From Lysobacter sp. Root690 (GTDB lineage: Bacteria; Pseudomonadota; Gammaproteobacteria; Xanthomonadales; Xanthomonadaceae), in contig NZ_LMHM01000012.1 in assembly GCF_001427785.1 (NCBI RefSeq), positions 158,123 through 215,240 of the forward strand: 57,118 nt of DNA. The letters are read 5' to 3'. Made by a program: the position numbers and the translations under genes. Positions within the stretch are counted from its first letter, which is position 1. Each line of letters starts with the position of its first letter. The notes beneath the pieces were generated by a model. It was not told the DNA's origin. It saw nothing but the letters and a program-made list of their open reading frames with translations, and ran no database searches. Positions 1-57,118 of this stretch are shown here, in pieces.

Positions 1-113
1 GGGGCTTTCAAGCTGCCGCGGGGGCCTCATCCTTCGCGGCATCCACACCGTTCCATGCATACCGTTCCCACAGCCGCGTTGATCCACGCGGGCTTTATCC
101 CCAAGGTGGTGCC
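1..113. other. left edge, no complete gene
   Basis: Sequence before mlaD. One frame is open and in phase with mlaD from the window edge, but its translation does not resemble an Mla protein. By the usual gene order mlaF and mlaE should lie just off the left edge. Nothing else is recognisable here. Confidence 0.5.
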
Positions 114-680
114 ATGTCCATCCGCAGTCCCCGCATCGAATTCGCCGTTGGCGCGTTCCTGCTCCTCGCCCTGGCGTCGCTGCTGGTGCTGGCGATCGCC
201 TCGACCAACGGCAAGTTCGGTTTCGGCGGCGATAGCTACAACATCACCGCCGATTTCACCACGATCGGCCCGCTGCGCCCGAACGCGCCGGTCAAGATCG
301 GCGGCGTGACGGTCGGTCAGGTGACCGATATCTCGCTCGACCCGGTCAAGTACCAGTCGGTGGTGACCCTGGCGATCAACAAGCGCTACACGCTGTCGGC
401 CGACACCTCCGCGGGCATCCTCACCAGCGGCCTGCTGGGCGAGAGCTATGTCGGGCTCAGCCCCGGCGGCGACCCGGAAAACCTCAAGCCCGGCGACAAG
501 ATCTTCCTGACCCAGCCGGCGGTCGACCTGATCCAGCTGGTCGGCAAGTACATGTTCAGCGGCGGTGGCGCACAAGGCGGCAATGGCGGCGGCGCGGCCG
601 CGGCCCAGCCCGCCGACGCCGGCGTTCCCGATTACCTCCAGGGCGAACAAGCCGCCCCCTCCGACGAGACCAAGAAATGA
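114..680 (+). CDS. mlaD: MlaD, MCE-domain phospholipid-binding subunit
   Basis: 188 aa. It is the periplasmic, inner-membrane-anchored MCE subunit of the MlaFEDB ABC transporter, which moves phospholipids between the two membranes. An uncleaved N-terminal membrane helix spans about residues 9-30. The MCE domain follows at about 41-118, with VKIGGVTVGQV and the hydrophobic pore-loop segment TSGLLGESYVG typical of the family. A short amphipathic helix (about 134-147) is followed by a Gly/Ala linker and a charged tail. The ATG is chosen because the membrane anchor starts directly after it. The stop overlaps the mlaC start as ATGA, indicating translational coupling. Length and architecture are normal for MlaD. 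Confidence 0.95.
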   Translation: MSIRSPRIEFAVGAFLLLALASLLVLAIASTNGKFGFGGDSYNITADFTTIGPLRPNAPVKIGGVTVGQVTDISLDPVKYQSVVTLAINKRYTLSADTSAGILTSGLLGESYVGLSPGGDPENLKPGDKIFLTQPAVDLIQLVGKYMFSGGGAQGGNGGGAAAAQPADAGVPDYLQGEQAAPSDETKK

Positions 681-1339
681 AGCGTTCCCTGATCGTTACC
701 GTCCTCGCCTCGGCCCTGATCGCCGGCGCTCCCTCGTTCGCGTTCGCCCAGGCCACCGCGGCCCCGGGTCAGGCCGCGCCCGCCGCCGGTTCGCCCAGCG
801 CGATGGTGCTGGCCAACAGCACCCGCATCCTGTCGACCCTGGAATCGCGCCGCGCCGAGTTCAGCAAGAACCGCGCCGCGCTGAGCCAGTTCATCACCAC
901 CGAGTTCAACACGGTGTTCGACCGCGACTACGCCGCGCGCCTGGTCCTGGGCACCCACGGCCGCGGCGCGTCCGACGCCGATGTCGGCCTGTTCGCCGAC
1001 GCGCTGACCGGCAGCCTGATGCAGCGCTACGGTTCGGCCCTGCTCGACTTCAACACCCGCCTGCAGGTCCGGATCAAGTCCGAGACCCCGCTGCGCGGCG
1101 GCGCCATCGTCAAGGTGTCCAGCGAGTTCCTGCGCCAGGGCGGCGAGCCGGTGCCGGTCGACTACCTGCTGCGCAAGAACGGCGCGCAGTGGAAGGTGTT
1201 CGACGTGATGGTCGAAGGCGTCAGCTTCGTGCAGACCTTCCGCAACCAGTTCGACACCCCGCTCAACCAGAAGTCGATCGCCCAGGTCGCCGCCGACATC
1301 AAGGCCGGCAAGCTGCAGGCCCAGGCGAGCGGCAACTGA
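677..1339 (+). CDS. mlaC: MlaC, periplasmic phospholipid shuttle
   Basis: 220 aa. It is the soluble lipid carrier that shuttles phospholipid between the MlaA complex in the outer membrane and MlaD in the inner membrane. A Sec signal peptide is clear (basic start, hydrophobic core, AFA cleavage site near residue 24). The mature part carries the MlaC/Ttg2D fold, with recognisable segments FITTEFNTVFDRDYAARLVLG, VKVSSEFL and WKVFDVMVEGVSFVQTFR. The start overlaps the mlaD stop by 4 bp, and the stop lies one base before the mlaB start. Length is normal. Identification rests on family resemblance plus gene order. Confidence 0.95.
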   Translation: MKRSLIVTVLASALIAGAPSFAFAQATAAPGQAAPAAGSPSAMVLANSTRILSTLESRRAEFSKNRAALSQFITTEFNTVFDRDYAARLVLGTHGRGASDADVGLFADALTGSLMQRYGSALLDFNTRLQVRIKSETPLRGGAIVKVSSEFLRQGGEPVPVDYLLRKNGAQWKVFDVMVEGVSFVQTFRNQFDTPLNQKSIAQVAADIKAGKLQAQASGN

Positions 1340-1340
1340 G

Positions 1341-1628
1341 ATGAGCGCGGCCGTGGCCAGCCTGCGCAAGGACGGCGACACCCTGGTGTTCACGGGCGCG
1401 CTCGATCGCGACGCGGCCGCCGCGTTGTGGCCGCAGGCGCGCGCGCTGGTCGCCGGCGCGCGCCGGTTCGACCTGTCGGCGGTCAGTTCGGTCGACAGCG
1501 CCGGACTGGCGCTGCTGGCCGAGTTGGCCGAGCAGGCGCCCGGCGTGGACGTGCAGGGCGAACCGGCCGGACTGGCCGAGTTGCGCGCGGCGTACCGGCT
1601 CGACGCGTCGCTCGGTTTCGCCAGCTGA
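1341..1628 (+). CDS. mlaB: MlaB, STAS-domain regulatory subunit
   Basis: 95 aa. It is the cytoplasmic STAS-domain protein that binds and stabilises the MlaF ATPase in the Mla transporter. The single STAS domain fills the protein. FDLSAVSSVDSAGLALLAEL is the conserved strand-loop-helix segment, with the Ser/Asp-Ser of the loop equivalent to the anti-sigma-antagonist phosphorylation region. It follows mlaC with a one-base gap, so it is in the same operon. The domain alone could fit other STAS proteins, but the position settles the call. Confidence 0.9.
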   Translation: MSAAVASLRKDGDTLVFTGALDRDAAAALWPQARALVAGARRFDLSAVSSVDSAGLALLAELAEQAPGVDVQGEPAGLAELRAAYRLDASLGFAS

Positions 1629-1726
1629 TCGCGCCGCATCCGACCACGTTCACAGTTGCGGTCGCCGACGCCCACGGACGTGGCCTGGCCGCCCCCACCG
1701 ATGTAACGGAAGACTAGACTGCAACC

Positions 1727-3022
1727 ATGCGCCCCCACGCACTCCCCTTAGCGCTCGGCCTGATCCTGGCCGCGCTGCACTCCGCACCGGCCCTCGCGCA
1801 GGACGCGAGCCCGGATTCCTCCGGCGCCGCCGGCCTGACCGCGTCGAGCACGGCCATGGTCGCCGCCGAGGCTCCGCCGCCGGCCGTCATCGAGTCCGAC
1901 CTGATCAAGCCCGCGCCGGCCGAATCCGCACCGGTCGCGGCCTCGTCGCAGCTGCCGGTGCAGACCGATTCGGCGACCGCGTTGTCCGCGGTCGGCGTCG
2001 CCGCGAGCGCGCCGATCGATGCGAACGCCGGCGCGACCTCCACCGCGATCGCCGAAGCTTCATCGCCACAGCAGGCCCCGGCCGCGCACGGCGACGATTT
2101 CGCCGTGGTGCCGCTTGAGCTGGACCTGGACTACAGCCTGGCGCAGGTCGATCCGCCCGCGCCGCCGTCACTCGACCCGGCCGCGGCTCAGCCGATCGAA
2201 CCGGTTGCCGACCCGCGCACCGCCGCCGAACGCGACTTCGACGACATCTACGGCAACTCGCAGGCCTACGACCCGGTCGCCGATCCCACCTTGCCGGCGC
2301 CGGCCAACGTGCCCGGCGCCTACGATCCGTGGGAGAAGTACAACCGCCGCATGCACCGCTTCAACATGGCGGTGGACAAGGGCATCGCGCGGCCGCTGGC
2401 GCGCGCCTACACCAAGGTCGTGCCGCGTCCGATCCGGCTGGGCGTGAGCAACTTCTTCAACAACCTCGGCCAGCCGGTGTCGGCGCTCAACGCGCTGCTG
2501 CAGGGCAAGCCCAAGCAGGCCGCGCAATCGCTGGGCCGGTTCGCGCTGAACACCACCCTGGGCATCGCCGGCATCTTCGATCCGGCCAGCGACGCCAAGC
2601 TGCCCAACCGCAGCGAAGACTTCGGCCAGACCCTCGGCATCTGGGGCTGGAAGCGTTCGCGTTATCTCGAGCTGCCGCTGTTCGGGCCGCGCACCGTGCG
2701 CGACGCGTTCGGCGCGCTCGGCGATGCGCCGCTGAGCCCGCTGCGTCAGGTCGATCGCGACCGCATCCGCATCCCGCTGCAGGGCCTGCAACTGGTCGAC
2801 GTGCGCGCCCAGCTGCTGCCGCTGGACAGCCTGCGCGAAGGCGCGGAGGACGAATACGCGCTGGTGCGCGATTCGTGGACCCAACGCCGCGACTACCAGA
2901 TCTTCGGCGACCGCATGGACAAGAACAGCGACGAGCAGCTGCCCGACTATCTGCAGGACGACAGCAACCCGAGCGTCCCGGCCGATGCGATGCCGGTGAT
3001 GCCGACCGACGGCGGTCGCTGA
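1727..3022 (+). CDS. mlaA: MlaA (VacJ) with long N-terminal extension and no lipobox
   Basis: 431 aa. MlaA sits in the outer membrane and removes mislocalised phospholipids from the outer leaflet, passing them to MlaC. The MlaA domain occupies about residues 200-400, with AYDPWEKYNRRMHRFN, VSNFFNNLGQPVSALN and RFALNTTLGIAGIFDPAS. The usual protein is about 250 aa and is a lipoprotein. Here the N-terminus is a signal peptide ending near ALAQ with no cysteine. About 170 residues of Ala/Pro-rich, probably disordered, sequence follow before the domain. The gene lies 98 bp after mlaB and ends before a strong terminator, so it probably closes the operon. A wrong start would not easily explain the missing cysteine, because none occurs anywhere in the first 200 residues. 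Confidence 0.93.
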   Translation: MRPHALPLALGLILAALHSAPALAQDASPDSSGAAGLTASSTAMVAAEAPPPAVIESDLIKPAPAESAPVAASSQLPVQTDSATALSAVGVAASAPIDANAGATSTAIAEASSPQQAPAAHGDDFAVVPLELDLDYSLAQVDPPAPPSLDPAAAQPIEPVADPRTAAERDFDDIYGNSQAYDPVADPTLPAPANVPGAYDPWEKYNRRMHRFNMAVDKGIARPLARAYTKVVPRPIRLGVSNFFNNLGQPVSALNALLQGKPKQAAQSLGRFALNTTLGIAGIFDPASDAKLPNRSEDFGQTLGIWGWKRSRYLELPLFGPRTVRDAFGALGDAPLSPLRQVDRDRIRIPLQGLQLVDVRAQLLPLDSLREGAEDEYALVRDSWTQRRDYQIFGDRMDKNSDEQLPDYLQDDSNPSVPADAMPVMPTDGGR

Positions 3023-3057
3023 GCGCCGCGCGAGGTCGCTGCAAAGTTGGATCCACG

Positions 3058-3092
3058 AACGGCCCGGATGCGAATCCGGGCCGTTTTGTTTT
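3058..3092 (+). terminator. intrinsic terminator after mlaA
   Basis: A perfect 12-bp stem, AACGGCCCGGAT pairing with ATCCGGGCCGTT, closes on a GCGA loop and runs into a T-rich tract. It lies 36 bp after the mlaA stop and ends the mla operon. Confidence 0.9.
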
Positions 3093-3162
3093 GCGCCGTG
3101 GCGATGCGATCTTTGCCTTACGAACCGACAAGATCGGACATCGCTCAATTGGGTAATCGGAT

Positions 3163-3438
3163 ATGGCGGCGATCGATTTCGAAGCGGCGCGGCATCTCGC
3201 CCAAACCAGGATCGCGAGCCACGCGCAGCAGGCGCAGGAAGAGTTCGTACTCGTCCCGGAGCACACCCGCGAGACAGCGCGCGGCTGGGTGTTTTTCTAC
3301 AACAGCCGCGAATTCGTGCAGACCGGAAACACCAACGCGATGTTGGCCGGCAATGGACCTATTCTGGTCGAGCGCGATGGAACTGTTATCGACTTGCCCA
3401 CCTACTGCGACTGGGAGGACGCGATCAGGGCGTTGTAG
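3163..3438 (+). CDS. Imm35/YrhB-like small protein
   Basis: 91 aa, cytoplasmic, no signal or membrane segment. It resembles the YrhB/Imm35 family: a helix, then GWVFFYNSREF, a substrate-like loop, GNGPILVERDGTV and a closing segment with a Tyr and Trp-Glu. Family members include E. coli YrhB, described as a small chaperone-like protein, and predicted immunity proteins beside polymorphic toxins. No toxin gene is seen next to it here, so an immunity role is unproven. It has its own start after the mla terminator, and the next gene is 135 bp downstream. Confidence 0.7.
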   Translation: MAAIDFEAARHLAQTRIASHAQQAQEEFVLVPEHTRETARGWVFFYNSREFVQTGNTNAMLAGNGPILVERDGTVIDLPTYCDWEDAIRAL

Positions 3439-3573
3439 GTGTTCGCGCGCGTCGCCGGCGCGCGCTGCCGGTCAGGACCGATCATGGCTGGCCTGCCGCA
3501 CGCGGCCGAAGTTGTCTTGACCCGCACGATCATCGCAATCAGCATCGCCACAGGGTTCGACTCGGCTCACGCC

Positions 3574-3855
3574 ATGACTTCATCCAATCTTCCCGATCAC
3601 CTTCGCGGCACGGCCGAGCTGGTGGCGCGCGCCTACCCGCGCGGGATTCCCGCAGCGGACTATCTGCCGCTGCTGAGCGTGCTGGCCGAACACATGAGCC
3701 AGAGCAATCTCGCGCGGCTGGCCGATACCTGGAACGACCACGCGCGCTCGGGCTACAACGACGTATTGCGCGTTCTCAGCGACCCGTTGCCCGCGTCCGC
3801 GGTGCGCGATCGGCTCGATGCGGCAGGTTTTGCGCAGTGGCTCGAACAACCCTGA
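3574..3855 (+). CDS. DUF3349-like protein
   Basis: 93 aa from the ATG at 3574. An in-frame upstream extension to 3439 has atypical sequence and is probably not translated. The central AYPRGIPAADYLPLLSVLAE matches the hallmark of DUF3349 proteins (YP-GIP--DY-PLL), best known from actinobacteria. The C-terminal half is helical. There are no catalytic motifs and the function is unknown. It lies on the same strand as the Imm35-like gene but 135 bp apart. Confidence 0.7.
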   Translation: MTSSNLPDHLRGTAELVARAYPRGIPAADYLPLLSVLAEHMSQSNLARLADTWNDHARSGYNDVLRVLSDPLPASAVRDRLDAAGFAQWLEQP

Positions 3856-3990
3856 CACGTACGCTCGAGGTCTTTGCTGGGTGGGGCTTCAGCCCCGGCG
3901 CTCTTGTTTCAGATCGCATCGATACTTCCTCGTCGCGGAGCGAAAACCGTCGGGGCTGAAACTCTCTCGCAACCAACCTCGACAGATCGA

Positions 3991-5646
3991 TCAGGCCTCG
4001 CCGCGGTTCTCGCCGACGCCGTCACCGTCGCTAGCGTTTTCGTCCGCGTCCGCTCGCGCGCCCGCATCGTCTGAATTATCCGGGCTGTCGGATTCCGCAG
4101 CCAACAACCCCGCCGCGCCCTCGATCGGCCGCGGGCCGTCGGGTTCGAGTCCGTCGTCGGCCAATGCGTCGTCGGCCGACAACTCGACCAGTTTCGCCGG
4201 CAATGCGCGACTGGGCTTGACTCCCATGTCGCGCAGCATCTCGGCCTGGCGAATCACGCTGCCCTTGTTGCGGCTGAGCTTGTCGCGCGCGCTGTCGAAG
4301 CTGACCTTGGCCTGGTCGATGCGGTCGCCGACTTTCTCCAGGTCGGCCACGAACGAACACAGCCGGTCGTACAGCTGCGCGCCGCGCTTGGCGATTTCCT
4401 GCGCATTGCGGTTCTGCGCCTCCTGCCGCCACAGGTGGGCGACGGTGCGCAGCACGAACAACAAGGTCGACGGGCTGACCACCAGCACGTTGCGCTGCCA
4501 TCCGTCCATGAACAGATTGCGGTCGTGGGTGACCGCGAGCATGAAGGCTGGTTCGATCGGCACGAACATCAGCACGAAATCCAGCGAGCGCAGGCCGTAC
4601 AGCTCCTGATAGCGCTTGTCCGACAGGCCGCGCATGTGCGCGCGCACCGAGTCGAGATGGCGCTTGATCGCGCGCCCGCGCTGCTCCTCGTCCTCGGCGC
4701 TGGCGTACTCCTCGTACGCGACCAGCGAGACCTTGGAATCGATCACCAGATGCCGGTCTTCGGGCAGATGGATGGTCACGTCGGGCCGGCGCTCGCCGTC
4801 CTCGGTGCCGTGGCTTTCCTGGACGTCGTATTCCTCGCCCTTGCGCAGCCCGGCCGACTCGAGCACGCGTTCGAGGATCAACTCGCCCCACGCGCCCTGA
4901 GTCTTGCTCGAACCCTTGAGCGCGGTGGTGAGGTTCTTCGCGTCTTCGCTGAGCGACTGGTTCAGCGCCATCAACTGGCGCACCTGTTCGCCCAGCGCGG
5001 TGCGGTCGCGGGTTTCGTTGTCGTAGACGGTTTCGACCCGGGTCTGGAATTCGGCCAGCTTCTGCTGCAGCGGATCGAGCAGCAGGCCCAGGTGGCTGCG
5101 GTTCTGTTCGGTGAAGCGCTTGCTCTTTTCTTCCAGGATGTCGTTGGCGAGGTTCTTGAACTGGGTGGTCAGTTCGTCGCGCACATCCTTGAGCTGGGCG
5201 ATCTTTTCCTGCGACTGGCTGCGCTCGGCATCGAGCTGGGTGCTCATGCGGCTGAGTTCGACGCTGCGCCGCTGCAGCTCGGCATTGGCCGCGTCGCGCA
5301 GGCGTTCGGCGTCCTGCAGCTCGGTGCGCAGGCGTTGCAGGGCCTGCTGTTCCTTTTCCAGTTCGGTGCTGGCGCGGCCGATGGCCTCGCGCAGTTGGCC
5401 GCTGTCGTGGATCAGGCGGTCGCGCAGGTCCTCGAGTTCGTCCAGCCGGCCCTGCAGTTCGGGAATGCGCGCGCTGCGCTCGAGCAACTGCGCGCGCTCG
5501 GTGTTGGCCGCGTTCAATTGAGCGCCCAGCTCGCCGCGCGCGGCCTCCAGCGCGCGCGCGGCGCCGGCGCGGGCGAGCAGCCAGGCGAGCGCGGCGCCGA
5601 TCAGCGACGCGAACACGATGGCGAGCAGGGCGGCGGTCAGGGGCAT
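3991..5646 (-). CDS. rmuC: RmuC, DNA recombination protein
   Basis: 551 aa from the ATG at 5646. RmuC is a predicted nuclease-fold protein that limits recombination at inverted repeats. An N-terminal membrane anchor (about residues 1-25) is followed by a long coiled coil (about 30-200) rich in Glu, Gln and Leu. The RmuC nuclease-like domain follows, with ALKGSSKTQGAWGELILE, HLVIDSKVSLVAYEEY and FVLMFVPIEPAF as signature segments. A low-complexity acidic Asp/Ala tail ends the protein. The frame stays open far upstream of 5646, but that part has no membrane anchor and reads as GC-rich noise. It is a stand-alone gene. Confidence 0.93.
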   Translation of the reverse strand: MPLTAALLAIVFASLIGAALAWLLARAGAARALEAARGELGAQLNAANTERAQLLERSARIPELQGRLDELEDLRDRLIHDSGQLREAIGRASTELEKEQQALQRLRTELQDAERLRDAANAELQRRSVELSRMSTQLDAERSQSQEKIAQLKDVRDELTTQFKNLANDILEEKSKRFTEQNRSHLGLLLDPLQQKLAEFQTRVETVYDNETRDRTALGEQVRQLMALNQSLSEDAKNLTTALKGSSKTQGAWGELILERVLESAGLRKGEEYDVQESHGTEDGERRPDVTIHLPEDRHLVIDSKVSLVAYEEYASAEDEEQRGRAIKRHLDSVRAHMRGLSDKRYQELYGLRSLDFVLMFVPIEPAFMLAVTHDRNLFMDGWQRNVLVVSPSTLLFVLRTVAHLWRQEAQNRNAQEIAKRGAQLYDRLCSFVADLEKVGDRIDQAKVSFDSARDKLSRNKGSVIRQAEMLRDMGVKPSRALPAKLVELSADDALADDGLEPDGPRPIEGAAGLLAAESDSPDNSDDAGARADADENASDGDGVGENRGEA

Positions 5647-6214
5647 GGAGACTCTTGCAAGGCGGGAGGGGGCGACGGCGTGGCCGCGGGCGCGGCGGTG
5701 GTCCGCCGGGCGGGGGCGGGCACGGATCGGGCGGCTGGGACAGCCAGGACACGCAAGTTTAGGGCCCCAGTCTAAACGGGTGAGTCTCAGCTCCTGCGAC
5801 GCGGGGGCGGCGTGGGGTGAAGCGGGTCGGTGCGGGTGGGGTGGTAGGTCTGTGGTTGCCGCACTGCGATGGCGTCGATTCTCGATGCACGAACGGTGTT
5901 CCAGGAGGACTTGCTTCGGTCGCCGGCTGCGATCGCGGCATCCCTGCCTGCGACGCAAGCGCGGTTTCGCGGTCGCGACTTGCGTCGCTCCTACAGGGGG
6001 CGGTCGTGGCTGGCCGTCGCAACCGGTGCGTAGCGCGTAGGCGAGGCTGGGGGACCGATCCGATGCCCGGAGTAAGCGTGACGACAATCACATTTGACCA
6101 CTCGGCCACGCCTCCTCTGTTCCATACGGCACCCGATTGGGCGTATCCGATGTGCCAATCTTGGCCGCCCACCGGTTCGGCAGCCGCCGCCCCGTCCGTG
6201 CAAGGACCGTTCGC
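5647..6214. other. intergenic region with repeat B and a tRNA-like scrap
   Basis: No credible gene in this 568-bp gap. It holds one family B palindromic repeat (5900-5996). On the minus strand at 6093-6115 a short stretch resembles the acceptor plus D-arm of a tRNA (GGAGGCGTGGCCGAGTGG), but no complete cloverleaf follows. Confidence 0.5.
5900..5996. repeat. family B palindromic repeat, copy 1
   Basis: About 97 bp. The inner arms read GCGATCGCGGC and GCGGTCGCGACTTGCGTCGC, ending in CTCCTACAG. The left end is an altered arm containing AGGAGGACTTGC and TTCGGTCGCC. The same ends and arms recur at 25078-25199, 40725-40811 and 42874-42958. Confidence 0.75.
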
Positions 6215-6538
6215 ATGAACCCGCAAGATCCCAGGCTGTACGCCGATCCGCGCGGCGTGTGGCGCGACGACGGCGCCGGACGCATCCACGGCATCCGCTG
6301 GACCGACATCGACGGCATCGACGGCTACGCGATCGACGCGAACGAGCGCCGGCTGATCTTCGTCGAAGTCGGCACCGCGACCGGCGAGCGCCTGGAACTG
6401 CGCACCGATTGGCCGGGGTATCGCGAAGTCGCCATGGCGATGAGCGTGCATCTGCCCGGCCTGGACGTGGGCGCGCTGCAGCGCTTGGAGCAGACCCGTC
6501 CCGAGGATCCGCCGACGATCCTGTGGTGGAAGGACTGA
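6215..6538 (+). CDS. conserved hypothetical, probable PH-like fold
   Basis: 107 aa from the ATG at 6215; the longer in-frame start at 6137 lies in non-coding-looking sequence. The protein is soluble and reads as alternating strands: DDGAGRIHGIRWTDIDGI, then LIFVEVGTATGERLELRTDW, then a final helix and a Trp-rich end. This pattern (a GI-W-I strand, an acidic hydrophobic strand, and a terminal helix with LPGLD) occurs in small uncharacterised proteobacterial proteins. The resemblance to a PH-like barrel is my inference. No function can be assigned. Confidence 0.65.
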   Translation: MNPQDPRLYADPRGVWRDDGAGRIHGIRWTDIDGIDGYAIDANERRLIFVEVGTATGERLELRTDWPGYREVAMAMSVHLPGLDVGALQRLEQTRPEDPPTILWWKD

Positions 6539-6641
6539 GCGGGAAACCGGCGCCGGCTTTCGATCGACTGAATGTATTGCCCGCCGGTCGTGCGTGCGCC
6601 TACGCTGCTGCGATCGCGCAAGCGCGCACGGACGCCCTGCC

Positions 6642-7430
6642 ATGACTGCATCGTCTTCCGGATCGGCGAACGACAGGCCTCACGGCCGCGACGCGCGTGC
6701 TCCGTCACTTTTCAAGTCGGTGCTGTATGCCGCTTGCATCGTGGTGGCGGTGGCGCTGGTCGTCGTGGCCAATTCTTCGAAACTGAAGGCATTCGACGCA
6801 CCTGTCGATCCACCGCGCGTGGCGACGGCCGCCGAACAGCGCGCGATTCTGATCGCGGTCGTCGAACATCAGCAGTCCACCGAACAGTCGCCGACGTTCG
6901 ACGCGAATGGAACGCGACGTCGCCTCGCATTGGAAAACGCCACGATATCCATTTGCGGCAAGCGTCGGAAAAGTCAGGAGCGTTGCAGCGAGCTGACACC
7001 GGAATGGTACGAAGATCCGCGCAATTCCCGGGACCGGCCGATCCAACTGATCGATAGGAATCTGTCCGAGACGCTGGTTGATGCGTTGCGGCGCTTCAAC
7101 GTCGGACAACAGCCGCTGGACGCACTGTCGGTGCCCGGCGTCGTTCCGGTCGATCGCGAGCGCGTAGCGGCCATTTTTTCGATGATGGAGGACCCGCCGG
7201 TTTTCTACTGCGGGATTCCGCCGGCCTTCTACCGAGCATATCCGCAGGCTAACGGCATCCTCCGGATCAGCCGGCCGGTCGTGTCAGCGCGCGGAGATCA
7301 GGCCCTGCTGTATGTCCAGACGACTTACCGCAACTCGGGCCAGCACGATCGAATGGAACTGTTCGCGCTCCAGCGAGGACAGTGGAAGTTCGTCGGCGTG
7401 ATCGGTTCTGTCCAAATCATGTTCGGCTGA
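6642..7430 (+). CDS. membrane-anchored hypothetical protein
   Basis: 262 aa from the ATG at 6642. A polar N-terminus of about 28 residues is followed by one hydrophobic helix (about 27-45, SVLYAACIVVAVALVVVAN) and a periplasmic domain of about 210 residues. The C-terminal part (SRPVVSARGDQALLYVQTTY, then WKFVGVIGSVQIMFG) reads like a strand-rich, NTF2/SnoaL-like ending that reports on measured values, but no family can be named. The next small gene starts 4 bp downstream. Codon bias is weaker than in the housekeeping genes nearby. Confidence 0.65.
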   Translation: MTASSSGSANDRPHGRDARAPSLFKSVLYAACIVVAVALVVVANSSKLKAFDAPVDPPRVATAAEQRAILIAVVEHQQSTEQSPTFDANGTRRRLALENATISICGKRRKSQERCSELTPEWYEDPRNSRDRPIQLIDRNLSETLVDALRRFNVGQQPLDALSVPGVVPVDRERVAAIFSMMEDPPVFYCGIPPAFYRAYPQANGILRISRPVVSARGDQALLYVQTTYRNSGQHDRMELFALQRGQWKFVGVIGSVQIMFG

Positions 7431-7434
7431 ACGC

Positions 7435-7686
7435 ATGGGCGAAACCAGAATGCAACTCATCGACCAACGCGACTGGACCTGGACGCTGTACGCCGACGGC
7501 GAGCGGCGTTATCTGTCGGTGCTGTGCGGCACGATCGCCATGTACGAGCTGACGATCGAGCTCGATGCCGGCGAACGTGCGCGGATCGGGGAGTCGGGCT
7601 TCTTGGATGCGTTGGCGCGCGAGGTGTCGTATCGGCCCGATAGCTATAAGGCGCGGCATGTGATGGGGTTTCGGGCGTCCGACTGA
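7435..7686 (+). CDS. small conserved hypothetical protein
   Basis: 83 aa, soluble. It contains WTWTLYADGERRYLSVLCG and TIELDAGERARIGESGF, a strand-rich N-terminus followed by a helical end. It starts 4 bp after the stop of the membrane-anchored gene before it, so the two are probably co-transcribed; a second in-frame ATG at 7450 could be the true start. Similar short proteins occur in many proteobacteria without known function. Confidence 0.6.
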   Translation: MGETRMQLIDQRDWTWTLYADGERRYLSVLCGTIAMYELTIELDAGERARIGESGFLDALAREVSYRPDSYKARHVMGFRASD

Positions 7687-7715
7687 TCGTTCTGCTCCGT
7701 CTCCCCCGCGTAGTG

Positions 7716-7861
7716 CTCCCTCTCCCGCTTGCGGGAGAGGGTTGGGGTGAGGGCCGCAGGGATGACGAAAGCCAGAGGCGTTCGCGCCTTCGGCGCTCAT
7801 CCCCTCACCCTAGCCCTCTCTGCTCTGCACTTCCTTCGGTCGCCGCAAGCGGGAGAGGGAA
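7716..7861. repeat. family A palindromic repeat pair, copy 1
   Basis: Two inverted CCCTCTCCCGC elements face each other between convergent genes. The left element is the simple palindrome CTCTCCCGCTTGCGGGAGAG followed by GGGTGAGGG. In the right element the hairpin tip carries the extra module GCACTTCCTTCGGTCGCCG. It may act as a bidirectional transcript end for 7435-7686 and the rlmI-like gene. Confidence 0.8.
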
Positions 7862-7915
7862 CATTACGTCGCAAGCGGATTGCTGCGCGAAACCCCACGC
7901 GCAACCCACCTCACC

Positions 7916-9085
7916 TCAATCCAGCACCCGACAAAACACCGCCTTGAGATACCGCGACTCCGGCACCTGCGCCAGCCACGGATGATCCGCGCCCGCGCCC
8001 GAGACCTTCAGCACCTGCACGGTGCGGCCGGCGTAGAACGCGGCGCGGCGCAGCATGTCGAGGAACTGGTCTTCGCTGACCAGGCCGGTGCAGGAGAAGG
8101 TCGCGAACAAACCGCCCGGCTTGACCACGCCCAGCGCCAGCTTGTTCATGTCGAGGTATTTCTTCAGCGCCGCGATCACCTGCTCGCGATCGCGGGTCAT
8201 CTTGGCCGGATCCAGGATCACCACGTCGAACTGCTCGCCCGCATTACCCATGTCGCGCAGGTACGGGAAGATATCGGCCTGGACGAACTTGACGTTGGCG
8301 CCGTTGAGCTTGGCGTTGCCCTTGGCGATGTTGAGCACGTCGGCGTCGATGTCCACACCGATCACTTCCTCGGCGCCGCGCGCCTTGGCGTACACGCCGA
8401 AGCCGCCGGTGTTGCAGCACAGATCGAGCACGCGCTTGCCGGCGACCTGCTGCGACAGCCATTCGCGGTTCTCGCGCTGGTCGGCGAAGAAACCGGTCTT
8501 GTGCGCGCCGGCCGGATCGGCGCGGAACTTGATGCCGTATTCGGTGATGGTCGACGGCGGGACCGGTTCGGTGCCGCGGAAGTCGAAACTTTCCTGCTTC
8601 TGCACGTGCTCGTCGGCGAAGGCGTAGAAACGGCAGCCCGGGAACTGCGCGCGCAGCGCGTCGTAGATCCATTCGCGATGGCGGAACGCGCCGGCGCTGA
8701 AGTACTCGACCACCAGCAGATCGCCGTAACGGTCCACGACCAGCCCGCTGATCCCGTCGCCCTCGCTATGCACCACGCGCCACGCGTCGCTGACCTCATC
8801 GAGCTTGAGCACGTCGCGACGCAGCGACACCGAGGCGGCGATCTTGCGCGCGAACCACTCGGCATCGACTTCGACGTCCGGGTCGTTTTCGAGCATGCGC
8901 AGGGCGATGCGCGAATGGCCGTTGTAGAAGCCGCGGCCGATCCAGACGCCGTCGACCCCGACCACGTTGACGATGCTGCCGGGTTTGGGCCGCTGGGCGG
9001 GCTTGTCGACCAGGCGCTGGAAGATCCAGGGGTGGGTGGATTTCCAGGCGTTCTTGAGGCGTACGGTGGGGATTTCGTTATTCAT
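7916..9085 (-). CDS. RlmI-like class I rRNA methyltransferase
   Basis: 389 aa. It is a SAM-dependent methyltransferase of the RlmI/RlmK family; E. coli RlmI makes m5C1962 in 23S rRNA. An N-terminal PUA-type RNA-binding domain (about 1-75, VRLKNAWKSTHPWIFQRLVD) precedes the Rossmann domain, with the SAM motif VLDLCCNTGGFGVYA and the acidic loop VIGVDIDADVL. The FSCTGLVSEDQF segment carries the cysteine expected of m5C enzymes. Motif IV reads DPAKM where E. coli RlmI has DPPKF. Stand-alone gene, convergent with 7435-7686. Exact target site is not proven. Confidence 0.85.
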   Translation of the reverse strand: MNNEIPTVRLKNAWKSTHPWIFQRLVDKPAQRPKPGSIVNVVGVDGVWIGRGFYNGHSRIALRMLENDPDVEVDAEWFARKIAASVSLRRDVLKLDEVSDAWRVVHSEGDGISGLVVDRYGDLLVVEYFSAGAFRHREWIYDALRAQFPGCRFYAFADEHVQKQESFDFRGTEPVPPSTITEYGIKFRADPAGAHKTGFFADQRENREWLSQQVAGKRVLDLCCNTGGFGVYAKARGAEEVIGVDIDADVLNIAKGNAKLNGANVKFVQADIFPYLRDMGNAGEQFDVVILDPAKMTRDREQVIAALKKYLDMNKLALGVVKPGGLFATFSCTGLVSEDQFLDMLRRAAFYAGRTVQVLKVSGAGADHPWLAQVPESRYLKAVFCRVLD

Positions 9086-9265
9086 CGGCCCATTCTACCG
9101 GGGCCGGGCGATTCCTCCCCGGCCGGGTGGGCGTAGCCCCGACGCCGGTGTCCGCCCCGGCGGGCCTGGGCCGGTTGTTGACCGGGGCCACATTCCCGTG
9201 GGTGGGACAAAGAAGCCCGCCCGGGCCGGCTTGCAAAGGTCGCCGGCGGTGCCAATCTGGTTTGC

Positions 9266-10036
9266 ATGCAACTGCCCACCGAAGCCCCCGTCCCCGACAC
9301 CCCGGCCCAGCGCAAGGCCGACCGCCGCCGCCTGCTGCGCGCGCTCAACGCCAGCCTGGCGTTCGTGCTGCTGCTGGTGGCGGTGTTCGCCGCCCAGAGC
9401 AGCTTCGACGTGCGCGCCTTCACCGTGCAGCCGTGGTCGCTGCACGGCCTGATCGGGCTGGTGACCGCGCCGCTGCTGCACGGCTCGGTCGAGCATCTGG
9501 CCGCCAACGCGACCTCGCTGTTGCTGCTCGGCACCCTGGCCGGCGCGGTCTATCCCAAGGCGACGATCCGGGCGCTGCCGATCATATGGATCGGCTCGGG
9601 TGTCGGCGCGTGGCTGCTCGGCGATCCGGGCAGTTATCACCTCGGCGCCAGCGGCGTGACCCATGGCCTGATGTTCCTGGTCATGACCCTGGGCCTGCTG
9701 CGCCGCGACCGGCCGTCGATCGCCGCGGCGATGATCGCGTTCCTGCTCTACGGCGGCATGCTGCTGACCGTGCTGCCGCGCGAGATCGGCGTGTCCTGGC
9801 AGGCCCACCTGGGCGGCGCGGTGGCCGGCGTGATCGCCGCGTTCGTGTTCCGCCTGCGCGATCCGCTGCCGCCGCGCAAACGCTACAGCTGGGAAGACGA
9901 GGACGAGAGCATGGTCCCGGCGCACGAGGAACTCGAACCGCCGAGCCCGCGCGAAGTGCCGGTGCTGTGGAACCGCCCCGATCATCAGACCGGCGTGGTG
10001 CTGCGGTTTCCGCCGCGTAATGGGCAGGAAGAATAA
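9266..10036 (+). CDS. rhomboid family intramembrane serine protease
   Basis: 256 aa with about six membrane helices between residues 28 and 200. Rhomboids cleave membrane proteins inside the bilayer with a Ser-His dyad. The active serine sits in GASGVTHGL (Ser129) and the partner histidine in WQAHLGGAVAG (His181). Asn81 in EHLAANATSLL fits the oxyanion position. The C-terminal tail (about 205-256) is cytoplasmic, acidic and Pro-rich. A family substrate cannot be inferred. It is a single gene divergent from the rRNA methyltransferase. Confidence 0.92.
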   Translation: MQLPTEAPVPDTPAQRKADRRRLLRALNASLAFVLLLVAVFAAQSSFDVRAFTVQPWSLHGLIGLVTAPLLHGSVEHLAANATSLLLLGTLAGAVYPKATIRALPIIWIGSGVGAWLLGDPGSYHLGASGVTHGLMFLVMTLGLLRRDRPSIAAAMIAFLLYGGMLLTVLPREIGVSWQAHLGGAVAGVIAAFVFRLRDPLPPRKRYSWEDEDESMVPAHEELEPPSPREVPVLWNRPDHQTGVVLRFPPRNGQEE

Positions 10037-10313
10037 GCACGCCGTCGGCGATCGCGATCGCTGCGGCGCGCACGACCCGCCGGTCTGCGGACGACGACCA
10101 TGCGCCGCTATCCGTGCGGTGAGGTTTCACGCTTTGCGGCGCATGCCGCCGTCCGTCGCGGCCAAGCGTGTGCCACCGGTCACCCAAGCGCGCTAGAGTG
10201 ATGCGGTGTCCATGGGGATGGACCGCGGCGGCGCATCGATGCGCCACGCGCTTCGTCTCCTGGCTGCCGCGACCTGCGAGGTCGCGGTTCCCATCGCCTC
10301 CGGAGCCCTCGCC

Positions 10314-10685
10314 ATGCGCCGTCTTACCGCACCGCTCGCTGTCGCCGCCCTGCTGCTCGCCTGCCCGCTCGCCTATGCCAAGAGCGCCTGCATGATGCAG
10401 GGCCAGATCATGGGTCAGGTCATCAACGAGTGCACCGAGACCGACATGAACCTGTCCGAGGGTCAGCAGAAGGTGCAGTGCAGCGGTCAGGCGCCCGGGC
10501 TGGAAGGCATGGGCGGCCAGGTCGACATGCGGCTGGTCGCGTCCTGCCCCAGCGGCGCCGGCGGCAAGTGCGATTCGCCGCGCGGCGCGCCGGCGCAGAT
10601 CTACTACTACCAGCGCACCCCCGATCAGCTCGCCGCGTTGAAGGCCGCTTGCGAAAGCCAGCAGGGCCGCTGGTCGAAGCTGTAA
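10314..10685 (+). CDS. small secreted hypothetical protein
   Basis: 123 aa from the ATG at 10314. This start gives a clean Sec signal peptide (RRLTAPLAVAALLLACPLAYA, cleavage near residue 22); the upstream in-frame start at 10206 adds an unlikely leader. The mature protein is small with several cysteines (SACMMQG, INECTE, VQCSG, ASCPSG, KCDS, KAACES), which suggests a disulfide-bonded periplasmic or secreted protein. It ends with a helix containing YYYQRTPDQLAALKAACES. No family is recognised. Confidence 0.7.
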   Translation: MRRLTAPLAVAALLLACPLAYAKSACMMQGQIMGQVINECTETDMNLSEGQQKVQCSGQAPGLEGMGGQVDMRLVASCPSGAGGKCDSPRGAPAQIYYYQRTPDQLAALKAACESQQGRWSKL

Positions 10686-10801
10686 GCGCGCGGCAGTAAG
10701 GTGCCGCCGCCCGGCGCCCGGAACGAAGGAGTAAACGCAATGCGGGAACGGAAACTGCGCCTGGACGTATCGAGCGATCGTCATCAGCGAAGGACGCGGG
10801 C

Positions 10802-11578
10802 ATGCGCATGACACCGAGTTCGATCCCGCTGTGCGTGGCCGCATCGATCGGCCTGGGCGCGGTCGCGCCGGCCCACGCCGACGACGCGCCGTCGTTCGAC
10901 CGTCCCGGCATCGCCTTCTCCACCGGCACCCTGCCCAAGGGCAGTTTCGCCTGGGAACAGGGCCTGCCCGATTTCCAGCGCGACGACGACGGCGGCGTCC
11001 GCAGCACTCAGTACAACGCCAACACCACCTTGCGCCTGGGCCTGAGCGACACGGTCGAGCTGCAACTGGCAACCTCGCCGTACAACTATCTGCGCGAACG
11101 CGACGACGGCCGCCGCCGCTCGCGTCACGGCGCCGGCGACACCGGCCTGGCGTTGAAGATCGCGCTGCCGTCCTCGCACGATAAATTTTCCTGGGCCGTG
11201 CTCGGCGCGGTCACCGCCGCCAGCGGCGCGCGCGATTTCAGCAACGGCGCGACCCAGTACACGCTCGGCACTACCCTGGGCTACGACTTCAACGAGCGCG
11301 TATCCGGCGCGCTGTACTTCAACCTCGACCGCAGCGATGGCGAGGACACCTGGACCTGGTCGCCGAGCGTCAGCGTCGCCCTGAGCGACACGGTCGGGGC
11401 CTATATCGAAGCCGGCGTGTCGCACACCGATCACCAGTCCACGACCTCGGTCGCCGGCACCGGCGTGACCTGGATGGCGACCTCGCGCGTGCAGCTCGAT
11501 GCATCGCTGGACTGGGGCCTGGACCGCGACAGCCCGGACCTGCAAGGCGGGATCGGCGTGGCCGTGTTGTTCGACTGA
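10802..11578 (+). CDS. outer-membrane beta-barrel, phenol-pathway MetA-like
   Basis: 258 aa. After a signal peptide (about 1-26, ending AHADDAP) the protein shows alternating amphipathic strands of an outer-membrane barrel. Examples are TTLRLGLSDTVELQLATSPY, TLGTTLGYDFNERVSGAL and VSVALSDTVGAYIEAGVSH. This pattern, with a GDTGLALK turn, is typical of the family annotated as transporter or MetA-pathway of phenol degradation (PF13557). The final residues are hydrophobic with a terminal aromatic plus Asp. The nearby gene at 11615 is on the same strand 36 bp on and could be co-transcribed. Confidence 0.75.
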   Translation: MRMTPSSIPLCVAASIGLGAVAPAHADDAPSFDRPGIAFSTGTLPKGSFAWEQGLPDFQRDDDGGVRSTQYNANTTLRLGLSDTVELQLATSPYNYLRERDDGRRRSRHGAGDTGLALKIALPSSHDKFSWAVLGAVTAASGARDFSNGATQYTLGTTLGYDFNERVSGALYFNLDRSDGEDTWTWSPSVSVALSDTVGAYIEAGVSHTDHQSTTSVAGTGVTWMATSRVQLDASLDWGLDRDSPDLQGGIGVAVLFD

Positions 11579-11614
11579 TCGATTCCGTTCGTCCGCAGGA
11601 GCACGTCTACCCCC

Positions 11615-12253
11615 ATGGAACCCAACCTCTACGCACCGCCGACCGCGGCGGTGACGCAGCCGGCCGGACCGGCCGATCGCGGCAACGAATTCTTCATCGT
11701 GTCCGCGCGCAAGTTCTGCATCCTGTTCTTCGCCACCTTCGGCCTGTACCACCTGTATTGGTCGTACATGCACTGGGCGCGTTATCGCGCCGCCAGCGGC
11801 GAGTACCTGTGGCCGGTGGCGCGCACGCTGCTCTCGATCTTCTACACCCATGCGCTGACCGCGCGCATCGACGGGGTGCTGCGCAAGGCCGGGCGCGGCC
11901 ATGCGTGGGCGCCGGGCGCGATGGCGACCTTGTACGTGATCGCGAGCATCGGCAACGCCGTGCTGGATCGGCTGAGTTCGCGCGGCGTCGGCTCGCCTTA
12001 TACCGACGTGCTCGGCGTGCTGGCCCTGCTGCCGGTGGGCTGGAGCCTGCTGCAGATCCAGCGCGCCGCCAACGCCGCCTGCGGCGATCCGCGCGGCGAA
12101 TCCAACGCGCGCCTGACCCCGGCGAACTACGCCTGGATCGCACTCGGCGCGGTGCTGTGGGTGTTGATTCTGCTGGGGATAGCGGTGGCCTTCGGCTTCG
12201 GCGAGATCAACAGCGTCGAGATGGCGATTCCCCAATCGGCGTTGACCCCTTAA
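11615..12253 (+). CDS. hypothetical inner-membrane protein
   Basis: 212 aa with about four hydrophobic helices (near residues 29-47, 104-118, 126-150 and 170-193). The N-terminal MEPNLYAPPTAAV is a short Pro-rich cytoplasmic lead seen in many proteobacterial membrane proteins of unknown role. The segment FFIVSARKFCILFFATFGLY resembles the start of DUF4234-like proteins. A ribosome site (CAGGAG) lies 11 bp before the ATG. Function unknown. Confidence 0.65.
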   Translation: MEPNLYAPPTAAVTQPAGPADRGNEFFIVSARKFCILFFATFGLYHLYWSYMHWARYRAASGEYLWPVARTLLSIFYTHALTARIDGVLRKAGRGHAWAPGAMATLYVIASIGNAVLDRLSSRGVGSPYTDVLGVLALLPVGWSLLQIQRAANAACGDPRGESNARLTPANYAWIALGAVLWVLILLGIAVAFGFGEINSVEMAIPQSALTP

Positions 12254-12408
12254 GCGGCGGGCGACCGGCGTTGCACTAACGCCGCGGCGGCGATGACGCG
12301 ACTGCATGCGCCATCGCGATTTTCCACCGATATGGGACGAAGCAATCCCCGCGCGCGAATCGGCGTCGGCATGCGCAAGCACCATGACCGTCGTATGCTT
12401 GAGTGGTC

Positions 12409-12414
12409 AGGAGG
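12409..12414 (+). promoter_or_regulatory. strong ribosome site selecting a TTG start
   Basis: AGGAGG lies 7 nt before TTG at 12422. No comparable site precedes the in-frame ATGs at 12293 or 12371, so this site decides the start of the ECF sigma gene. Confidence 0.75.
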
Positions 12415-12421
12415 ACCCGAC

Positions 12422-12994
12422 TTGGCGGACGAGCAAACGAAAGGAGACGTGACCCGTCTGCTGCACGCCTATCGCGCCGGCGATGCGTCCGCGCGCGACG
12501 CGCTGTACGCCCTGGTTTACGGCGAACTCAAGGGCATCGCGATCCGCCGTCTGGCGCGCATGGGCCGCTCGATCATCGACCCGACCGAACTGGTCAACGA
12601 AGCCCTGCTGCGCCTGCTGGACGACCGCATCCAGGCGCAGGATCGACAGCATTTCTTCCGCATCGCCGCGACCGCGATCCGCTGCACCCTGATCGACGTG
12701 ATCCGCCAACGCCAGGCCGAGAAGCGCGGCGGTGACGTGGTGATCACCGCGTTCGACCCGGCGCGCGAATCGGCGCCGCACGGCCCGACCGCGGATCAGC
12801 GCTGGCTGGAAGTCGAGGACGCGCTGGTCGCGCTCGACAAACCCTACCCGCGCCAGTGCCGGGTGATCGAGCTGGCGTTCCTGGTCGGGCTCAAGCAGCA
12901 GGAGATCGCCGACGCCCTGGCGATCAACGTGCGCACGGTCGAACGCGATCTGCGCTTCGCCAAGGCCTGGCTGCGCGAGCAACTGGCGCCATGA
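12422..12994 (+). CDS. ECF-type sigma factor, Sig-70_X6 (TIGR02999-like)
   Basis: 190 aa from the TTG at 12422. It is an ECF sigma factor of the group usually paired with Ser/Thr kinases rather than anti-sigma factors. It starts with ADEQTKGDVTRLLHAYRAGD, then region 2 (YGELKGIAIRRLARM, ELVNEALLRLLD, HFFRIAATAIRCTLIDVIRQR). Region 4 carries the helix-turn-helix GLKQQEIADALAINVRTVERDLRFAKAWLRE. Length is normal for the group. The stop overlaps the kinase start as ATGA, so the two are translationally coupled. Regulation by phosphorylation through the kinase is inferred from the pairing. Confidence 0.88.
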   Translation: MADEQTKGDVTRLLHAYRAGDASARDALYALVYGELKGIAIRRLARMGRSIIDPTELVNEALLRLLDDRIQAQDRQHFFRIAATAIRCTLIDVIRQRQAEKRGGDVVITAFDPARESAPHGPTADQRWLEVEDALVALDKPYPRQCRVIELAFLVGLKQQEIADALAINVRTVERDLRFAKAWLREQLAP

Positions 12995-15810
12995 CCCCGG
13001 AGCAATTCGCCCGGATCGAACAGGCCTTCCATGCAGCGCTGAGCAGGCCGCCGGGCGAACGCAGTCAGTACCTGCTCGACAACGAATCCGATCCCGAGGT
13101 GCGCGCGGCGGTGCAGCGCCTGCTCGATCGCGTCACCGCGGACGACGGTGATGCCGACGCCGACGCACCGACCGATCCGCTGTCGGACCGGCTGGCCGCC
13201 GCCTTCGCCGCCCAGGCCGCCGCCGGCACGCCACACACGATCGGCCCGTACCGGCTGCTGCACGAACTCGGCGCCGGCGGCATGGGCACGGTGTTCCTGG
13301 CCGAACGCGAGGCCGGCGACGGCGTGCAGCGGCTCGCGCTGAAATTGCTGCACGGCCTGCCGACCCAGGCCGCGATCCGGCGCATGGCGCGCGAACGCGG
13401 CCTGCTGGCGAGCCTGGACCATCCGCTGATCGCGCGTCACATCGACGGCGGTCTGACCGAAGCCGGCCAGCCGTATCTGGTCATGGACTATGTCGAGGGC
13501 GTGCCGTTGCACCAGCACCTGGCCGATGCGCCGGGCTCGCTGCGCTCACGCCTGCAGCTTTTCCTGCGCCTGTGCGAGGCGGTCCAGCACGCGCACCAGC
13601 GCCTGGTGCTGCATCGCGACCTCAAGCCGTCGAACATCGTGGTCCGCCCCGACGGCCGCCCGGCGCTGCTGGACTTCGGCATCGCCACCCTGATCGACGG
13701 CGCCGACCCGTCCCAGACCACCACCGTCGCCTTCACCCCGGGCTACGGCGCGCCCGAACAACGCCGCGGCAAGGCCGCCACCACCGCGACCGACGTGTTC
13801 GGCCTGGGCGCGTTGCTGTTCGACCTGACGACCGGCCGCAAGCTGTCGGACCTGCGCGGCCGCGACGGCCCGGTGCTCGCGCCGAGCCGGCAAACCGACG
13901 ACGCCGCGCTGCGCCGGGGCCTGCGCGGCGACCTCGACCGGATCGTACTGACCGCCTGCGCCGAAGACCCGAGCGAGCGCTATGACACCGTCGCAGCGCT
14001 GGCCGACGACGTGCGCCGTTACCTCGACGGCCTGCCGATTTCGGTCGCCAGCGGCGGCCCGCTATACCGCCTGCGCAAGTTCGTCGCCCGCCACCGCCTG
14101 GCGACCGCAGCGGCGCTGCTCGCAATCGTCGCCGCCGGCGCGTTCGTGTGGCGGCTGGAGGTGGAACGGCAACGCGCGCTCGCCGCCGAGCGCGTCGCCC
14201 AGGCCTCGCGTCTGCGCGCCGAACGCGAAGCCGGCTACACCGAGGCCTCGCGCCAGTTCCTGGCCTCGGTGCTCGCGCAGACCTCGCCGAACACGCTGCG
14301 CGGCGAACCGATCACGGTCTCGGCGCTGCTGGCGCGCGCGGCCGAGCAGTTGCAGGCCGACAGCCACCAGGACGACGCCACCCGCGCGGTCGCCTGGCTC
14401 ACCATCGCCGAGGTCTACGACGCCACCCACGACCCCAGGCCTGGATTGGCCGCGGCCGAACGCGCCGCCGCCCTGCTCGCCAAACACCCGCCGATCGACC
14501 CCGAACTGCATGCGCGCCTGCTCAGCGTCCGCGGTTCGCTGCTCAGCGCACTGGAGCGCCACGATGAGGCGCTCAAGACCCTGCACGAGCTGGTCGCGCT
14601 GCGCGAACGCCAACGCGCCGACCCACTGGACCTGGCCCAGGCCCACCTCGATTACATCGCTGTCGCCGTGCAAGCCGGCCGCGACGACGAGGTCGAAACC
14701 TATGCAAGGCGCGGCTTGGCGTTGCTCGCGGCCGCCGGCGGTACACGCTCCGAGCAGTACGCCAATCTGCTGCTCGCGCTGGTCCCGCCCGCGGCGCGCG
14801 CCGGCGCGCTCGACGAGGCCGACCGCCGCTTGCAGGCCGCCGAGCGCGCCGCGAAGACCGCCTGGGCCCCCGATCACCTGAGCTGGTATCAGCTGTACCG
14901 GGTCACCCTGAACCTGCGTCAGGAACAGGTGCGCTACGCCGAATCGCTGGCCGCGGGCGAGCAGGCGCTGCGCATCGCCTACCGGGTCTATGGCGAACGC
15001 AGCCGCTACACCTTCGAAATCGAAAACGACATCGCCACCACCTTGAACGTGCTCGGGCGCAGCAAGGAAGCGATCGAGCACTTCGAACGCGGCCGCGCGA
15101 TCGCCCTGGCGATCGGGCTCGATCCGCAGGCCGTGGCGATGCTGGAAATCAACATGGGCGGCGTCTACGGCGAGTCGCTCGCCCAGTACGACCGCGCGAT
15201 CGAGATGGAAACCGGCGCGCTCGAGCGCCTGCGCGACCAGCACGAGCCGGTCGCGCTGCCGTGGCGCGCGCGCGCTCACATCGTGCGCGCGGTGGCCTAC
15301 ACCCGGCTGCAACGGTTCGATCAGGCCTACGCCGATTTCGACGCCGCCATCGCCCTGCAGCGCCAGGCCCGCGACGACGACGGCGCGATCGGCACGCAAC
15401 TGCGACTGGTGCAGACCCTGACCATGAACAAGCTGTTCGATCGCGCCCAGGCCAATCTGGATCAGGCGCGCGCCGAAGTGAACGTGGCGACTCGACCAGA
15501 AGACGTCAACTTCCTGCCCGGGATCGCATCGTTGGCCGCGCAGATCGCGATGGGCCGCGGCGATCTCAAGCAGGCGGCGGTATTCGCCGATGAAGCACTG
15601 CAACGCGCCGCGCAGAGCCCGGCCTACAAGAACCCGGTGATGCTGTCGAAGATTCAACTGGTCGCCGCCGACGTCGCCTTGCGCCAGGACCGGCGTGCGG
15701 ACGCGCGCAAACTGCTGCAACAGGCGATAGCGCTGATGCGGCTGAATCTGAAAGCCGATGCGCCGCCGTTGATCGAGGCCGAGAAGAAACTGCGCGAAGC
15801 CTCGTCGTGA
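12991..15810 (+). CDS. Ser/Thr protein kinase with TPR sensor domain
   Basis: 939 aa. The kinase domain (about 85-345) is intact: Gly-rich loop GAGGMGTVFLAE, ATP lysine in LALKLLHG (Lys118), catalytic HRDLKPSN (Asp210), DFGIATLI (Asp228), and the GYGAPEQ activation segment. One membrane helix follows at about 366-390. The large remainder, rich in Ala, Leu, Glu and Arg, reads as TPR-like helix pairs, likely periplasmic. The architecture (Hanks kinase, one helix, TPR) is common in Xanthomonadaceae beside ECF sigma factors. It overlaps the sigma gene by 4 bp, and no anti-sigma gene is present. Confidence 0.92.
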   Translation: MTPEQFARIEQAFHAALSRPPGERSQYLLDNESDPEVRAAVQRLLDRVTADDGDADADAPTDPLSDRLAAAFAAQAAAGTPHTIGPYRLLHELGAGGMGTVFLAEREAGDGVQRLALKLLHGLPTQAAIRRMARERGLLASLDHPLIARHIDGGLTEAGQPYLVMDYVEGVPLHQHLADAPGSLRSRLQLFLRLCEAVQHAHQRLVLHRDLKPSNIVVRPDGRPALLDFGIATLIDGADPSQTTTVAFTPGYGAPEQRRGKAATTATDVFGLGALLFDLTTGRKLSDLRGRDGPVLAPSRQTDDAALRRGLRGDLDRIVLTACAEDPSERYDTVAALADDVRRYLDGLPISVASGGPLYRLRKFVARHRLATAAALLAIVAAGAFVWRLEVERQRALAAERVAQASRLRAEREAGYTEASRQFLASVLAQTSPNTLRGEPITVSALLARAAEQLQADSHQDDATRAVAWLTIAEVYDATHDPRPGLAAAERAAALLAKHPPIDPELHARLLSVRGSLLSALERHDEALKTLHELVALRERQRADPLDLAQAHLDYIAVAVQAGRDDEVETYARRGLALLAAAGGTRSEQYANLLLALVPPAARAGALDEADRRLQAAERAAKTAWAPDHLSWYQLYRVTLNLRQEQVRYAESLAAGEQALRIAYRVYGERSRYTFEIENDIATTLNVLGRSKEAIEHFERGRAIALAIGLDPQAVAMLEINMGGVYGESLAQYDRAIEMETGALERLRDQHEPVALPWRARAHIVRAVAYTRLQRFDQAYADFDAAIALQRQARDDDGAIGTQLRLVQTLTMNKLFDRAQANLDQARAEVNVATRPEDVNFLPGIASLAAQIAMGRGDLKQAAVFADEALQRAAQSPAYKNPVMLSKIQLVAADVALRQDRRADARKLLQQAIALMRLNLKADAPPLIEAEKKLREASS

Positions 15811-15839
15811 ATGTCAGCCTCGGCTGAAGCCGTCGCGAC

Positions 15840-17561
15840 TCACTCGCTCTCGTGATCGCTCGCCGTGTGCGCATGCCCGTCATGCGCATGCCCGAGTCCG
15901 GACAACTCGCCCAGCCGAAGGTGCCCGTCGACGATGCGCATCTCGCGGAACAGGTTGTCGCCGAACAGATCCGAACCCTGCAGATAGTCCACTCCGGCGC
16001 GCGCGTTGGGATTGTGGATCGAAAACCCCATCCGCCATGCCAGCGCGCGCGCCAGATCGTGATGGCTCAGCCAGTCGCCGTTGCCGGCCAGCGGCATCTG
16101 CGCCGCGCCGCGGGTGCGCACCAACATCGGCACCTGGGCGATCTGCGGGGTCAGCACGTTATGCCCCCACACCCCGTCCTCGCCAAGCATCTGGCCGTGA
16201 TCGGAAGTGACCACGAACAGGCCGTCGCCATCGCCGCGCTCGAACCTCCGGTACAACTTCTCGACCAACGCGTCCTGATAGACGATCGCGTTGTCGTAGG
16301 CGTTGACCAGACGTGCGCCGTCGGTCAGCCCCTTGCCGTCGGGCCAGCGTCGATACGCGCCGCCGTGGCGGCGATAGGCGTCGTCGTAGGGAATATGCGC
16401 GGTGCGCAGCATCATCACCACCAGCCGCGGCCGCTCCGGCGCGACCGCATCGAGCATGTCCAGCACCGCATCGTCGCCGACCGCGGCGATCCGCGCTTCG
16501 TCGCTGGCGCGGGTGCGGATCACGTCGATGCTGGGCGCATCGATCTCGTCGAGCAGATCGGCGTGCTGGGTCGACAGCCAGTAGGTGCGATAACCGGCGC
16601 GCTTGGCCAGACGCAGCAGATTGGCCTCGTGCGAACGCAATTGCGCTATGTTGCCCGGCTCGCGCACGCCGTTGAACAACAGGCCCAGCGAGGCGCGGGT
16701 CGAGACCGCCCCGGCGAGGCCGCGATGCCAGCGCGCCTGGCCCTGGGCGACCCAGCGCGACATATTCGGGGTGGTCGCTCGCGCATAACCGGCCAGGCCC
16801 CAGTGATCGGTGCGGGTCGAATCGAAGATCACCAGCCACAGATCGCGCGGCCGCTCGCGGGCCGCGTCGGGATCGTCGCGGGCGACGACGGTGTAAGCCC
16901 GATAACTCAGCACATTGCGCCGCACCGACTTGCCGACCAGATTGACCGCGCAGTAACTGAAGGCCAACAGCGAGTTGTGCAGCGAGCTGCGCTCCGGCCG
17001 CGGCATGAACCGCTTCATGGTGTAGCGGCTGGCGTTGTAGAACTGGGTGGCGAATACCAACACCACGATCAACAAGGCCCAGCGCAAGCGCGGCAGCCGC
17101 AGCCGCGGCAGGCCGAGGTTGAACATCGCGAACGCCAGCGCATACGGCACGCCGCCGGCGAACAAGGTCGGCCAATGGCTCGCCGCGCCGGCCCGCACCG
17201 CCTGCGCGATGTCGCTCAACTCATGCGGAATCATCGCCACGTCCAGCGGCGTCAGCGCGCGGCCGATCGCGGCGATATGGCACAGCTGGAACAACTGCAT
17301 GCCCGCGAACGCGGCGATCACCGCATTCGCGGCCCAGCGGCTAGCGCCCAGCCACAGGCACATCACGATCGTCATCAGGCCCGCGACCCAGCCGGGCTGC
17401 AGCACCGCGCGATTATTGGAACTGACCGCCTGCTGCAGGCGATCGTCGAGCAGCAACAGCGCCGTGGTCGCCGCGCTGACCAATACCAGCATCGCCACGC
17501 GCCATCCCGGACCGGTGCGCGATGGCGTGGCAAGCGGAGTATCGGACGGTGGAGTACGCAT
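15840..17561 (-). CDS. sulfatase-like / phosphoethanolamine-transferase-like membrane enzyme
   Basis: 573 aa from the ATG at 17561. About five membrane helices (residues about 22-175) precede a periplasmic sulfatase-fold domain. LWLVIFDSTRTDHWGLAGY matches the metal-binding start of EptA/LtaS enzymes. AVSTRASLGLLF carries the likely Thr nucleophile (Thr288), and VVTSDHGQMLGE holds the Asp-His metal pair. Such enzymes add phosphoethanolamine to lipid A or glycans; the substrate here is unknown. The C-terminus is His-rich. A longer ATG at 17615 exists, but a PmrA-type box lies directly before it, which favours 17561. It is divergent from the M28 peptidase gene. Confidence 0.82.
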   Translation of the reverse strand: MRTPPSDTPLATPSRTGPGWRVAMLVLVSAATTALLLLDDRLQQAVSSNNRAVLQPGWVAGLMTIVMCLWLGASRWAANAVIAAFAGMQLFQLCHIAAIGRALTPLDVAMIPHELSDIAQAVRAGAASHWPTLFAGGVPYALAFAMFNLGLPRLRLPRLRWALLIVVLVFATQFYNASRYTMKRFMPRPERSSLHNSLLAFSYCAVNLVGKSVRRNVLSYRAYTVVARDDPDAARERPRDLWLVIFDSTRTDHWGLAGYARATTPNMSRWVAQGQARWHRGLAGAVSTRASLGLLFNGVREPGNIAQLRSHEANLLRLAKRAGYRTYWLSTQHADLLDEIDAPSIDVIRTRASDEARIAAVGDDAVLDMLDAVAPERPRLVVMMLRTAHIPYDDAYRRHGGAYRRWPDGKGLTDGARLVNAYDNAIVYQDALVEKLYRRFERGDGDGLFVVTSDHGQMLGEDGVWGHNVLTPQIAQVPMLVRTRGAAQMPLAGNGDWLSHHDLARALAWRMGFSIHNPNARAGVDYLQGSDLFGDNLFREMRIVDGHLRLGELSGLGHAHDGHAHTASDHESE

Positions 17562-17620
17562 GCTGTCGCGGGCCAGGTGTCGATTGATCGCGGACACTAG
17601 GCAGGCGCGAAACATTGCAA

Positions 17621-17637
17621 GTTAAGGAACAGATAAG
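17621..17637 (-). promoter_or_regulatory. imperfect PmrA-type box before the EptA-like gene
   Basis: On the minus strand it reads CTTATC-N5-CTTAAC. The PmrA consensus is YTTAAK-N5-YTTAAK, so 9 of 12 half-site positions fit. It lies 59 bp upstream of the 17561 start. A better match precedes the OmpR-family regulator at 39903-39919. Confidence 0.4.
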
Positions 17638-17801
17638 CCACGGAATTCAGGGCCGATCGTGGTGGCTTATTTACATATTTATTCCGTCATTTTCTGGGCG
17701 ATCGTGAATCGGCATTCATTTCGCTACGCAACGTAATGTCGAAAAAACCACACCACATGCGCAAGTTTCGCGGTCACCCCCGTTGTCCCGCGACAAAGTT
17801 T

Positions 17802-17829
17802 TGTAACGCGGTGTAAGCGAATGTAACGC
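17802..17829. promoter_or_regulatory. triple 10-bp-phased direct repeat (CpxR-like box)
   Basis: TGTAACGC, TGTAAGCG and TGTAACGC start at 17802, 17812 and 17822, exactly one helical turn apart. GTAA-N6-GTAA spacing is the form bound by OmpR-family regulators such as CpxR (GTAAA-N5-GTAAA). It lies between divergent envelope genes. Confidence 0.55.
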
Positions 17830-18025
17830 CGGGCTCAAACCGCGCGTTTAGCTGTCCACGACGCACCCGTTTGCGGCGAACTGCGCCGGCACGGTGGTCC
17901 ACGGCGCCCGGAGTCGGCGCCGTCCGTCGAAGAATCGGCCACGCCCAGGCACACTGCCCGCGCCGCGTGCTAGCGTCGCTGCGCGCCCGCGCCACGGGCG
18001 TCCAGCCACCGCCGGGAGCCGCCGC

Positions 18026-19765
18026 ATGCCGCGCACGCCGTTCCAGTACCGTTGTCTGCACCGCCGTTCGTATCGCACCGTCGCCACGGTTTTCGCGCTG
18101 CTGCTCGCGGCCTGTCAACGCCCGGCGCCGCTGCCCGCGGCCGACGGATTCGATGAAACCGCCAGCGCGCATGCGCGCCGGATCGAGGCCGACGTGCGCT
18201 TTCTCGCCGACGACCTGCTCGAAGGCCGCGAAGCCGGCACGCGCGGCTTCGACCTGGCCTCGCTGTACGTCGCCCAGCGCCTGCGCGCGATCGGCCTGCG
18301 CCCGGCCGGCGACGACGGCGGTTATTTCCAGCGCGTGCCGCTGCTGCGCGCCAGCCGCGAAGACGGCGGCGGCAGCCTGATCGTGCAGCGCGACACCGGC
18401 ACGGTCGAATTGAAATTTCGCGAGCAGTTCCTGCCGCAACTCGATTTCGACCGCGCGCAATCGCAAGTGACCGCGCCGGCGGTGTTCGTCGGCCAGGCGG
18501 TGCATGCGCCCGAGCTCGATCACGACGATTTCATCGGCCTGGACCTGCGCGGCAAGATCGCGGTGCTGATGCATGGCGCGCCCAAACGCTTCGATACCGA
18601 CCGGCGCGCGTTCTACAGTTCGTTCCGCGAAAAATTCCGCGCCCTGGTCGAACGCGGCGCGGTCGGCGCGGTGATCGTGGCCACGCAAGACGAAGAAAAA
18701 CGCCAGCCGTGGGCGCGCGGCGCGCAGAACTGGGCGCGGCCGGGCATGCGCCTGCGCGGCAGCGACGGCCGCGCGATCGACACGTTTCCGCAATTGGCGG
18801 TGATCGCCAACGTCAGCGCGGGCAGCGCCGACGCCGTGCTCACCGCCGGCGGCCACACCGCGGCCGAGCTGTTCCGCGACGCGCGCGAAGGCACCCTGCG
18901 CGGCTTCGATCTGCCCGGCACCATCGCCTTGTCGGCGCGCAACCGGATCGAGCAGACCCAGTCGCGCAACGTGGTCGCCTTGCTGCCCGGCACCGACGCC
19001 GCGCTCAAGCGCGAGCACGTGGTGTTCAGCGCGCATCTCGATCACCTGGGGATCGGCGCGCCGGTCAAGGGCGATGCGATCTACAACGGCGCGCTCGACA
19101 ACGCGCTGGGCGTGGCGATCATGCTCGAGACCGCGCAGCAGATCGCATTGGCGAAAACGTCGCCCAAGCGCTCGCTGCTGTTCGTCGCGGTCACCGCCGA
19201 GGAAAAAGGCCTGCTCGGCGCGGAATGGTTCGCGCAGAACCCGAGCGTGCCGCGCGATTCGCTGGTCGCCAACATCAACATGGACATGCCGGTGATGCGC
19301 GTGCCGACCCGCGACGTGGTGCCGATCGGAGTCGAGCATTCCAGCCTGAAGGCGGTGCTCGATCAGGCCGCGGCCGAAGTCGGAGTCGAGCTGACACCGG
19401 ACCCGTCGCCGGAGGAAAGCATCTTCATCCGCAGCGACCAATACGCCTTCATCCGCACCGGCGTGCCGGCGGTGTATCTGACCGGCGGCATGGTCGCGCG
19501 CGATGCCGGCGTCGATGCGCGCCAACAGTTCCGCGCCTTCCTCGCCGATCACTATCACCAGCCCGACGACGACGCCGAACAACCGATCCAGTACGCCGAC
19601 GCCGCGCGCCTGGCCCAGCTCAACGCGCGCATCGGTCAATTGATCGCCGACGCGCCGCGGCGGCCTCGCTGGAACGCCGGCGATTTCTTCGGCCAGCGGT
19701 TCGGCGGCTTGGATGCGGGCAAGCCGGACGCGGATGCGACATCGGCGGCATCGCCGTCGCGATGA
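18026..19765 (+). CDS. M28-family metallopeptidase lipoprotein
   Basis: 579 aa from the ATG at 18026. The leader ends ALLLAACQRP, a good lipobox, so the protein should be membrane-anchored by lipid and periplasmic. An apical PA-like insert (about 150-300) splits the peptidase domain, as in M28 aminopeptidases. Zinc ligands are visible: VVFSAHLDHLG (His), YNGALDNALG (Asp), VTAEEKGLLGAEWF (Glu-Glu), NINMDMPV (Asp) and a late DHYHQPDDD (His). Length and order fit the family. It is followed by a racemase gene 61 bp on. Confidence 0.88.
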   Translation: MPRTPFQYRCLHRRSYRTVATVFALLLAACQRPAPLPAADGFDETASAHARRIEADVRFLADDLLEGREAGTRGFDLASLYVAQRLRAIGLRPAGDDGGYFQRVPLLRASREDGGGSLIVQRDTGTVELKFREQFLPQLDFDRAQSQVTAPAVFVGQAVHAPELDHDDFIGLDLRGKIAVLMHGAPKRFDTDRRAFYSSFREKFRALVERGAVGAVIVATQDEEKRQPWARGAQNWARPGMRLRGSDGRAIDTFPQLAVIANVSAGSADAVLTAGGHTAAELFRDAREGTLRGFDLPGTIALSARNRIEQTQSRNVVALLPGTDAALKREHVVFSAHLDHLGIGAPVKGDAIYNGALDNALGVAIMLETAQQIALAKTSPKRSLLFVAVTAEEKGLLGAEWFAQNPSVPRDSLVANINMDMPVMRVPTRDVVPIGVEHSSLKAVLDQAAAEVGVELTPDPSPEESIFIRSDQYAFIRTGVPAVYLTGGMVARDAGVDARQQFRAFLADHYHQPDDDAEQPIQYADAARLAQLNARIGQLIADAPRRPRWNAGDFFGQRFGGLDAGKPDADATSAASPSR

Positions 19766-19826
19766 GGCCGCATCGCCGAAACCGAACCGCGCGTGGGCGT
19801 TCGCAACGCATGGCTATACTCGAACC

Positions 19827-20540
19827 ATGACTGCGACCACCACCAAAACCCTCGGCCTGCTCGGCGGCATGAGCTGGGAATCGACCCTGCCGTATTACCG
19901 CGTGATCAACGAAACCGTGCGCGAACGCCTCGGCGGTCTGCATTCGGCCCGGCTGCTGCTGTACAGCGTGGATTTCGCCGAAGTCGAACGCCTGCAGCAC
20001 GCCGGCGACTGGGACGCGGCCGGCGCCCTGCTCGGCCGCGCCGCGCGCAGCCTGCGCGACGGCGGCGCGGAATTGCTGGTGATCTGCACCAACACCATGC
20101 ACAAGGTCGCCGACGCGGTCGAAGCCGCGAGCGGCCTGCCGCTGCTGCACATCGCCGACCCGACCGGCTCGGCGATCCGCGCGGCGGGTCTGAGCAAGAT
20201 CGGCCTGCTCGGCACGCGCTTCACCATGGAACAGGATTTCTATCGGCAGCGGCTGATCGAACGGCACGGGCTGGATGTGATTGTGCCCGACCACGATGGG
20301 CGCGATCTTGTGCATAAAGTGATCTACGAAGAACTGTGCCTGGGCCGGATTCGCGACGAATCGCGCGAGGGCTATCGGCGGATCATCGCCGAACTGGCTG
20401 CGCGTGGCGCGCAGGGTGTGATCCTGGGATGTACCGAGATCGGCTTGCTGATTGGTCCGGCGGATGTGGACGTTCCGCTGTTCGATACCACGGCGCTGCA
20501 TGCGCGCGCGGCGGCGTTGGCGTCGATCGGAGAGGGTTGA
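19827..20540 (+). CDS. aspartate/glutamate racemase family (YgeA-like)
   Basis: 237 aa from the ATG at 19827; the longer frame back to 19713 overlaps the peptidase gene and is rejected. It is a PLP-independent racemase. It begins LGLLGGMSWESTLPYY, the family signature. The two active-site loops are ICTNTMHK, with the Thr seen in E. coli YgeA, and ILGCTEIGLL, with the catalytic Cys. The Thr/Cys pair rather than Cys/Cys fits broad-specificity YgeA-like enzymes. Position after a peptidase could suggest amino-acid salvage, but this is only context. Confidence 0.88.
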   Translation: MTATTTKTLGLLGGMSWESTLPYYRVINETVRERLGGLHSARLLLYSVDFAEVERLQHAGDWDAAGALLGRAARSLRDGGAELLVICTNTMHKVADAVEAASGLPLLHIADPTGSAIRAAGLSKIGLLGTRFTMEQDFYRQRLIERHGLDVIVPDHDGRDLVHKVIYEELCLGRIRDESREGYRRIIAELAARGAQGVILGCTEIGLLIGPADVDVPLFDTTALHARAAALASIGEG

Positions 20541-20834
20541 GTCGAACGCGGTCGAATGCGCCACGCGTCGGCCGCGGCGGGCAATGCCTATGTGATCAAT
20601 CTCATATGACCACGCCCAAGTCCTGCCCACCCGGCCATGGCCTTGTACTCCTTGTGCAGAACCCCGTAGCCGGTGGTTGAGCAAGGTTAGCTCGAACCTT
20701 CGACGTTCTCGCCGGGATGGCTCTTGCCGACAGCGGTCCTGTGGTCGCAAAAGTAGCGACAACGAGCGCCCATACTGTTGCCGCATGGTGACCGGCGCAT
20801 GCGTGTCGCATGCGGGTCTTCAGGGAGAATACGA
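20541..20834. other. intergenic, small hairpin before secreted protein
   Basis: No gene seen in 294 bp. A perfect 7-bp inverted repeat, GCATGCG-TGT-CGCATGC (20797-20813), lies 21 bp before the next ATG and could be an operator or mRNA hairpin. A second stem, GTCGC-N7-GCGAC, lies near 20752. Confidence 0.4.
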
Positions 20835-22499
20835 ATGAACTGGCTTTATCGACTTTCGAATCGCCGCTCGTGGGTCACCGCTGTCGGCCTGCTGGGAATG
20901 GCAACTGCGCTTTCGGTTCCCGTCGACGCCGCGGCGCAGATCGCGACAACTTCGCGCATCACCTCGCCGGTGATCGTCGCCACACCCGCGCAGATGACCC
21001 AAGGCGCGTTGTCCGGCACCCAGTTGGATGGGCCACTGTCCACCTTCGTCACCAGCACCAGCCGTTATTGGATCTCCTCGCAATGGCGGCACTCGGGCGG
21101 GATCACCCACTCCTTCAACCAGGGCGGGCTCGACAATCCCTACGGCGCCACGTTGTGGACCAAGGAGACCTGCAACCGCAACAGCGCCAACTACTGCATC
21201 AACGGCGTCAATACCGCCTTCACCCAGATCGGTCCGAGCGACGTGGCCAACCTGTGGTTCGTCAATCTGTATCAGCCCAATCCCAACGCCGGCAACCTGC
21301 TGGCGTTCGTGCATGAAGAGAATGTCGGCCACTCCGGCAATACCCCCACCAACGTACAGGGCCGTACCCGCATCGGACTGGCGTGGTCGTCGGATCACGG
21401 CAATACCTGGAACTACCTCGGCCGCATCATCAGCCCCAACGGCGATGCGCAGCCGTTGAACATCCAGGGCGTCCCCTATTTGGTGAAGGATGGTTACTTC
21501 TACATCTACTTCATCGACTCCACCGACGGCACGCCGGAGCACATCGGCATTGCGGTCGCGCGCGCGCCGGTGGCCGATGTGATCGCGGCAGCCGCGGCCG
21601 GCAGTCTGGGCAGCAATCTGTGGAAGAAATACGACGGCAGCGGTTTCACTCAGGCCGGGCTCGGCGGGCAACCCAGCGCCATCGCCCCTTGGGGCATCAC
21701 CCACACGCAAGCCGTGCATAGCAGCTACAACGGCAAGTTCTATCTGCCGCTGACCTTCATGACCTGGTCGGATGGCCAGGGCGGGCGCGTCAATTCCAGC
21801 ATCAAGCTCTACGAATCCACCGATGCGATCCATTGGAGCGCACAACCGGCGATGGTGGTGGCCGACGAAAGCCCCAGCACGCTCAAGCCCGACGCCGGCT
21901 ATCAGTACTGCTCCGTGGCCGATCGCGATGGCGCGACCAACGCCGACGTGGGGCAGTACTTCTATCTGTACTGCATGAAGGACCCGACCATGCTGGCGAC
22001 CCAGTTCGGGATATATCGCTGGCAGATCAACCTGGGGCCCTCGGTGGATTCATTTCGGCAGTCCGACGATTTTTCCAGTTCGCAATCGGGCTATTGGCGC
22101 TATCTGTTCGGAAACGGCAGCACGTTGTCCAACATGGCCTGGCAAAGCAGTTACTGGAACGGCACCGATGCCTGGGCGAGGATCTATCGCGATTCCATGC
22201 ATACCGCGAATACCCAGATGCCGGTGCTGCACTGGATCGCGCCGAAGAACGGCACGGTGCGCGTCGAGGCGACGGTGCGCGACGCCGACATCCAGTGCGG
22301 CGACGGTGTGAACGTGTCGGTCGTGCATAACGGCACCGAAATCTATGCCGCCGCCATCGACAATGCCGACACCGTCGGAAAGAGCATCAATCAAAGCGTG
22401 AACGTTGCGGCGGGCGACAGTGTGTCCTTCATCCTCGCTCCGAAGGCTGACAACTTCTGCGACACCACACGCTGGGATCCGTCCATCCGTTATTACTGA
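20835..22499 (+). CDS. secreted beta-propeller-like protein, possible glycosidase
   Basis: 554 aa. The signal peptide (about 1-33) ends VDAAAQ, and a GGGAG ribosome site precedes the ATG. The first 400 residues read as a strand-rich propeller with aromatic motifs such as SSDHGNTWNYLGRI, a BNR/Asp-box-like turn, YFYIYFIDSTDGTPEHIGIAV and DAIHWSAQP. These recall GH43- or sialidase-type folds. The last 150 residues (from about SDDFSSSQSGYWRYLF) form a separate beta-sandwich, plausibly carbohydrate-binding. Catalytic residues cannot be assigned. Codon usage is looser than in neighbours. The enzyme class is a guess from fold resemblance. Confidence 0.6.
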   Translation: MNWLYRLSNRRSWVTAVGLLGMATALSVPVDAAAQIATTSRITSPVIVATPAQMTQGALSGTQLDGPLSTFVTSTSRYWISSQWRHSGGITHSFNQGGLDNPYGATLWTKETCNRNSANYCINGVNTAFTQIGPSDVANLWFVNLYQPNPNAGNLLAFVHEENVGHSGNTPTNVQGRTRIGLAWSSDHGNTWNYLGRIISPNGDAQPLNIQGVPYLVKDGYFYIYFIDSTDGTPEHIGIAVARAPVADVIAAAAAGSLGSNLWKKYDGSGFTQAGLGGQPSAIAPWGITHTQAVHSSYNGKFYLPLTFMTWSDGQGGRVNSSIKLYESTDAIHWSAQPAMVVADESPSTLKPDAGYQYCSVADRDGATNADVGQYFYLYCMKDPTMLATQFGIYRWQINLGPSVDSFRQSDDFSSSQSGYWRYLFGNGSTLSNMAWQSSYWNGTDAWARIYRDSMHTANTQMPVLHWIAPKNGTVRVEATVRDADIQCGDGVNVSVVHNGTEIYAAAIDNADTVGKSINQSVNVAAGDSVSFILAPKADNFCDTTRWDPSIRYY

Positions 22500-22537
22500 T
22501 CGGCGTGCTTTCTAGCGCAACGAAGCCACGATCTTCT

Positions 22538-22727
22538 GCCCCCTTTGACAAAGGGGGCCAGCGCCCGGCGCAAGTCGAAGGATCGATGGTGTTGGTAGCG
22601 CGGGGGATTTGCTGTTGCTGTTGCTGTTGCTGTTTCCGTTTCCGTTTCCGTTTCCTCGATGGTTAGCCGCGATCTGCAAGCAAAAGCAAATCCCCCCTGC
22701 CCCCCCCTTTTTCAAAGGGGGGAATCC
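22538..22727. repeat. family C repeat composite with microsatellite
   Basis: Left element at 22538-22608: CCCCCTTTGACAAAGGGGG then GCGCCCGG and GCGGGGGATTT. Right element at 22682-22727, inverted: AAAAGCAAATCCCCCC followed by a CCCCTTTTTCAAAGGGG palindrome. Between them lie (TTGCTG)x4 at 22609-22632 and TTTCCGx3 plus TTTCCT at 22633-22656. The rest of the 22500-22937 gap has no gene. Confidence 0.8.
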
Positions 22728-22937
22728 TTCGGGGCGGATTTTTTGGCATGTGCGGTGATGTCGCGCTTGGACGTATCGACGCGCCGACCACCGCTGCCGC
22801 GCGTGGCCGCAAAGACGTATTCCACCGCGCCACAAAAGCCAACCCACCCGCATTCAAATCCGCGCCCCGCGCCCCCGGGTGGCATCCAACCCCACATGCA
22901 GCGACACTGCCCGCCTATCGAACGCAAGGAGTCCGCG

Positions 22938-23516
22938 ATGAACGACCGTCCCAACCCCGGCTGGTGGAGTCGCAACTGGAAATGGTTCGTGCCCACCGGC
23001 TGCCTGACCCTGATCCTGCTCGCCGGGCTGTTGCTGTTCGGCCTGATCGGTCTCGGCATCAAGGGCGTGTCGAGCCTGATGGGCTCCAGCGAACCGGTCC
23101 GCCACGCGATCTCGCTGGCGCAGGCCAATCCGGCCGCGGTCGCCGCGCTCGGCACGCCGCTGGAACCGGGCGCGATGATCAACGGCACCCTGCAGACCGA
23201 CAATTCCAGCGGCCACGCCGACTTGTCGATACCGCTCAAGGGCCCGAAAGGCAGCGCCCGCGTCTACATCAAGGGCGAACGCGAGGCCGATCGCTGGACC
23301 TATTCGCTGATCGAGTTGGCGATCGACGCCAGCGGCGATCGCATCGATCTGCTCGACGGTGCCGGCGAGTCGGACGAGAACGCGCAAGACCGCCTGGAAG
23401 TTCCGCCCGACATCGACCAGCCGCCGGTCGAACAGTCCGAACCCGCCGACGCGCCCAAGCCCGAGCACGAACAACCCTCGGAAACCGTGCCCGAGCGCAG
23501 CGCCCACGCAGGCTGA
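22938..23516 (+). CDS. Coa1/Tim21-like membrane protein
   Basis: 192 aa. A GGAG site lies 7 bp before the ATG. A single membrane helix (about 16-38, VPTGCLTLILLAGLLLFGLIG) anchors a periplasmic domain. HAISLAQANPAAVAALGTPLEPG, then IPLKGPKGSARVYIKGEREA and WTYSLIELAIDASGDRIDLL, match the bacterial Coa1-type domain named after a cytochrome oxidase assembly factor. The tail is Pro/Glu-rich and probably disordered. No oxidase genes are nearby, so the assembly role is not supported by context. Confidence 0.7.
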   Translation: MNDRPNPGWWSRNWKWFVPTGCLTLILLAGLLLFGLIGLGIKGVSSLMGSSEPVRHAISLAQANPAAVAALGTPLEPGAMINGTLQTDNSSGHADLSIPLKGPKGSARVYIKGEREADRWTYSLIELAIDASGDRIDLLDGAGESDENAQDRLEVPPDIDQPPVEQSEPADAPKPEHEQPSETVPERSAHAG

Positions 23517-23535
23517 GCCGGCGCCGCCGCTGCCG

Positions 23536-24012
23536 TCAGCGCGACGGCAGCGGCAGGCCCTTGAAGGCCTTGACCGTGCGCAGCACCAGGCTGGAATTGA
23601 TATCGGCGCCGCCGGCCTGGTTGAGCAGGCGGTCGAGCAGGAAGCGCGACAGATGCTCCAGGTCGCGCACCACGATCTGCAGCAGATAGTCCATGTCGCC
23701 GGTCAGCGCGTAGCACGCGACCACCTCGTCCCAGGTCTCGACGAACTCGGCGAAGGCGCCGACCGCCTCGCTGTCGTGGCGGCCCAGGCGCACCCGCACG
23801 AACGCCTGCAGGCCCAGGTCCAGCCGCACCGGGTCGACCTCGGCGCGGTAGCCCGAGATCACTCCCTCGCGTTCCAGCCGCTGCACCCGGCGCAGGCAGG
23901 CCGAGGCCGACAGGTGCACGCGCTCGGCCAGCTCGGCGTTGGTCAGGCGGCCGTTGCGCTGCAATTCGGCCAGCACGACGATATCGGTACGGTCCAGTTC
24001 GACGGTGGCCAT
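23536..24012 (-). CDS. Lrp/AsnC family transcriptional regulator
   Basis: 158 aa from the ATG at 24012. An N-terminal helix-turn-helix (about 8-55, DIVVLAELQRNGRLTNAELA, then LSASACLRRVQRLEREGVI) is joined to a C-terminal RAM ligand-binding domain (about 68-145), including VVACYALTGDMDYLLQIVV. Lrp-type proteins sense amino acids and act locally or globally. It is divergent from phhA with 144 bp between starts, so control of phenylalanine hydroxylase and of itself is a natural inference. Length is typical. Confidence 0.92.
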   Translation of the reverse strand: MATVELDRTDIVVLAELQRNGRLTNAELAERVHLSASACLRRVQRLEREGVISGYRAEVDPVRLDLGLQAFVRVRLGRHDSEAVGAFAEFVETWDEVVACYALTGDMDYLLQIVVRDLEHLSRFLLDRLLNQAGGADINSSLVLRTVKAFKGLPLPSR

Positions 24013-24156
24013 TCGCAGCGCCCTTTCGGCATTTGACGCAACAATCTTGCGCCAGACCGGCCAGGACACGCAACAACGCAAGCTAATTGCGCCTGAGCGC
24101 GGTTAAAGTCGATGGACCCCGGCCATTCACTGCCCGGGCCCAGGAGCGACACCGCC

Positions 24157-25050
24157 ATGAACCCCGCCACCCCGCAACGCGTCGAACACCAACTCACCGA
24201 CAAGGGCTATGTGCCGGTCTATACGACCGCCGTGGTCGAACAGCCGTGGGCGTCGTATTCGAGCGCGGACCATGCGGTGTGGGCGCAGTTGTTCGAGCGC
24301 CAGCAGCAGGTGCTGGTCGGCCGCGCCAGCGACGAGTTCCTGACCGCGCAGCGCGCGATGCGGATGACGCCCGACCGCATTCCGAAGTTCGACGACCTCA
24401 ACCGGGTGCTGCGCGCGCACACCGGCTGGGAGCTGATCGGCGTCGAGGGCCTGCTGCCCGAACTGACCTTCTTCGATCATCTGGCCAATCGCCGTTTCCC
24501 GGTGACCTGGTGGATCCGCAAGCCCGAGCAGATCGATTACCTCAGCGAACCGGACTTGTTCCACGACCTGTTCGGCCACGTGCCGCTGCTGATGAACCCG
24601 GTCTTCGCCGACTACATGGAAGCCTACGGCCGCGGCGGAGTGAAGGCGCACGCCATCGACCCCGAAGCGTTGGTGCATCTGACCCGGCTGTACTGGTACA
24701 CGGTCGAATTCGGCCTGATCAAGCAGGCCGACGGGCTGCGCATCTACGGCAGCGGCATCGTTTCGTCCAAGAGCGAATCGATCCACAGCCTGGAGTCGCC
24801 GGCGCCGAACCGGATCGGCTTCGATCTGGAGCGGGTCATGCGCACCCGCTACCGCATCGACACCTTCCAGAAGACCTACTTCGTCATCGACAGCTTCGAA
24901 CAGCTGATGCGCGCGACCGAGCCGGATTTCACTCCGATCTACCAGCGCTTGGCGACCCAGGATTCGATCCCGGCCGGCGACGTGCTGGCGACCGACCCCG
25001 TTTTCCAGCGCGGCAACGGCGAAGGCTGGCTGCAGGACGGCGACGTCTAA
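24157..25050 (+). CDS. phhA: phenylalanine 4-monooxygenase
   Basis: 297 aa from the ATG at 24157, preceded by CAGGAGC. It hydroxylates phenylalanine to tyrosine with iron and a tetrahydropterin. The catalytic domain is complete. Iron ligands are His136 and His141 in LFHDLFGHVPLL and Glu184 in YWYTVEFGLIK. GYVPVYTTAVVEQPW and the late FQKTYFVIDSFEQL also match the bacterial enzyme. There is no ACT domain, as expected for bacterial forms. No pterin recycling gene is adjacent. Probably regulated by the divergent Lrp protein. Confidence 0.95.
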   Translation: MNPATPQRVEHQLTDKGYVPVYTTAVVEQPWASYSSADHAVWAQLFERQQQVLVGRASDEFLTAQRAMRMTPDRIPKFDDLNRVLRAHTGWELIGVEGLLPELTFFDHLANRRFPVTWWIRKPEQIDYLSEPDLFHDLFGHVPLLMNPVFADYMEAYGRGGVKAHAIDPEALVHLTRLYWYTVEFGLIKQADGLRIYGSGIVSSKSESIHSLESPAPNRIGFDLERVMRTRYRIDTFQKTYFVIDSFEQLMRATEPDFTPIYQRLATQDSIPAGDVLATDPVFQRGNGEGWLQDGDV

Positions 25051-25077
25051 GCCTCGTTCCAACAGATCGGTTCCAAA

Positions 25078-25199
25078 CTGTAGGAGCGGCGCGAGCCGCG
25101 ACCGCGGCATCGCGCTTGCGCCGTTAGTGCCATCGTAGTTGCGGTTTCGCGGTCGCGGCTCGTGACCGAAGGAAATCCTGCAGGACGCCGCTCCTACAG
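25078..25199. repeat. family B palindromic repeat, copy 2
   Basis: 122 bp bounded by CTGTAGGAGCGGC and GCCGCTCCTACAG. Inner arms read GAGCCGCGACCGCG and CGCGGTCGCGGCTCG. The right arm carries an extra GACCGAAGGAAATCCTGCAG module, related to the one inside family A repeats. Confidence 0.85.
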
Positions 25200-25228
25200 T
25201 CGGCTTGTGCGCGCTAGACTCCCGCGCA

Positions 25229-25879
25229 ATGAACGACGACAACCCGAGCAAGACCCCGCACATGGGTGCGGCCTCCTCCACCCGCGGCGACACCGCGGCT
25301 CCCCAACAGCAGATCCCCTACCACCAGATCCGCGCCGTCCACGACGACACCACGATCCGCGTCTACCAGGCGTATTGCGATCAGATCGCCGATGCCGCGC
25401 TCGCCCACGGCCGCTTCGTCGCGCCGTTCTCGCGCTCGCGCATGACCTGGATCAAGCCCTCGTTCCTGTGGATGATGTACCGCGCCGGCTGGGGCTATAA
25501 AGACGACAACCAGCGCCGTATCCTCGCCATTGACCTCGATCGCGCCGGTTTCGAATGGGCGCTGGCCCACAGCTGCCCCTCGCATCCGGATCCGTCGATG
25601 AGCGCACAGGAATGGAAGCGCTTCAAGGACGCCACACCGGTGCGCATCCAGTGGGATCCCGAACGCAGCTTGCGGCTGGGCGCGCTGCAACACCGCGCGA
25701 TCCAGATCGGCCTCAGCGGCGAAGCGGTGCCGTTGTATGCCGACCAGTGGACTCGCCGGATCGAAGAGGTGACGCCGCTGGCGCATCGGATTCATGCGCT
25801 GGTCGAGGCCGATCGTCTGGACGAAGCCAAGGCGCTGCTGCCGGTGGAGCGGCCGTATACGGCGACGGTCGAGGTTTGA
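25229..25879 (+). CDS. DUF4291 family protein
   Basis: 216 aa from the ATG at 25229. The signature of the family is present: IRAVHDDTTIRVYQAY, then FSRSRMTWIKPSFLWMMYR, GWGYKDDNQRRILAID, VRIQWDPERSLRLGALQHR and QIGLSGEAVPLYADQW. It is soluble, of normal length, and starts about 30 bp after the family B repeat. Members are widespread but uncharacterised. No partner gene is seen. Confidence 0.85.
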   Translation: MNDDNPSKTPHMGAASSTRGDTAAPQQQIPYHQIRAVHDDTTIRVYQAYCDQIADAALAHGRFVAPFSRSRMTWIKPSFLWMMYRAGWGYKDDNQRRILAIDLDRAGFEWALAHSCPSHPDPSMSAQEWKRFKDATPVRIQWDPERSLRLGALQHRAIQIGLSGEAVPLYADQWTRRIEEVTPLAHRIHALVEADRLDEAKALLPVERPYTATVEV

Positions 25880-26113
25880 TGGCGCGATTGCGGGTCTGAT
25901 CGTGAGTACCGCGGCGATCTGAGCTACGCGTGTCGGGGTCCCACGCGCCTCTCAACAGAACATGCGTCGCATTGAAGTCTTTGCCGAGCAACGACTCCAG
26001 GGCTGACGTTTGCGCTGTCGCGCAGCCGCAGACCTGGTGGGGCGACGTCATCGTCGGCGCGGTTCGTTGCGACACGGGCGAACCCCACATGGCGGGCCAG
26101 CGATAACGCAACC

Positions 26114-26626
26114 TCAAGCGGCCCCAATCACCAGATCCGTCTGCGGCGCCCGCCGCAGCCCGATCACAAACCGCAGCGCCCAGCCGATGAAGAAGCCGGC
26201 GCTGAACCCCGACACATATAGATCCCAGCCCATCGCGCTGTCGCGCATGTGCGGGTGGGTCGCGGCGAATACCTGCAAGGCGTAGTGACCGAAGAAGATC
26301 GCCAGGTTGCGCAGCAACGGCAGCGCGCTGCCGGGCTGACGCACCAGGCGGTTGCGATGATCGAACTGTAGACGTTCGGGCGACAGCGACCACGCGCCCA
26401 ACGCCGCGCCGACGAGGGCGCCGAGCAGCCAATGCGCGGCGATCTGCATCGGCGCGCCGCCGTGCGCGGCCAATCCCGACAAGCCCCAGACGATGAAGAT
26501 CGCCGGCACCGTCCACACCCGCGCCAGCGGCGTGGTGTGCGGCCGCAATCGCTTGGCGCCGAGCCAGACCAGGACGAAGAACAGGGCAAACACCCAGATC
26601 GGGGTTCCTTGCAGGATGGCGTTCAT
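26114..26626 (-). CDS. DUF6622-like membrane protein
   Basis: 170 aa with about five hydrophobic helices: IWVFALFFVLVWLGAKRL at the start, VWTVPAIFIVWGLSGLA, WLLGALVGAALGAW, LLRNLAIFFGHYALQVF and GFSAGFFIGWALRFVIG. The order and the RLRPHTTPLARVW loop match the uncharacterised DUF6622 family. A paired direct-repeat element lies 124 bp upstream (26750-26784). The same element precedes another membrane-protein gene and the two-component pair at 31 kb, suggesting shared control. Confidence 0.75.
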   Translation of the reverse strand: MNAILQGTPIWVFALFFVLVWLGAKRLRPHTTPLARVWTVPAIFIVWGLSGLAAHGGAPMQIAAHWLLGALVGAALGAWSLSPERLQFDHRNRLVRQPGSALPLLRNLAIFFGHYALQVFAATHPHMRDSAMGWDLYVSGFSAGFFIGWALRFVIGLRRAPQTDLVIGAA

Positions 26627-26749
26627 GGCGGGATCTCGGCGGCGGAGCGTGGCGACGGTGGCGGCAAGTCCGCGTCCGGCGCTGGCGCGGTGGACGAGGA
26701 CTGCTGCGGTATGTCGACCATCCTCGTTCGCGCGTCGTTCGCGCCCCAG

Positions 26750-26784
26750 TCCCGGCGGTCACCGATTCGACCTGCCGGAAGTCA
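26750..26784. promoter_or_regulatory. paired direct-repeat element, copy 1
   Basis: TCCCGGCGGTCA (26750-26761) and TGCCGGAAGTCA (26773-26784), start to start 23 bp. Both half-sites and the spacing are repeated exactly at 30994-31028. It lies upstream of the DUF6622-like gene in the same relative orientation as the copy before the membrane gene ending at 30921. Confidence 0.65.
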
Positions 26785-26885
26785 CTCGCGGCCGGCGCGA
26801 GTGGGCGCCGGCCCGTGTGTGCGAGCGCGCGAGACGACGCGATCGGTGCCTTATCGTCCGATCGCGCCGCATCCAAACCGTCGCA

Positions 26886-28274
26886 TCAGGCGATCGCCAC
26901 CTGCTCCCGCGGCGCGGCGCGCGCCGCCGACGAAGTCGCCAGCAACTGCGTGGCCAGGTCCCGCGCCGCCTTGCGCAGCTCGGGCACCGCGGTGATTTCC
27001 CACAATTGCGCGCGCAGCAACGGCCCGATCGCGAACAGCCCGCGCACCGCGCCGCCCTTGGCGTCGAGGATTTCGAAGCGGTCGGAGGTCTTCAGGCCCA
27101 GGCCCAGCGGATCGGCCGCGACCAGACCCGATTCGCGCAGATGCGCGATCAGCGGATGGGTGCTGCGTTCGACATCGGTGTCCAGCCCGGTGGCGCGGAT
27201 CAGCAAGTCGTAGCGCTCGTTGCGCAGGGTGTTACCGCCGCGTTCGCGGATCAGCGCCTCGACCGCGTCGTCGCCGCGGCGCGCGCGCAACAGACGGCCG
27301 GCGCGGATCTGCAACTGGCCGCTGTCTTGCAGCGCCTGCAACTCCTGCGCCAGCTGCGGCGCGATCCGATGCCTCGCCACCTCCCAGTACGAACGCAGAT
27401 GGCGCAGGAAACTCGCGCGCTGCGGCGTGGGCATGCCGTGCCAGAACGATTGCAGGTGCGGCCGCAGCGCGTCGATCAGGCTGCGCCAGTCGGCGACCAC
27501 CGGCGACAGGGTGCGCAAGGCGCGCAGCAGTTCGCGCGGCGCGTGCGTCTCCAGCGCCTGCAGCACCGCCGGCGGCAACGCGATCGCTTCGGGCGGGTAC
27601 TCGCCGTGCGCGCGCGGCAACAGGCCGTGCCGCGACAGCGCGACGATCGGCCCGCGATGGCCGCGCCGCTGCAAGGTCACCACCACGTCGGCCATGGTCA
27701 GGCCGGTGCCGACGATCAGTAGCCGCGCATCCGGCGCGATCGCATCGATCGCGCCGTCCTGCCACGGCCAGCCGAGGTAACTGGGATGAATCGCTAGCCG
27801 CGGCCCGACCCCGGGCAGCGGCTGCGGCGGCAGCGCGCCGACCGCGAGCACCACCCGGTCGCTGACGAAATCGCTGCCGTCGGCCAGATGCACGCGGAAC
27901 CCGGCCGACGCGCGTTCCACCGCGATCGCTTCGTGGCGGATCTGACTGAAGCCCGCGGTGCTGCCGGCGACCGCGGTCTGCAACTGCGCATGCAGATATT
28001 CGCCGTACAACAAACGCGGCAGATAACTGCCGCGCGCGCGATCGGTCAGATTGAGCCAATCGGCGAAACCGCCGGGCTGGTCGGGCGTCGCGCCGAGATC
28101 GCTGGCGCGCACGTTGAGCAGATGCTCGGGCCGCGCTTCGCCGTAAGCGACGCCGCGACCGTAACTGTCGGGCACGCCGACCAGACACAACTCCACGCCC
28201 GGCCCCGCTTGCCGCGCCAGTTCGCTGGCGAGCGCGCTGCCGCTGAAACCCGCTCCGACGATGGTGATCCGCAT
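26886..28274 (-). CDS. FAD/NAD(P)-binding oxidoreductase (PF13454 type)
   Basis: 462 aa. The N-terminal dinucleotide fold is clear: RITIVGAGFSGSALASELAR. It is followed by GRGVAYGEARPEHLLNVRA, the hallmark of the FAD-NAD(P)-binding family (PF13454). A second nucleotide-binding segment, LLIVGTGLTMADVVVTLQRR, lies mid-protein, and YDLLIRATGLDTDVE near the end completes the two-domain flavoprotein. There is no signal peptide. The substrate is unknown; family members include hydroxyacylglutathione- and siderophore-linked oxidoreductases. It stands alone, divergent from nothing obvious. Confidence 0.82.
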   Translation of the reverse strand: MRITIVGAGFSGSALASELARQAGPGVELCLVGVPDSYGRGVAYGEARPEHLLNVRASDLGATPDQPGGFADWLNLTDRARGSYLPRLLYGEYLHAQLQTAVAGSTAGFSQIRHEAIAVERASAGFRVHLADGSDFVSDRVVLAVGALPPQPLPGVGPRLAIHPSYLGWPWQDGAIDAIAPDARLLIVGTGLTMADVVVTLQRRGHRGPIVALSRHGLLPRAHGEYPPEAIALPPAVLQALETHAPRELLRALRTLSPVVADWRSLIDALRPHLQSFWHGMPTPQRASFLRHLRSYWEVARHRIAPQLAQELQALQDSGQLQIRAGRLLRARRGDDAVEALIRERGGNTLRNERYDLLIRATGLDTDVERSTHPLIAHLRESGLVAADPLGLGLKTSDRFEILDAKGGAVRGLFAIGPLLRAQLWEITAVPELRKAARDLATQLLATSSAARAAPREQVAIA

Positions 28275-28661
28275 GACTGGGCTCCGCGACGCGATTGGGA
28301 GTCACCGTTCTAGTGGATCGCGTGAGTGCATGCGTAAAGGCGGGGTTACCGCTTCGTAAAGCGACGCCAACGAAGCGGAACTTCGTCATTACCAATCGGC
28401 ATGATGGATGACGTGAAACTGTAACGGGGGTTGGAGTTTGGATGGTTCCGTGTGATTGGTCATCGCATGCGAATGGCTTATCACGCAGCGCGTCGCCTTA
28501 TCCAATCGCCGCAAACGGTTCCCTCTCCCGCTGGCGGGAGAGGGTTAGGGTGAGGGGTGTCATGGGCGCAACGTTGCGATCGCGCCTTCGCGCTTGCCCT
28601 CACCCCGGCCCTCTCCCGCAAGCGGGAGAGGGAGCAAAGCCGGCGAGCGCTCGAACAAAAC
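28275..28661. other. gap holding family A repeat
   Basis: 387 bp without a gene. The right third holds a family A repeat pair (28519-28634). The region 28330-28480 is relatively AT-rich and may include the promoter of the FAD gene. Confidence 0.5.
28519..28634. repeat. family A palindromic repeat pair, copy 2
   Basis: Two facing elements: CCCTCTCCCGCTGGCGGGAG with GGGTTAGGGTGAGGGG on the left, and CCCTCACCCCGGCCCTC with CCCGCAAGCGGGAGAGGG on the right. Together they can fold into one long cruciform of about 116 bp. Here the tip lacks the extra module seen in copies 1 and 3. Confidence 0.8.
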
Positions 28662-30038
28662 TTACTTCGGGCCCGCCAACTGCCTGGCTTGCCCATACGG
28701 CCAACCCTTCAACGTCCCATGCTTGATCCAATCCAGCTGCATGCGGATATACCCCTCCGCGATGCGGGTGTGCTGACGCTCGCCCTTGGCGTCCTTCACG
28801 AATTCCAGGATGCCGTGATCGGCCTGCGGAAACACCACCGAAGTGATCGGACGGCCGGCTTCGCCCAGCGCGGTCAAACGCTTCTGCGTATCCGCCGACG
28901 GCGCCTCGACATCGTCGCCGCCGACGATCCACAGCTGCGGCGTCTTCAAACTGCGCAACACCGGCATCGGGTCGTAATCCCAGCTCACTTCGAAATCGAA
29001 CTTGGCCAGCTCGGCCAGCGCTTCCTCGCGCGTATGCGACGCGATCAAGCCGCTGTACTCGCCCTTGAGCGCCTTCCACCACGGCTCGCCCTGGTACTTC
29101 GCGCGCAATGCATCGAGTTGATCGTAGCCGCGCTTGCCGCTGGTCGAGGCGATCAGGCCGGTGACGTCGCTGACCTCGCGCGCCTTGCGCAAGGTCTCGG
29201 CGTCGCCGAAACCGGCCGCGCGCAGATCCAGAACTACCTGATCGCGGTCCTCGGCCAGCACGCCGTCGGTCAGGCCGAAGCCGACGAACACGAAGCTCGC
29301 CTGCGGCGTCTTGCTCGCCGCCAGCGGCGCGACCCAGCCGCCCTGACTGCCGCCATGGAAGCCAATCCGGCCGATCCGCTTGCGGCCCAGGCGCTGCGCC
29401 TCACGCAAGGCCGCAGACGCGTCATCGGCCAGGTCGTGGAAATTCTGCGAGTACTTGCCGGTGGAACCGCCAGTGCCGCGCTTGTCGTAGACGAACACGC
29501 CCACGCCTTCGGCCGGGAACATGTACTGCTGGAAATACGAATCCACGCCGGAATAGCTTTCCGAGCCATGCACCAGCACCACCACCGGCACCTGGGTCTT
29601 GCCCTGCGGCAGTACCAAGCGGCCGCGTAGGCTCACGCCCTTGCCTTCGAACTTGGTGTCGACGATGTCGTACTTGAGCTTGGTGCCGGCATGACCGTCG
29701 TAACGGATGCCTTGGTCGGCGCAATCGCCGAACGAGACCGCGACTGGATCGGGTTGATCGGTCCAGCCGCGGGTGCCGACCCAGCGGCCGTTTTCCCAGC
29801 TCAGCTTGCCGACGCGACCGTCGAACGCGCGCCAGCGCAGTTGCGTGGGTTTTTCCATCTGGGTGACCGCGACCACGCTGCCGTCGTCGAGCCGGTAGGC
29901 GCCGACATGGCAACGCTGATCGGTCGCCGCATTGGCGGCGGTAGTCGCGGCGGGTTCGGCCGCGTGCGCGCAGAACAGCGCGCCGGCCAGCAGCGGCGCG
30001 GTCAGCCATGAGGCGGGACGAACGATGATTCGGTTCAT
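28662..30038 (-). CDS. secreted alpha/beta hydrolase (S9/prolyl-oligopeptidase-like)
   Basis: 458 aa from the ATG at 30038. A signal peptide (about 1-25, ending AHAAE) leads to an N-terminal strand-rich region and then an alpha/beta-hydrolase domain. VVVLVHGSESYSG forms the oxyanion loop, FVYDKRGTGGSTGKY follows, and the nucleophile elbow is GFHGGSQGGW. The acid is near IVGGDDVEAPS and the histidine in PQADHGILEF. This set matches dienelactone-hydrolase/acyl-peptidase-like secreted hydrolases. The substrate is unknown. Confidence 0.85.
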   Translation of the reverse strand: MNRIIVRPASWLTAPLLAGALFCAHAAEPAATTAANAATDQRCHVGAYRLDDGSVVAVTQMEKPTQLRWRAFDGRVGKLSWENGRWVGTRGWTDQPDPVAVSFGDCADQGIRYDGHAGTKLKYDIVDTKFEGKGVSLRGRLVLPQGKTQVPVVVLVHGSESYSGVDSYFQQYMFPAEGVGVFVYDKRGTGGSTGKYSQNFHDLADDASAALREAQRLGRKRIGRIGFHGGSQGGWVAPLAASKTPQASFVFVGFGLTDGVLAEDRDQVVLDLRAAGFGDAETLRKAREVSDVTGLIASTSGKRGYDQLDALRAKYQGEPWWKALKGEYSGLIASHTREEALAELAKFDFEVSWDYDPMPVLRSLKTPQLWIVGGDDVEAPSADTQKRLTALGEAGRPITSVVFPQADHGILEFVKDAKGERQHTRIAEGYIRMQLDWIKHGTLKGWPYGQARQLAGPK

Positions 30039-30174
30039 GTCGTGGGCCGTGACGGGAGGATTGCCGTTTGTGATGCGATCTTCGCCGCAACGGTTGCAGC
30101 TTCGACCCGGTAATCGGCACAACCGTCGCCACTGTCGCTTTCGCACAGGATGTGCTTCACCGGGCGTGCGGGGT

Positions 30175-30921
30175 CTACGCCACCTCGGTGTTTACGCGCG
30201 CCGCCTCCGGACGCGGCACGGTGTTGTCGGGCGCCGGCTTGGCGGTCGCCGCACGGCCCCAGCGGCGATCGGCCCACAGCTTGGCGCCGATCGCGGTGAC
30301 CAGCGGGCCGAACCACGCCAGGTAATGCAGCATCGCGCCGTCGACCATCGGCAGCAGACGCGGCAGGCCGATGCCGAGGAAGGCGATATGCACGGCGATG
30401 CCGTTGCCGATCATCGCGGTGTAATGCTCGACCAACCACCAGCGCGGACGCGCCGCCAGTTGCTCGCGCCGGCGCCGCTTGCGCAGCATGTCGAAGCCGA
30501 TATACAGGCCGACCGCGGAGAAACCGATCAACAGCGGCGCGCCGATCTTCGTGCCCAGCGCCAGCATCGCCGCGCCCGATGCGATCGACAGCGCGGCCAG
30601 CGCGGTGAACACCGCGCCGGTGTAGCGGCGCACGTCGCGCTTGTCGACGATCGCGCGCCAACTGGTCCAGGTGCCGGTCGCGGTGATCACGATCAGATAA
30701 CCCAGGAACGCGGCGGTGTTCGCATTGCCGCGGTGCAGCGCATACAAGGTCATCGGCACCGCGGTGATCACGATGCCGGTCATCGCCAGCAGGAACACTT
30801 GCCCCGCGCGGCGATGCAACACACTGCCCTTGCGCGCCAGACCGGCCGTCCAGTAGCCGATCAGCGCCGCCGCGCCGATCGCGATGTGCAGGTATTTGAC
30901 GATTGCGTAAGCCGATTCCAT
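30175..30921 (-). CDS. DUF2306-like multi-pass membrane protein
   Basis: 248 aa with about seven hydrophobic helices. IVKYLHIAIGAAALIGYWTA followed by KGSVLHRRAGQVFLLAM carries the His and HRRAGQ pattern typical of DUF2306-like membrane proteins, where conserved histidines suggest haem or metal binding. Further helices include MLALGTKIGAPLLIGFSAVG and MIGNGIAVHIAFLGIG. The start lies 73 bp from the paired repeat element at 30994-31028. It is divergent from the two-component operon and is a likely target of it. Confidence 0.7.
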   Translation of the reverse strand: MESAYAIVKYLHIAIGAAALIGYWTAGLARKGSVLHRRAGQVFLLAMTGIVITAVPMTLYALHRGNANTAAFLGYLIVITATGTWTSWRAIVDKRDVRRYTGAVFTALAALSIASGAAMLALGTKIGAPLLIGFSAVGLYIGFDMLRKRRRREQLAARPRWWLVEHYTAMIGNGIAVHIAFLGIGLPRLLPMVDGAMLHYLAWFGPLVTAIGAKLWADRRWGRAATAKPAPDNTVPRPEAARVNTEVA

Positions 30922-30993
30922 CTCGTCCCCTCCGTTCCCGGCGGATCGGGCCGGGGCGGGGTCATGCTCGGCCGGACGCAGCGCCGCGACAGG

Positions 30994-31028
30994 TCCCGGC
31001 GGTCACCACCTGCACCTGCCGGAAGTCA
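30994..31028. promoter_or_regulatory. paired direct-repeat element, copy 2
   Basis: TCCCGGCGGTCA (30994-31005) and TGCCGGAAGTCA (31017-31028), identical half-sites and 23-bp period to the copy at 26750-26784. It sits between the DUF2306-like gene and the histidine kinase/response regulator operon. It is a candidate binding site for that regulator. Confidence 0.7.
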
Positions 31029-31082
31029 CTTTCGGCGCGCGAACCATTGCCAGCGCGATGGCCACGCCGCAGCATGCCCGGC

Positions 31083-32219
31083 ATGACCTCGCTGCTGCGC
31101 CAGACCCTGCTGCAACCCATGAACCTGCCCGCGGTGCTGACCTGGCTGGCGGTGGCGTTGTCGCTGCGTTTCAACGAGGACAAGGGTTCGCCGCTGCTGT
31201 GGACGGCGATGGTCGTGTTCGCGATCTGCTTTCTCGCCCACGATGCGTTCAAGGCACGCAAGGCGCACTGGCGGGCCTTGCTGTTCGCGCTGGAAACGGC
31301 CGGCGCCTTGACCGTGTGCCTGTTCGCCTCGCGCGGCGGCGCCGCGCCGGCGCTGCTGGTGATCCTGATCGCGCAGTTGGCCATGGTCTATCCGCCGCGC
31401 GTGCTGATCGCGCTGGCGATCGCGATCAATCTGGCGCTGTACCTGATACTGCTGAAAGCCGGCAGCCCCGCGCCGGTGGTGATCACCCTGATCTTCGCCG
31501 GCTTCCAATCCTTTTCCGCGCTGATCGCGCATTACGCGCTCAGCGCCGAACAGGCGCGCGATCGCCTCGCCCTGGTCAACGCCGACCTGCTCGCGACCCG
31601 CGCCCTGCTGGCCGACAGCGCGCGCGACGCCGAGCGCCTGCGCATGGCGCGCGAGCTGCACGACGTGGCCGGGCACAAGCTCACCGCGATGATGTTGAAC
31701 CTGCGCGTGCTCGCCGCTGAAGACGACTTCGCGCAACGCCGCGAGGTGCTGCTCGCGCAGCAACTGGCCGGCGAACTGCTCGGCGACATCCGCGGCGTGG
31801 TCCAGGCGCTGCGCGACACCCGCGGGCTGGACCTGGCGACCGCGCTGCGCGCGCTGGCCGCGCCGATTCCCAAGCCGACGTTGCAGTTGGAGATCGCCGA
31901 CGACGTGCAGGTGACCGATCCGGCCCTGGCCGAAACCCTGCTGCGGGTGGTGCAGGAGGCGCTGACCAACAGCGCGCGCCACGCCGAGGCCGAGCGGGTC
32001 ACGGTGCGGATCGATCGCGATGCATCCGCGCTGCATCTGCGGATCGAAGACGACGGCCGGGTGCGTGGCGCACTATGCGAAGGCAACGGTCTGTCGGGCC
32101 TGCGCGAACGCATCGCCGAAGCCGGCGGCCGCGCCGATATCGAGGTCGGCCCGCGCGGCGGGCTGCGCATCGATGCGAGTTTTCCCTTGACCGCCCGCAC
32201 CGCCACGAGCCCCGCATGA
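31083..32219 (+). CDS. NarL-type sensor histidine kinase (DesK/LiaS-like)
   Basis: 378 aa from the ATG at 31083; an ATG nine bases earlier is equally possible. About five to six membrane helices (about 15-150) have almost no periplasmic loops, so it probably senses a membrane signal. A short coiled coil leads to the HisKA_3 motif MARELHDVAGHKLTAMM, with His193 as phosphate acceptor. The ATPase domain follows with EALTNSARHAEAERVTV and GNGLSGLRERIAEAGG. It overlaps the response regulator start by 4 bp (ATGA). The repeat element lies 54 bp upstream, so autoregulation is likely. Confidence 0.9.
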   Translation: MTSLLRQTLLQPMNLPAVLTWLAVALSLRFNEDKGSPLLWTAMVVFAICFLAHDAFKARKAHWRALLFALETAGALTVCLFASRGGAAPALLVILIAQLAMVYPPRVLIALAIAINLALYLILLKAGSPAPVVITLIFAGFQSFSALIAHYALSAEQARDRLALVNADLLATRALLADSARDAERLRMARELHDVAGHKLTAMMLNLRVLAAEDDFAQRREVLLAQQLAGELLGDIRGVVQALRDTRGLDLATALRALAAPIPKPTLQLEIADDVQVTDPALAETLLRVVQEALTNSARHAEAERVTVRIDRDASALHLRIEDDGRVRGALCEGNGLSGLRERIAEAGGRADIEVGPRGGLRIDASFPLTARTATSPA

Positions 32220-32857
32220 CGGTTGCCGCCCCGATCCGTCTGGCCCTGGCCGACGACCAGATGCTGGTGCGCGCCGGCCTGCGCGCATTGCTCGAACGCC
32301 TGGGCTTGACCATCGCGTTCGAAGCCGACGACGGCCAGGCCTTGCTCGATCAATTGATCGACACCCCGGTCGACGTGGTGCTCAGCGATATCCGCATGCC
32401 CGGCCTCGACGGCATCGAGGCGCTGGTGAAGCTGCGCGACCGCGGTGATCGCACCCCGGTGCTGCTGCTGACCACCTTCGATGACAGCGACTTGCTGCTG
32501 CGCGCGACCGAGGCCGGCGCGCAGGGTTTCCTGCTCAAGGACGCCGCGCCCGAAGACCTGCGCGACGCGATCGCGCGGGTCGCCGCCGGCGAAACCCTGC
32601 TGCAGCCGGTCAGCACCGAACCGGTGCGCGCGCGCTACCGCTACCACGCCGACGACGCGCCGCGCGCGCTGTTCACCGAGCGCGAAGTGTCGGTGCTACG
32701 GCTGATGGCCGGCGGCTATTCGAACAAGGAAATCGCCCGGGCGATGTTCCTGGCCGAGGGCACGGTCAAGAATTACGTGTCGGTGATCCTGGAAAAGCTC
32801 GATACCCGCGATCGCACGCGCGCGGTGTTGAAGGCGATCACCTTGCGGGTGATCTGA
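32216..32857 (+). CDS. NarL/LuxR-family response regulator
   Basis: 213 aa. The receiver domain has the acidic pair ALADDQ (Asp13, Asp14), phosphoacceptor VVLSDIRMPGLDG (Asp58), the Thr in LLLTTFDD and the Lys in FLLKDAAPED. The C-terminal LuxR-type helix-turn-helix is FTEREVSVLRLMAGGYSNKE with AEGTVKNYVSVILEKL. It is translationally coupled to the kinase. Regulators of this type bind paired sites, and the 23-bp-spaced direct repeats at 30994-31028 and 26750-26784 are the obvious candidates. Confidence 0.93.
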   Translation: MTVAAPIRLALADDQMLVRAGLRALLERLGLTIAFEADDGQALLDQLIDTPVDVVLSDIRMPGLDGIEALVKLRDRGDRTPVLLLTTFDDSDLLLRATEAGAQGFLLKDAAPEDLRDAIARVAAGETLLQPVSTEPVRARYRYHADDAPRALFTEREVSVLRLMAGGYSNKEIARAMFLAEGTVKNYVSVILEKLDTRDRTRAVLKAITLRVI

Positions 32858-32900
32858 GGATCGGGCCGCCCGGTCCGGTGCATGGCCCGGGGCGCATGAG

Positions 32901-32930
32901 GGCCCGGATCGGGCCGCCGCCAAATTTTTT
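32901..32930 (+). terminator. possible terminator after the two-component operon
   Basis: GGCCCG-GAT-CGGGCC forms a short stem, with ATTTTTT eight bases later. The gap between stem and T-tract makes it a weak candidate. Confidence 0.35.
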
Positions 32931-32939
32931 CGCCGGCCA

Positions 32940-32966
32940 TGTCACGGGCCGGCGGGCTGGATCGTC
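32940..32966 (+). promoter_or_regulatory. ECF41-type promoter of the AhpD-like gene
   Basis: TGTCACG at 32940-32946, 16 bp, then CGTC at 32963-32966. ECF41 sigma factors recognise TGTCACA with CGTC at about this spacing. It is 41 bp upstream of the AhpD-like start, and the ECF41 sigma gene lies immediately downstream at 33664. Confidence 0.75.
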
Positions 32967-33007
32967 ACTCAGGGTATAGGCAATCCCAACCCCGAGAGGA
33001 CATCACC

Positions 33008-33451
33008 ATGAGCAACACCGAAGCGGTCAAGTACGAACGCGAAATCCCCGAGATCCTGACCCAGCTGGGCAAGGTCCATACCGCGATCCAGGGCGCGATC
33101 GAGGCCAACAACCTGCCGCGCGCGATCTATCACCTGATCCAGCTGCGCGCCTCGCAGATCAACGGCTGCGCGTACTGCATCAAGATGCACCTGCGCGAGG
33201 CGCGCGCCGACGGCGAGAGCAACGACCGCCTGGACCGCCTGATCGTGTGGCGCCACGTCGAGGATTTCAGCGCCGCCGAACGCGCCGCCCTGGCCTGGGC
33301 CGAGGCGCTGACCACGATCGATGCGGCCGCCGATTACGCCGACCTGCGCGGCGAGCTGCGCGCGCATTACGACGAAAAACAAATCGGCACGATCACCTCG
33401 GTGGTGATGATGATCAACCTGTGGAATCGCCTGCAGGTCTCCAAACACTGA
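33008..33451 (+). CDS. carboxymuconolactone decarboxylase/AhpD-like protein
   Basis: 147 aa from the ATG at 33008, preceded by GAGAGGA. It belongs to the AhpD-like family of small helical, redox-active proteins. The active CxxC is in NGCAYCIKMHLREAR (Cys54, Cys57) with the conserved His at 61, so a thiol peroxidase or disulfide-relay role is expected. Length is typical. The gene carries an ECF41-type promoter and is followed by the ECF41 sigma factor, the standard arrangement in which the sigma factor drives this one neighbour. Confidence 0.9.
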   Translation: MSNTEAVKYEREIPEILTQLGKVHTAIQGAIEANNLPRAIYHLIQLRASQINGCAYCIKMHLREARADGESNDRLDRLIVWRHVEDFSAAERAALAWAEALTTIDAAADYADLRGELRAHYDEKQIGTITSVVMMINLWNRLQVSKH

Positions 33452-33455
33452 TCGC

Positions 33456-33523
33456 TCCTCTCCCTCTCCCGCTCGCGGCGACCGAAGGAAGTGCAGAGCT
33501 GAGAGGGCCGGGGTGAGGGCCCG
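33456..33523. repeat. family A repeat, copy 3 with inserted module
   Basis: CTCCCTCTCCCGCTCGCGGC followed by GACCGAAGGAAGTGCAGAGC and AGAGGGCCGGGGTGAGGG. The palindrome tip holds the same module as the right element of copy 1, in opposite orientation. It lies 4 bp after the AhpD-like gene and may end its transcript. Confidence 0.8.
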
Positions 33524-33663
33524 ACCTCACCGCGCGACTTCATCCCCTATCCAGCACGCAGCGATCCGATCAACCCGTCGAACGGCCACAACACCGACCA
33601 CGCGCGCAAAAGCCGCACCACCGCAAGCCCTATCATTCCCCCGCCTTCTTCACCGCAGCGACC

Positions 33664-34551
33664 ATGACCGCCTCCGACGACGCCCGCCTGTTCGCCCAAT
33701 CCGCGCCGATGCTGACCGGCCTGGCCTATCGCATCCTCGGCTCGCGCGCCGACGCCGAGGACGCGGTGCAGGACACGTTCCTGAAGTGGCAGGCCACTGA
33801 GCGCGGCAGCATCGACAACCCCGGCGCCTGGCTGACCACCGCCTGCACCCGCCGCTGCATCGACCTGCTGCGCTCGTCGCACCGCACCCGTGTCGACTAC
33901 GTCGGCTCGTGGCTGCCCGAGCCGATCCACACCGAGGCCACCGGCCAACCCGAGCAGCAACTGTCGCTCGCCTCCTCGCTGTCGACCGCGTTCCTGTTGC
34001 TGCTCGAACGGCTCACCCCGAAGGAACGCGCGGCCTATCTGCTGCACGAGATCTTCGATCAGCCTTATCCGGACGTGGCGCGCATCCTCGACATCGAGGA
34101 AGCGGCCTGCCGCAAGCTGGTGCAACGCGCGCGCGGCCATGTCGAACAGGCCAAGGTCCGCCACGTCACTCCGGCCGAGCAGCAGGATCAATTGCTGGCC
34201 GCGTTCGAAACCGCGCTCAGCGAGGGCCGCACCGCGCCGTTGGCGGCGCTGCTGTCGGAACAGATCAGCCTGCGCGCCGACGGCGGCGGCAAGGTCACCG
34301 CGGTGGCGCAGGCGCTGCACGGCCGCGACGCGGTGCTGGGTTTCATCGAGCAGGTGCTGCATCCGGCTTGCCGCGACGACCGCTGGACCTTCGTCGACCT
34401 CAACGGCTCGCGCGGGGTGATCCTGGAACGCGCCGGCCGCATCGAGGCGGCGGTGAGCTTCGGTTATGACGAGGACGACCGCTTGCGCGACATCTTCATC
34501 ATGCGCAATCCCGATAAGCTGGCGCGGCTGGAGGCGGTGGCGATTCGGTGA
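33664..34551 (+). CDS. sigJ: ECF41 sigma factor SigJ with SnoaL-like C-terminal domain
   Basis: 295 aa. Regions 2 and 4 fill residues about 10-170 (LAYRILGSRADAEDAVQDTF; HTH near YPDVARILDIEEAACRKLVQ). The rest is a SnoaL/NTF2-like regulatory domain that replaces an anti-sigma factor. All three ECF41 hallmarks are present: WLPEP (83-87), DGGGK (ADGGGKVTAVAQAL) and NPDKL near the end (IMRNPDKLARL). Its promoter target is most likely the AhpD-like gene upstream. No ECF41 site is seen before sigJ itself. The inducing signal is unknown. Confidence 0.93.
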   Translation: MTASDDARLFAQSAPMLTGLAYRILGSRADAEDAVQDTFLKWQATERGSIDNPGAWLTTACTRRCIDLLRSSHRTRVDYVGSWLPEPIHTEATGQPEQQLSLASSLSTAFLLLLERLTPKERAAYLLHEIFDQPYPDVARILDIEEAACRKLVQRARGHVEQAKVRHVTPAEQQDQLLAAFETALSEGRTAPLAALLSEQISLRADGGGKVTAVAQALHGRDAVLGFIEQVLHPACRDDRWTFVDLNGSRGVILERAGRIEAAVSFGYDEDDRLRDIFIMRNPDKLARLEAVAIR

Positions 34552-34642
34552 GTGTGGGCGGTTGGCGATGGCGATAAAGGCGACCGCATCGATTGCTGGC
34601 TGGTAACGACATCGTGGATCGCACCCTGCCGCACACCTCGAC

Positions 34643-35341
34643 TTACCCCGCGTCCAACCCCTGTGCCCCCACCGAACGCAAATACCCGTGTAAACCGCGC
34701 TCGCGGGTTTCGACGAACGCCTCGCCGGTCGCGGCGTACTCGACGATGCGATCGGGACGGAAGCTGCGGAAGTCATCGCGCAGTCGGCACCATGCGCCCA
34801 GGGTCCAGCTGCCGCCCCAGAACGACAGGCACAGCGGTTCGATGTCGCGTTCGCTCGCTCGCGCTTCGCCGTCGCGGTACAGCAATCGCAGTACGCGTTG
34901 CTCCAGCACCGCGCCGTGCAACGCATCGATCAGACCGCTGGATTCGATCCGGTTGTCCAGTTGCGGCGCGAAGATCCGCGTGCGTTCGCTGCGCGCGCGC
35001 AGCTCCGGCGGCAGCACCGCTTCGATCTTCAGCAGGGCCGCGGTCGCGCCGCGGCCCAGGCGCTCGCCGCCGAAGGCGCGCACGAAACGGCTGCCGACCA
35101 CCAGGGCTTCGAGCTCGTCGGGACTGAACATCAGCGGCGGGATGTCCGCGCCCTTGCGCAGCAGATAACCGACCCCGGCCTCGCCTTCGATCGGCACGCC
35201 GGAGCGTTGCAGGTCGGCGACGTCGCGGTAGATCGTGCGCAGCGACACTTCCAGGGTCTGCGCCAACTGCTGGGCGGTGATCGCATGGCGGCGGCCGCGC
35301 AAGGCATGGATCAGCAGGAACAGTCGGTCGGCGCGGCGCAT
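34643..35341 (-). CDS. YafY-type HTH and WYL-domain transcriptional regulator
   Basis: 232 aa. The N-terminal DeoR-like winged helix reads MRRADRLFLLIHALRGRRHA with QLAQTLEVSLRTIYRDVADL. The WYL domain follows, with ALHGAVLEQRVLRLLYRDGE, the LSFWGGSWTLGAWCRLRDDFRSFRPDRI strand set and a terminal helix. WYL regulators bind small ligands or nucleic acids. It is 109 bp downstream of the NIPSNAP gene on the same strand and may control that cluster, as such regulators often sit beside small enzymes they regulate. Confidence 0.9.
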   Translation of the reverse strand: MRRADRLFLLIHALRGRRHAITAQQLAQTLEVSLRTIYRDVADLQRSGVPIEGEAGVGYLLRKGADIPPLMFSPDELEALVVGSRFVRAFGGERLGRGATAALLKIEAVLPPELRARSERTRIFAPQLDNRIESSGLIDALHGAVLEQRVLRLLYRDGEARASERDIEPLCLSFWGGSWTLGAWCRLRDDFRSFRPDRIVEYAATGEAFVETRERGLHGYLRSVGAQGLDAG

Positions 35342-35450
35342 GCGGCATGATCCCGCGCCGCGCGCGCCGGCTCAAGCGCTGTCGTGCGCTCGTCCCAGTC
35401 CATCGCGGCCCCGTTACGGCGCGCGGAGCGTCGCAACACCCGCCGCGCGC

Positions 35451-36695
35451 TCATCCGCGCAACTCCGAACGCGCGGTCGGCGACAGACGCAGCCATTGCG
35501 GCGCCTGCTTGAGATCGCCGAGCAAGGCGTCGGCGAGCAGCGCGCGCCAACGCGGATCGGCCTGCACGCGCGCGATGCCATCGGCATCGGCGTGACCGGC
35601 GAACCACACCAGCACCGACTCGCCCTCGCGCACCGGCAGGCGCGCGAATCCGTTCGGCGAGGGATCGGTCACGTACACACCGTGCAAGCGTGCGCCGTGT
35701 TCGCTCAGCAACGGGGCGAAACGCTGGCGGAACACCTCGGTGAACCCGTCCTGCGCCGACGCATTCAAGGCGCAGATGCCGATCGTGACCACCGCATCGG
35801 ACGGCGCGCGGCTGCCGAGCGGTTCGCGCGCCCGCGCCGCGGCCGCGAATCCCGCGCCCGACCATGCAGGCTTGAGCATCAGCACATCGTCGTTGTCGAG
35901 CAAGGTTGCATTGGCCGCGTCGCGATGACGCTTCCAGGTCGGCCCGAAGTAGAACGCACTCAACGACGCAGCGCGCAACGCCTGATTCGGAAACCCGCGC
36001 ACCCAGGTGTAGCGGTCGTCGTGGTCGAGATCGCGAAACTGGCCAATGACGTGCATGCCGACCGCTTCCTGCGATTCGATGAATTGATTTTCGAACAACT
36101 CGATCAGGTCGTCGCGACGGCCCGGTTGCATGCGGTACTGACGCAGTTCGATCACCGCGTCCTCATGCAGCAGGCGGCCGTGTTCGTCGCTGCGACGCAT
36201 CCACATATGCCAGTTGGTTTCCCAACTGTTGCCGCCATCGGCGGAGAACTCCTGATGCCAGTGCGCGGTGTTGGCGCTGATGTCGCTCCAGACGAAGCGC
36301 GCCATCACCGGGCGCCCCTCGTGTTCCAGTTCGCCGCTGAATACCCCGCGCAAAGCGCCGTTGTCGCGCTCGAAACCGCCGCGGACCGGCGGTTCGAGCA
36401 CGCCGTCGTGATTGCCGGCCCACCAGATGCTCCACTGCCGCTGTTCGATATTGAACAGACGCAAGGTCATGCCCTGGAAGGTGTCGTGCGCGCCGGGCCG
36501 GTTCCAGTCGCTGAGGAAGGCGTCGACGTTGCCCAGGCCGCCGAGCACCGGCTCGCAGGTCTGCTGCGCGGGGAAAATCTCCCAGTCGTCCGAGCCCGCC
36601 AGACGCTGGGTCAGGCGTTCGTTGTGCACTTGCCAGCGGCCGTGCAGGAAATCGAAATCGTGGCGGCCGTCGTGGCGCGCGCTGGGGTCGTTCAT
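35451..36695 (-). CDS. two-domain NIPSNAP protein
   Basis: 414 aa from the ATG at 36695. The N-terminal domain (about 8-150, HDFDFLHGRWQVHNERL, VLGGLGNVDAFL, QWSIWWAGNHDGVLEPP) matches the neighbouring gene at 36734-37333 almost throughout. The second half is NIPSNAP-like: AVIELRQYRMQPGRRDDLIE, QFRDLDHDDRYTWVRGFP, then another ferredoxin-like half. NIPSNAP proteins are dimeric alpha/beta-barrel proteins of unclear role. No signal peptide. The gene starts 38 bp after the neighbour, so the two are co-transcribed. Confidence 0.8.
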   Translation of the reverse strand: MNDPSARHDGRHDFDFLHGRWQVHNERLTQRLAGSDDWEIFPAQQTCEPVLGGLGNVDAFLSDWNRPGAHDTFQGMTLRLFNIEQRQWSIWWAGNHDGVLEPPVRGGFERDNGALRGVFSGELEHEGRPVMARFVWSDISANTAHWHQEFSADGGNSWETNWHMWMRRSDEHGRLLHEDAVIELRQYRMQPGRRDDLIELFENQFIESQEAVGMHVIGQFRDLDHDDRYTWVRGFPNQALRAASLSAFYFGPTWKRHRDAANATLLDNDDVLMLKPAWSGAGFAAAARAREPLGSRAPSDAVVTIGICALNASAQDGFTEVFRQRFAPLLSEHGARLHGVYVTDPSPNGFARLPVREGESVLVWFAGHADADGIARVQADPRWRALLADALLGDLKQAPQWLRLSPTARSELRG

Positions 36696-36733
36696 GGCGT
36701 CGGTCTCGTGGCGATGCGGTGGGTCGGGGTGGC

Positions 36734-37333
36734 TCATGCGATCCGGGTCATCTGCATGACCCAGTTGGTTTCCCAACTGCGGCCGCCGTCGGGCGACAAC
36801 GCCTGCTCCCAGTGCACGCTGTCGGCCTGGATCCGCGACCAGGTGGCGCGCGAGGGCAACATCGCGCCGTCGTGCGCTTCCAGCCCTTCGAACACACCGA
36901 CGCCGTCGCGGAAGCCGCCGGTCAACGGCGCTTCGAGCACGCCGTCGCGGTCGCTGGCCCAGTACACCTGCCACTGCCGGGTCCGCGGCTGGTACAGGCG
37001 CAGGGCGAAGCCTTCGATGCCGCCGTTCCAGTCGGTGAGGTAGCGATCGACGCTGCCCAGACCGCCGAGCACCGGCCGGCATTCGTCCGTGGCGTCGAAT
37101 TCGATCCAGTCATTGCTGCCGGCCAGGCGCTTGGCCAGGCGGCGGTTGTGGACTTTCCAGCGGCCGAAATAGAAATCGAAGTCGTGGCGGCCGTCGCTGG
37201 CCGCGGGGTTGGCATCAGCGGCGGCTTGGCCGGCGGCGGCCGGGATCGGCGCCGCGGCGTGCAGGCGCGAGGCCAGGGCGGCGATGGGCGCGCCGGCGCT
37301 CAATTGCAGGATTGTTCGTCGTTGCCGGTCCAT
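36734..37333 (-). CDS. exported paralogue of the NIPSNAP N-terminal domain
   Basis: 199 aa from the ATG at 37333; a GTG 15 bp earlier is an alternative. The N-terminus DRQRRTILQLSAGAPIAALA resembles a Tat/Sec-type leader with a basic start. From about residue 50 it repeats the neighbour's first domain: GRHDFDFYFGRWKVHNRRLA, VLGGLGSVDRYLTDWN, RQWQVYWASDRDGVLEAP and SWETNWVMQMTRI. It is an exported counterpart of a cytoplasmic domain next door, so it probably arose by tandem duplication. Function unknown. Confidence 0.75.
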   Translation of the reverse strand: MDRQRRTILQLSAGAPIAALASRLHAAAPIPAAAGQAAADANPAASDGRHDFDFYFGRWKVHNRRLAKRLAGSNDWIEFDATDECRPVLGGLGSVDRYLTDWNGGIEGFALRLYQPRTRQWQVYWASDRDGVLEAPLTGGFRDGVGVFEGLEAHDGAMLPSRATWSRIQADSVHWEQALSPDGGRSWETNWVMQMTRIA

Positions 37334-37459
37334 CGCGCGCTCCCCCACCGTGCCGATTGCACGCAGGCATGGTGGGCGGGGGCTGCTGCCAGCTTGTTGT
37401 CAGTAGGGATGGATGGGTAGGCGAAATCGCAACGTTGGGACAACGTCGCGCTTGCGGCT

Positions 37460-37631
37460 AAAAGCGAATCCCCCCTAACCCCCCTTTTCCAAAGGGACGG
37501 GTCGCGGTGGTGCCTCAGCTCATCTGTTTTCAATCAGTGCAGGTGCGCAGCGCCGGCCGTTGGGCTTGGACTCTGCTGTTCAGTCCCGTCCCGTCCCTTT
37601 GCAAAAGGGAGGTTAGGGGGATTCGCTTTTG
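37460..37631. repeat. family C inverted pair
   Basis: AAAAGCGAATCCCCCC with a CCCCTTTTCCAAAGGG palindrome (37460-37500) faces CCCTTTGCAAAAGGG with GGGGGATTCGCTTTT (37590-37631). The two arms of about 40 bp form a MITE-like inverted pair about 172 bp long. Confidence 0.85.
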
Positions 37632-37642
37632 GCGCCAGATCG

Positions 37643-39187
37643 CTACGCCACCACCGGCGCAGCCGGAAACCGCACACACACCTCAAACCCGCGCCCCGGA
37701 CCGCGCGGGTCCTCGGCCCCGCGCTCCAGTCCCAGCCCGCATTCGATCTTCGCGCCATGGGTCTGGGCGATCCGCGCCACCAGCGACAGACCGATGCCGC
37801 TGCCGCCCTCGGGGCTGCCGGGCGCGCGATAGAAACGGTCGAAGATGCGCTCGCAATCCTCCGGCGCCACGCCGATGCCGTTGTCGGCCACGCGCAGCAC
37901 CACCGTGCCGTCGGCTTCGGCCGTGCACGCCACCGCGACCTGGCCGTCGGCGCCGGCATGACGCACCGCGTTGTCGATCAAGTTGCGCAGCAGGATGCCG
38001 AGCTGATCGACATCGCCTAGCAATCGCGCCGGACCGGCGCGCAGGCTGATGCGCTGGCGACGTTCGCGCGCGAGGGTTTCGAAATCGCGGATCACCAGCA
38101 CGATCAGATCGGACAGATCCAGCGGCGCCAGCCGCACCGTCTCCGCGCCGGCATCGAGCCGGGCCAGGTCCAGCAACTGCTCCGACAAGCGCGCGCTGCG
38201 CTGCACGCCAGCGTTGAGCCGCAGCAACGCGGCGTTCTTCTCTTCCAAGGTCGTCGCGCGCAGCGCCAGTTCGGCATGGGTGCTGAGCACCGCCAGCGGC
38301 GTGCGCAACTCGTGCGCGGCGTCGGAGATGAAGCGGCGCTCGTGCTGGACCGCGGCGTCGACGCGTTCGAGCTGATCGTTGAACGCATCGACCAGCGGCC
38401 GGAATTCGGCCGGCAGGGCCTGGGTCGGCAACGGCGTGAGGTCCAGCGGCGGGCGGCCCTTCAAGGTGTCGCGCAAGGCGGTGATCGGCCGCAACGACAT
38501 GCCGATCACCTTCCACGTCGCCAGCCCGAACAACACCAGGATCAAGGCCGCGGCGAGCAGGCTGCCGACGATCCAGCCCTGCAGCTCCTTGATCGCCATG
38601 CGCTTGGTGCGGCCGACCTGCACGATCAGGCCGCGGCGCGCATCGCTGAGCGTATACACCTGCCAACGCTCGCCATCGATCATACGCCGGGCGAAGCCGT
38701 CCTTGAACGCGGGGTTCAACGGCTGCAGCGGCGCCGCCGCGGAATACACCACGTTGCGACCCTGCGCCCAGACCTGAAAGCTCATTTTCTGATCGGCCGA
38801 GACCGGCACGGTGGCGCGCTTGGGGTCGCGCGAGGGCAGCCGCTCCAATCCTTCGGGCATCGACGCGAGCACTTGTTCGGCGATCTCGCGCAGTGAGTTG
38901 TCGAGCATCCCGGAATGTTCGCGGCTGAGCTGCCACACCTGGCAGGCCAGCCATACAAACCATGCCAGCAACACGGTCTTGAGCAGCACCCAGGTCAGGG
39001 TCCAGCGCAGCGAACGGCCGCCGTCGAAGCTGTGGTGACGGGCATTGTGGCGCTCGTGCCAGGCGCGGTGGCGCGCGTCGAGTTCGCACCAGCGCGCGCG
39101 CCAGCTTTCCTCGTGTTCGCTCGCCGAAGGCGCGCGCGTATCGGCGTCGTTGCTCGCCGGCGTGTCGCCGCCGCCGATCGCGCTCAT
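37643..39187 (-). CDS. QseC/PmrB-type sensor histidine kinase
   Basis: 514 aa. Two membrane helices (about 60-85 and 200-225) flank a periplasmic sensor of about 110 residues. A HAMP-like linker leads to the HisKA motif FISDAAHELRTPLAVLSTHAEL, with the phosphate-accepting His, and an HATPase domain with NLIDNAVRHAG, VVLRVADNGIGVAPED and GGSGIGLSLVARIA. The start overlaps the response-regulator stop (ATGA, 4 bp). The polar N-terminal 40 residues are cytoplasmic. Target of the pair is probably envelope genes, judged by the PmrA-type box. Confidence 0.92.
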   Translation of the reverse strand: MSAIGGGDTPASNDADTRAPSASEHEESWRARWCELDARHRAWHERHNARHHSFDGGRSLRWTLTWVLLKTVLLAWFVWLACQVWQLSREHSGMLDNSLREIAEQVLASMPEGLERLPSRDPKRATVPVSADQKMSFQVWAQGRNVVYSAAAPLQPLNPAFKDGFARRMIDGERWQVYTLSDARRGLIVQVGRTKRMAIKELQGWIVGSLLAAALILVLFGLATWKVIGMSLRPITALRDTLKGRPPLDLTPLPTQALPAEFRPLVDAFNDQLERVDAAVQHERRFISDAAHELRTPLAVLSTHAELALRATTLEEKNAALLRLNAGVQRSARLSEQLLDLARLDAGAETVRLAPLDLSDLIVLVIRDFETLARERRQRISLRAGPARLLGDVDQLGILLRNLIDNAVRHAGADGQVAVACTAEADGTVVLRVADNGIGVAPEDCERIFDRFYRAPGSPEGGSGIGLSLVARIAQTHGAKIECGLGLERGAEDPRGPGRGFEVCVRFPAAPVVA

Positions 39188-39849
39188 GCCGACACTCCGC
39201 CGATGCGATAGCCGTAACCGTGCACGGTCACGATCAATTGCTCGCCGAGTTTACGCCGCAGCTGATGCACGTACACCGCGATGGTGTTGCTTTCGATCGT
39301 GCCGGAGCTGCCGTACACCGATTCTTCCAATTGCTCGCGCGTGACCACCCGGCCCTGGCGTTCGAGCAGCAGCATCAGGGTGCGAAATTCATGGCCGCTG
39401 AGCGCGACCGGCTCGCCGTCGCGGGTCACCAGCCGCCGCGCCGGATCGAGCACCACGGTGCCGCAGCTGAGCACCGGCGACACCCGACCCTGGCTGCGCC
39501 GCATCACCGCGCGCAGACGCGCGCACAGTTCGTCGAGCTGAAAGGGTTTGACGATGTAGTCGTCGGCGCCGGCATCGAGCCCGGCGATGCGTTCGCTGAG
39601 CTTGTCGCGCGCGGTCACGATCAACACCGGAGTGGCGTCGTAGCGGTTGCGCAGGGTCGCCAGCACGCCCAGGCCGGAGCCGCCGGGCAGGCCGACGTCG
39701 AGCACCACCGCATCGAAGTTGTGATCGACCAGCGCGGTCTTGGCCAACGGCGCGTCGGCGACCCACTCCACGCACCAACCGTCGTGGGTGAGTCCCGCGC
39801 GCACCGCTTCGGCCAGCATCGCGTCGTCTTCCACCAACAAAATGTTCAT
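39184..39849 (-). CDS. OmpR/PhoB-family response regulator (PmrA/QseB-like)
   Basis: 221 aa from the ATG at 39849. The receiver has MNILLVEDDAMLAEAV, phosphoacceptor AVVLDVGLPGGSG, Thr in VLIVTARDK and Lys in YIVKPFQLDELCARL. The winged-helix output domain ends with NTIAVYVHQLRRKLGEQLIV and GYGYRIGG. It is translationally coupled to the kinase. A perfect YTTAAK-N5-YTTAAK box lies 54 bp before the start, so autoregulation is likely. Confidence 0.94.
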   Translation of the reverse strand: MNILLVEDDAMLAEAVRAGLTHDGWCVEWVADAPLAKTALVDHNFDAVVLDVGLPGGSGLGVLATLRNRYDATPVLIVTARDKLSERIAGLDAGADDYIVKPFQLDELCARLRAVMRRSQGRVSPVLSCGTVVLDPARRLVTRDGEPVALSGHEFRTLMLLLERQGRVVTREQLEESVYGSSGTIESNTIAVYVHQLRRKLGEQLIVTVHGYGYRIGGVSA

Positions 39850-39902
39850 ACCTGGTACTGCGTCACCTGGTCGCATCGTCGTTTGCACAATGCCCACGCA
39901 CG

Positions 39903-39919
39903 ATTAAAAACTTCTTAAA
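39903..39919 (-). promoter_or_regulatory. PmrA-type box upstream of the response regulator
   Basis: On the minus strand TTTAAG-AAGTT-TTTAAT, which fits YTTAAK-N5-YTTAAK at all 12 defined positions. It is in the promoter region of the regulator gene at 39849. Confidence 0.6.
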
Positions 39920-40145
39920 GGCCGGCGCGCACGATGGCCCGCATGCTCGCTCCCATCCCGTCGCCATGACCGTTGCCCACCGCCGCCGCCGCGCGGGCGC
40001 GAATCGGCCGGCCCGGGCCTCGCCATCGGTCCGCGGCGTCGATGCTACGCCTGTGGCCGGCGCGCGGCCGTATCGGCGATCGACCCGGTCATGGCGCGTG
40101 TGCGCCGCAGCGCCTCTCCTTCCTCCCCTGTCCCGGACGTCCGCG

Positions 40146-40682
40146 ATGAATGCCCCGCTCGCCATATCCGAAACCGCCGCCATCCACCCCTTGCCCGCCC
40201 CCGGCCTGGTGGTGCGTCCCGTCGTCCGCGCCGATGCGCCGATCCTGATCGCCCTGTGCGACGAGCACGCCGGCAGCCGCGCGCTCGAGCGCCGTCCCTA
40301 CGGCCCGCCGCGCGCGCAGCCGCTGGAACTGCTGGAGGTGTTGTTCGAGCCGCCGTTCGGCGCCTGGGCCTGGATCGCCGAAATCGACGGCGCGGTGGTC
40401 GGCTACGCCAGCGCGACCGCCGGCTTTTCGATGCTCGAACGTGCCTACTGCCTGCACCTGGACGAGCCTTACCTGCGCGCGGCCGGCCGCGATCGCGGCG
40501 TGGAGACCGAACTGCTGCGCAATGCGCTCGACGCCGCCCAGCGCTTCGGCTGCCTCAACCTGCAATGCCAGTCGCCGGTGTGGAGCGAGGCCGCGCGCGA
40601 ACTCGACGCGCCGCTGCGCGCGGTGCGGATCGAAGCGGTGCGGTATGTGATGCGGATGGAGAGCGACGTCGTCGAGGCGTGA
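40146..40682 (+). CDS. GNAT-family N-acetyltransferase
   Basis: 178 aa from the ATG at 40146; the in-frame start at 39966 adds Arg-rich sequence typical of a non-coding shadow. GNAT folds transfer acetyl from acetyl-CoA. VVRPVVRADAPILIALCDEH is the first strand-helix, FGAWAWIAEIDGAVVGYASA the central strands, and AYCLHLDEPYLRAAGRDRGVE the acetyl-CoA loop, although the usual Q/RxxGxG/A is degenerate. FGCLNLQCQSPVWSEAA is the last helix-strand. Substrate unknown. Confidence 0.75.
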   Translation: MNAPLAISETAAIHPLPAPGLVVRPVVRADAPILIALCDEHAGSRALERRPYGPPRAQPLELLEVLFEPPFGAWAWIAEIDGAVVGYASATAGFSMLERAYCLHLDEPYLRAAGRDRGVETELLRNALDAAQRFGCLNLQCQSPVWSEAARELDAPLRAVRIEAVRYVMRMESDVVEA

Positions 40683-40724
40683 GCGATCGCGTTTTTAATG
40701 TTCCCGCGTAGCCACGCAATCTAC

Positions 40725-40811
40725 CTGCAGGAGCGGCGCGAACCGCGACCGCGGCCTCTCGGCGACGACGAAAGCGTGGTTTCGCGGTCGCGACTCGCGG
40801 CGCTCCTACAG
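40725..40811. repeat. family B palindromic repeat, copy 3
   Basis: 87 bp between CTGCAGGAGCGGCGC and GCGGCGCTCCTACAG. Inner arms CGAACCGCGACCGCG and CGCGGTCGCGACTCG. No extra module. Confidence 0.85.
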
Positions 40812-40842
40812 TCGCTTTCGGCCGCATTTGCAGCGTCTGGCG

Positions 40843-41961
40843 TTACTGATCGTCGATATCGCCATCGAACAGATCGGTCTGCAACATCGCCGCGTCCTCG
40901 TCTTCATCGACGAAACCCGACAAGCCCACGCCCACCAACCGGTACAAGGTCTGCGCCGGCAGATCGACGCGCGCGCGCAGGCCGCTGGCGAGGTCGGCCA
41001 GTTCGGCTTCGCCGCTCGGCGGGTGCGGCGCGGTCAGGCTGCGGGTCAGGATGCGGAAGTCCGAGGTCTTGAGCTTGAGCACCACGGTGCGCGCGATCCG
41101 CCCCGGGTTGCGCTGCAATTCGCGCTGATAACCGGCCCAGGTCTTGCCGGCGAGGCGGCGGATGTCGGCCTCGACCTCCGCCAGCGGCAGATCCCGCTCG
41201 AAGGTGTCTTCCGAGGAAATCTGCAGGGTCGGCCGCTCCGGTTCGACCGGGTGCTCGTCGATGCCGTGCGCCAGTTCGTGCAGGCGCCGGCCCCAGCGGC
41301 CGAAGCGCTGCTCCAGCGCCAGCGCGCCGAGCGCGCGCAGGTCGCTGACCACGCTCACGCCCAGCTCGGCGAGCTTGGCCTCCATGACCTTGCCCACGCC
41401 GGGCAAACGCCCGACCGGCAGCGGCGCCAGGAAGGCTTCGACCTGATGCGGCTTGACCACGAACAGACCATCGGGCTTGTTCCAGTCCGAGGCGATCTTG
41501 GCCACGAACTTGTTCGGCGCCACTCCGGCCGACGCGGTCAGCCGGGTCTCCTCGCGGATCGCGTCGCGGATCGCTTCGGCGGTCGCGGTCGCCGACGGCA
41601 GCCCGGTCTTGGTCGTGGTGACGTCCAGGTAGGCTTCGTCCAGCGACAATGGCTCGATCAGGTCGGTGTGGCGGGCGAAGATTTCGCGCACCTGGCGCGA
41701 GACCGCCTTGTAGCGCACGAAGTCCGGCGGCACGAACACCGCGTGCGGACACAGCCGTTCGGCGCGCACCGCCGGCATCGCCGAACGCACGCCGAACTTG
41801 CGCGCCTCGTAACTGGCCGCGCACACCACCGAGCGCGCGCCGCGCCACGCCACCACCACCGGCTGGCCGCGCAGTTCGGGCGCATCGCGTTGCTCCACCG
41901 ACGCGTAGAACGCGTCCATGTCGACATGCAGGATCTTGCGGCGGGACGCGGACTCGGGCAC
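40843..41961 (-). CDS. dinB: DNA polymerase IV
   Basis: 372 aa from a GTG at 41961, ten residues before the conserved ILHVDMDAFYASVEQRD. It is a Y-family translesion polymerase. The catalytic acids are in HVDMDAF and LSLDEAYLDVT. VVAWRGARSVVCAASYEARK, ASAGVAPNKFVAKIASDWNK and LPGVGKVMEAKLAELG (helix-hairpin-helix) follow in order, and the little-finger domain fills the last 130 residues. The C-terminus DLFDGDIDD recalls a clamp-binding tail. No clear LexA site was seen upstream. Confidence 0.94.
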   Translation of the reverse strand: MPESASRRKILHVDMDAFYASVEQRDAPELRGQPVVVAWRGARSVVCAASYEARKFGVRSAMPAVRAERLCPHAVFVPPDFVRYKAVSRQVREIFARHTDLIEPLSLDEAYLDVTTTKTGLPSATATAEAIRDAIREETRLTASAGVAPNKFVAKIASDWNKPDGLFVVKPHQVEAFLAPLPVGRLPGVGKVMEAKLAELGVSVVSDLRALGALALEQRFGRWGRRLHELAHGIDEHPVEPERPTLQISSEDTFERDLPLAEVEADIRRLAGKTWAGYQRELQRNPGRIARTVVLKLKTSDFRILTRSLTAPHPPSGEAELADLASGLRARVDLPAQTLYRLVGVGLSGFVDEDEDAAMLQTDLFDGDIDDQ

Positions 41962-42149
41962 ACGATCGGTGAAAGCTCGGGTGCGTGCATGGTAGCGCCT
42001 GGCCGCGCGGCGGCCGTTGCCGGCGCGGGTGGATTCGCGCCGGGTGCGGTCATGTCGCCTCGATCGCGTCGGGCGCCGGACGAACCCGCGCGCGACACAA
42101 TGCCGCGCGCGGGTGGAGACTCAAAAGCCCGGCCGCGCGGGCACCCGAG

Positions 42150-42647
42150 TCAGCGCGGAACCGGATACGCGGTGTAGAGCACCCAGCGCCGGTTGATGAA
42201 GCGCATCACCACGCGCACGGTATTGGTCTGGATTTCGCGACCGGCGGTGCATACGCCGGCGGCGTTGGCGGCGGTGCACTGGTACGAGAAGAACTGGATC
42301 GGCAGATCGCGCGCGGCCTCGGCGTCGGGCTGCGGATTCTGCGCGCAGTACAGCGGCGGGTTCTGCGCGGCCAAGGTGTTGTAGGCCTCGGTCCAGTCCT
42401 GCGCGTCGCGGAACAAGGTGCGGTTGTTCTGGGTGAAGCCCGGCGGCGGCACCTGGCCGCGGATGTGGGCGTTGAGGTGCCCGCCGTATTCGTTGTTCAT
42501 CAGCGGCGAGGACGAAATCTGCACGGTGTTGATGTTGGTGCAGGCGACCTGGGCGAACGCCGGCGCGGCGCACAGGGCCAGCGGAACGGCGAGCGCGGCG
42601 AGGGCGCGGCGGACGATGGGGACGCGACGCGAGACGGCGTGGATCAT
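42150..42647 (-). CDS. secreted hypothetical protein
   Basis: 165 aa from the ATG at 42647. Signal peptide of about 33 residues ends APAFAQ. The mature protein is small, with four cysteines (VACTN, LYCAQ, YQCTA, VCTAG), and finishes with a strand-rich segment NTVRVVMRFINRRWVLYTAY. It resembles no named family. It could be a periplasmic disulfide-bonded protein. Confidence 0.65.
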   Translation of the reverse strand: MIHAVSRRVPIVRRALAALAVPLALCAAPAFAQVACTNINTVQISSSPLMNNEYGGHLNAHIRGQVPPPGFTQNNRTLFRDAQDWTEAYNTLAAQNPPLYCAQNPQPDAEAARDLPIQFFSYQCTAANAAGVCTAGREIQTNTVRVVMRFINRRWVLYTAYPVPR

Positions 42648-43240
42648 GGCGAACTCCGGTTGGGAAATGGAAACACGAGGCGGGACCGGCGCGCGCTGCG
42701 AACCGGCCGGCCCGACGGAACGGATGCGGGTTGCCTGGAGAAACGCCTCGCGAGCGGATTCGTGAATCCGCGGCCGGCGCGGATGCGAATGGCGCGGCGA
42801 ATGCGTGGGCGACGAGCGTGCGCCGCCCATATCGGCTGATTTGCGATCGTCGAGAATGCGGCCGAAAGCGACGGTAGGAGCGACGCAAGTCGCGACCGCC
42901 AAACCTCGCTTGCGTCGTAGCCGAGAGGTCGCGGTCACGGCTTGCGTCGCTCCCACAGAGGGATTGCGTGACCCACGCGCGCAGCTGGCAAGCCGCGTGG
43001 TCTCGCTTCAGGCCGGCGACTATCGATGACGTCACAAGGGTCTCAGCGCCCGGAGCCGAGCGTCGCGATGACCGACGCTCGCGATCACCGGTCGCGATTT
43101 TCGTCGCGGTCGCGCCAGCGTCGCCCGACCCATGCGGCCATTCATCGAGCGCGCGAGCGCGATCGGATTGAACGAAACCTTCCCGAGCCGCGCGATGCCG
43201 CGCCCATTCACGGCCACGCCGACCCCGCGTTCTGACTGGC
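42648..43240. other. gene-poor gap with family B repeat
   Basis: 593 bp without a supported gene. It holds a family B repeat at 42874-42958 and a small hairpin, GCGGATTCGTGAATCCGC, near 42756. Arg-rich reading frames here look like composition noise. Confidence 0.5.
42874..42958. repeat. family B palindromic repeat, copy 4
   Basis: 85 bp between GTAGGAGCGACGCAAG and CTTGCGTCGCTCCCACAG. Arms AGTCGCGACCGCC and GAGGTCGCGGTCACGG are imperfect. Confidence 0.8.
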
Positions 43241-43786
43241 ATGACTCATCCCCCCAGCCCGCGGATCGACGCCGGCGATACCACCGCCATCGCCCACCCT
43301 TACTTCGCCGGACTGCCGGCGCCGGATTCGAGCGATTTCGAATCGTTGTGCCGGTTCTGCGAAGACCACCGCGTCACCGTACTCGCCTCGCTGCCGTGGG
43401 TCGCCGCCGAGGTCGCCGCGCTCGGCGGGTTCGCCGCGATGCTGCGGCTGGTGCGCCGCCACGGCGGCCGTCGGCTGTATCTGCCGCGCGGCCGCACCGC
43501 GTGTTCGGTGCGCCTGGGCGTGGCCCTGGACGCGCCCACCCACCGGCGCCTGCTCGACCGTGCCAGCGCCGCCGGCACGATCGAGATCCCGTCGGCCTGG
43601 GGCGTGTTCGTCGGCCTGCGCCGGGTCGCGATCCGCGCCGCGGTGCGCGCCGGGCGCAGCCAGCGCGAGGTCGCCCAGAGCTTCGGCGTGACCGAGCGCC
43701 ATCTGCGCCGCGAAGCCGATTCGATCCAACTGGCCGACCGCCCCGCCGCCGATTCGGACGACGCTACCGCCGCGCCCAAGAACTGA
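43241..43786 (+). CDS. orphan Mor-like HTH protein
   Basis: 181 aa. The central region LPWVAAEVAALGGFAAMLRL with RRHGGRRLYLPRG resembles the dimerisation part of the phage Mor activator family. GRSQREVAQSFGVTERHLRR (about 139-158) is its helix-turn-helix. Mor proteins activate middle genes of Mu-like phages, but no phage gene is seen nearby, so this is an orphan, possibly domesticated, regulator. The acidic C-terminus is disordered. The family call is by pattern and moderate. Confidence 0.55.
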   Translation: MTHPPSPRIDAGDTTAIAHPYFAGLPAPDSSDFESLCRFCEDHRVTVLASLPWVAAEVAALGGFAAMLRLVRRHGGRRLYLPRGRTACSVRLGVALDAPTHRRLLDRASAAGTIEIPSAWGVFVGLRRVAIRAAVRAGRSQREVAQSFGVTERHLRREADSIQLADRPAADSDDATAAPKN

Positions 43787-43888
43787 GCGTGGCCCGTCGG
43801 CGCGCGTTCACGGCCGCGCGGCGATCGAGTTCCAATCCGCGCGCGTCCCGTTCCACATCGTTTTCAAGAACAGGCCCGCCGCCTGATG

Positions 43889-44230
43889 TCATGCATTGCC
43901 ATCTTCGGGCCGGCGCAGATCTGATCGGCAGTGAAGACAGACATCGGTCTGATAATTGGTGCATACCCTGTCGTCGGACGGATCGGGGGCCACCCATTGA
44001 TGCGGCGTGTTGCCACAGTTGGGGCAACGGAACTGATCGGCCCGGTTAAGTCGCCGAACGCTGCGCACGCTCAGACCCACCAGAATGAAGATCGCGATGG
44101 CTACTGAAGCGACGACGACGAGGGTCGACTGCGCAAGGCTGCCCAGCAGGGCGATGACAATCGCGATCCAGGTAAGCAGCGGACCGGAATCGGTGGGCGC
44201 CCTCAGCCGGTTGTACCCCGCCAGTTTCAT
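43889..44230 (-). CDS. small membrane protein with zinc-ribbon tail
   Basis: 113 aa. Two hydrophobic helices (about 19-34 and 36-54) are followed by a cytoplasmic tail with CPNCG (Cys69, Cys72) and CLHC (Cys98, Cys101), a typical zinc ribbon. No family name can be given. The base composition is less GC-biased than in neighbours, as for the secreted gene next to it at 44428. Confidence 0.65.
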   Translation of the reverse strand: MKLAGYNRLRAPTDSGPLLTWIAIVIALLGSLAQSTLVVVASVAIAIFILVGLSVRSVRRLNRADQFRCPNCGNTPHQWVAPDPSDDRVCTNYQTDVCLHCRSDLRRPEDGNA

Positions 44231-44427
44231 GCGTCCAGGGTCCCGCGGCGCCTGTGCGGTTCGATGGGCCGCAAGATAGCAGCGCAGAAGACAACCGTTG
44301 CTATCGACACGTTTCGGTTCGCATACCGAGCAGGCCAGATCGTGATCGCAATCAGGATGCTCCGATTACAGGCGCATCCCGACAGCACCATCGGCGCTTG
44401 CGATGGCAGCGGCGAATGGATGGGTGA

Positions 44428-44994
44428 TTAGCGCTTTTTCTTGGCCGGCAATTTGTCGCATTCAAGATCACCGGCGCCCATGTGATCGAATCCAAGCATG
44501 AACAGGTTGGGCGTGCAGTTATTGTCGCCCGCGCATTCCGTGATGCTCACGTCCATGACATTAGCTGGCCGCTGCTTACCGGCGCCCAGGCCCATCAGGA
44601 CCTCGATCTCATGCTTGCTCGTGCCCGGATCGAAATCTATCGATACGTATTGCGCTTCGCCGTGCTCCCACACAATTTCGACGGACTTGATCGGCGCGGG
44701 CAGGGTCTTGGCAACGCGGGCCGGCAGCTCCGGGCCGGCATGATAATTGCCACCGCCATCGCAACCATCGCCCCAATCGATGCGGTCGAAATCGGCGGCG
44801 CAACCGAACTTCTTGTCCTGCACGCCGAAACGCTTTTCGAGCATGCAGCCGAAATCGGTCGCCCGCATTCTGGGCCAGGTCGTCAATTCGGTGGGGGCCA
44901 GCCTGGCGCCAGCGGCCTGGCTGGCGGACGGTGCCGCGGCGAACGCATGTCCCGAGACGAGCATCGATACAGCGACGAATATCCATTTATGCAT
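44428..44994 (-). CDS. secreted hypothetical protein
   Basis: 188 aa from the ATG at 44994, preceded by AAAGGAAGA. A signal peptide (about 1-19, ending GHAFAAA) leads to a mature protein with six cysteines (FGCML, FGCAAD, DGCDGG, ECAGDNNC, ECDK), probably disulfide-bonded in the periplasm. VEIVWEHGEAQYVSIDFDPG reads as a strand pair. The C-terminus is Lys/Arg-rich (KLPAKKKR). Function unknown. Confidence 0.7.
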   Translation of the reverse strand: MHKWIFVAVSMLVSGHAFAAAPSASQAAGARLAPTELTTWPRMRATDFGCMLEKRFGVQDKKFGCAADFDRIDWGDGCDGGGNYHAGPELPARVAKTLPAPIKSVEIVWEHGEAQYVSIDFDPGTSKHEIEVLMGLGAGKQRPANVMDVSITECAGDNNCTPNLFMLGFDHMGAGDLECDKLPAKKKR

Positions 44995-45302
44995 GGCGAG
45001 ATCTTCCTTTGATCGGTTGAGTATCGAAACCAGTAACGGGCCGACGTTCCTGAGTCGGTCGCCCCGGCGTCCATGGTGAGTCTTCGGCCAAGACGAACAC
45101 AGTCTGGGGCCGGCCCTAGTGGACCCACCGCGAGCAGCGCGCCATCCAGGCCAAGCCAGAACGCGGCGGCCGACGCGGCGCGCAACCGGCCCACCCTGCC
45201 TCGCCCGCACTCCCGCACAAACTGAACGCGTCGCGCAGCGGCCACCCGGCCGGTCATCCGCATCGGCGACAATGGCGGCCCTCGCCGCCACCGCCCCGAG
45301 CC
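44995..45302. other. divergent gap before fbp
   Basis: 308 bp between divergent genes. The left part (44995-45060) is AT-richer and probably carries the promoter of the secreted gene. No RNA gene or clear operator is seen. Confidence 0.4.
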
Positions 45303-46358
45303 ATGTCCGCCGCTCTCAATCCCAGCACCAGCCCGATTTCCCTGACCCGTTACCTGATCGAAGAACAGCGCGCCGGGCGTATCAATCCCGACCTGCGCCT
45401 GCTGATCGAGGTCGTCGCCCGCGCCTGCAAGACCATCTCGATCGCGGTCGGCAAGGGCGCGCTGGGCGGCGTGCTCGGCGAAGCCGGCACGCCCGGCGAA
45501 GCCAGCATGAACATCCAGGGCGAGGCGCAGAAGAAGCTCGACGTGCTCAGCAACGAGATCCTGCTCGAAGCCAACGCCTGGGGCGGCCATCTCGCCGGCC
45601 TGGCCTCGGAGGAAATGGACACCTCGCATCCGATCCCCGACGTCTACCCGCGCGGCAACTACCTGCTGCTGTTCGATCCGCTCGACGGCTCCAGCAACAT
45701 CGACGTCAACATTTCGGTCGGCACGATCTTCTCGGTGCTGCGCTGCCCCGACGGCGTCACCCAGGCCGCCGACAAGGACTTCCTGCAGCCCGGCAGCGAA
45801 CAGGTCTGCGCCGGCTACACCACCTACGGCCCGAGCACGATGCTGGTGCTGACCATCGGCAACGGCACTCATTCGTTCACCCTGGACCGCGAAGTCGGCA
45901 GCTTCGTGATGACCACGCGCGGCATGCGCATTCCCGAAGACACCAAGGAATTCGCGGTCAACATGTCCAACCAGCGCCACTGGCAGCCGCCGATGCAGGC
46001 CTATGTGGGCGATCTGCTGGCCGGCAAGGAAGGCCCGCGCGGCAAGGACTTCAACATGCGCTGGGTGGCCTCGATGGTCGCCGACGTGCATCGCATCCTG
46101 ACCCGCGGCGGCATCTTCAGCTATCCGCTCGACGCCAAGTGCGCGGCCCAGGGCGGCAAGCTGCGGCTGATGTACGAGGCCAACCCGATGGCGTTCCTGG
46201 TCGAACAGGCCGGCGGCGCGGCCAGCACCGGCCGCCAGCGCATGCTCGAGGTCGAACCGACCGGCCTGCACATGCGCGTGCCGGTGTTCCTGGGCAGCAA
46301 GAGCGAAGTCGAAACCGCCGTGCGTTACCACCACGAGTACGACGCCGAGCAGGGCTGA
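45303..46358 (+). CDS. fbp: class 1 fructose-1,6-bisphosphatase
   Basis: 351 aa. It hydrolyses fructose-1,6-bisphosphate in gluconeogenesis. The metal-binding core [16 protein letters not shown], the upstream [13 protein letters not shown] and LASEEMD, the substrate loop [14 protein letters not shown] with [16 protein letters not shown], and the C-terminal [16 protein letters not shown]-type segment (here MYEANPMAF) are all in order. Length is normal. It stands alone; a large hairpin follows at 46379-46420. Confidence 0.95.
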
Positions 46359-46378
46359 GCCCGCTCGGGTTTTCGTAT

Positions 46379-46420
46379 CGCGCGACATCGGGCCGCCCCG
46401 GCGGGACCCGATGTCGCGCG
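46379..46420. repeat. perfect 14-bp hairpin after fbp
   Basis: CGCGCGACATCGGG (46379-46392) pairs fully with CCCGATGTCGCGCG (46407-46420), loop 14 nt. There is no T-tract directly after, but a smaller CCCG-CT-CGGG-TTTT sits just before it. Likely a transcript end or stabiliser. Confidence 0.6.
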
Positions 46421-46625
46421 CCCGGCAACCCGGTTCGACCCACCGCCGGTCGGCTGAATGGCGACGCGCGCTTGTCGCGCGTGCCGATTCGTCCCAGGCT
46501 CGGGCGATGTCGCTTAAACGCGCCGCGCCCGCCGCACCGGCCGCCGATGACCGGCTTTTGCCGCGCCCCGCGTTTGCCTAAGGACTTGCAGGTGCTGGCG
46601 CATTTGCGCCGGCGGGGAAGCTTCG

Positions 46626-48089
<1,464 letters not shown>

Positions 48090-48137
48090 CGCCTATCACG
48101 CATAATTTCCGGACTAACCAAGACTGGGGAGTCAGGG

Positions 48138-48806
48138 ATGAAGCCAAGGATTTCGGTCAACCAACTCGGCGAATACATGATGGCCACGCCGTCGCGGCGG
48201 CGGCAGATCGTCAGGGACCAGAAGAACCCGCCGCTGTTCAAATCCACCCGCTACCGCGACGCGCGCGAAGTCATCGCCGATCACATCGCCTCGAACATGG
48301 TCGACGACGCGGCCGCGCTGGCCGCGGCCGAAGCGCTGCGCGAGAACACCGACGGCAGCGACTTCGCGATCCAGGACCGGATCCATTCGGCGCATGCGAT
48401 CACCGCGTTCCTGGATATCTGCGAAGACATGAAGATCGGCGCGCTGACCGCGGTGCGGGTCGATACCTTTTCCAGCGACGGGCTGGAACTGGCCGGGGTA
48501 AAAGTGGTGATGCGTCCGGAAGCCTTGCTGCTGGACCCGGAGACGCAGGAGGTCGTCGGCTGCGTCAAGCTGCACTTCTCGCGCACCCAGCCATTGGATG
48601 GCCGCAGCGCCGCCTACGTCGCGACCGCGCTGCGCGCGCACCTGGAGCAGAACCTGTCGGCGCCCGGGACGGTCAATCCGGATCGCTGCTACGTCGTCGA
48701 TATCGCCACCCGCAGCATTCTGAGCGCGCCGAAGGCCAACAAACGCCGGCTCGGCGATCTTGGCGCGGCGTGCGAGGAGATCAAGGATCGGTGGGTGGGG
48801 GTTTGA
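48138..48806 (+). CDS. conserved hypothetical, start MKPRISVNQLGEYM
   Basis: 222 aa, preceded by GGGGAGTC. The opening MKPRISVNQLGEYMMATPSR plus RRQIVRDQKNPPLF, then STRYRDAREVIADHI, is a recurrent but unnamed N-terminus. The centre is helical, and the second half is a strand-rich domain (LELAGVKVVMRPEALLLDPE, VGCVKLHFSRTQPL). No membrane or signal segment. The next gene, on the same strand 125 bp on, is a HEPN protein, so the two may act together, but neither operon nor partnership is proven. Confidence 0.7.
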   Translation: MKPRISVNQLGEYMMATPSRRRQIVRDQKNPPLFKSTRYRDAREVIADHIASNMVDDAAALAAAEALRENTDGSDFAIQDRIHSAHAITAFLDICEDMKIGALTAVRVDTFSSDGLELAGVKVVMRPEALLLDPETQEVVGCVKLHFSRTQPLDGRSAAYVATALRAHLEQNLSAPGTVNPDRCYVVDIATRSILSAPKANKRRLGDLGAACEEIKDRWVGV

Positions 48807-48931
48807 TTCCTGCGCGACAAGGCGCGGCCGTTGCGTACACCGCGACGGTCGCGCGCTCGATTCTCGTCATTTTATGCGGCCGACGAAACCACCACCCTGC
48901 ATGGCCATCGACCCGGGTTTGCGATCCGTCC

Positions 48932-49702
48932 ATGGCTCGAACTGAAGCGCACACACCTGCACCCGATGCCGGAGCGGTCGGTCCTGGCCCACGGCAAACG
49001 CCGCCGGCGTTGATCGATCATCCCGCGCTGAAAACGCTGCTCGCCGATTTTAAAGCGTATGCGCAGTCCGGATTGAGCGCCGTCCAATCCGGACGCAAGC
49101 AGTTCAATGCGTCCGAGGCGTCGCTCTATGCCGCCGCCGTCATGGAACGAGTGGTCGCGGTGGACGACACGATGGCTTCGCTGCATATCGCATCGACGTA
49201 CCTGCACGAACTGTCCACGCAAGCCGAGTCAGCGACGGCGCTGCACCGCTACCACTACGAGAATTTCATTCTTCGAACGATCGGCGGTATCGACCGTGTT
49301 TACCGGCTGATCGGCGCGGTATTGCGGCTCGATCCAAGACGCTACGACTCGTCCACGGGCAATCGCCATGTGGACCAATACGTGCAACTTCATCATCCTG
49401 GTTTGCACGCGTCGGTCGCGGCCATCCACGACCTGGGCGAGCATTATCGGGCGATCCGGAACGCATTGATTCATGCCGACCCATACTCGAACCGCGATCT
49501 TTGCATGTTCGATACAGCGCACAGGCTGGGCGATCGTTTCGAACCTATCGATACGCCTGCGCTTTATCGAGACTGCATGCGCCAACGCTGCGACGAAGTG
49601 GATACGCGGCTCGCGCAATTGCAGGCCGCGATAAGCACAGTGCTCGACCAGCTCGCGCCGCTGCTGCGAAACGGCGCGGCCGTGGCCGCGCAAACTCGCT
49701 GA
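48932..49702 (+). CDS. HEPN-domain protein, Cthe_2314-like
   Basis: 256 aa from the ATG at 48932; sequence upstream of this codon in the same frame belongs to overlapping genes. The domain is all-helical, with HRYHYENFILRTIGGIDRVY, then LHASVAAIHDLGEHYRAIRN and the RNALIHAD motif (Arg176, His181), which fits the Rx4-6H RNase motif of HEPN proteins. Looser codon use than its neighbours suggests transfer. HEPN proteins often act in toxin or defence modules; an RNase role is inferred. No clear antitoxin such as MNT is next to it. Confidence 0.65.
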   Translation: MARTEAHTPAPDAGAVGPGPRQTPPALIDHPALKTLLADFKAYAQSGLSAVQSGRKQFNASEASLYAAAVMERVVAVDDTMASLHIASTYLHELSTQAESATALHRYHYENFILRTIGGIDRVYRLIGAVLRLDPRRYDSSTGNRHVDQYVQLHHPGLHASVAAIHDLGEHYRAIRNALIHADPYSNRDLCMFDTAHRLGDRFEPIDTPALYRDCMRQRCDEVDTRLAQLQAAISTVLDQLAPLLRNGAAVAAQTR

Positions 49703-49726
49703 AGTTCATCGGGCGACACTCACCGC

Positions 49727-51052
49727 TCAAAACGACCGCGACCCGCGCATCGAAAACACGAAGTTAGGCGCATCGGGCGTCAGCCCCGCGGCGAGTTGTC
49801 CGTTGAGCGTCCAGCCCGAGGGCAACACGTAGCTCGCGCCGATGTTGAACGTGGTCGAGTTGCTGGAGCTGCCCGGCACGCGCCGTTTTTCGCCGCCCGG
49901 CGCGGTCAGGTGGGTGGCGCCGGTGACCGCGGTGGCGACGGCGAAACTCACTGCGGAGCGATCGTTGAGGGCGATCGCCAGGCCGCCGCTGAGCTGGATG
50001 CTGTTGCCCAGCTCGACCCGCGCGGGCGAAACCTGTTCGGCCACCGGCGAGATGTCGTCGAAATCGGTCGGCTGGTTGTAGGTGTAGCCCAGGTTGCCGA
50101 ACAGGATCACCGGGTCGTAGGTGCGCAGCGCCGATACGTTGACCGTCGCGGCCCAGATGCCCGAACCGGTCGGCAGGTCCTCGGGGATGTTGAGGTTGTT
50201 GTTGTCGCCGTCGGGCTGGATCAGCTTCAGCCCGAACGGGTCGCGCCCGGTCGGCGCGCGCACGCGCACGCTGGTGACGATATCGGGCCAGCGCTGCGAT
50301 TCCTTTACCCATTGGTAGTACGCGGCGATGCTGGCATCGCCGATGCCCTGAGAGCGCATGCGCACTTCGCTGACCACGCTGGACGCGCCGCCGGCGCCGC
50401 CGCTGACGAAACGCGAGTCGCGGTAGACGTACGGCAGGCTGGCCTCGATGCTGAGTCGGTCGCTGAGGCCGTAGCGGCCACTGAGTTCGAAGGTGCCGAC
50501 GCTGGCCTTGGTCTGGTCCAGGTTGATGCTGCCCAGGAAGATCGCGTCCAGCGCCAGGAAGCCGCTCAACGCCAGTTGCCGGCGGTCGTAATAGCTGTAG
50601 CTGAAACCGGTGTCGAGAGTGAACTTGCGTTCGAACAGCGGCGCGTGTTCGCGCACGACCAGGGCCTTTTCCTGTTCGCGGCGCTGCGCATCCTCGGCGC
50701 GCTGGGTCTGGCCGACCTGCACCGGCGCATCGTCCTCGTCGTCGCGCGCGGCGCTCGCCGAGGCCTTGCGTTGCGCCTGTTCGGCCAGATCGCGCGCGCT
50801 GTCGGTCGCATCGTCTTGCTGCGCGAGCGACGGCGGCGCGCCGCTCAGGCCGCGTCCGCGCTGGGTCAGTTCGAGGTCGTCGACCTGACCGCGCAATCGT
50901 TCGATCTCGGCTTTCTGCGCGGCCAGTTCGCGGCTCATGTCGAGCATGCGCTGGTGCAGCGACTTGAAATCGGCGGCGGCTTCGTCGGCATGGGCCGGCG
51001 CGCTCAGGGCGAGCGCGAGGGCGACGGACAGTGGAGCGAGCAGAGGGCGCAT
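49727..51052 (-). CDS. fapF: FapF-like amyloid secretion pore
   Basis: 441 aa. Signal peptide (about 1-22, PAHADE) leads to a coiled coil (about 27-62, LHQRMLDMSRELAAQKAEIE), a disordered Gln/Ala/Glu linker, and an outer-membrane barrel from about residue 145 (FTLDTGFSYSYYDRRQLALS to FVFSMRGSRSF). FapF is a trimeric pore whose N-terminal coiled coil plugs and organises the channel for fibre export. The terminal Phe fits barrel assembly. It is the last gene of the seven-gene operon, 36 bp after fapE. Confidence 0.85.
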   Translation of the reverse strand: MRPLLAPLSVALALALSAPAHADEAAADFKSLHQRMLDMSRELAAQKAEIERLRGQVDDLELTQRGRGLSGAPPSLAQQDDATDSARDLAEQAQRKASASAARDDEDDAPVQVGQTQRAEDAQRREQEKALVVREHAPLFERKFTLDTGFSYSYYDRRQLALSGFLALDAIFLGSINLDQTKASVGTFELSGRYGLSDRLSIEASLPYVYRDSRFVSGGAGGASSVVSEVRMRSQGIGDASIAAYYQWVKESQRWPDIVTSVRVRAPTGRDPFGLKLIQPDGDNNNLNIPEDLPTGSGIWAATVNVSALRTYDPVILFGNLGYTYNQPTDFDDISPVAEQVSPARVELGNSIQLSGGLAIALNDRSAVSFAVATAVTGATHLTAPGGEKRRVPGSSSNSTTFNIGASYVLPSGWTLNGQLAAGLTPDAPNFVFSMRGSRSF

Positions 51053-51088
51053 GGTCTCGGCGTCCGTGACAAGAGGGAGGGAAGACGA

Positions 51089-51853
51089 TCAGCGCGGCAA
51101 TGCACGCAGGCCGTCCAGGGCCTGCTGCAAGCCGAGTTGCCGACTCAGTTCCGGAGTGATCGCCGAGGTCACGATCCGCAGCTGCATGCGATTGCTCGCG
51201 TCCACGCCGTTGCCGGCGATGCGGCCAAGCTGGGCGATGCCGCCGCTGGCGCCGGGATCCAGACGTTGTTGCAGCGATGCGCCGGGGCCGTCGACGGCGA
51301 CGCGCGCGCCGCCATCGAGGAAGGTGATCCGCGCGCTCATCGCGCCGGCGCTGGCCTGGCTGTGCGACTGGCCGTTGAAGCCGGCGGCATCGGCGCGATC
51401 GACGAATCCGATCGAGGTCAGGTTGCCCAGACGATTGCCGTCGCCGGCGATCTGCGCGATCTGGCCGATGCCGCGCACCTGCACCGATTCGGCGCCGCGC
51501 GCGCTCGCGCCGGCGGCGCCCGCGGCGATCGGTGCATCGCCGGCATCGGCGCCGCTGCGCGCATCGACCTGAACATCGAAGCCGCCGCCGCGACGCTCGA
51601 CCAGCAACGAGCCGCTGGCGAAGGCGTTACCGTGCTGCGGCGTGTTGAGGCTGGACACCAGGTCCACGCGCAGGCCGACCAGCATCTGCGCGCCGAAGTA
51701 TTTGCCGCTGATCGTGGCCAGGGTGGCGTCGTCGACGACATACGCGGTCAACGCATGCGCTTTCAAAGGTGGCAGGGCGGCCGCGGGTTGCCACGCGGCC
51801 GCCGCTGCCAAGAGGGCCGAGAACAACGTCGGGGGGAGTAGTGGACAGTTCAT
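51089..51853 (-). CDS. fapE: FapE-like secreted amyloid accessory protein
   Basis: 254 aa from the ATG at 51853; a TTG 33 bp upstream overlaps fapD and is the alternative. Signal peptide of about 27 residues. Two copies of an Asn/Gln/Gly repeat resemble the subunit repeats: VRGIGQIAQIAGDGNRLGNL (about 127-145) and SGGIAQLGRIAGNGVDASN (about 203-221). GQIAQIAGDGN-N-T matches what is expected of FapE. In Pseudomonas FapE is a minor fibre or periplasmic component. The position between fapD and fapF fits the fapDEF order. Confidence 0.75.
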   Translation of the reverse strand: MNCPLLPPTLFSALLAAAAAWQPAAALPPLKAHALTAYVVDDATLATISGKYFGAQMLVGLRVDLVSSLNTPQHGNAFASGSLLVERRGGGFDVQVDARSGADAGDAPIAAGAAGASARGAESVQVRGIGQIAQIAGDGNRLGNLTSIGFVDRADAAGFNGQSHSQASAGAMSARITFLDGGARVAVDGPGASLQQRLDPGASGGIAQLGRIAGNGVDASNRMQLRIVTSAITPELSRQLGLQQALDGLRALPR

Positions 51854-51882
51854 CGGACACCTCGAAAACATGCGAAACGACG

Positions 51883-52620
51883 TCAAAAAAGATCGGTGAT
51901 CACCAACCCGAACTCGACCACGCGCGGTGGCGCGGTGACACGGTCGAGCGCGTCCACGCGTCGCTGCAACGCGGGCGAGCTGCGGCTGTTGACCAGATAA
52001 GAATCGGCGCGCATGGGTTGGTCGCCGACCACGGCCAGCACGATGCCGTTCCAGCCGCGCGCGAAATCCGCTTCCTGCATGACCCGGTGGCCGAGCGCCG
52101 GATCGGCGACGAACACCCGCCCGCCGGCCGCGCCCTTGACCACGACGAAATGGCGATAGCCCTTGAGATCGAGCAGCGCGATCACCGGCATCTGCAAGCG
52201 GTACAAGGCGTCGGCGTCAATGCGGAAGCCGTGCGCGCGCATGCCGATGCTCTCGACGTAGCGTTTCATGTCGAGCATCGAGAAACCGTTGCGCACCACT
52301 TCCTTGGGATCGACCCCGACCATCATCTTCTTGATCAGCTCCGGCTCGCTGACGTCCAGGCCGTAGCCGTAATGCAACAGGCTCGCCAATGCCGCCGAGC
52401 CGCAGCTGAAGTCGTAGCGCTGGCGCAGCAGTTCGCGGTAACGCAGATCGCGCAGCGTACGCATCGGCTTGAGCACCGGCATGCCGCCGTTGCCGGTCAG
52501 GCGGGTCAGGTCGACCGTGGCGCGGCTGTCGTCCGCGCGCTGCGCGCGAACGGCGCCGCAATGCAGCGCGGCGAGGGTCGCGATGGCGACGGCGATCAGC
52601 GAGGCTCGGTGTACGGTCAT
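51883..52620 (-). CDS. fapD: FapD-like C39 peptidase
   Basis: 245 aa, signal peptide about 1-27. It is a papain-like C39 peptidase, as in the FapD component of functional amyloid operons. The oxyanion Gln67 and catalytic Cys73 lie in LLRQRYDFSCGSAALASLL. His157 is in DLKGYRHFVVVKG and Asp173 in VFVADPALGH. In bacteriocin exporters C39 domains cut double-glycine leaders, but here it is a stand-alone periplasmic protein, as in Pseudomonas. The ribosome site is weak. It lies 89 bp after the second subunit gene. Confidence 0.88.
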   Translation of the reverse strand: MTVHRASLIAVAIATLAALHCGAVRAQRADDSRATVDLTRLTGNGGMPVLKPMRTLRDLRYRELLRQRYDFSCGSAALASLLHYGYGLDVSEPELIKKMMVGVDPKEVVRNGFSMLDMKRYVESIGMRAHGFRIDADALYRLQMPVIALLDLKGYRHFVVVKGAAGGRVFVADPALGHRVMQEADFARGWNGIVLAVVGDQPMRADSYLVNSRSSPALQRRVDALDRVTAPPRVVEFGLVITDLF

Positions 52621-52660
52621 GGCGGGACGGCACCTGGACGTTGCGCGATCGAAGCGGGAG

Positions 52661-52689
52661 CCACGGTGCCCGCGGCGCGGCCACCGTGG
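52661..52689. repeat. hairpin after second amyloid subunit gene
   Basis: CCACGGTG (52661-52668) and CACCGTGG (52682-52689) pair perfectly around a 13-nt GC-rich loop, 20 bp after the stop of the subunit gene. It may stabilise the upstream mRNA. Confidence 0.5.
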
Positions 52690-52709
52690 TGGTTGCGGTG
52701 AAACCAGGT

Positions 52710-53528
52710 TCAGTCGCCGCAGCCGCTGCCGCAGGTCGGCGGCGGCGGCGGTGGCGCGCAGGCGCCGCACGACGCGGTCGCGATCGACAGGCCGTTGTGC
52801 TGCAGGTTGCCGACGCCGGAGGCGACGTTGACGCCGATGTTCCCCTGCGCGCCGGACAGCGCATTGCCGTCGAGCGAGGCGTACAGGTCCAGGCTCAGGC
52901 GACGGCCGTCGCTGTCGAGCAGGTTCGAGATCGCCAGTTGTTCGCTGTCGGCGGTCGCGATGGCCAGACGGCCGGAGCTGTTGACCGATGCGGCCATGCC
53001 GTTGCCTTGCGCATTGCCCACGCCCGCGGCGACGTTGACGCCGATGTTGCCCTTGGCGTTGGACAACGCGTTGCCGTCGAGGGTGGCGTCGTAGTACGTG
53101 TGATCGGTGTTGGTGGTGGCGTAGTTGCCCAGGCTGGCCTGGCTGCCGAACACCATCGCCGAGGCGAACACTTTTTCGCCGTCCACCGCCGACAGCGCGG
53201 TGTCGTTGGCCTGGGCGTTGCCGACGCCGGCGGCGACGTTGGCGCCGATGTTGCCTTGCGCATCCGACAGCGCGTCGCCGCCGAGGTGCGCGTCGTGATC
53301 GCCGTCGCCGAGCGAGCTGTTGAGCAAGGTCGTCTGGTCCTGATCGACGGTCGCCGCCGATTCGGACGCGACGCGGATCTTGCCGCGGACCTTGACCCGG
53401 CCCGATACATCGATCTGATTGCTGATGAAGGTGGCGCTGTCGATGACGGCATCGTCGCCTTCGGCTAAGGCCGGCAGGGCAATGCCCGAGGCCAGCGCGA
53501 TCGCCAGCAACGTGGTGTGCAGTTTCAT
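52710..53528 (-). CDS. fapC: Fap-type amyloid subunit, three repeats (FapC position)
   Basis: 272 aa from the ATG at 53528, with GGAG before it. After the signal peptide (about 1-22) and a charged segment, three repeats lie at 85-113, 153-181 and 222-250, each built as ALS-AQGNIG-NVAAGVGN-Q-N--A. Linkers of about 40 residues separate them. The C-terminus has CGAC (254-257), then six prolines and a second pair, CGSGC. Three Asn/Gln-rich repeats, variable linkers and a terminal CxxC define FapC/FapB. The symbol is assigned by order beside fapD. R1 is nearly identical to that of the upstream subunit. Confidence 0.85.
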   Translation of the reverse strand: MKLHTTLLAIALASGIALPALAEGDDAVIDSATFISNQIDVSGRVKVRGKIRVASESAATVDQDQTTLLNSSLGDGDHDAHLGGDALSDAQGNIGANVAAGVGNAQANDTALSAVDGEKVFASAMVFGSQASLGNYATTNTDHTYYDATLDGNALSNAKGNIGVNVAAGVGNAQGNGMAASVNSSGRLAIATADSEQLAISNLLDSDGRRLSLDLYASLDGNALSGAQGNIGVNVASGVGNLQHNGLSIATASCGACAPPPPPPTCGSGCGD

Positions 53529-53567
53529 GTGCGTTCTCCGGGGGGAAACGGATGGAATGCGGGCGGG

Positions 53568-53597
53568 TCGCGGCCGCGGCGCACGCCGCGGCCGCGA
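53568..53597. repeat. strong hairpin after first amyloid subunit gene
   Basis: TCGCGGCCGCGGC pairs with GCCGCGGCCGCGA through a 4-nt loop, six bases after the subunit stop. It could raise the stability of the subunit transcript or reduce read-through. Confidence 0.6.
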
Positions 53598-53602
53598 ACG
53601 CA

Positions 53603-54370
53603 TCACTGGCAGCTGCCGCAGGACGCGGTGGCGATCGACAGGCCGTTGTGCTGCAGGTTGCCGACACCGGCGGCGACGTTCGCGCCGATGTTGCCCTGCG
53701 CGCCGGACAGGGCATTGCCGGTCAGGGTGGCGAAGGTGTCGAGGTCGCAATTGGCGGCCAGTTCGTTCAACCACGCATCCTGTTCGCTGTCGGACGCGGC
53801 CTTGGCGATCGTGCCGGAGCTGTTGACCGACGCGGCCATCGCATTGCTCTGCGCGTTGCCGACGCCGGCGGCGACGTTGACGCCGATGTTGCCCTTGGCG
53901 TTGGACAGCGCATCGCCGTTGAGGGTCGCGCGGTATTCGGTGTCCTGCTGCGAGGAGTACGCGTAGTTGTAGCTCGAACCCTGGCTGTTGAAGGTCATCG
54001 CCGAGGCGAACACCTTCTCGCCGTCGACCGCCGACAGCGCCGTGTCGTTGGCCTGCGCGTTGCCCACGCCGGCGGCGACGTTGGCGCCGATGTTGCCCTG
54101 CGCATCCGACAAGGCGCTGCCGCCGAGGTGCGCGGTGTGGTCGCCGTCGCCCCAGGACTCGTTGCTGTCGGTGATCTGATCCTGGTCGACGGTCGCCGCC
54201 GATTCGGACGTGACGCGGATCTTGCCTTTCACATGCACCTTGCCGGACACGTCGATGCTGTTGCCGATCCGGGTCGAGCTGTCGATCCGCGCATCGTCGC
54301 CTTCGGCGTAGGCCGGCGCGGCGATGGTCAGACTCAGGGCGAGGGCCAGCAGAGTGAATTGAACGTTCAT
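53603..54370 (-). CDS. fapB: Fap-type amyloid subunit, three repeats (FapB position)
   Basis: 255 aa, signal peptide about 1-22 (AYAEGDD), preceded by GGAGTCC. Repeats lie at 85-113 (ALSDAQGNIGANVAAGVGN), 153-181 and 219-247, with Asn and Gln at fixed positions. The C-terminus is CGSC (251-254) plus Gln. It is 51 bp after the upstream secreted gene. R1 and R2 occupy identical residue numbers in the next subunit, so the two are recent duplicates. Fap subunits of this type polymerise into extracellular beta-rich fibres. Which of the two is the major fibre former cannot be told from sequence. Confidence 0.85.
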   Translation of the reverse strand: MNVQFTLLALALSLTIAAPAYAEGDDARIDSSTRIGNSIDVSGKVHVKGKIRVTSESAATVDQDQITDSNESWGDGDHTAHLGGSALSDAQGNIGANVAAGVGNAQANDTALSAVDGEKVFASAMTFNSQGSSYNYAYSSQQDTEYRATLNGDALSNAKGNIGVNVAAGVGNAQSNAMAASVNSSGTIAKAASDSEQDAWLNELAANCDLDTFATLTGNALSGAQGNIGANVAAGVGNLQHNGLSIATASCGSCQ

Positions 54371-54421
54371 GGGTCGGACTCCTGGTAGTGGTGGTTAGGG
54401 CCTTGCGATCTGCCGTTTTTT

Positions 54422-55093
54422 CTATGGAACGCCCCCGGGCAGTTGGAGCACGATGGCGTTGACCGACGCATTGCCGATCCCCGCCGTCTGATTCAGTTGC
54501 AGCACGCCCTGGCCGCCGCGGAAGGCGTCGTCGGCGATGACCGCCTCGCGCAGGCTCGGCGCGGCGTTCGCGCCGTAGGCGTCGTCGCCATTCGCGCCGG
54601 CCACCGACGCCAGCGCGGCATCGTCGAGTCCGGCGATGACACCGGTCGCGATGCGGCCGTGACTCAACGCGAACGCATTGAGTTGGCGGTTGCCGCTGCC
54701 CGCGCTCTGGTTCAACTGCACCAGGCCGCGACTGTCGGCGAAGGCGTGCGCGTCGATGCGCGCGGATGAGGCGCGGCCGGACGCGATGCGTGCGGCGTCG
54801 ATCTCGATGTCGGTCTCGGCGATGCGCTGATCGGCATGCAGCGATGCGAGGGCGAGGCCCTCGGGCGTGATCGCGATCGCGGCAAGATTGGCTTGCGCGT
54901 TGCCGACGCCGGCGGTCTGGTTGATCGCCGCGCGGCCGTCGAGGCCGCGGGCCGCATCGGCGATGCGGGCGCGGTCGCTGCCCGCGGGCGCGGTCGGCTC
55001 GTCGGCGCGCGCGTCGCTGCAGATCGCGGTCGCCAACAGGCACGCCGCCAAACCGAACGGCGTCAGCCGCAGGGGACGCAGCCGCGCGCTCAT
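54422..55093 (-). CDS. secreted protein with three divergent amyloid-type repeats
   Basis: 223 aa from the ATG at 55093, which overlaps the preceding gene's stop (ATGA). Signal peptide of about 30 residues (ARADE). Three repeats, at about 50-74, 119-144 and 192-218, read AAINQTAGVGNAQANLAAIA, VQLNQSAGSGNRQLNAFALS and LQLNQTAGIGNASVNAIVLQ. The pattern A--G---LNQ-AG-GN-Q-N--A is that of the two subunits but with an added LNQ. There is no CxxC. It may be a nucleator, minor subunit, or the local equivalent of FapA. Confidence 0.7.
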   Translation of the reverse strand: MSARLRPLRLTPFGLAACLLATAICSDARADEPTAPAGSDRARIADAARGLDGRAAINQTAGVGNAQANLAAIAITPEGLALASLHADQRIAETDIEIDAARIASGRASSARIDAHAFADSRGLVQLNQSAGSGNRQLNAFALSHGRIATGVIAGLDDAALASVAGANGDDAYGANAAPSLREAVIADDAFRGGQGVLQLNQTAGIGNASVNAIVLQLPGGVP

Positions 55094-55671
55094 CGACCCG
55101 GCCCCTGCATCGGCGCGACTTGCGGCGCCAAGGCCTGCATCACGCTGCCGGTGACCAGATCGCCGATCCCGGCGGTGGCGCTTTTGACCGCGCCGCCGAC
55201 GCTCATGGTCGGACCCATCGGCGGCGCCGAGGCCGAACCGCCGAGCATCGCGTTCGGGTTGGCCGCGCCCATCGCATCGGCCGGCACCAGCAGGCCGGTC
55301 AATGCCTGCGTGGCGGTTGTCGGACTCAGGCCGGCCGAGCCGTGCTGATCGAGTTCGGCGTCGCCGATCAACGGCGCGAGCGAGCGTTCCAGAGTGCCGT
55401 GGAAGATCTGCGCCGGGAACGTCGTGGCCTGGGTGCGCACCGGATTGTCCTGCGCCGGCAGCGCGCGGTAGGCGATGCGCGGGTGGACGGTGCGGGCGAT
55501 CACCACGCTGGGGTCCTCGCTCGCGTCGTTGGTCGGGTTCGCGCCCGGCGCGGCGTCCTGGGCGTGGACCTGGCCGGCGACCGCGAACACGGCGGCGACG
55601 GCGCAGGGCAAGGCCGCGCTCACTACCCGCTGCAGCGGGGTGCGGTCGAACCGACGGGGGATGGCGAACAT
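55090..55671 (-). CDS. secreted hypothetical protein, first gene of Fap-like operon
   Basis: 193 aa, signal peptide about 1-38 (ending VHAQD). The mature part is Ala/Pro/Gly-rich with IVARTVHPRIAYRALPAQDN and IFHGTLERSLAPLIGDAELD, then a flexible Gly/Ser/Met tail. No repeat or cysteine motif is seen. It couples by a 4-bp overlap to the repeat protein behind it. By position it could be a FapA-like periplasmic regulator of fibre composition, but no sequence similarity supports this. Confidence 0.6.
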   Translation of the reverse strand: MFAIPRRFDRTPLQRVVSAALPCAVAAVFAVAGQVHAQDAAPGANPTNDASEDPSVVIARTVHPRIAYRALPAQDNPVRTQATTFPAQIFHGTLERSLAPLIGDAELDQHGSAGLSPTTATQALTGLLVPADAMGAANPNAMLGGSASAPPMGPTMSVGGAVKSATAGIGDLVTGSVMQALAPQVAPMQGPGR

Positions 55672-56060
55672 GACGACGTACTCCGAAGCGGGGACTCAGG
55701 GCGCGCGATTCGGGGGCAGTCGAAGCGGCGCGAGAGGACCTACGCGAGAGTCGTGCCAAGCTTTCAAATAGCTGAAATTCATGGTTTTTTTGCCAAACCC
55801 CGAAAACATGCCAGGGATCTGGGCCATAAAACGTTGCGCCGCGGTTACGCGGTCCGGCGCTGAACGCGGACATGCTGCGCGGCGTCAATGGATGAACCGT
55901 TCACCGCTCAGGCTTGCTGAGCCGGCTCCTCGGCGGTTTGGCTGACCGTGTTTGCGATCGCATGCCGTGGCGTTGCGTTTTTGCAACCCGGCGCGCGCGT
56001 GCGACGATGCCCGCCTTGCCCGAGCCAGGCCCGGCGCACCCTCTTCCAGCCATCAACGCC
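55672..56060. other. divergent region containing the Fap-like operon promoter
   Basis: 389 bp between the amyloid operon and the oxygenase gene. The stretch 55755-55835 is AT-rich for this genome and includes TTTCAAATAGC and GGTTTTTTTGCC. No sigma-54 GG-N10-GC site or clear sigma-70 pair was found. No gene is seen. Confidence 0.45.
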
Positions 56061-56777
56061 ATGTCATCGACGACCGATTCCAGCGCAGACGATTTCATCG
56101 AGGTCTATCCGCAGGCGCTCACGCGCGAGCAATGCGCGACGCTGGTGCAGCGCTTCGACGCCAGCCGCGACAGCGAGCCGGGCCGGGTCGGCGGCGGGGT
56201 GATGCCCGACCTCAAGGACAGCCGCGATCTCACCATCACCGGACGCGAAGGCTGGAAGGACATGGAGCTCGCCTTGAACCTGGCGGTGTTCCGCGGCCTG
56301 TTGCAGTACCTGCGCCGCTATCCGCACACGATGATCGCGCCGCTGATGCTCGAAGCCCCCAGCGCCGATGGCAAACGCCATCGGCTCACCGCCGAGCGCG
56401 TGGCCGAGATGGACGACAACGCCTTGTCGCCGATCGCGCAGACCGTGTTCCGTCCCGGTGCGATCAACCTGCAGCGTTACACCGCCAACCGCGGCGGCTA
56501 TCCGTACTGGCATTGCGAGCTGTACCCGCGCGACCAGAGCGCGGAGACGCTGCACCGGCACGTGCTGTGGACGATTTATTTGAATGACGGCTTCGAGGAA
56601 GGCGAAACCGAATTCCTCTATCAGCGCCGCAAGATCGCGCCGCGCGCGGGCGACCTGCTGATCGCGCCGGCGGCGTTCACCCACACCCATCGCGGCAATC
56701 GGCCTAAGGGTGGGGATAAGTACATCGCGACCAGCTGGATTCTGTTTCAGCGGGCCGAGCGGTTGTACGCGGGGTGA
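56061..56777 (+). CDS. 2OG-Fe(II) oxygenase, prolyl-4-hydroxylase-like
   Basis: 238 aa from the ATG at 56061. It is a double-stranded beta-helix oxygenase that uses 2-oxoglutarate and iron. GGYPYWHCELYPRD carries the first His (151), with Glu153 in place of the usual Asp. HRHVLWTIYLNDGFEEGETEF is the core strand pair, and AFTHTHRGNRPKGGDKYIA holds the distal His and a basic 2OG contact. The HxE form is less common than HxD. No substrate gene is adjacent, though it lies divergent from a Pro-tailed amyloid subunit. Confidence 0.82.
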   Translation: MSSTTDSSADDFIEVYPQALTREQCATLVQRFDASRDSEPGRVGGGVMPDLKDSRDLTITGREGWKDMELALNLAVFRGLLQYLRRYPHTMIAPLMLEAPSADGKRHRLTAERVAEMDDNALSPIAQTVFRPGAINLQRYTANRGGYPYWHCELYPRDQSAETLHRHVLWTIYLNDGFEEGETEFLYQRRKIAPRAGDLLIAPAAFTHTHRGNRPKGGDKYIATSWILFQRAERLYAG

Positions 56778-56812
56778 GGGTGCGCGTGGGATGAGGCTGC
56801 GCGCTGGGGTGG

Positions 56813-56889
56813 AGCAAATCCCCCGGCGCTGACGGTGCTGTCGCCGCGACGGTTTTTCGCCGGGCGCCGGTCCCCTTTTTTAAAGGGGG
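56813..56889. repeat. family C repeat, long form
   Basis: AGCAAATCCCCCGGCGCT at one end and GGGCGCCGGTCCCC with TTTTTTAAAGGGGG at the other, about 77 bp. It is the same long form as 22538-22608 in opposite orientation. Confidence 0.75.
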
Positions 56890-57020
56890 TGAGTTGACGC
56901 GCTTGTTGGCGTCCGCAGGCGCGATTCGCGGATCCGGTATTGGCGCGGATTCGCGGATTCAATTCGCGGGAATCGGGAATCGGGAAAGTCTCCGATCGCG
57001 CCACCCCTGCCGCAAGGGGT

Positions 57021-57061
57021 TCCCCCCTTTGTAAAAGGGGGGCCAGGGGGGATTCGCTTTT
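57021..57061. repeat. family C repeat, short form
   Basis: CCCCCCTTTGTAAAAGGGGGG followed by CCAGGGGGGATTCGCTTTT. The GGATTCGCTTTT end runs straight into the tandem repeat. Confidence 0.8.
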
Positions 57062-57118
57062 GCTCTTCAGCTTTTGCTCTTCAGCTTTTGCTCTTCAGCT
57101 TTTGCTCTTCAGCTTTTG
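57057..57118. repeat. 14-bp tandem repeat at window edge
   Basis: The unit CTTTTGCTCTTCAG occurs four times perfectly from 57057, plus six bases of a fifth, and continues beyond the window. It starts inside the end of a family C repeat. Confidence 0.9.

Follow-up and report, generated by a model that had tools for sequence, protein, structure and literature searches.

Identity of the seven genes

Seven consecutive genes of Lysobacter sp. Root690 raise the question of whether they constitute a complete Fap functional-amyloid operon and, if so, which of its parts is specific to the lineage. We analyzed the stretch of 57,118 nt that contains them, hereafter the window. Seven tandem open reading frames were found at 49727-55671, at the place and on the minus strand given by an earlier note on this DNA (Table 1). 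Genes one and two share a 4-nt overlap, and the remaining intergenic gaps are 29-89 nt. Inspection by eye revealed that all seven proteins start with a hydrophobic segment and then a signal-peptidase-like site, consistent with the signal peptides described previously. Profile searches matched FapA to FapF in the Fap gene order and in one direction, with a second fapC inserted. The order was kept in 11 of 11 Fap operons fetched from the same genus, so the arrangement is more than chance. These results support the earlier proposal of a complete Fap-type operon, and we put the probability that fapA-B-C1-C2-D-E-F is such an operon, with a secretion, fibre and sigma-54 control scheme like that of Pseudomonas, at about 0.92.

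Table 1. Features of the fap locus, in window coordinates
Feature	Coordinates	Strand	Description	Support
Sigma-54 (-24/-12) promoter-like site	55742..55759	-	TTGGCACGACTCTCGCGT, about 70 nt upstream of fapA start codon	10 of 12 consensus positions
fapA	55090..55671	-	193 aa; divergent FapA; periplasmic chaperone/controller by homology	Profile comparison
fapB	54422..55093	-	223 aa; predicted minor subunit/nucleator; three FapB-type repeats (xNQxAGxGN)	NCBIfam FapB, E 1.5e-25
fapC1	53603..54370	-	255 aa; predicted major subunit, first copy; three GNIGxNVAAGVGN repeats; ends CGSCQ	NCBIfam FapC, E 4e-29
C1-C2 hairpin	53568..53597	-	Perfect 13-bp hairpin between fapC1 and fapC2	RNA fold of gap, z -4.85
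fapC2	52710..53528	-	272 aa; predicted major subunit, second copy; Pro-rich, Cys-bearing tail CGACAPPPPPPTCGSGCGD	NCBIfam FapC, E 4.1e-28
C2-D hairpin	52661..52689	-	Imperfect hairpin between fapC2 and fapD	z -0.32, not significant in the window
fapD	51883..52620	-	245 aa; C39 cysteine peptidase	NCBIfam FapD, E 5.2e-62
fapE	51089..51853	-	254 aa	NCBIfam FapE, E 9.4e-8
fapF	49727..51052	-	441 aa; N-terminal region and outer-membrane barrel; putative secretion pore	NCBIfam FapF, E 2.5e-100
Activator gene	46626..48089	+	VpsR-domain sigma-54 activator (bEBP), convergent with fapF; candidate BrfA-like activator	Pfam domains

The two leading genes had been regarded as extra, unlike FapA and possibly lineage-specific. 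The product of the first matched NCBIfam FapA weakly on its own (E 0.037), and 6 of the 8 members of its alignment match the model (best E 4.9e-6). Comparison by hhalign with a Burkholderiaceae FapA reference, all 8 members of which match NCBIfam FapA, gave a probability of 99.6 and an E-value of 1.6e-24. The first gene is a divergent fapA and the second is fapB; this profile comparison and the NCBIfam FapB match rule out two extra leading genes. What is specific to the lineage is the duplication of fapC.

FapB, FapC1 and FapC2 carry three repeats each, and both FapC proteins bear a C-terminal CxxC. The earlier description of two three-repeat CxxC subunits was correct in its repeats and cysteines but missed the three FapB-type repeats of the second gene. 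FapC1 also matched the solved FapC fibre (PDB 9NQD, E 2e-16), and FapC1 and FapC2 matched the FapB model more weakly (E 1.5e-12 and 1e-11). Since both CxxC genes are fapC and the leading genes are fapA and fapB, the order is fapA-B-C1-C2-D-E-F; the fapBCDEF order inferred earlier was right in recognizing a Fap operon but wrong in taking the CxxC pair for FapB and FapC.

A lack of profile similarity of the barrel or the C39 protein to FapF or FapD had been named in advance as a refutation; the profile search found both similarities, and the peptidase, FapE-like and barrel assignments all stood (Table 1). FapD matched the Pfam C39 peptidase family (E 3.2e-23) as well, and Gln67, Cys73, His157 and Asp173, which we take to be its catalytic residues, are intact and unchanged in all 121 aligned rows. 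FapF aligned with the solved FapF barrel (PDB 5O65) over residues 137-436 with an E-value of 2.8e-78.

Class assignment of the locus

All seven proteins scored below the NCBIfam curated cut-offs (bits against cut-off: FapF 336/700, FapD 209/330, FapC 102 and 99/195, FapB 90/190, FapE 31.5/250, FapA 14/110), and none of the 297 genomes in the family search reached the FapF cut-off. The locus might belong to a Fap-related but different secretion or pilus system, such as Fil, which NCBIfam names among the relatives and which combines a C39 peptidase with a FapF-like barrel. FilB indeed matched FapD (E 1.3e-32) and FilC matched FapF (E 4e-11), and the same family contains divergent loci in which only FapD- and FapF-like genes were recognized (L050-L052, L161-L168). 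However, the Fap models win by large margins for both proteins, and FapA, FapB, FapC and FapE are all present in the Fap order. We therefore rejected the putative Fil pilus system, a very improbable reading of this locus. Curli was also discarded, as none of the seven proteins matched a curli family in Pfam or NCBIfam at E-values up to 1.

The assignment to Fap agrees with comparison to Pseudomonas fapABCDEF. The gene set and order, the three-repeat FapB and FapC, the C39 FapD, the FapF barrel and the CxxC of FapC, a motif described in the available text of PMC6173800, are shared. Unlike Pseudomonas, the window has two tandem fapC genes, and FapC2 ends in a Pro-rich tail with further cysteines; its FapA and FapE give low scores with the NCBIfam models. 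The layout thus departs from the canonical two fapBC genes, with three genes of this type (B, C1, C2), whereas the accessible portion of one survey gives two for 94.5% of 1172 Fap clusters (PMC12392863). The Fap loci of Burkholderiaceae (Pandoraea, Paraburkholderia, Burkholderia, Ralstonia and kin) have the same order as the window operon, but no fapC-fapC junction, and the 15 FapC proteins examined lacked a C-terminal CxxC.

Sigma-54 site and neighboring activator

Sites of the quality of that found upstream of fapA in the window were present upstream of fapA in 82 of 93 loci, compared with 128 of 2932 control stretches, which were taken from stop-to-stop frames with spurious ones included. 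This count supersedes an earlier, weaker one on a badly placed stretch (at least 10 in 57/95, against 5.8% of 1893 controls). The activator gene beyond fapF encodes Sigma54_activat (E 1e-67), VpsR (E 3.3e-19) and HTH_8 (E 2.3e-4) domains according to Pfam. Of 101 loci from two orders, 96 had an activator of this profile no more than 9.5 kb from fapF; without L059, L060, L061, L063 and L076, which were counted twice in the sigma-54 and activator survey, the figure is 91 of 96. The VpsR domain was present in 11 of 12 neighboring activators scanned. A VpsR-type activator was nearby in most Burkholderiaceae loci, and most had a sigma-54 site. Searches of Pfam, NCBIfam and PADLOC gave no family for a 222-aa protein encoded at 48138-48806; its iterated profile matched about 220 frames, apparently having drifted onto frames overlapping other genes, and was discarded.

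Sigma-54 activators of this type are common, and the position of the gene is not fixed: it lies upstream in Pandoraea and on each side of the operon in many Paraburkholderia, compared with beyond fapF in the window. The activator might accordingly serve another target and stand beside the operon incidentally. We consider this improbable, given its recurrence near fapF in two orders together with the sigma-54 site before fapA. In addition, the available text on P. fluorescens PF07 places brfA, a sigma-54 activator gene in reverse orientation, immediately past fapF, with a -24/-12 promoter upstream of fapA, and reports that brfA is required for fap transcription (PMC9207406). Control of the window operon by its own activator would, by analogy, follow this published BrfA pattern; the likeness consists of layout and domains. 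The regulator is not presented as a new discovery, because BrfA at the same position is already described in the consulted parts of PMC9207406 and PMC13101488.

Tandem fapC genes and the tailed last copy

FapC1 and FapC2 are 74% identical. Tandem fapC genes, in 2 to 4 copies, were found in Lysobacter and its relatives. In 19 of the 21 operons with more than one copy, the last FapC carried a Pro-rich tail containing additional cysteines, which none of the 25 earlier copies and none of the 17 single copies had. Seven loci of duplicate genomes (L059, L060, L061, L063, L064, L076 and L159) were left out of the fapC copy, tail and hairpin counts, and L073, on whose contig no fapC was found, contributes nothing to the fapC counts. 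Start codons in the comparison of FapC copies were guessed, so lengths are approximate. Outside Lysobacteraceae, copies and tails were sampled through 369 genomes from the class together with 63 C-D junctions of Burkholderiaceae. A link between a neighboring 2OG-oxygenase gene and the tail was considered and dropped, as tailed operons occur both with and without that gene. No report of tandem fapC with a tailed last copy was found in the literature searched.

The two copies could be redundant dosage copies with a neutral tail and no division of labor. Their repeats are almost identical, and in several genera (L054, L066, L067, L070, L157) the copies cluster by genome, which is the pattern expected under separate duplication or gene conversion. 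Moreover, a single genus supplies 12 of the 19 tailed copies, so these are not independent. On the other hand, among the 12 operons belonging to the genus of the window, C1 and C2 formed two separate groups (support 86/88 and 99/99) with different tails, and beyond this genus the last copy was tailed in 7 of 9 multi-copy operons. We regard simple dosage as a serious possibility, somewhat short of an even chance.

Hairpins behind fapC

A covarying hairpin was found right behind many fapC genes, and no corresponding hairpin was seen after fapA or fapB. Covariation of the C1-C2 hairpin extended across 22 distinct junctions, in an alignment of 24 of 25 C-C junctions that left out L157, which has no hairpin. 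The C2-D hairpin, imperfect in the window, has a perfect 10-bp stem in a close relative (L041). A post-fapC hairpin was also present in part of the Burkholderiaceae, where 24 of 63 C-D junctions had a perfect stem of at least 9, and in another clade of operons from Lysobacteraceae. A scan for intrinsic terminators detected 2, below the mean of 4.2 for shuffled sequence, and neither lay at a fapC hairpin. The Rfam search returned a single chance-level miRNA match (E 0.95), and no report of a covarying post-fapC hairpin was found in the literature searched.

Proposed mechanism and meaning

From the homologies and the Pseudomonas system, we infer that the seven proteins are most likely exported from the cytoplasm through Sec. 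In the periplasm, FapA and the FapD peptidase would hold the subunits in, or bring them into, a secretion-competent state, and a trimeric FapF pore would pass FapB, FapC1, FapC2 and FapE outward. FapB would nucleate, and both FapC copies would stack into one cross-beta biofilm fibre. The operon would be switched on from the sigma-54 promoter by the neighboring VpsR-domain activator. This activator is probably c-di-GMP-responsive by analogy with BrfA of P. fluorescens, which is reported as c-di-GMP-sensing in the accessible part of PMC13101488.

For the features added to this scheme, our proposal is tentative, and we hold it with less than even confidence by a clear measure. The Lysobacter group may build a two-subunit Fap fibre with a body of untailed FapC, in which the proline spacer and second cysteine set of the tailed last copy might cross-link, cap or anchor fibres. 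The covarying hairpin may protect or separate the fapC message, so that subunits outnumber machinery, their ratio being set at the RNA level.

As far as the available portions of recent surveys show, Fap operons are nearly invariant, and FapC was analyzed only where exactly two fapBC genes occur (PMC12392863, PMC12822426). If the proposal is true, Fap is not the "fixed" one-subunit system of genome surveys. A lineage that has 2 to 4 tandem FapC genes and a conserved tailed last copy provides a natural experiment on the effects of a second subunit and of extra cysteines in a functional amyloid. The hairpin, found after many fapC genes and not after fapA or fapB, offers a testable explanation of how a single operon could make numerous subunits and few pores.

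Gene content and identity of the fap operon

Positions 49727-55671 of the window (G+C 67.8%; source genome 6.3 Mb) are filled by seven minus-strand open reading frames, whose products all begin with signal-peptide-like stretches as judged by eye. The earlier note had described a Fap operon with a FapE-like protein and seven signal peptides, and a profile search of each protein against the Fap families bore out the Fap operon, with NCBIfam matches to FapB, FapC (twice), FapD, FapE and FapF (Table). Among solved structures, FapF matched the FapF barrel 5O65 (E 2.8e-78) and FapC1 matched two FapC entries, 9NQD (E 2e-16) and 9U4U (E 2.7e-16). The NCBIfam naming cut-offs were reached by none of the seven proteins, and that of FapF by no FapF in 297 same-family genomes.

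Features of the fap operon and its surroundings in the window
Feature	Coordinates	Strand	Description
Sigma-54-type site	55759-55742		TTGGCACGACTCTCGCGT, ~70 nt upstream of fapA start
2OG-Fe(II) oxygenase gene	55914-56777	+	PF13640 E 2.9e-8; divergent from fapA
Gene 1, fapA	55671-55090	-	193 aa; NCBIfam FapA only E 0.037
Gene 2, fapB	55093-54422	-	223 aa; NCBIfam FapB E 1.5e-25
Gene 3, fapC1	54370-53603	-	255 aa; NCBIfam FapC E 4e-29
Hairpin	53597-53568		fapC1-fapC2 gap; perfect, 13 bp
Gene 4, fapC2	53528-52710	-	272 aa; NCBIfam FapC E 4.1e-28
Gene 5, fapD	52620-51883	-	245 aa; NCBIfam FapD E 5.2e-62
Gene 6, fapE	51853-51089	-	254 aa; NCBIfam FapE E 9.4e-8
Gene 7, fapF	51052-49727	-	441 aa; NCBIfam FapF E 2.5e-100
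Open frame	48917-49702	+	directly beyond fapF
222-aa protein gene	48138-48806	+	between fapF and activator
Sigma-54 activator gene	46626-48089		VpsR domain (domain search); convergent, beyond fapF

An alignment of gene 1 and seven relatives (Lysobacter-type set, n=8) was compared by hhalign with the proteins encoded first in eight fap operons of the Burkholderiaceae type (probability 99.6, E 1.6e-24) and in six second-clade Lysobacteraceae operons (97.4, E 1.3e-11). NCBIfam FapA was matched by 8/8 proteins of the Burkholderiaceae set (best E 2.1e-11) and 6/8 of the Lysobacter-type set (best E 4.9e-6). Because this profile bridge links gene 1 to FapA, the gene order reads fapA-B-C1-C2-D-E-F with no extra gene at the front. 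The two leading genes that had been taken as extra and unlike FapA are fapA and fapB; the previous assignment of genes 1-4 was wrong, genes 3 and 4 both being fapC. FapD retains Gln67, Cys73, His157 and Asp173, invariant in 121/121 aligned rows (including the window twice, duplicate genomes and 11 rows from a second, FapD/F-only locus type). By gene order and homology, the operon is a member of the Fap system with a variant layout, a tandem fapC.

Distribution of the operon and duplication of fapC

A FapF-like match was found in 121 of 297 genomes of the family, mostly in two grades (E ~1e-95 to 1e-117 and ~1e-37 to 1e-49), the remainder being some fragments and weak matches. The window's genus had matches in 15/18 genomes, 12 of the first grade (including the source genome, which has a single FapF match) and three of the second; the order A, B, C, C, D, E, F was found in all 11 first-grade same-genus loci fetched. 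Since passages of a 2013 study name Rhodanobacter and Stenotrophomonas as Fap carriers (PMC3792158), Fap was already known in this bacterial order.

A second, divergent Fap-like locus type occurs within the same family (fetched loci L050, at 9158-13463, L051, L052 and L161-L168). In L050, a C39 peptidase resembling FapD (E 4.9e-39) and a barrel resembling FapF (E 1.9e-39) are accompanied by two proteins with no credible NCBIfam match, one of 339 aa and rich in Gly and Asn, the other of 151 aa. FapA, FapB and FapC were not recognised by our profiles in these 11 loci, which possibly encode another fibre exporter.

FapC1 and FapC2 are 74% identical. With duplicate genomes removed, two fapC genes were present in 12/12 first-grade operons of the genus, two to four in 9/15 operons of the same FapC clade outside it, and one in 11/11 second-clade Lysobacteraceae operons; L. 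arseniciresistens has four. In a class-wide sample, FapC was detected at E <=1e-8 in 16/369 genomes, with two separate FapC genes in the source genome only and four FapC pieces in two frames in another (G501), although copies could be missed because at most five candidates were scored per genome. In a maximum-likelihood FapC tree of 63 rows, C1 and C2 of the 12 same-genus genomes formed two groups (moderate support of 86/88, and 99/99), and the pair is therefore probably older than these species. Copies clustered by genome in several other genera (L054, L066, L067, L070, L157), which argues for separate duplication or gene conversion there.

The last fapC copy, adjoining fapD, has a Pro-rich stretch and further cysteines after CxxC in 19/21 multi-copy operons (CGACAPPPPPPTCGSGCGD in window FapC2). 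This tail was found in 0/25 earlier copies and 0/17 single copies; the untailed last copies are L062 (C-terminal CGTCD) and L157 (no cysteines). Outside the genus, 7/9 multi-copy operons have a tailed last copy; the tailed copies are not independent events, as 12/19 come from one genus.

A hairpin downstream of fapC

The hairpin in the C1-C2 gap had a fold z of -4.85. On counting perfect stems >=9 within 70 nt downstream of each stop codon, the Lysobacter group had them at 21/25 fapC-fapC (C-C) and 20/27 fapC-fapD (C-D) junctions, and C-D junctions elsewhere at 24/63 (Burkholderiaceae-type) and 5/11 (second clade), although junction types are not perfectly comparable because in short gaps the 70 nt enter the next gene. 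Such stems followed fapA, fapB and fapD in 0/100, 0/101 and 0/102 cases and fapE in 3/103; the shuffle rate at C junctions was 0.3-1.8%. Unlike the window, Burkholderiaceae-type loci showed no C-C junction.

In an alignment of 24/25 C-C junctions (22 distinct; hairpin-less L157 left out, a few rows misplaced), 86% of cells were paired. Both-side changes occurred in 21 cells versus 8.4 in shuffles (0/500 reached 21), and sliding the partner strand gave at most 11; further pair types (12) were no higher than in shuffles (11.4). Counting against the hairpin reading, the window's own C2-D hairpin is imperfectly paired and falls short of significance (z -0.32), and stems were <9 at 39/63 Burkholderiaceae-type C-D junctions. 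Since none of the hairpins was picked up in a scan for terminators, a role in 3'-end protection or processing would be more likely than termination.

Among class members, L139-L141 have a GC-rich hairpin downstream of a FapC with C-terminal CxxC (a perfect 10-bp stem in L139; by eye, stems with G-T pairs in L140 and L141), and no such perfect stem follows FapC in L143 and L147. The hairpin may thus be wider across Fap operons.

Predicted regulation and neighbouring genes

Stretches upstream of fapA were scored at 12 positions of the sigma-54 consensus, with GG and GC fixed and stretches of the same loci as controls. Scores >=10 were found in 82/93 loci versus 128/2932 control stretches, and >=11 in 35/93 versus 6/2932 (five duplicate genomes included; two loci omitted because their upstream DNA was too short). 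A sigma-54 activator with the profile of the window's lay <=9.5 kb from fapF in 96/101 loci (91/96 without duplicates; absent near fapF in L050-L052, L092 and L093), with a VpsR domain in 11/12 scanned. An activator beside fap is already known from BrfA of P. fluorescens, whose gene lies past fapF in reverse orientation (PMC9207406) and which passages of PMC13101488 describe as a c-di-GMP-sensing enhancer-binding protein acting directly on fapA; the likeness here is one of layout and domains.

L094, L096-L103 and other Paraburkholderia/Burkholderia loci have two VpsR-type sigma-54 activators, one at each operon end. Relatives of the oxygenase were present in 25/101 loci scanned, mostly of the Lysobacter group. 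The 222-aa protein, found in the same place in 5/11 fetched same-genus loci, had no match in Pfam, NCBIfam or PADLOC, and the open frame beyond fapF none in PADLOC.

Comparison with published surveys and proposed mechanism

A GTDB survey reports two fapBC genes in 94.5% of 1172 fap clusters and limits its FapC analysis to these, the other 5.5% being left undiscussed in its section 2.1 (PMC12392863); the window differs in having fapB and two fapC. Passages of its update describe Fap synteny and repeat number as highly conserved (PMC12822426). The string "duplicat" is absent from the main text of the 2013 diversity study (PMC3792158). The open-licence main texts consulted yielded no multiple or paralogous fapC, and the one paper that came up for fapC together with Lysobacter mentions that genus in another context. 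This absence is weak evidence of novelty.

For Pseudomonas, passages of PMC6173800 describe Sec export, FapA as a proposed regulator of FapB and FapC, FapC secretion requiring the catalytic cysteine of FapD, a FapF trimer as the pore, FapB as suggested nucleator and FapC as main fibre subunit. The CxxC of FapC, believed there to sit outside the core of the fibre, could contribute to polymerisation and also act between fibres. By homology, the window's proteins would work as their Pseudomonas counterparts do, in making a putative amyloid fibre. The last FapC copy, with its proline spacer and additional cysteines, may extend the role of CxxC in polymerisation or between fibres.
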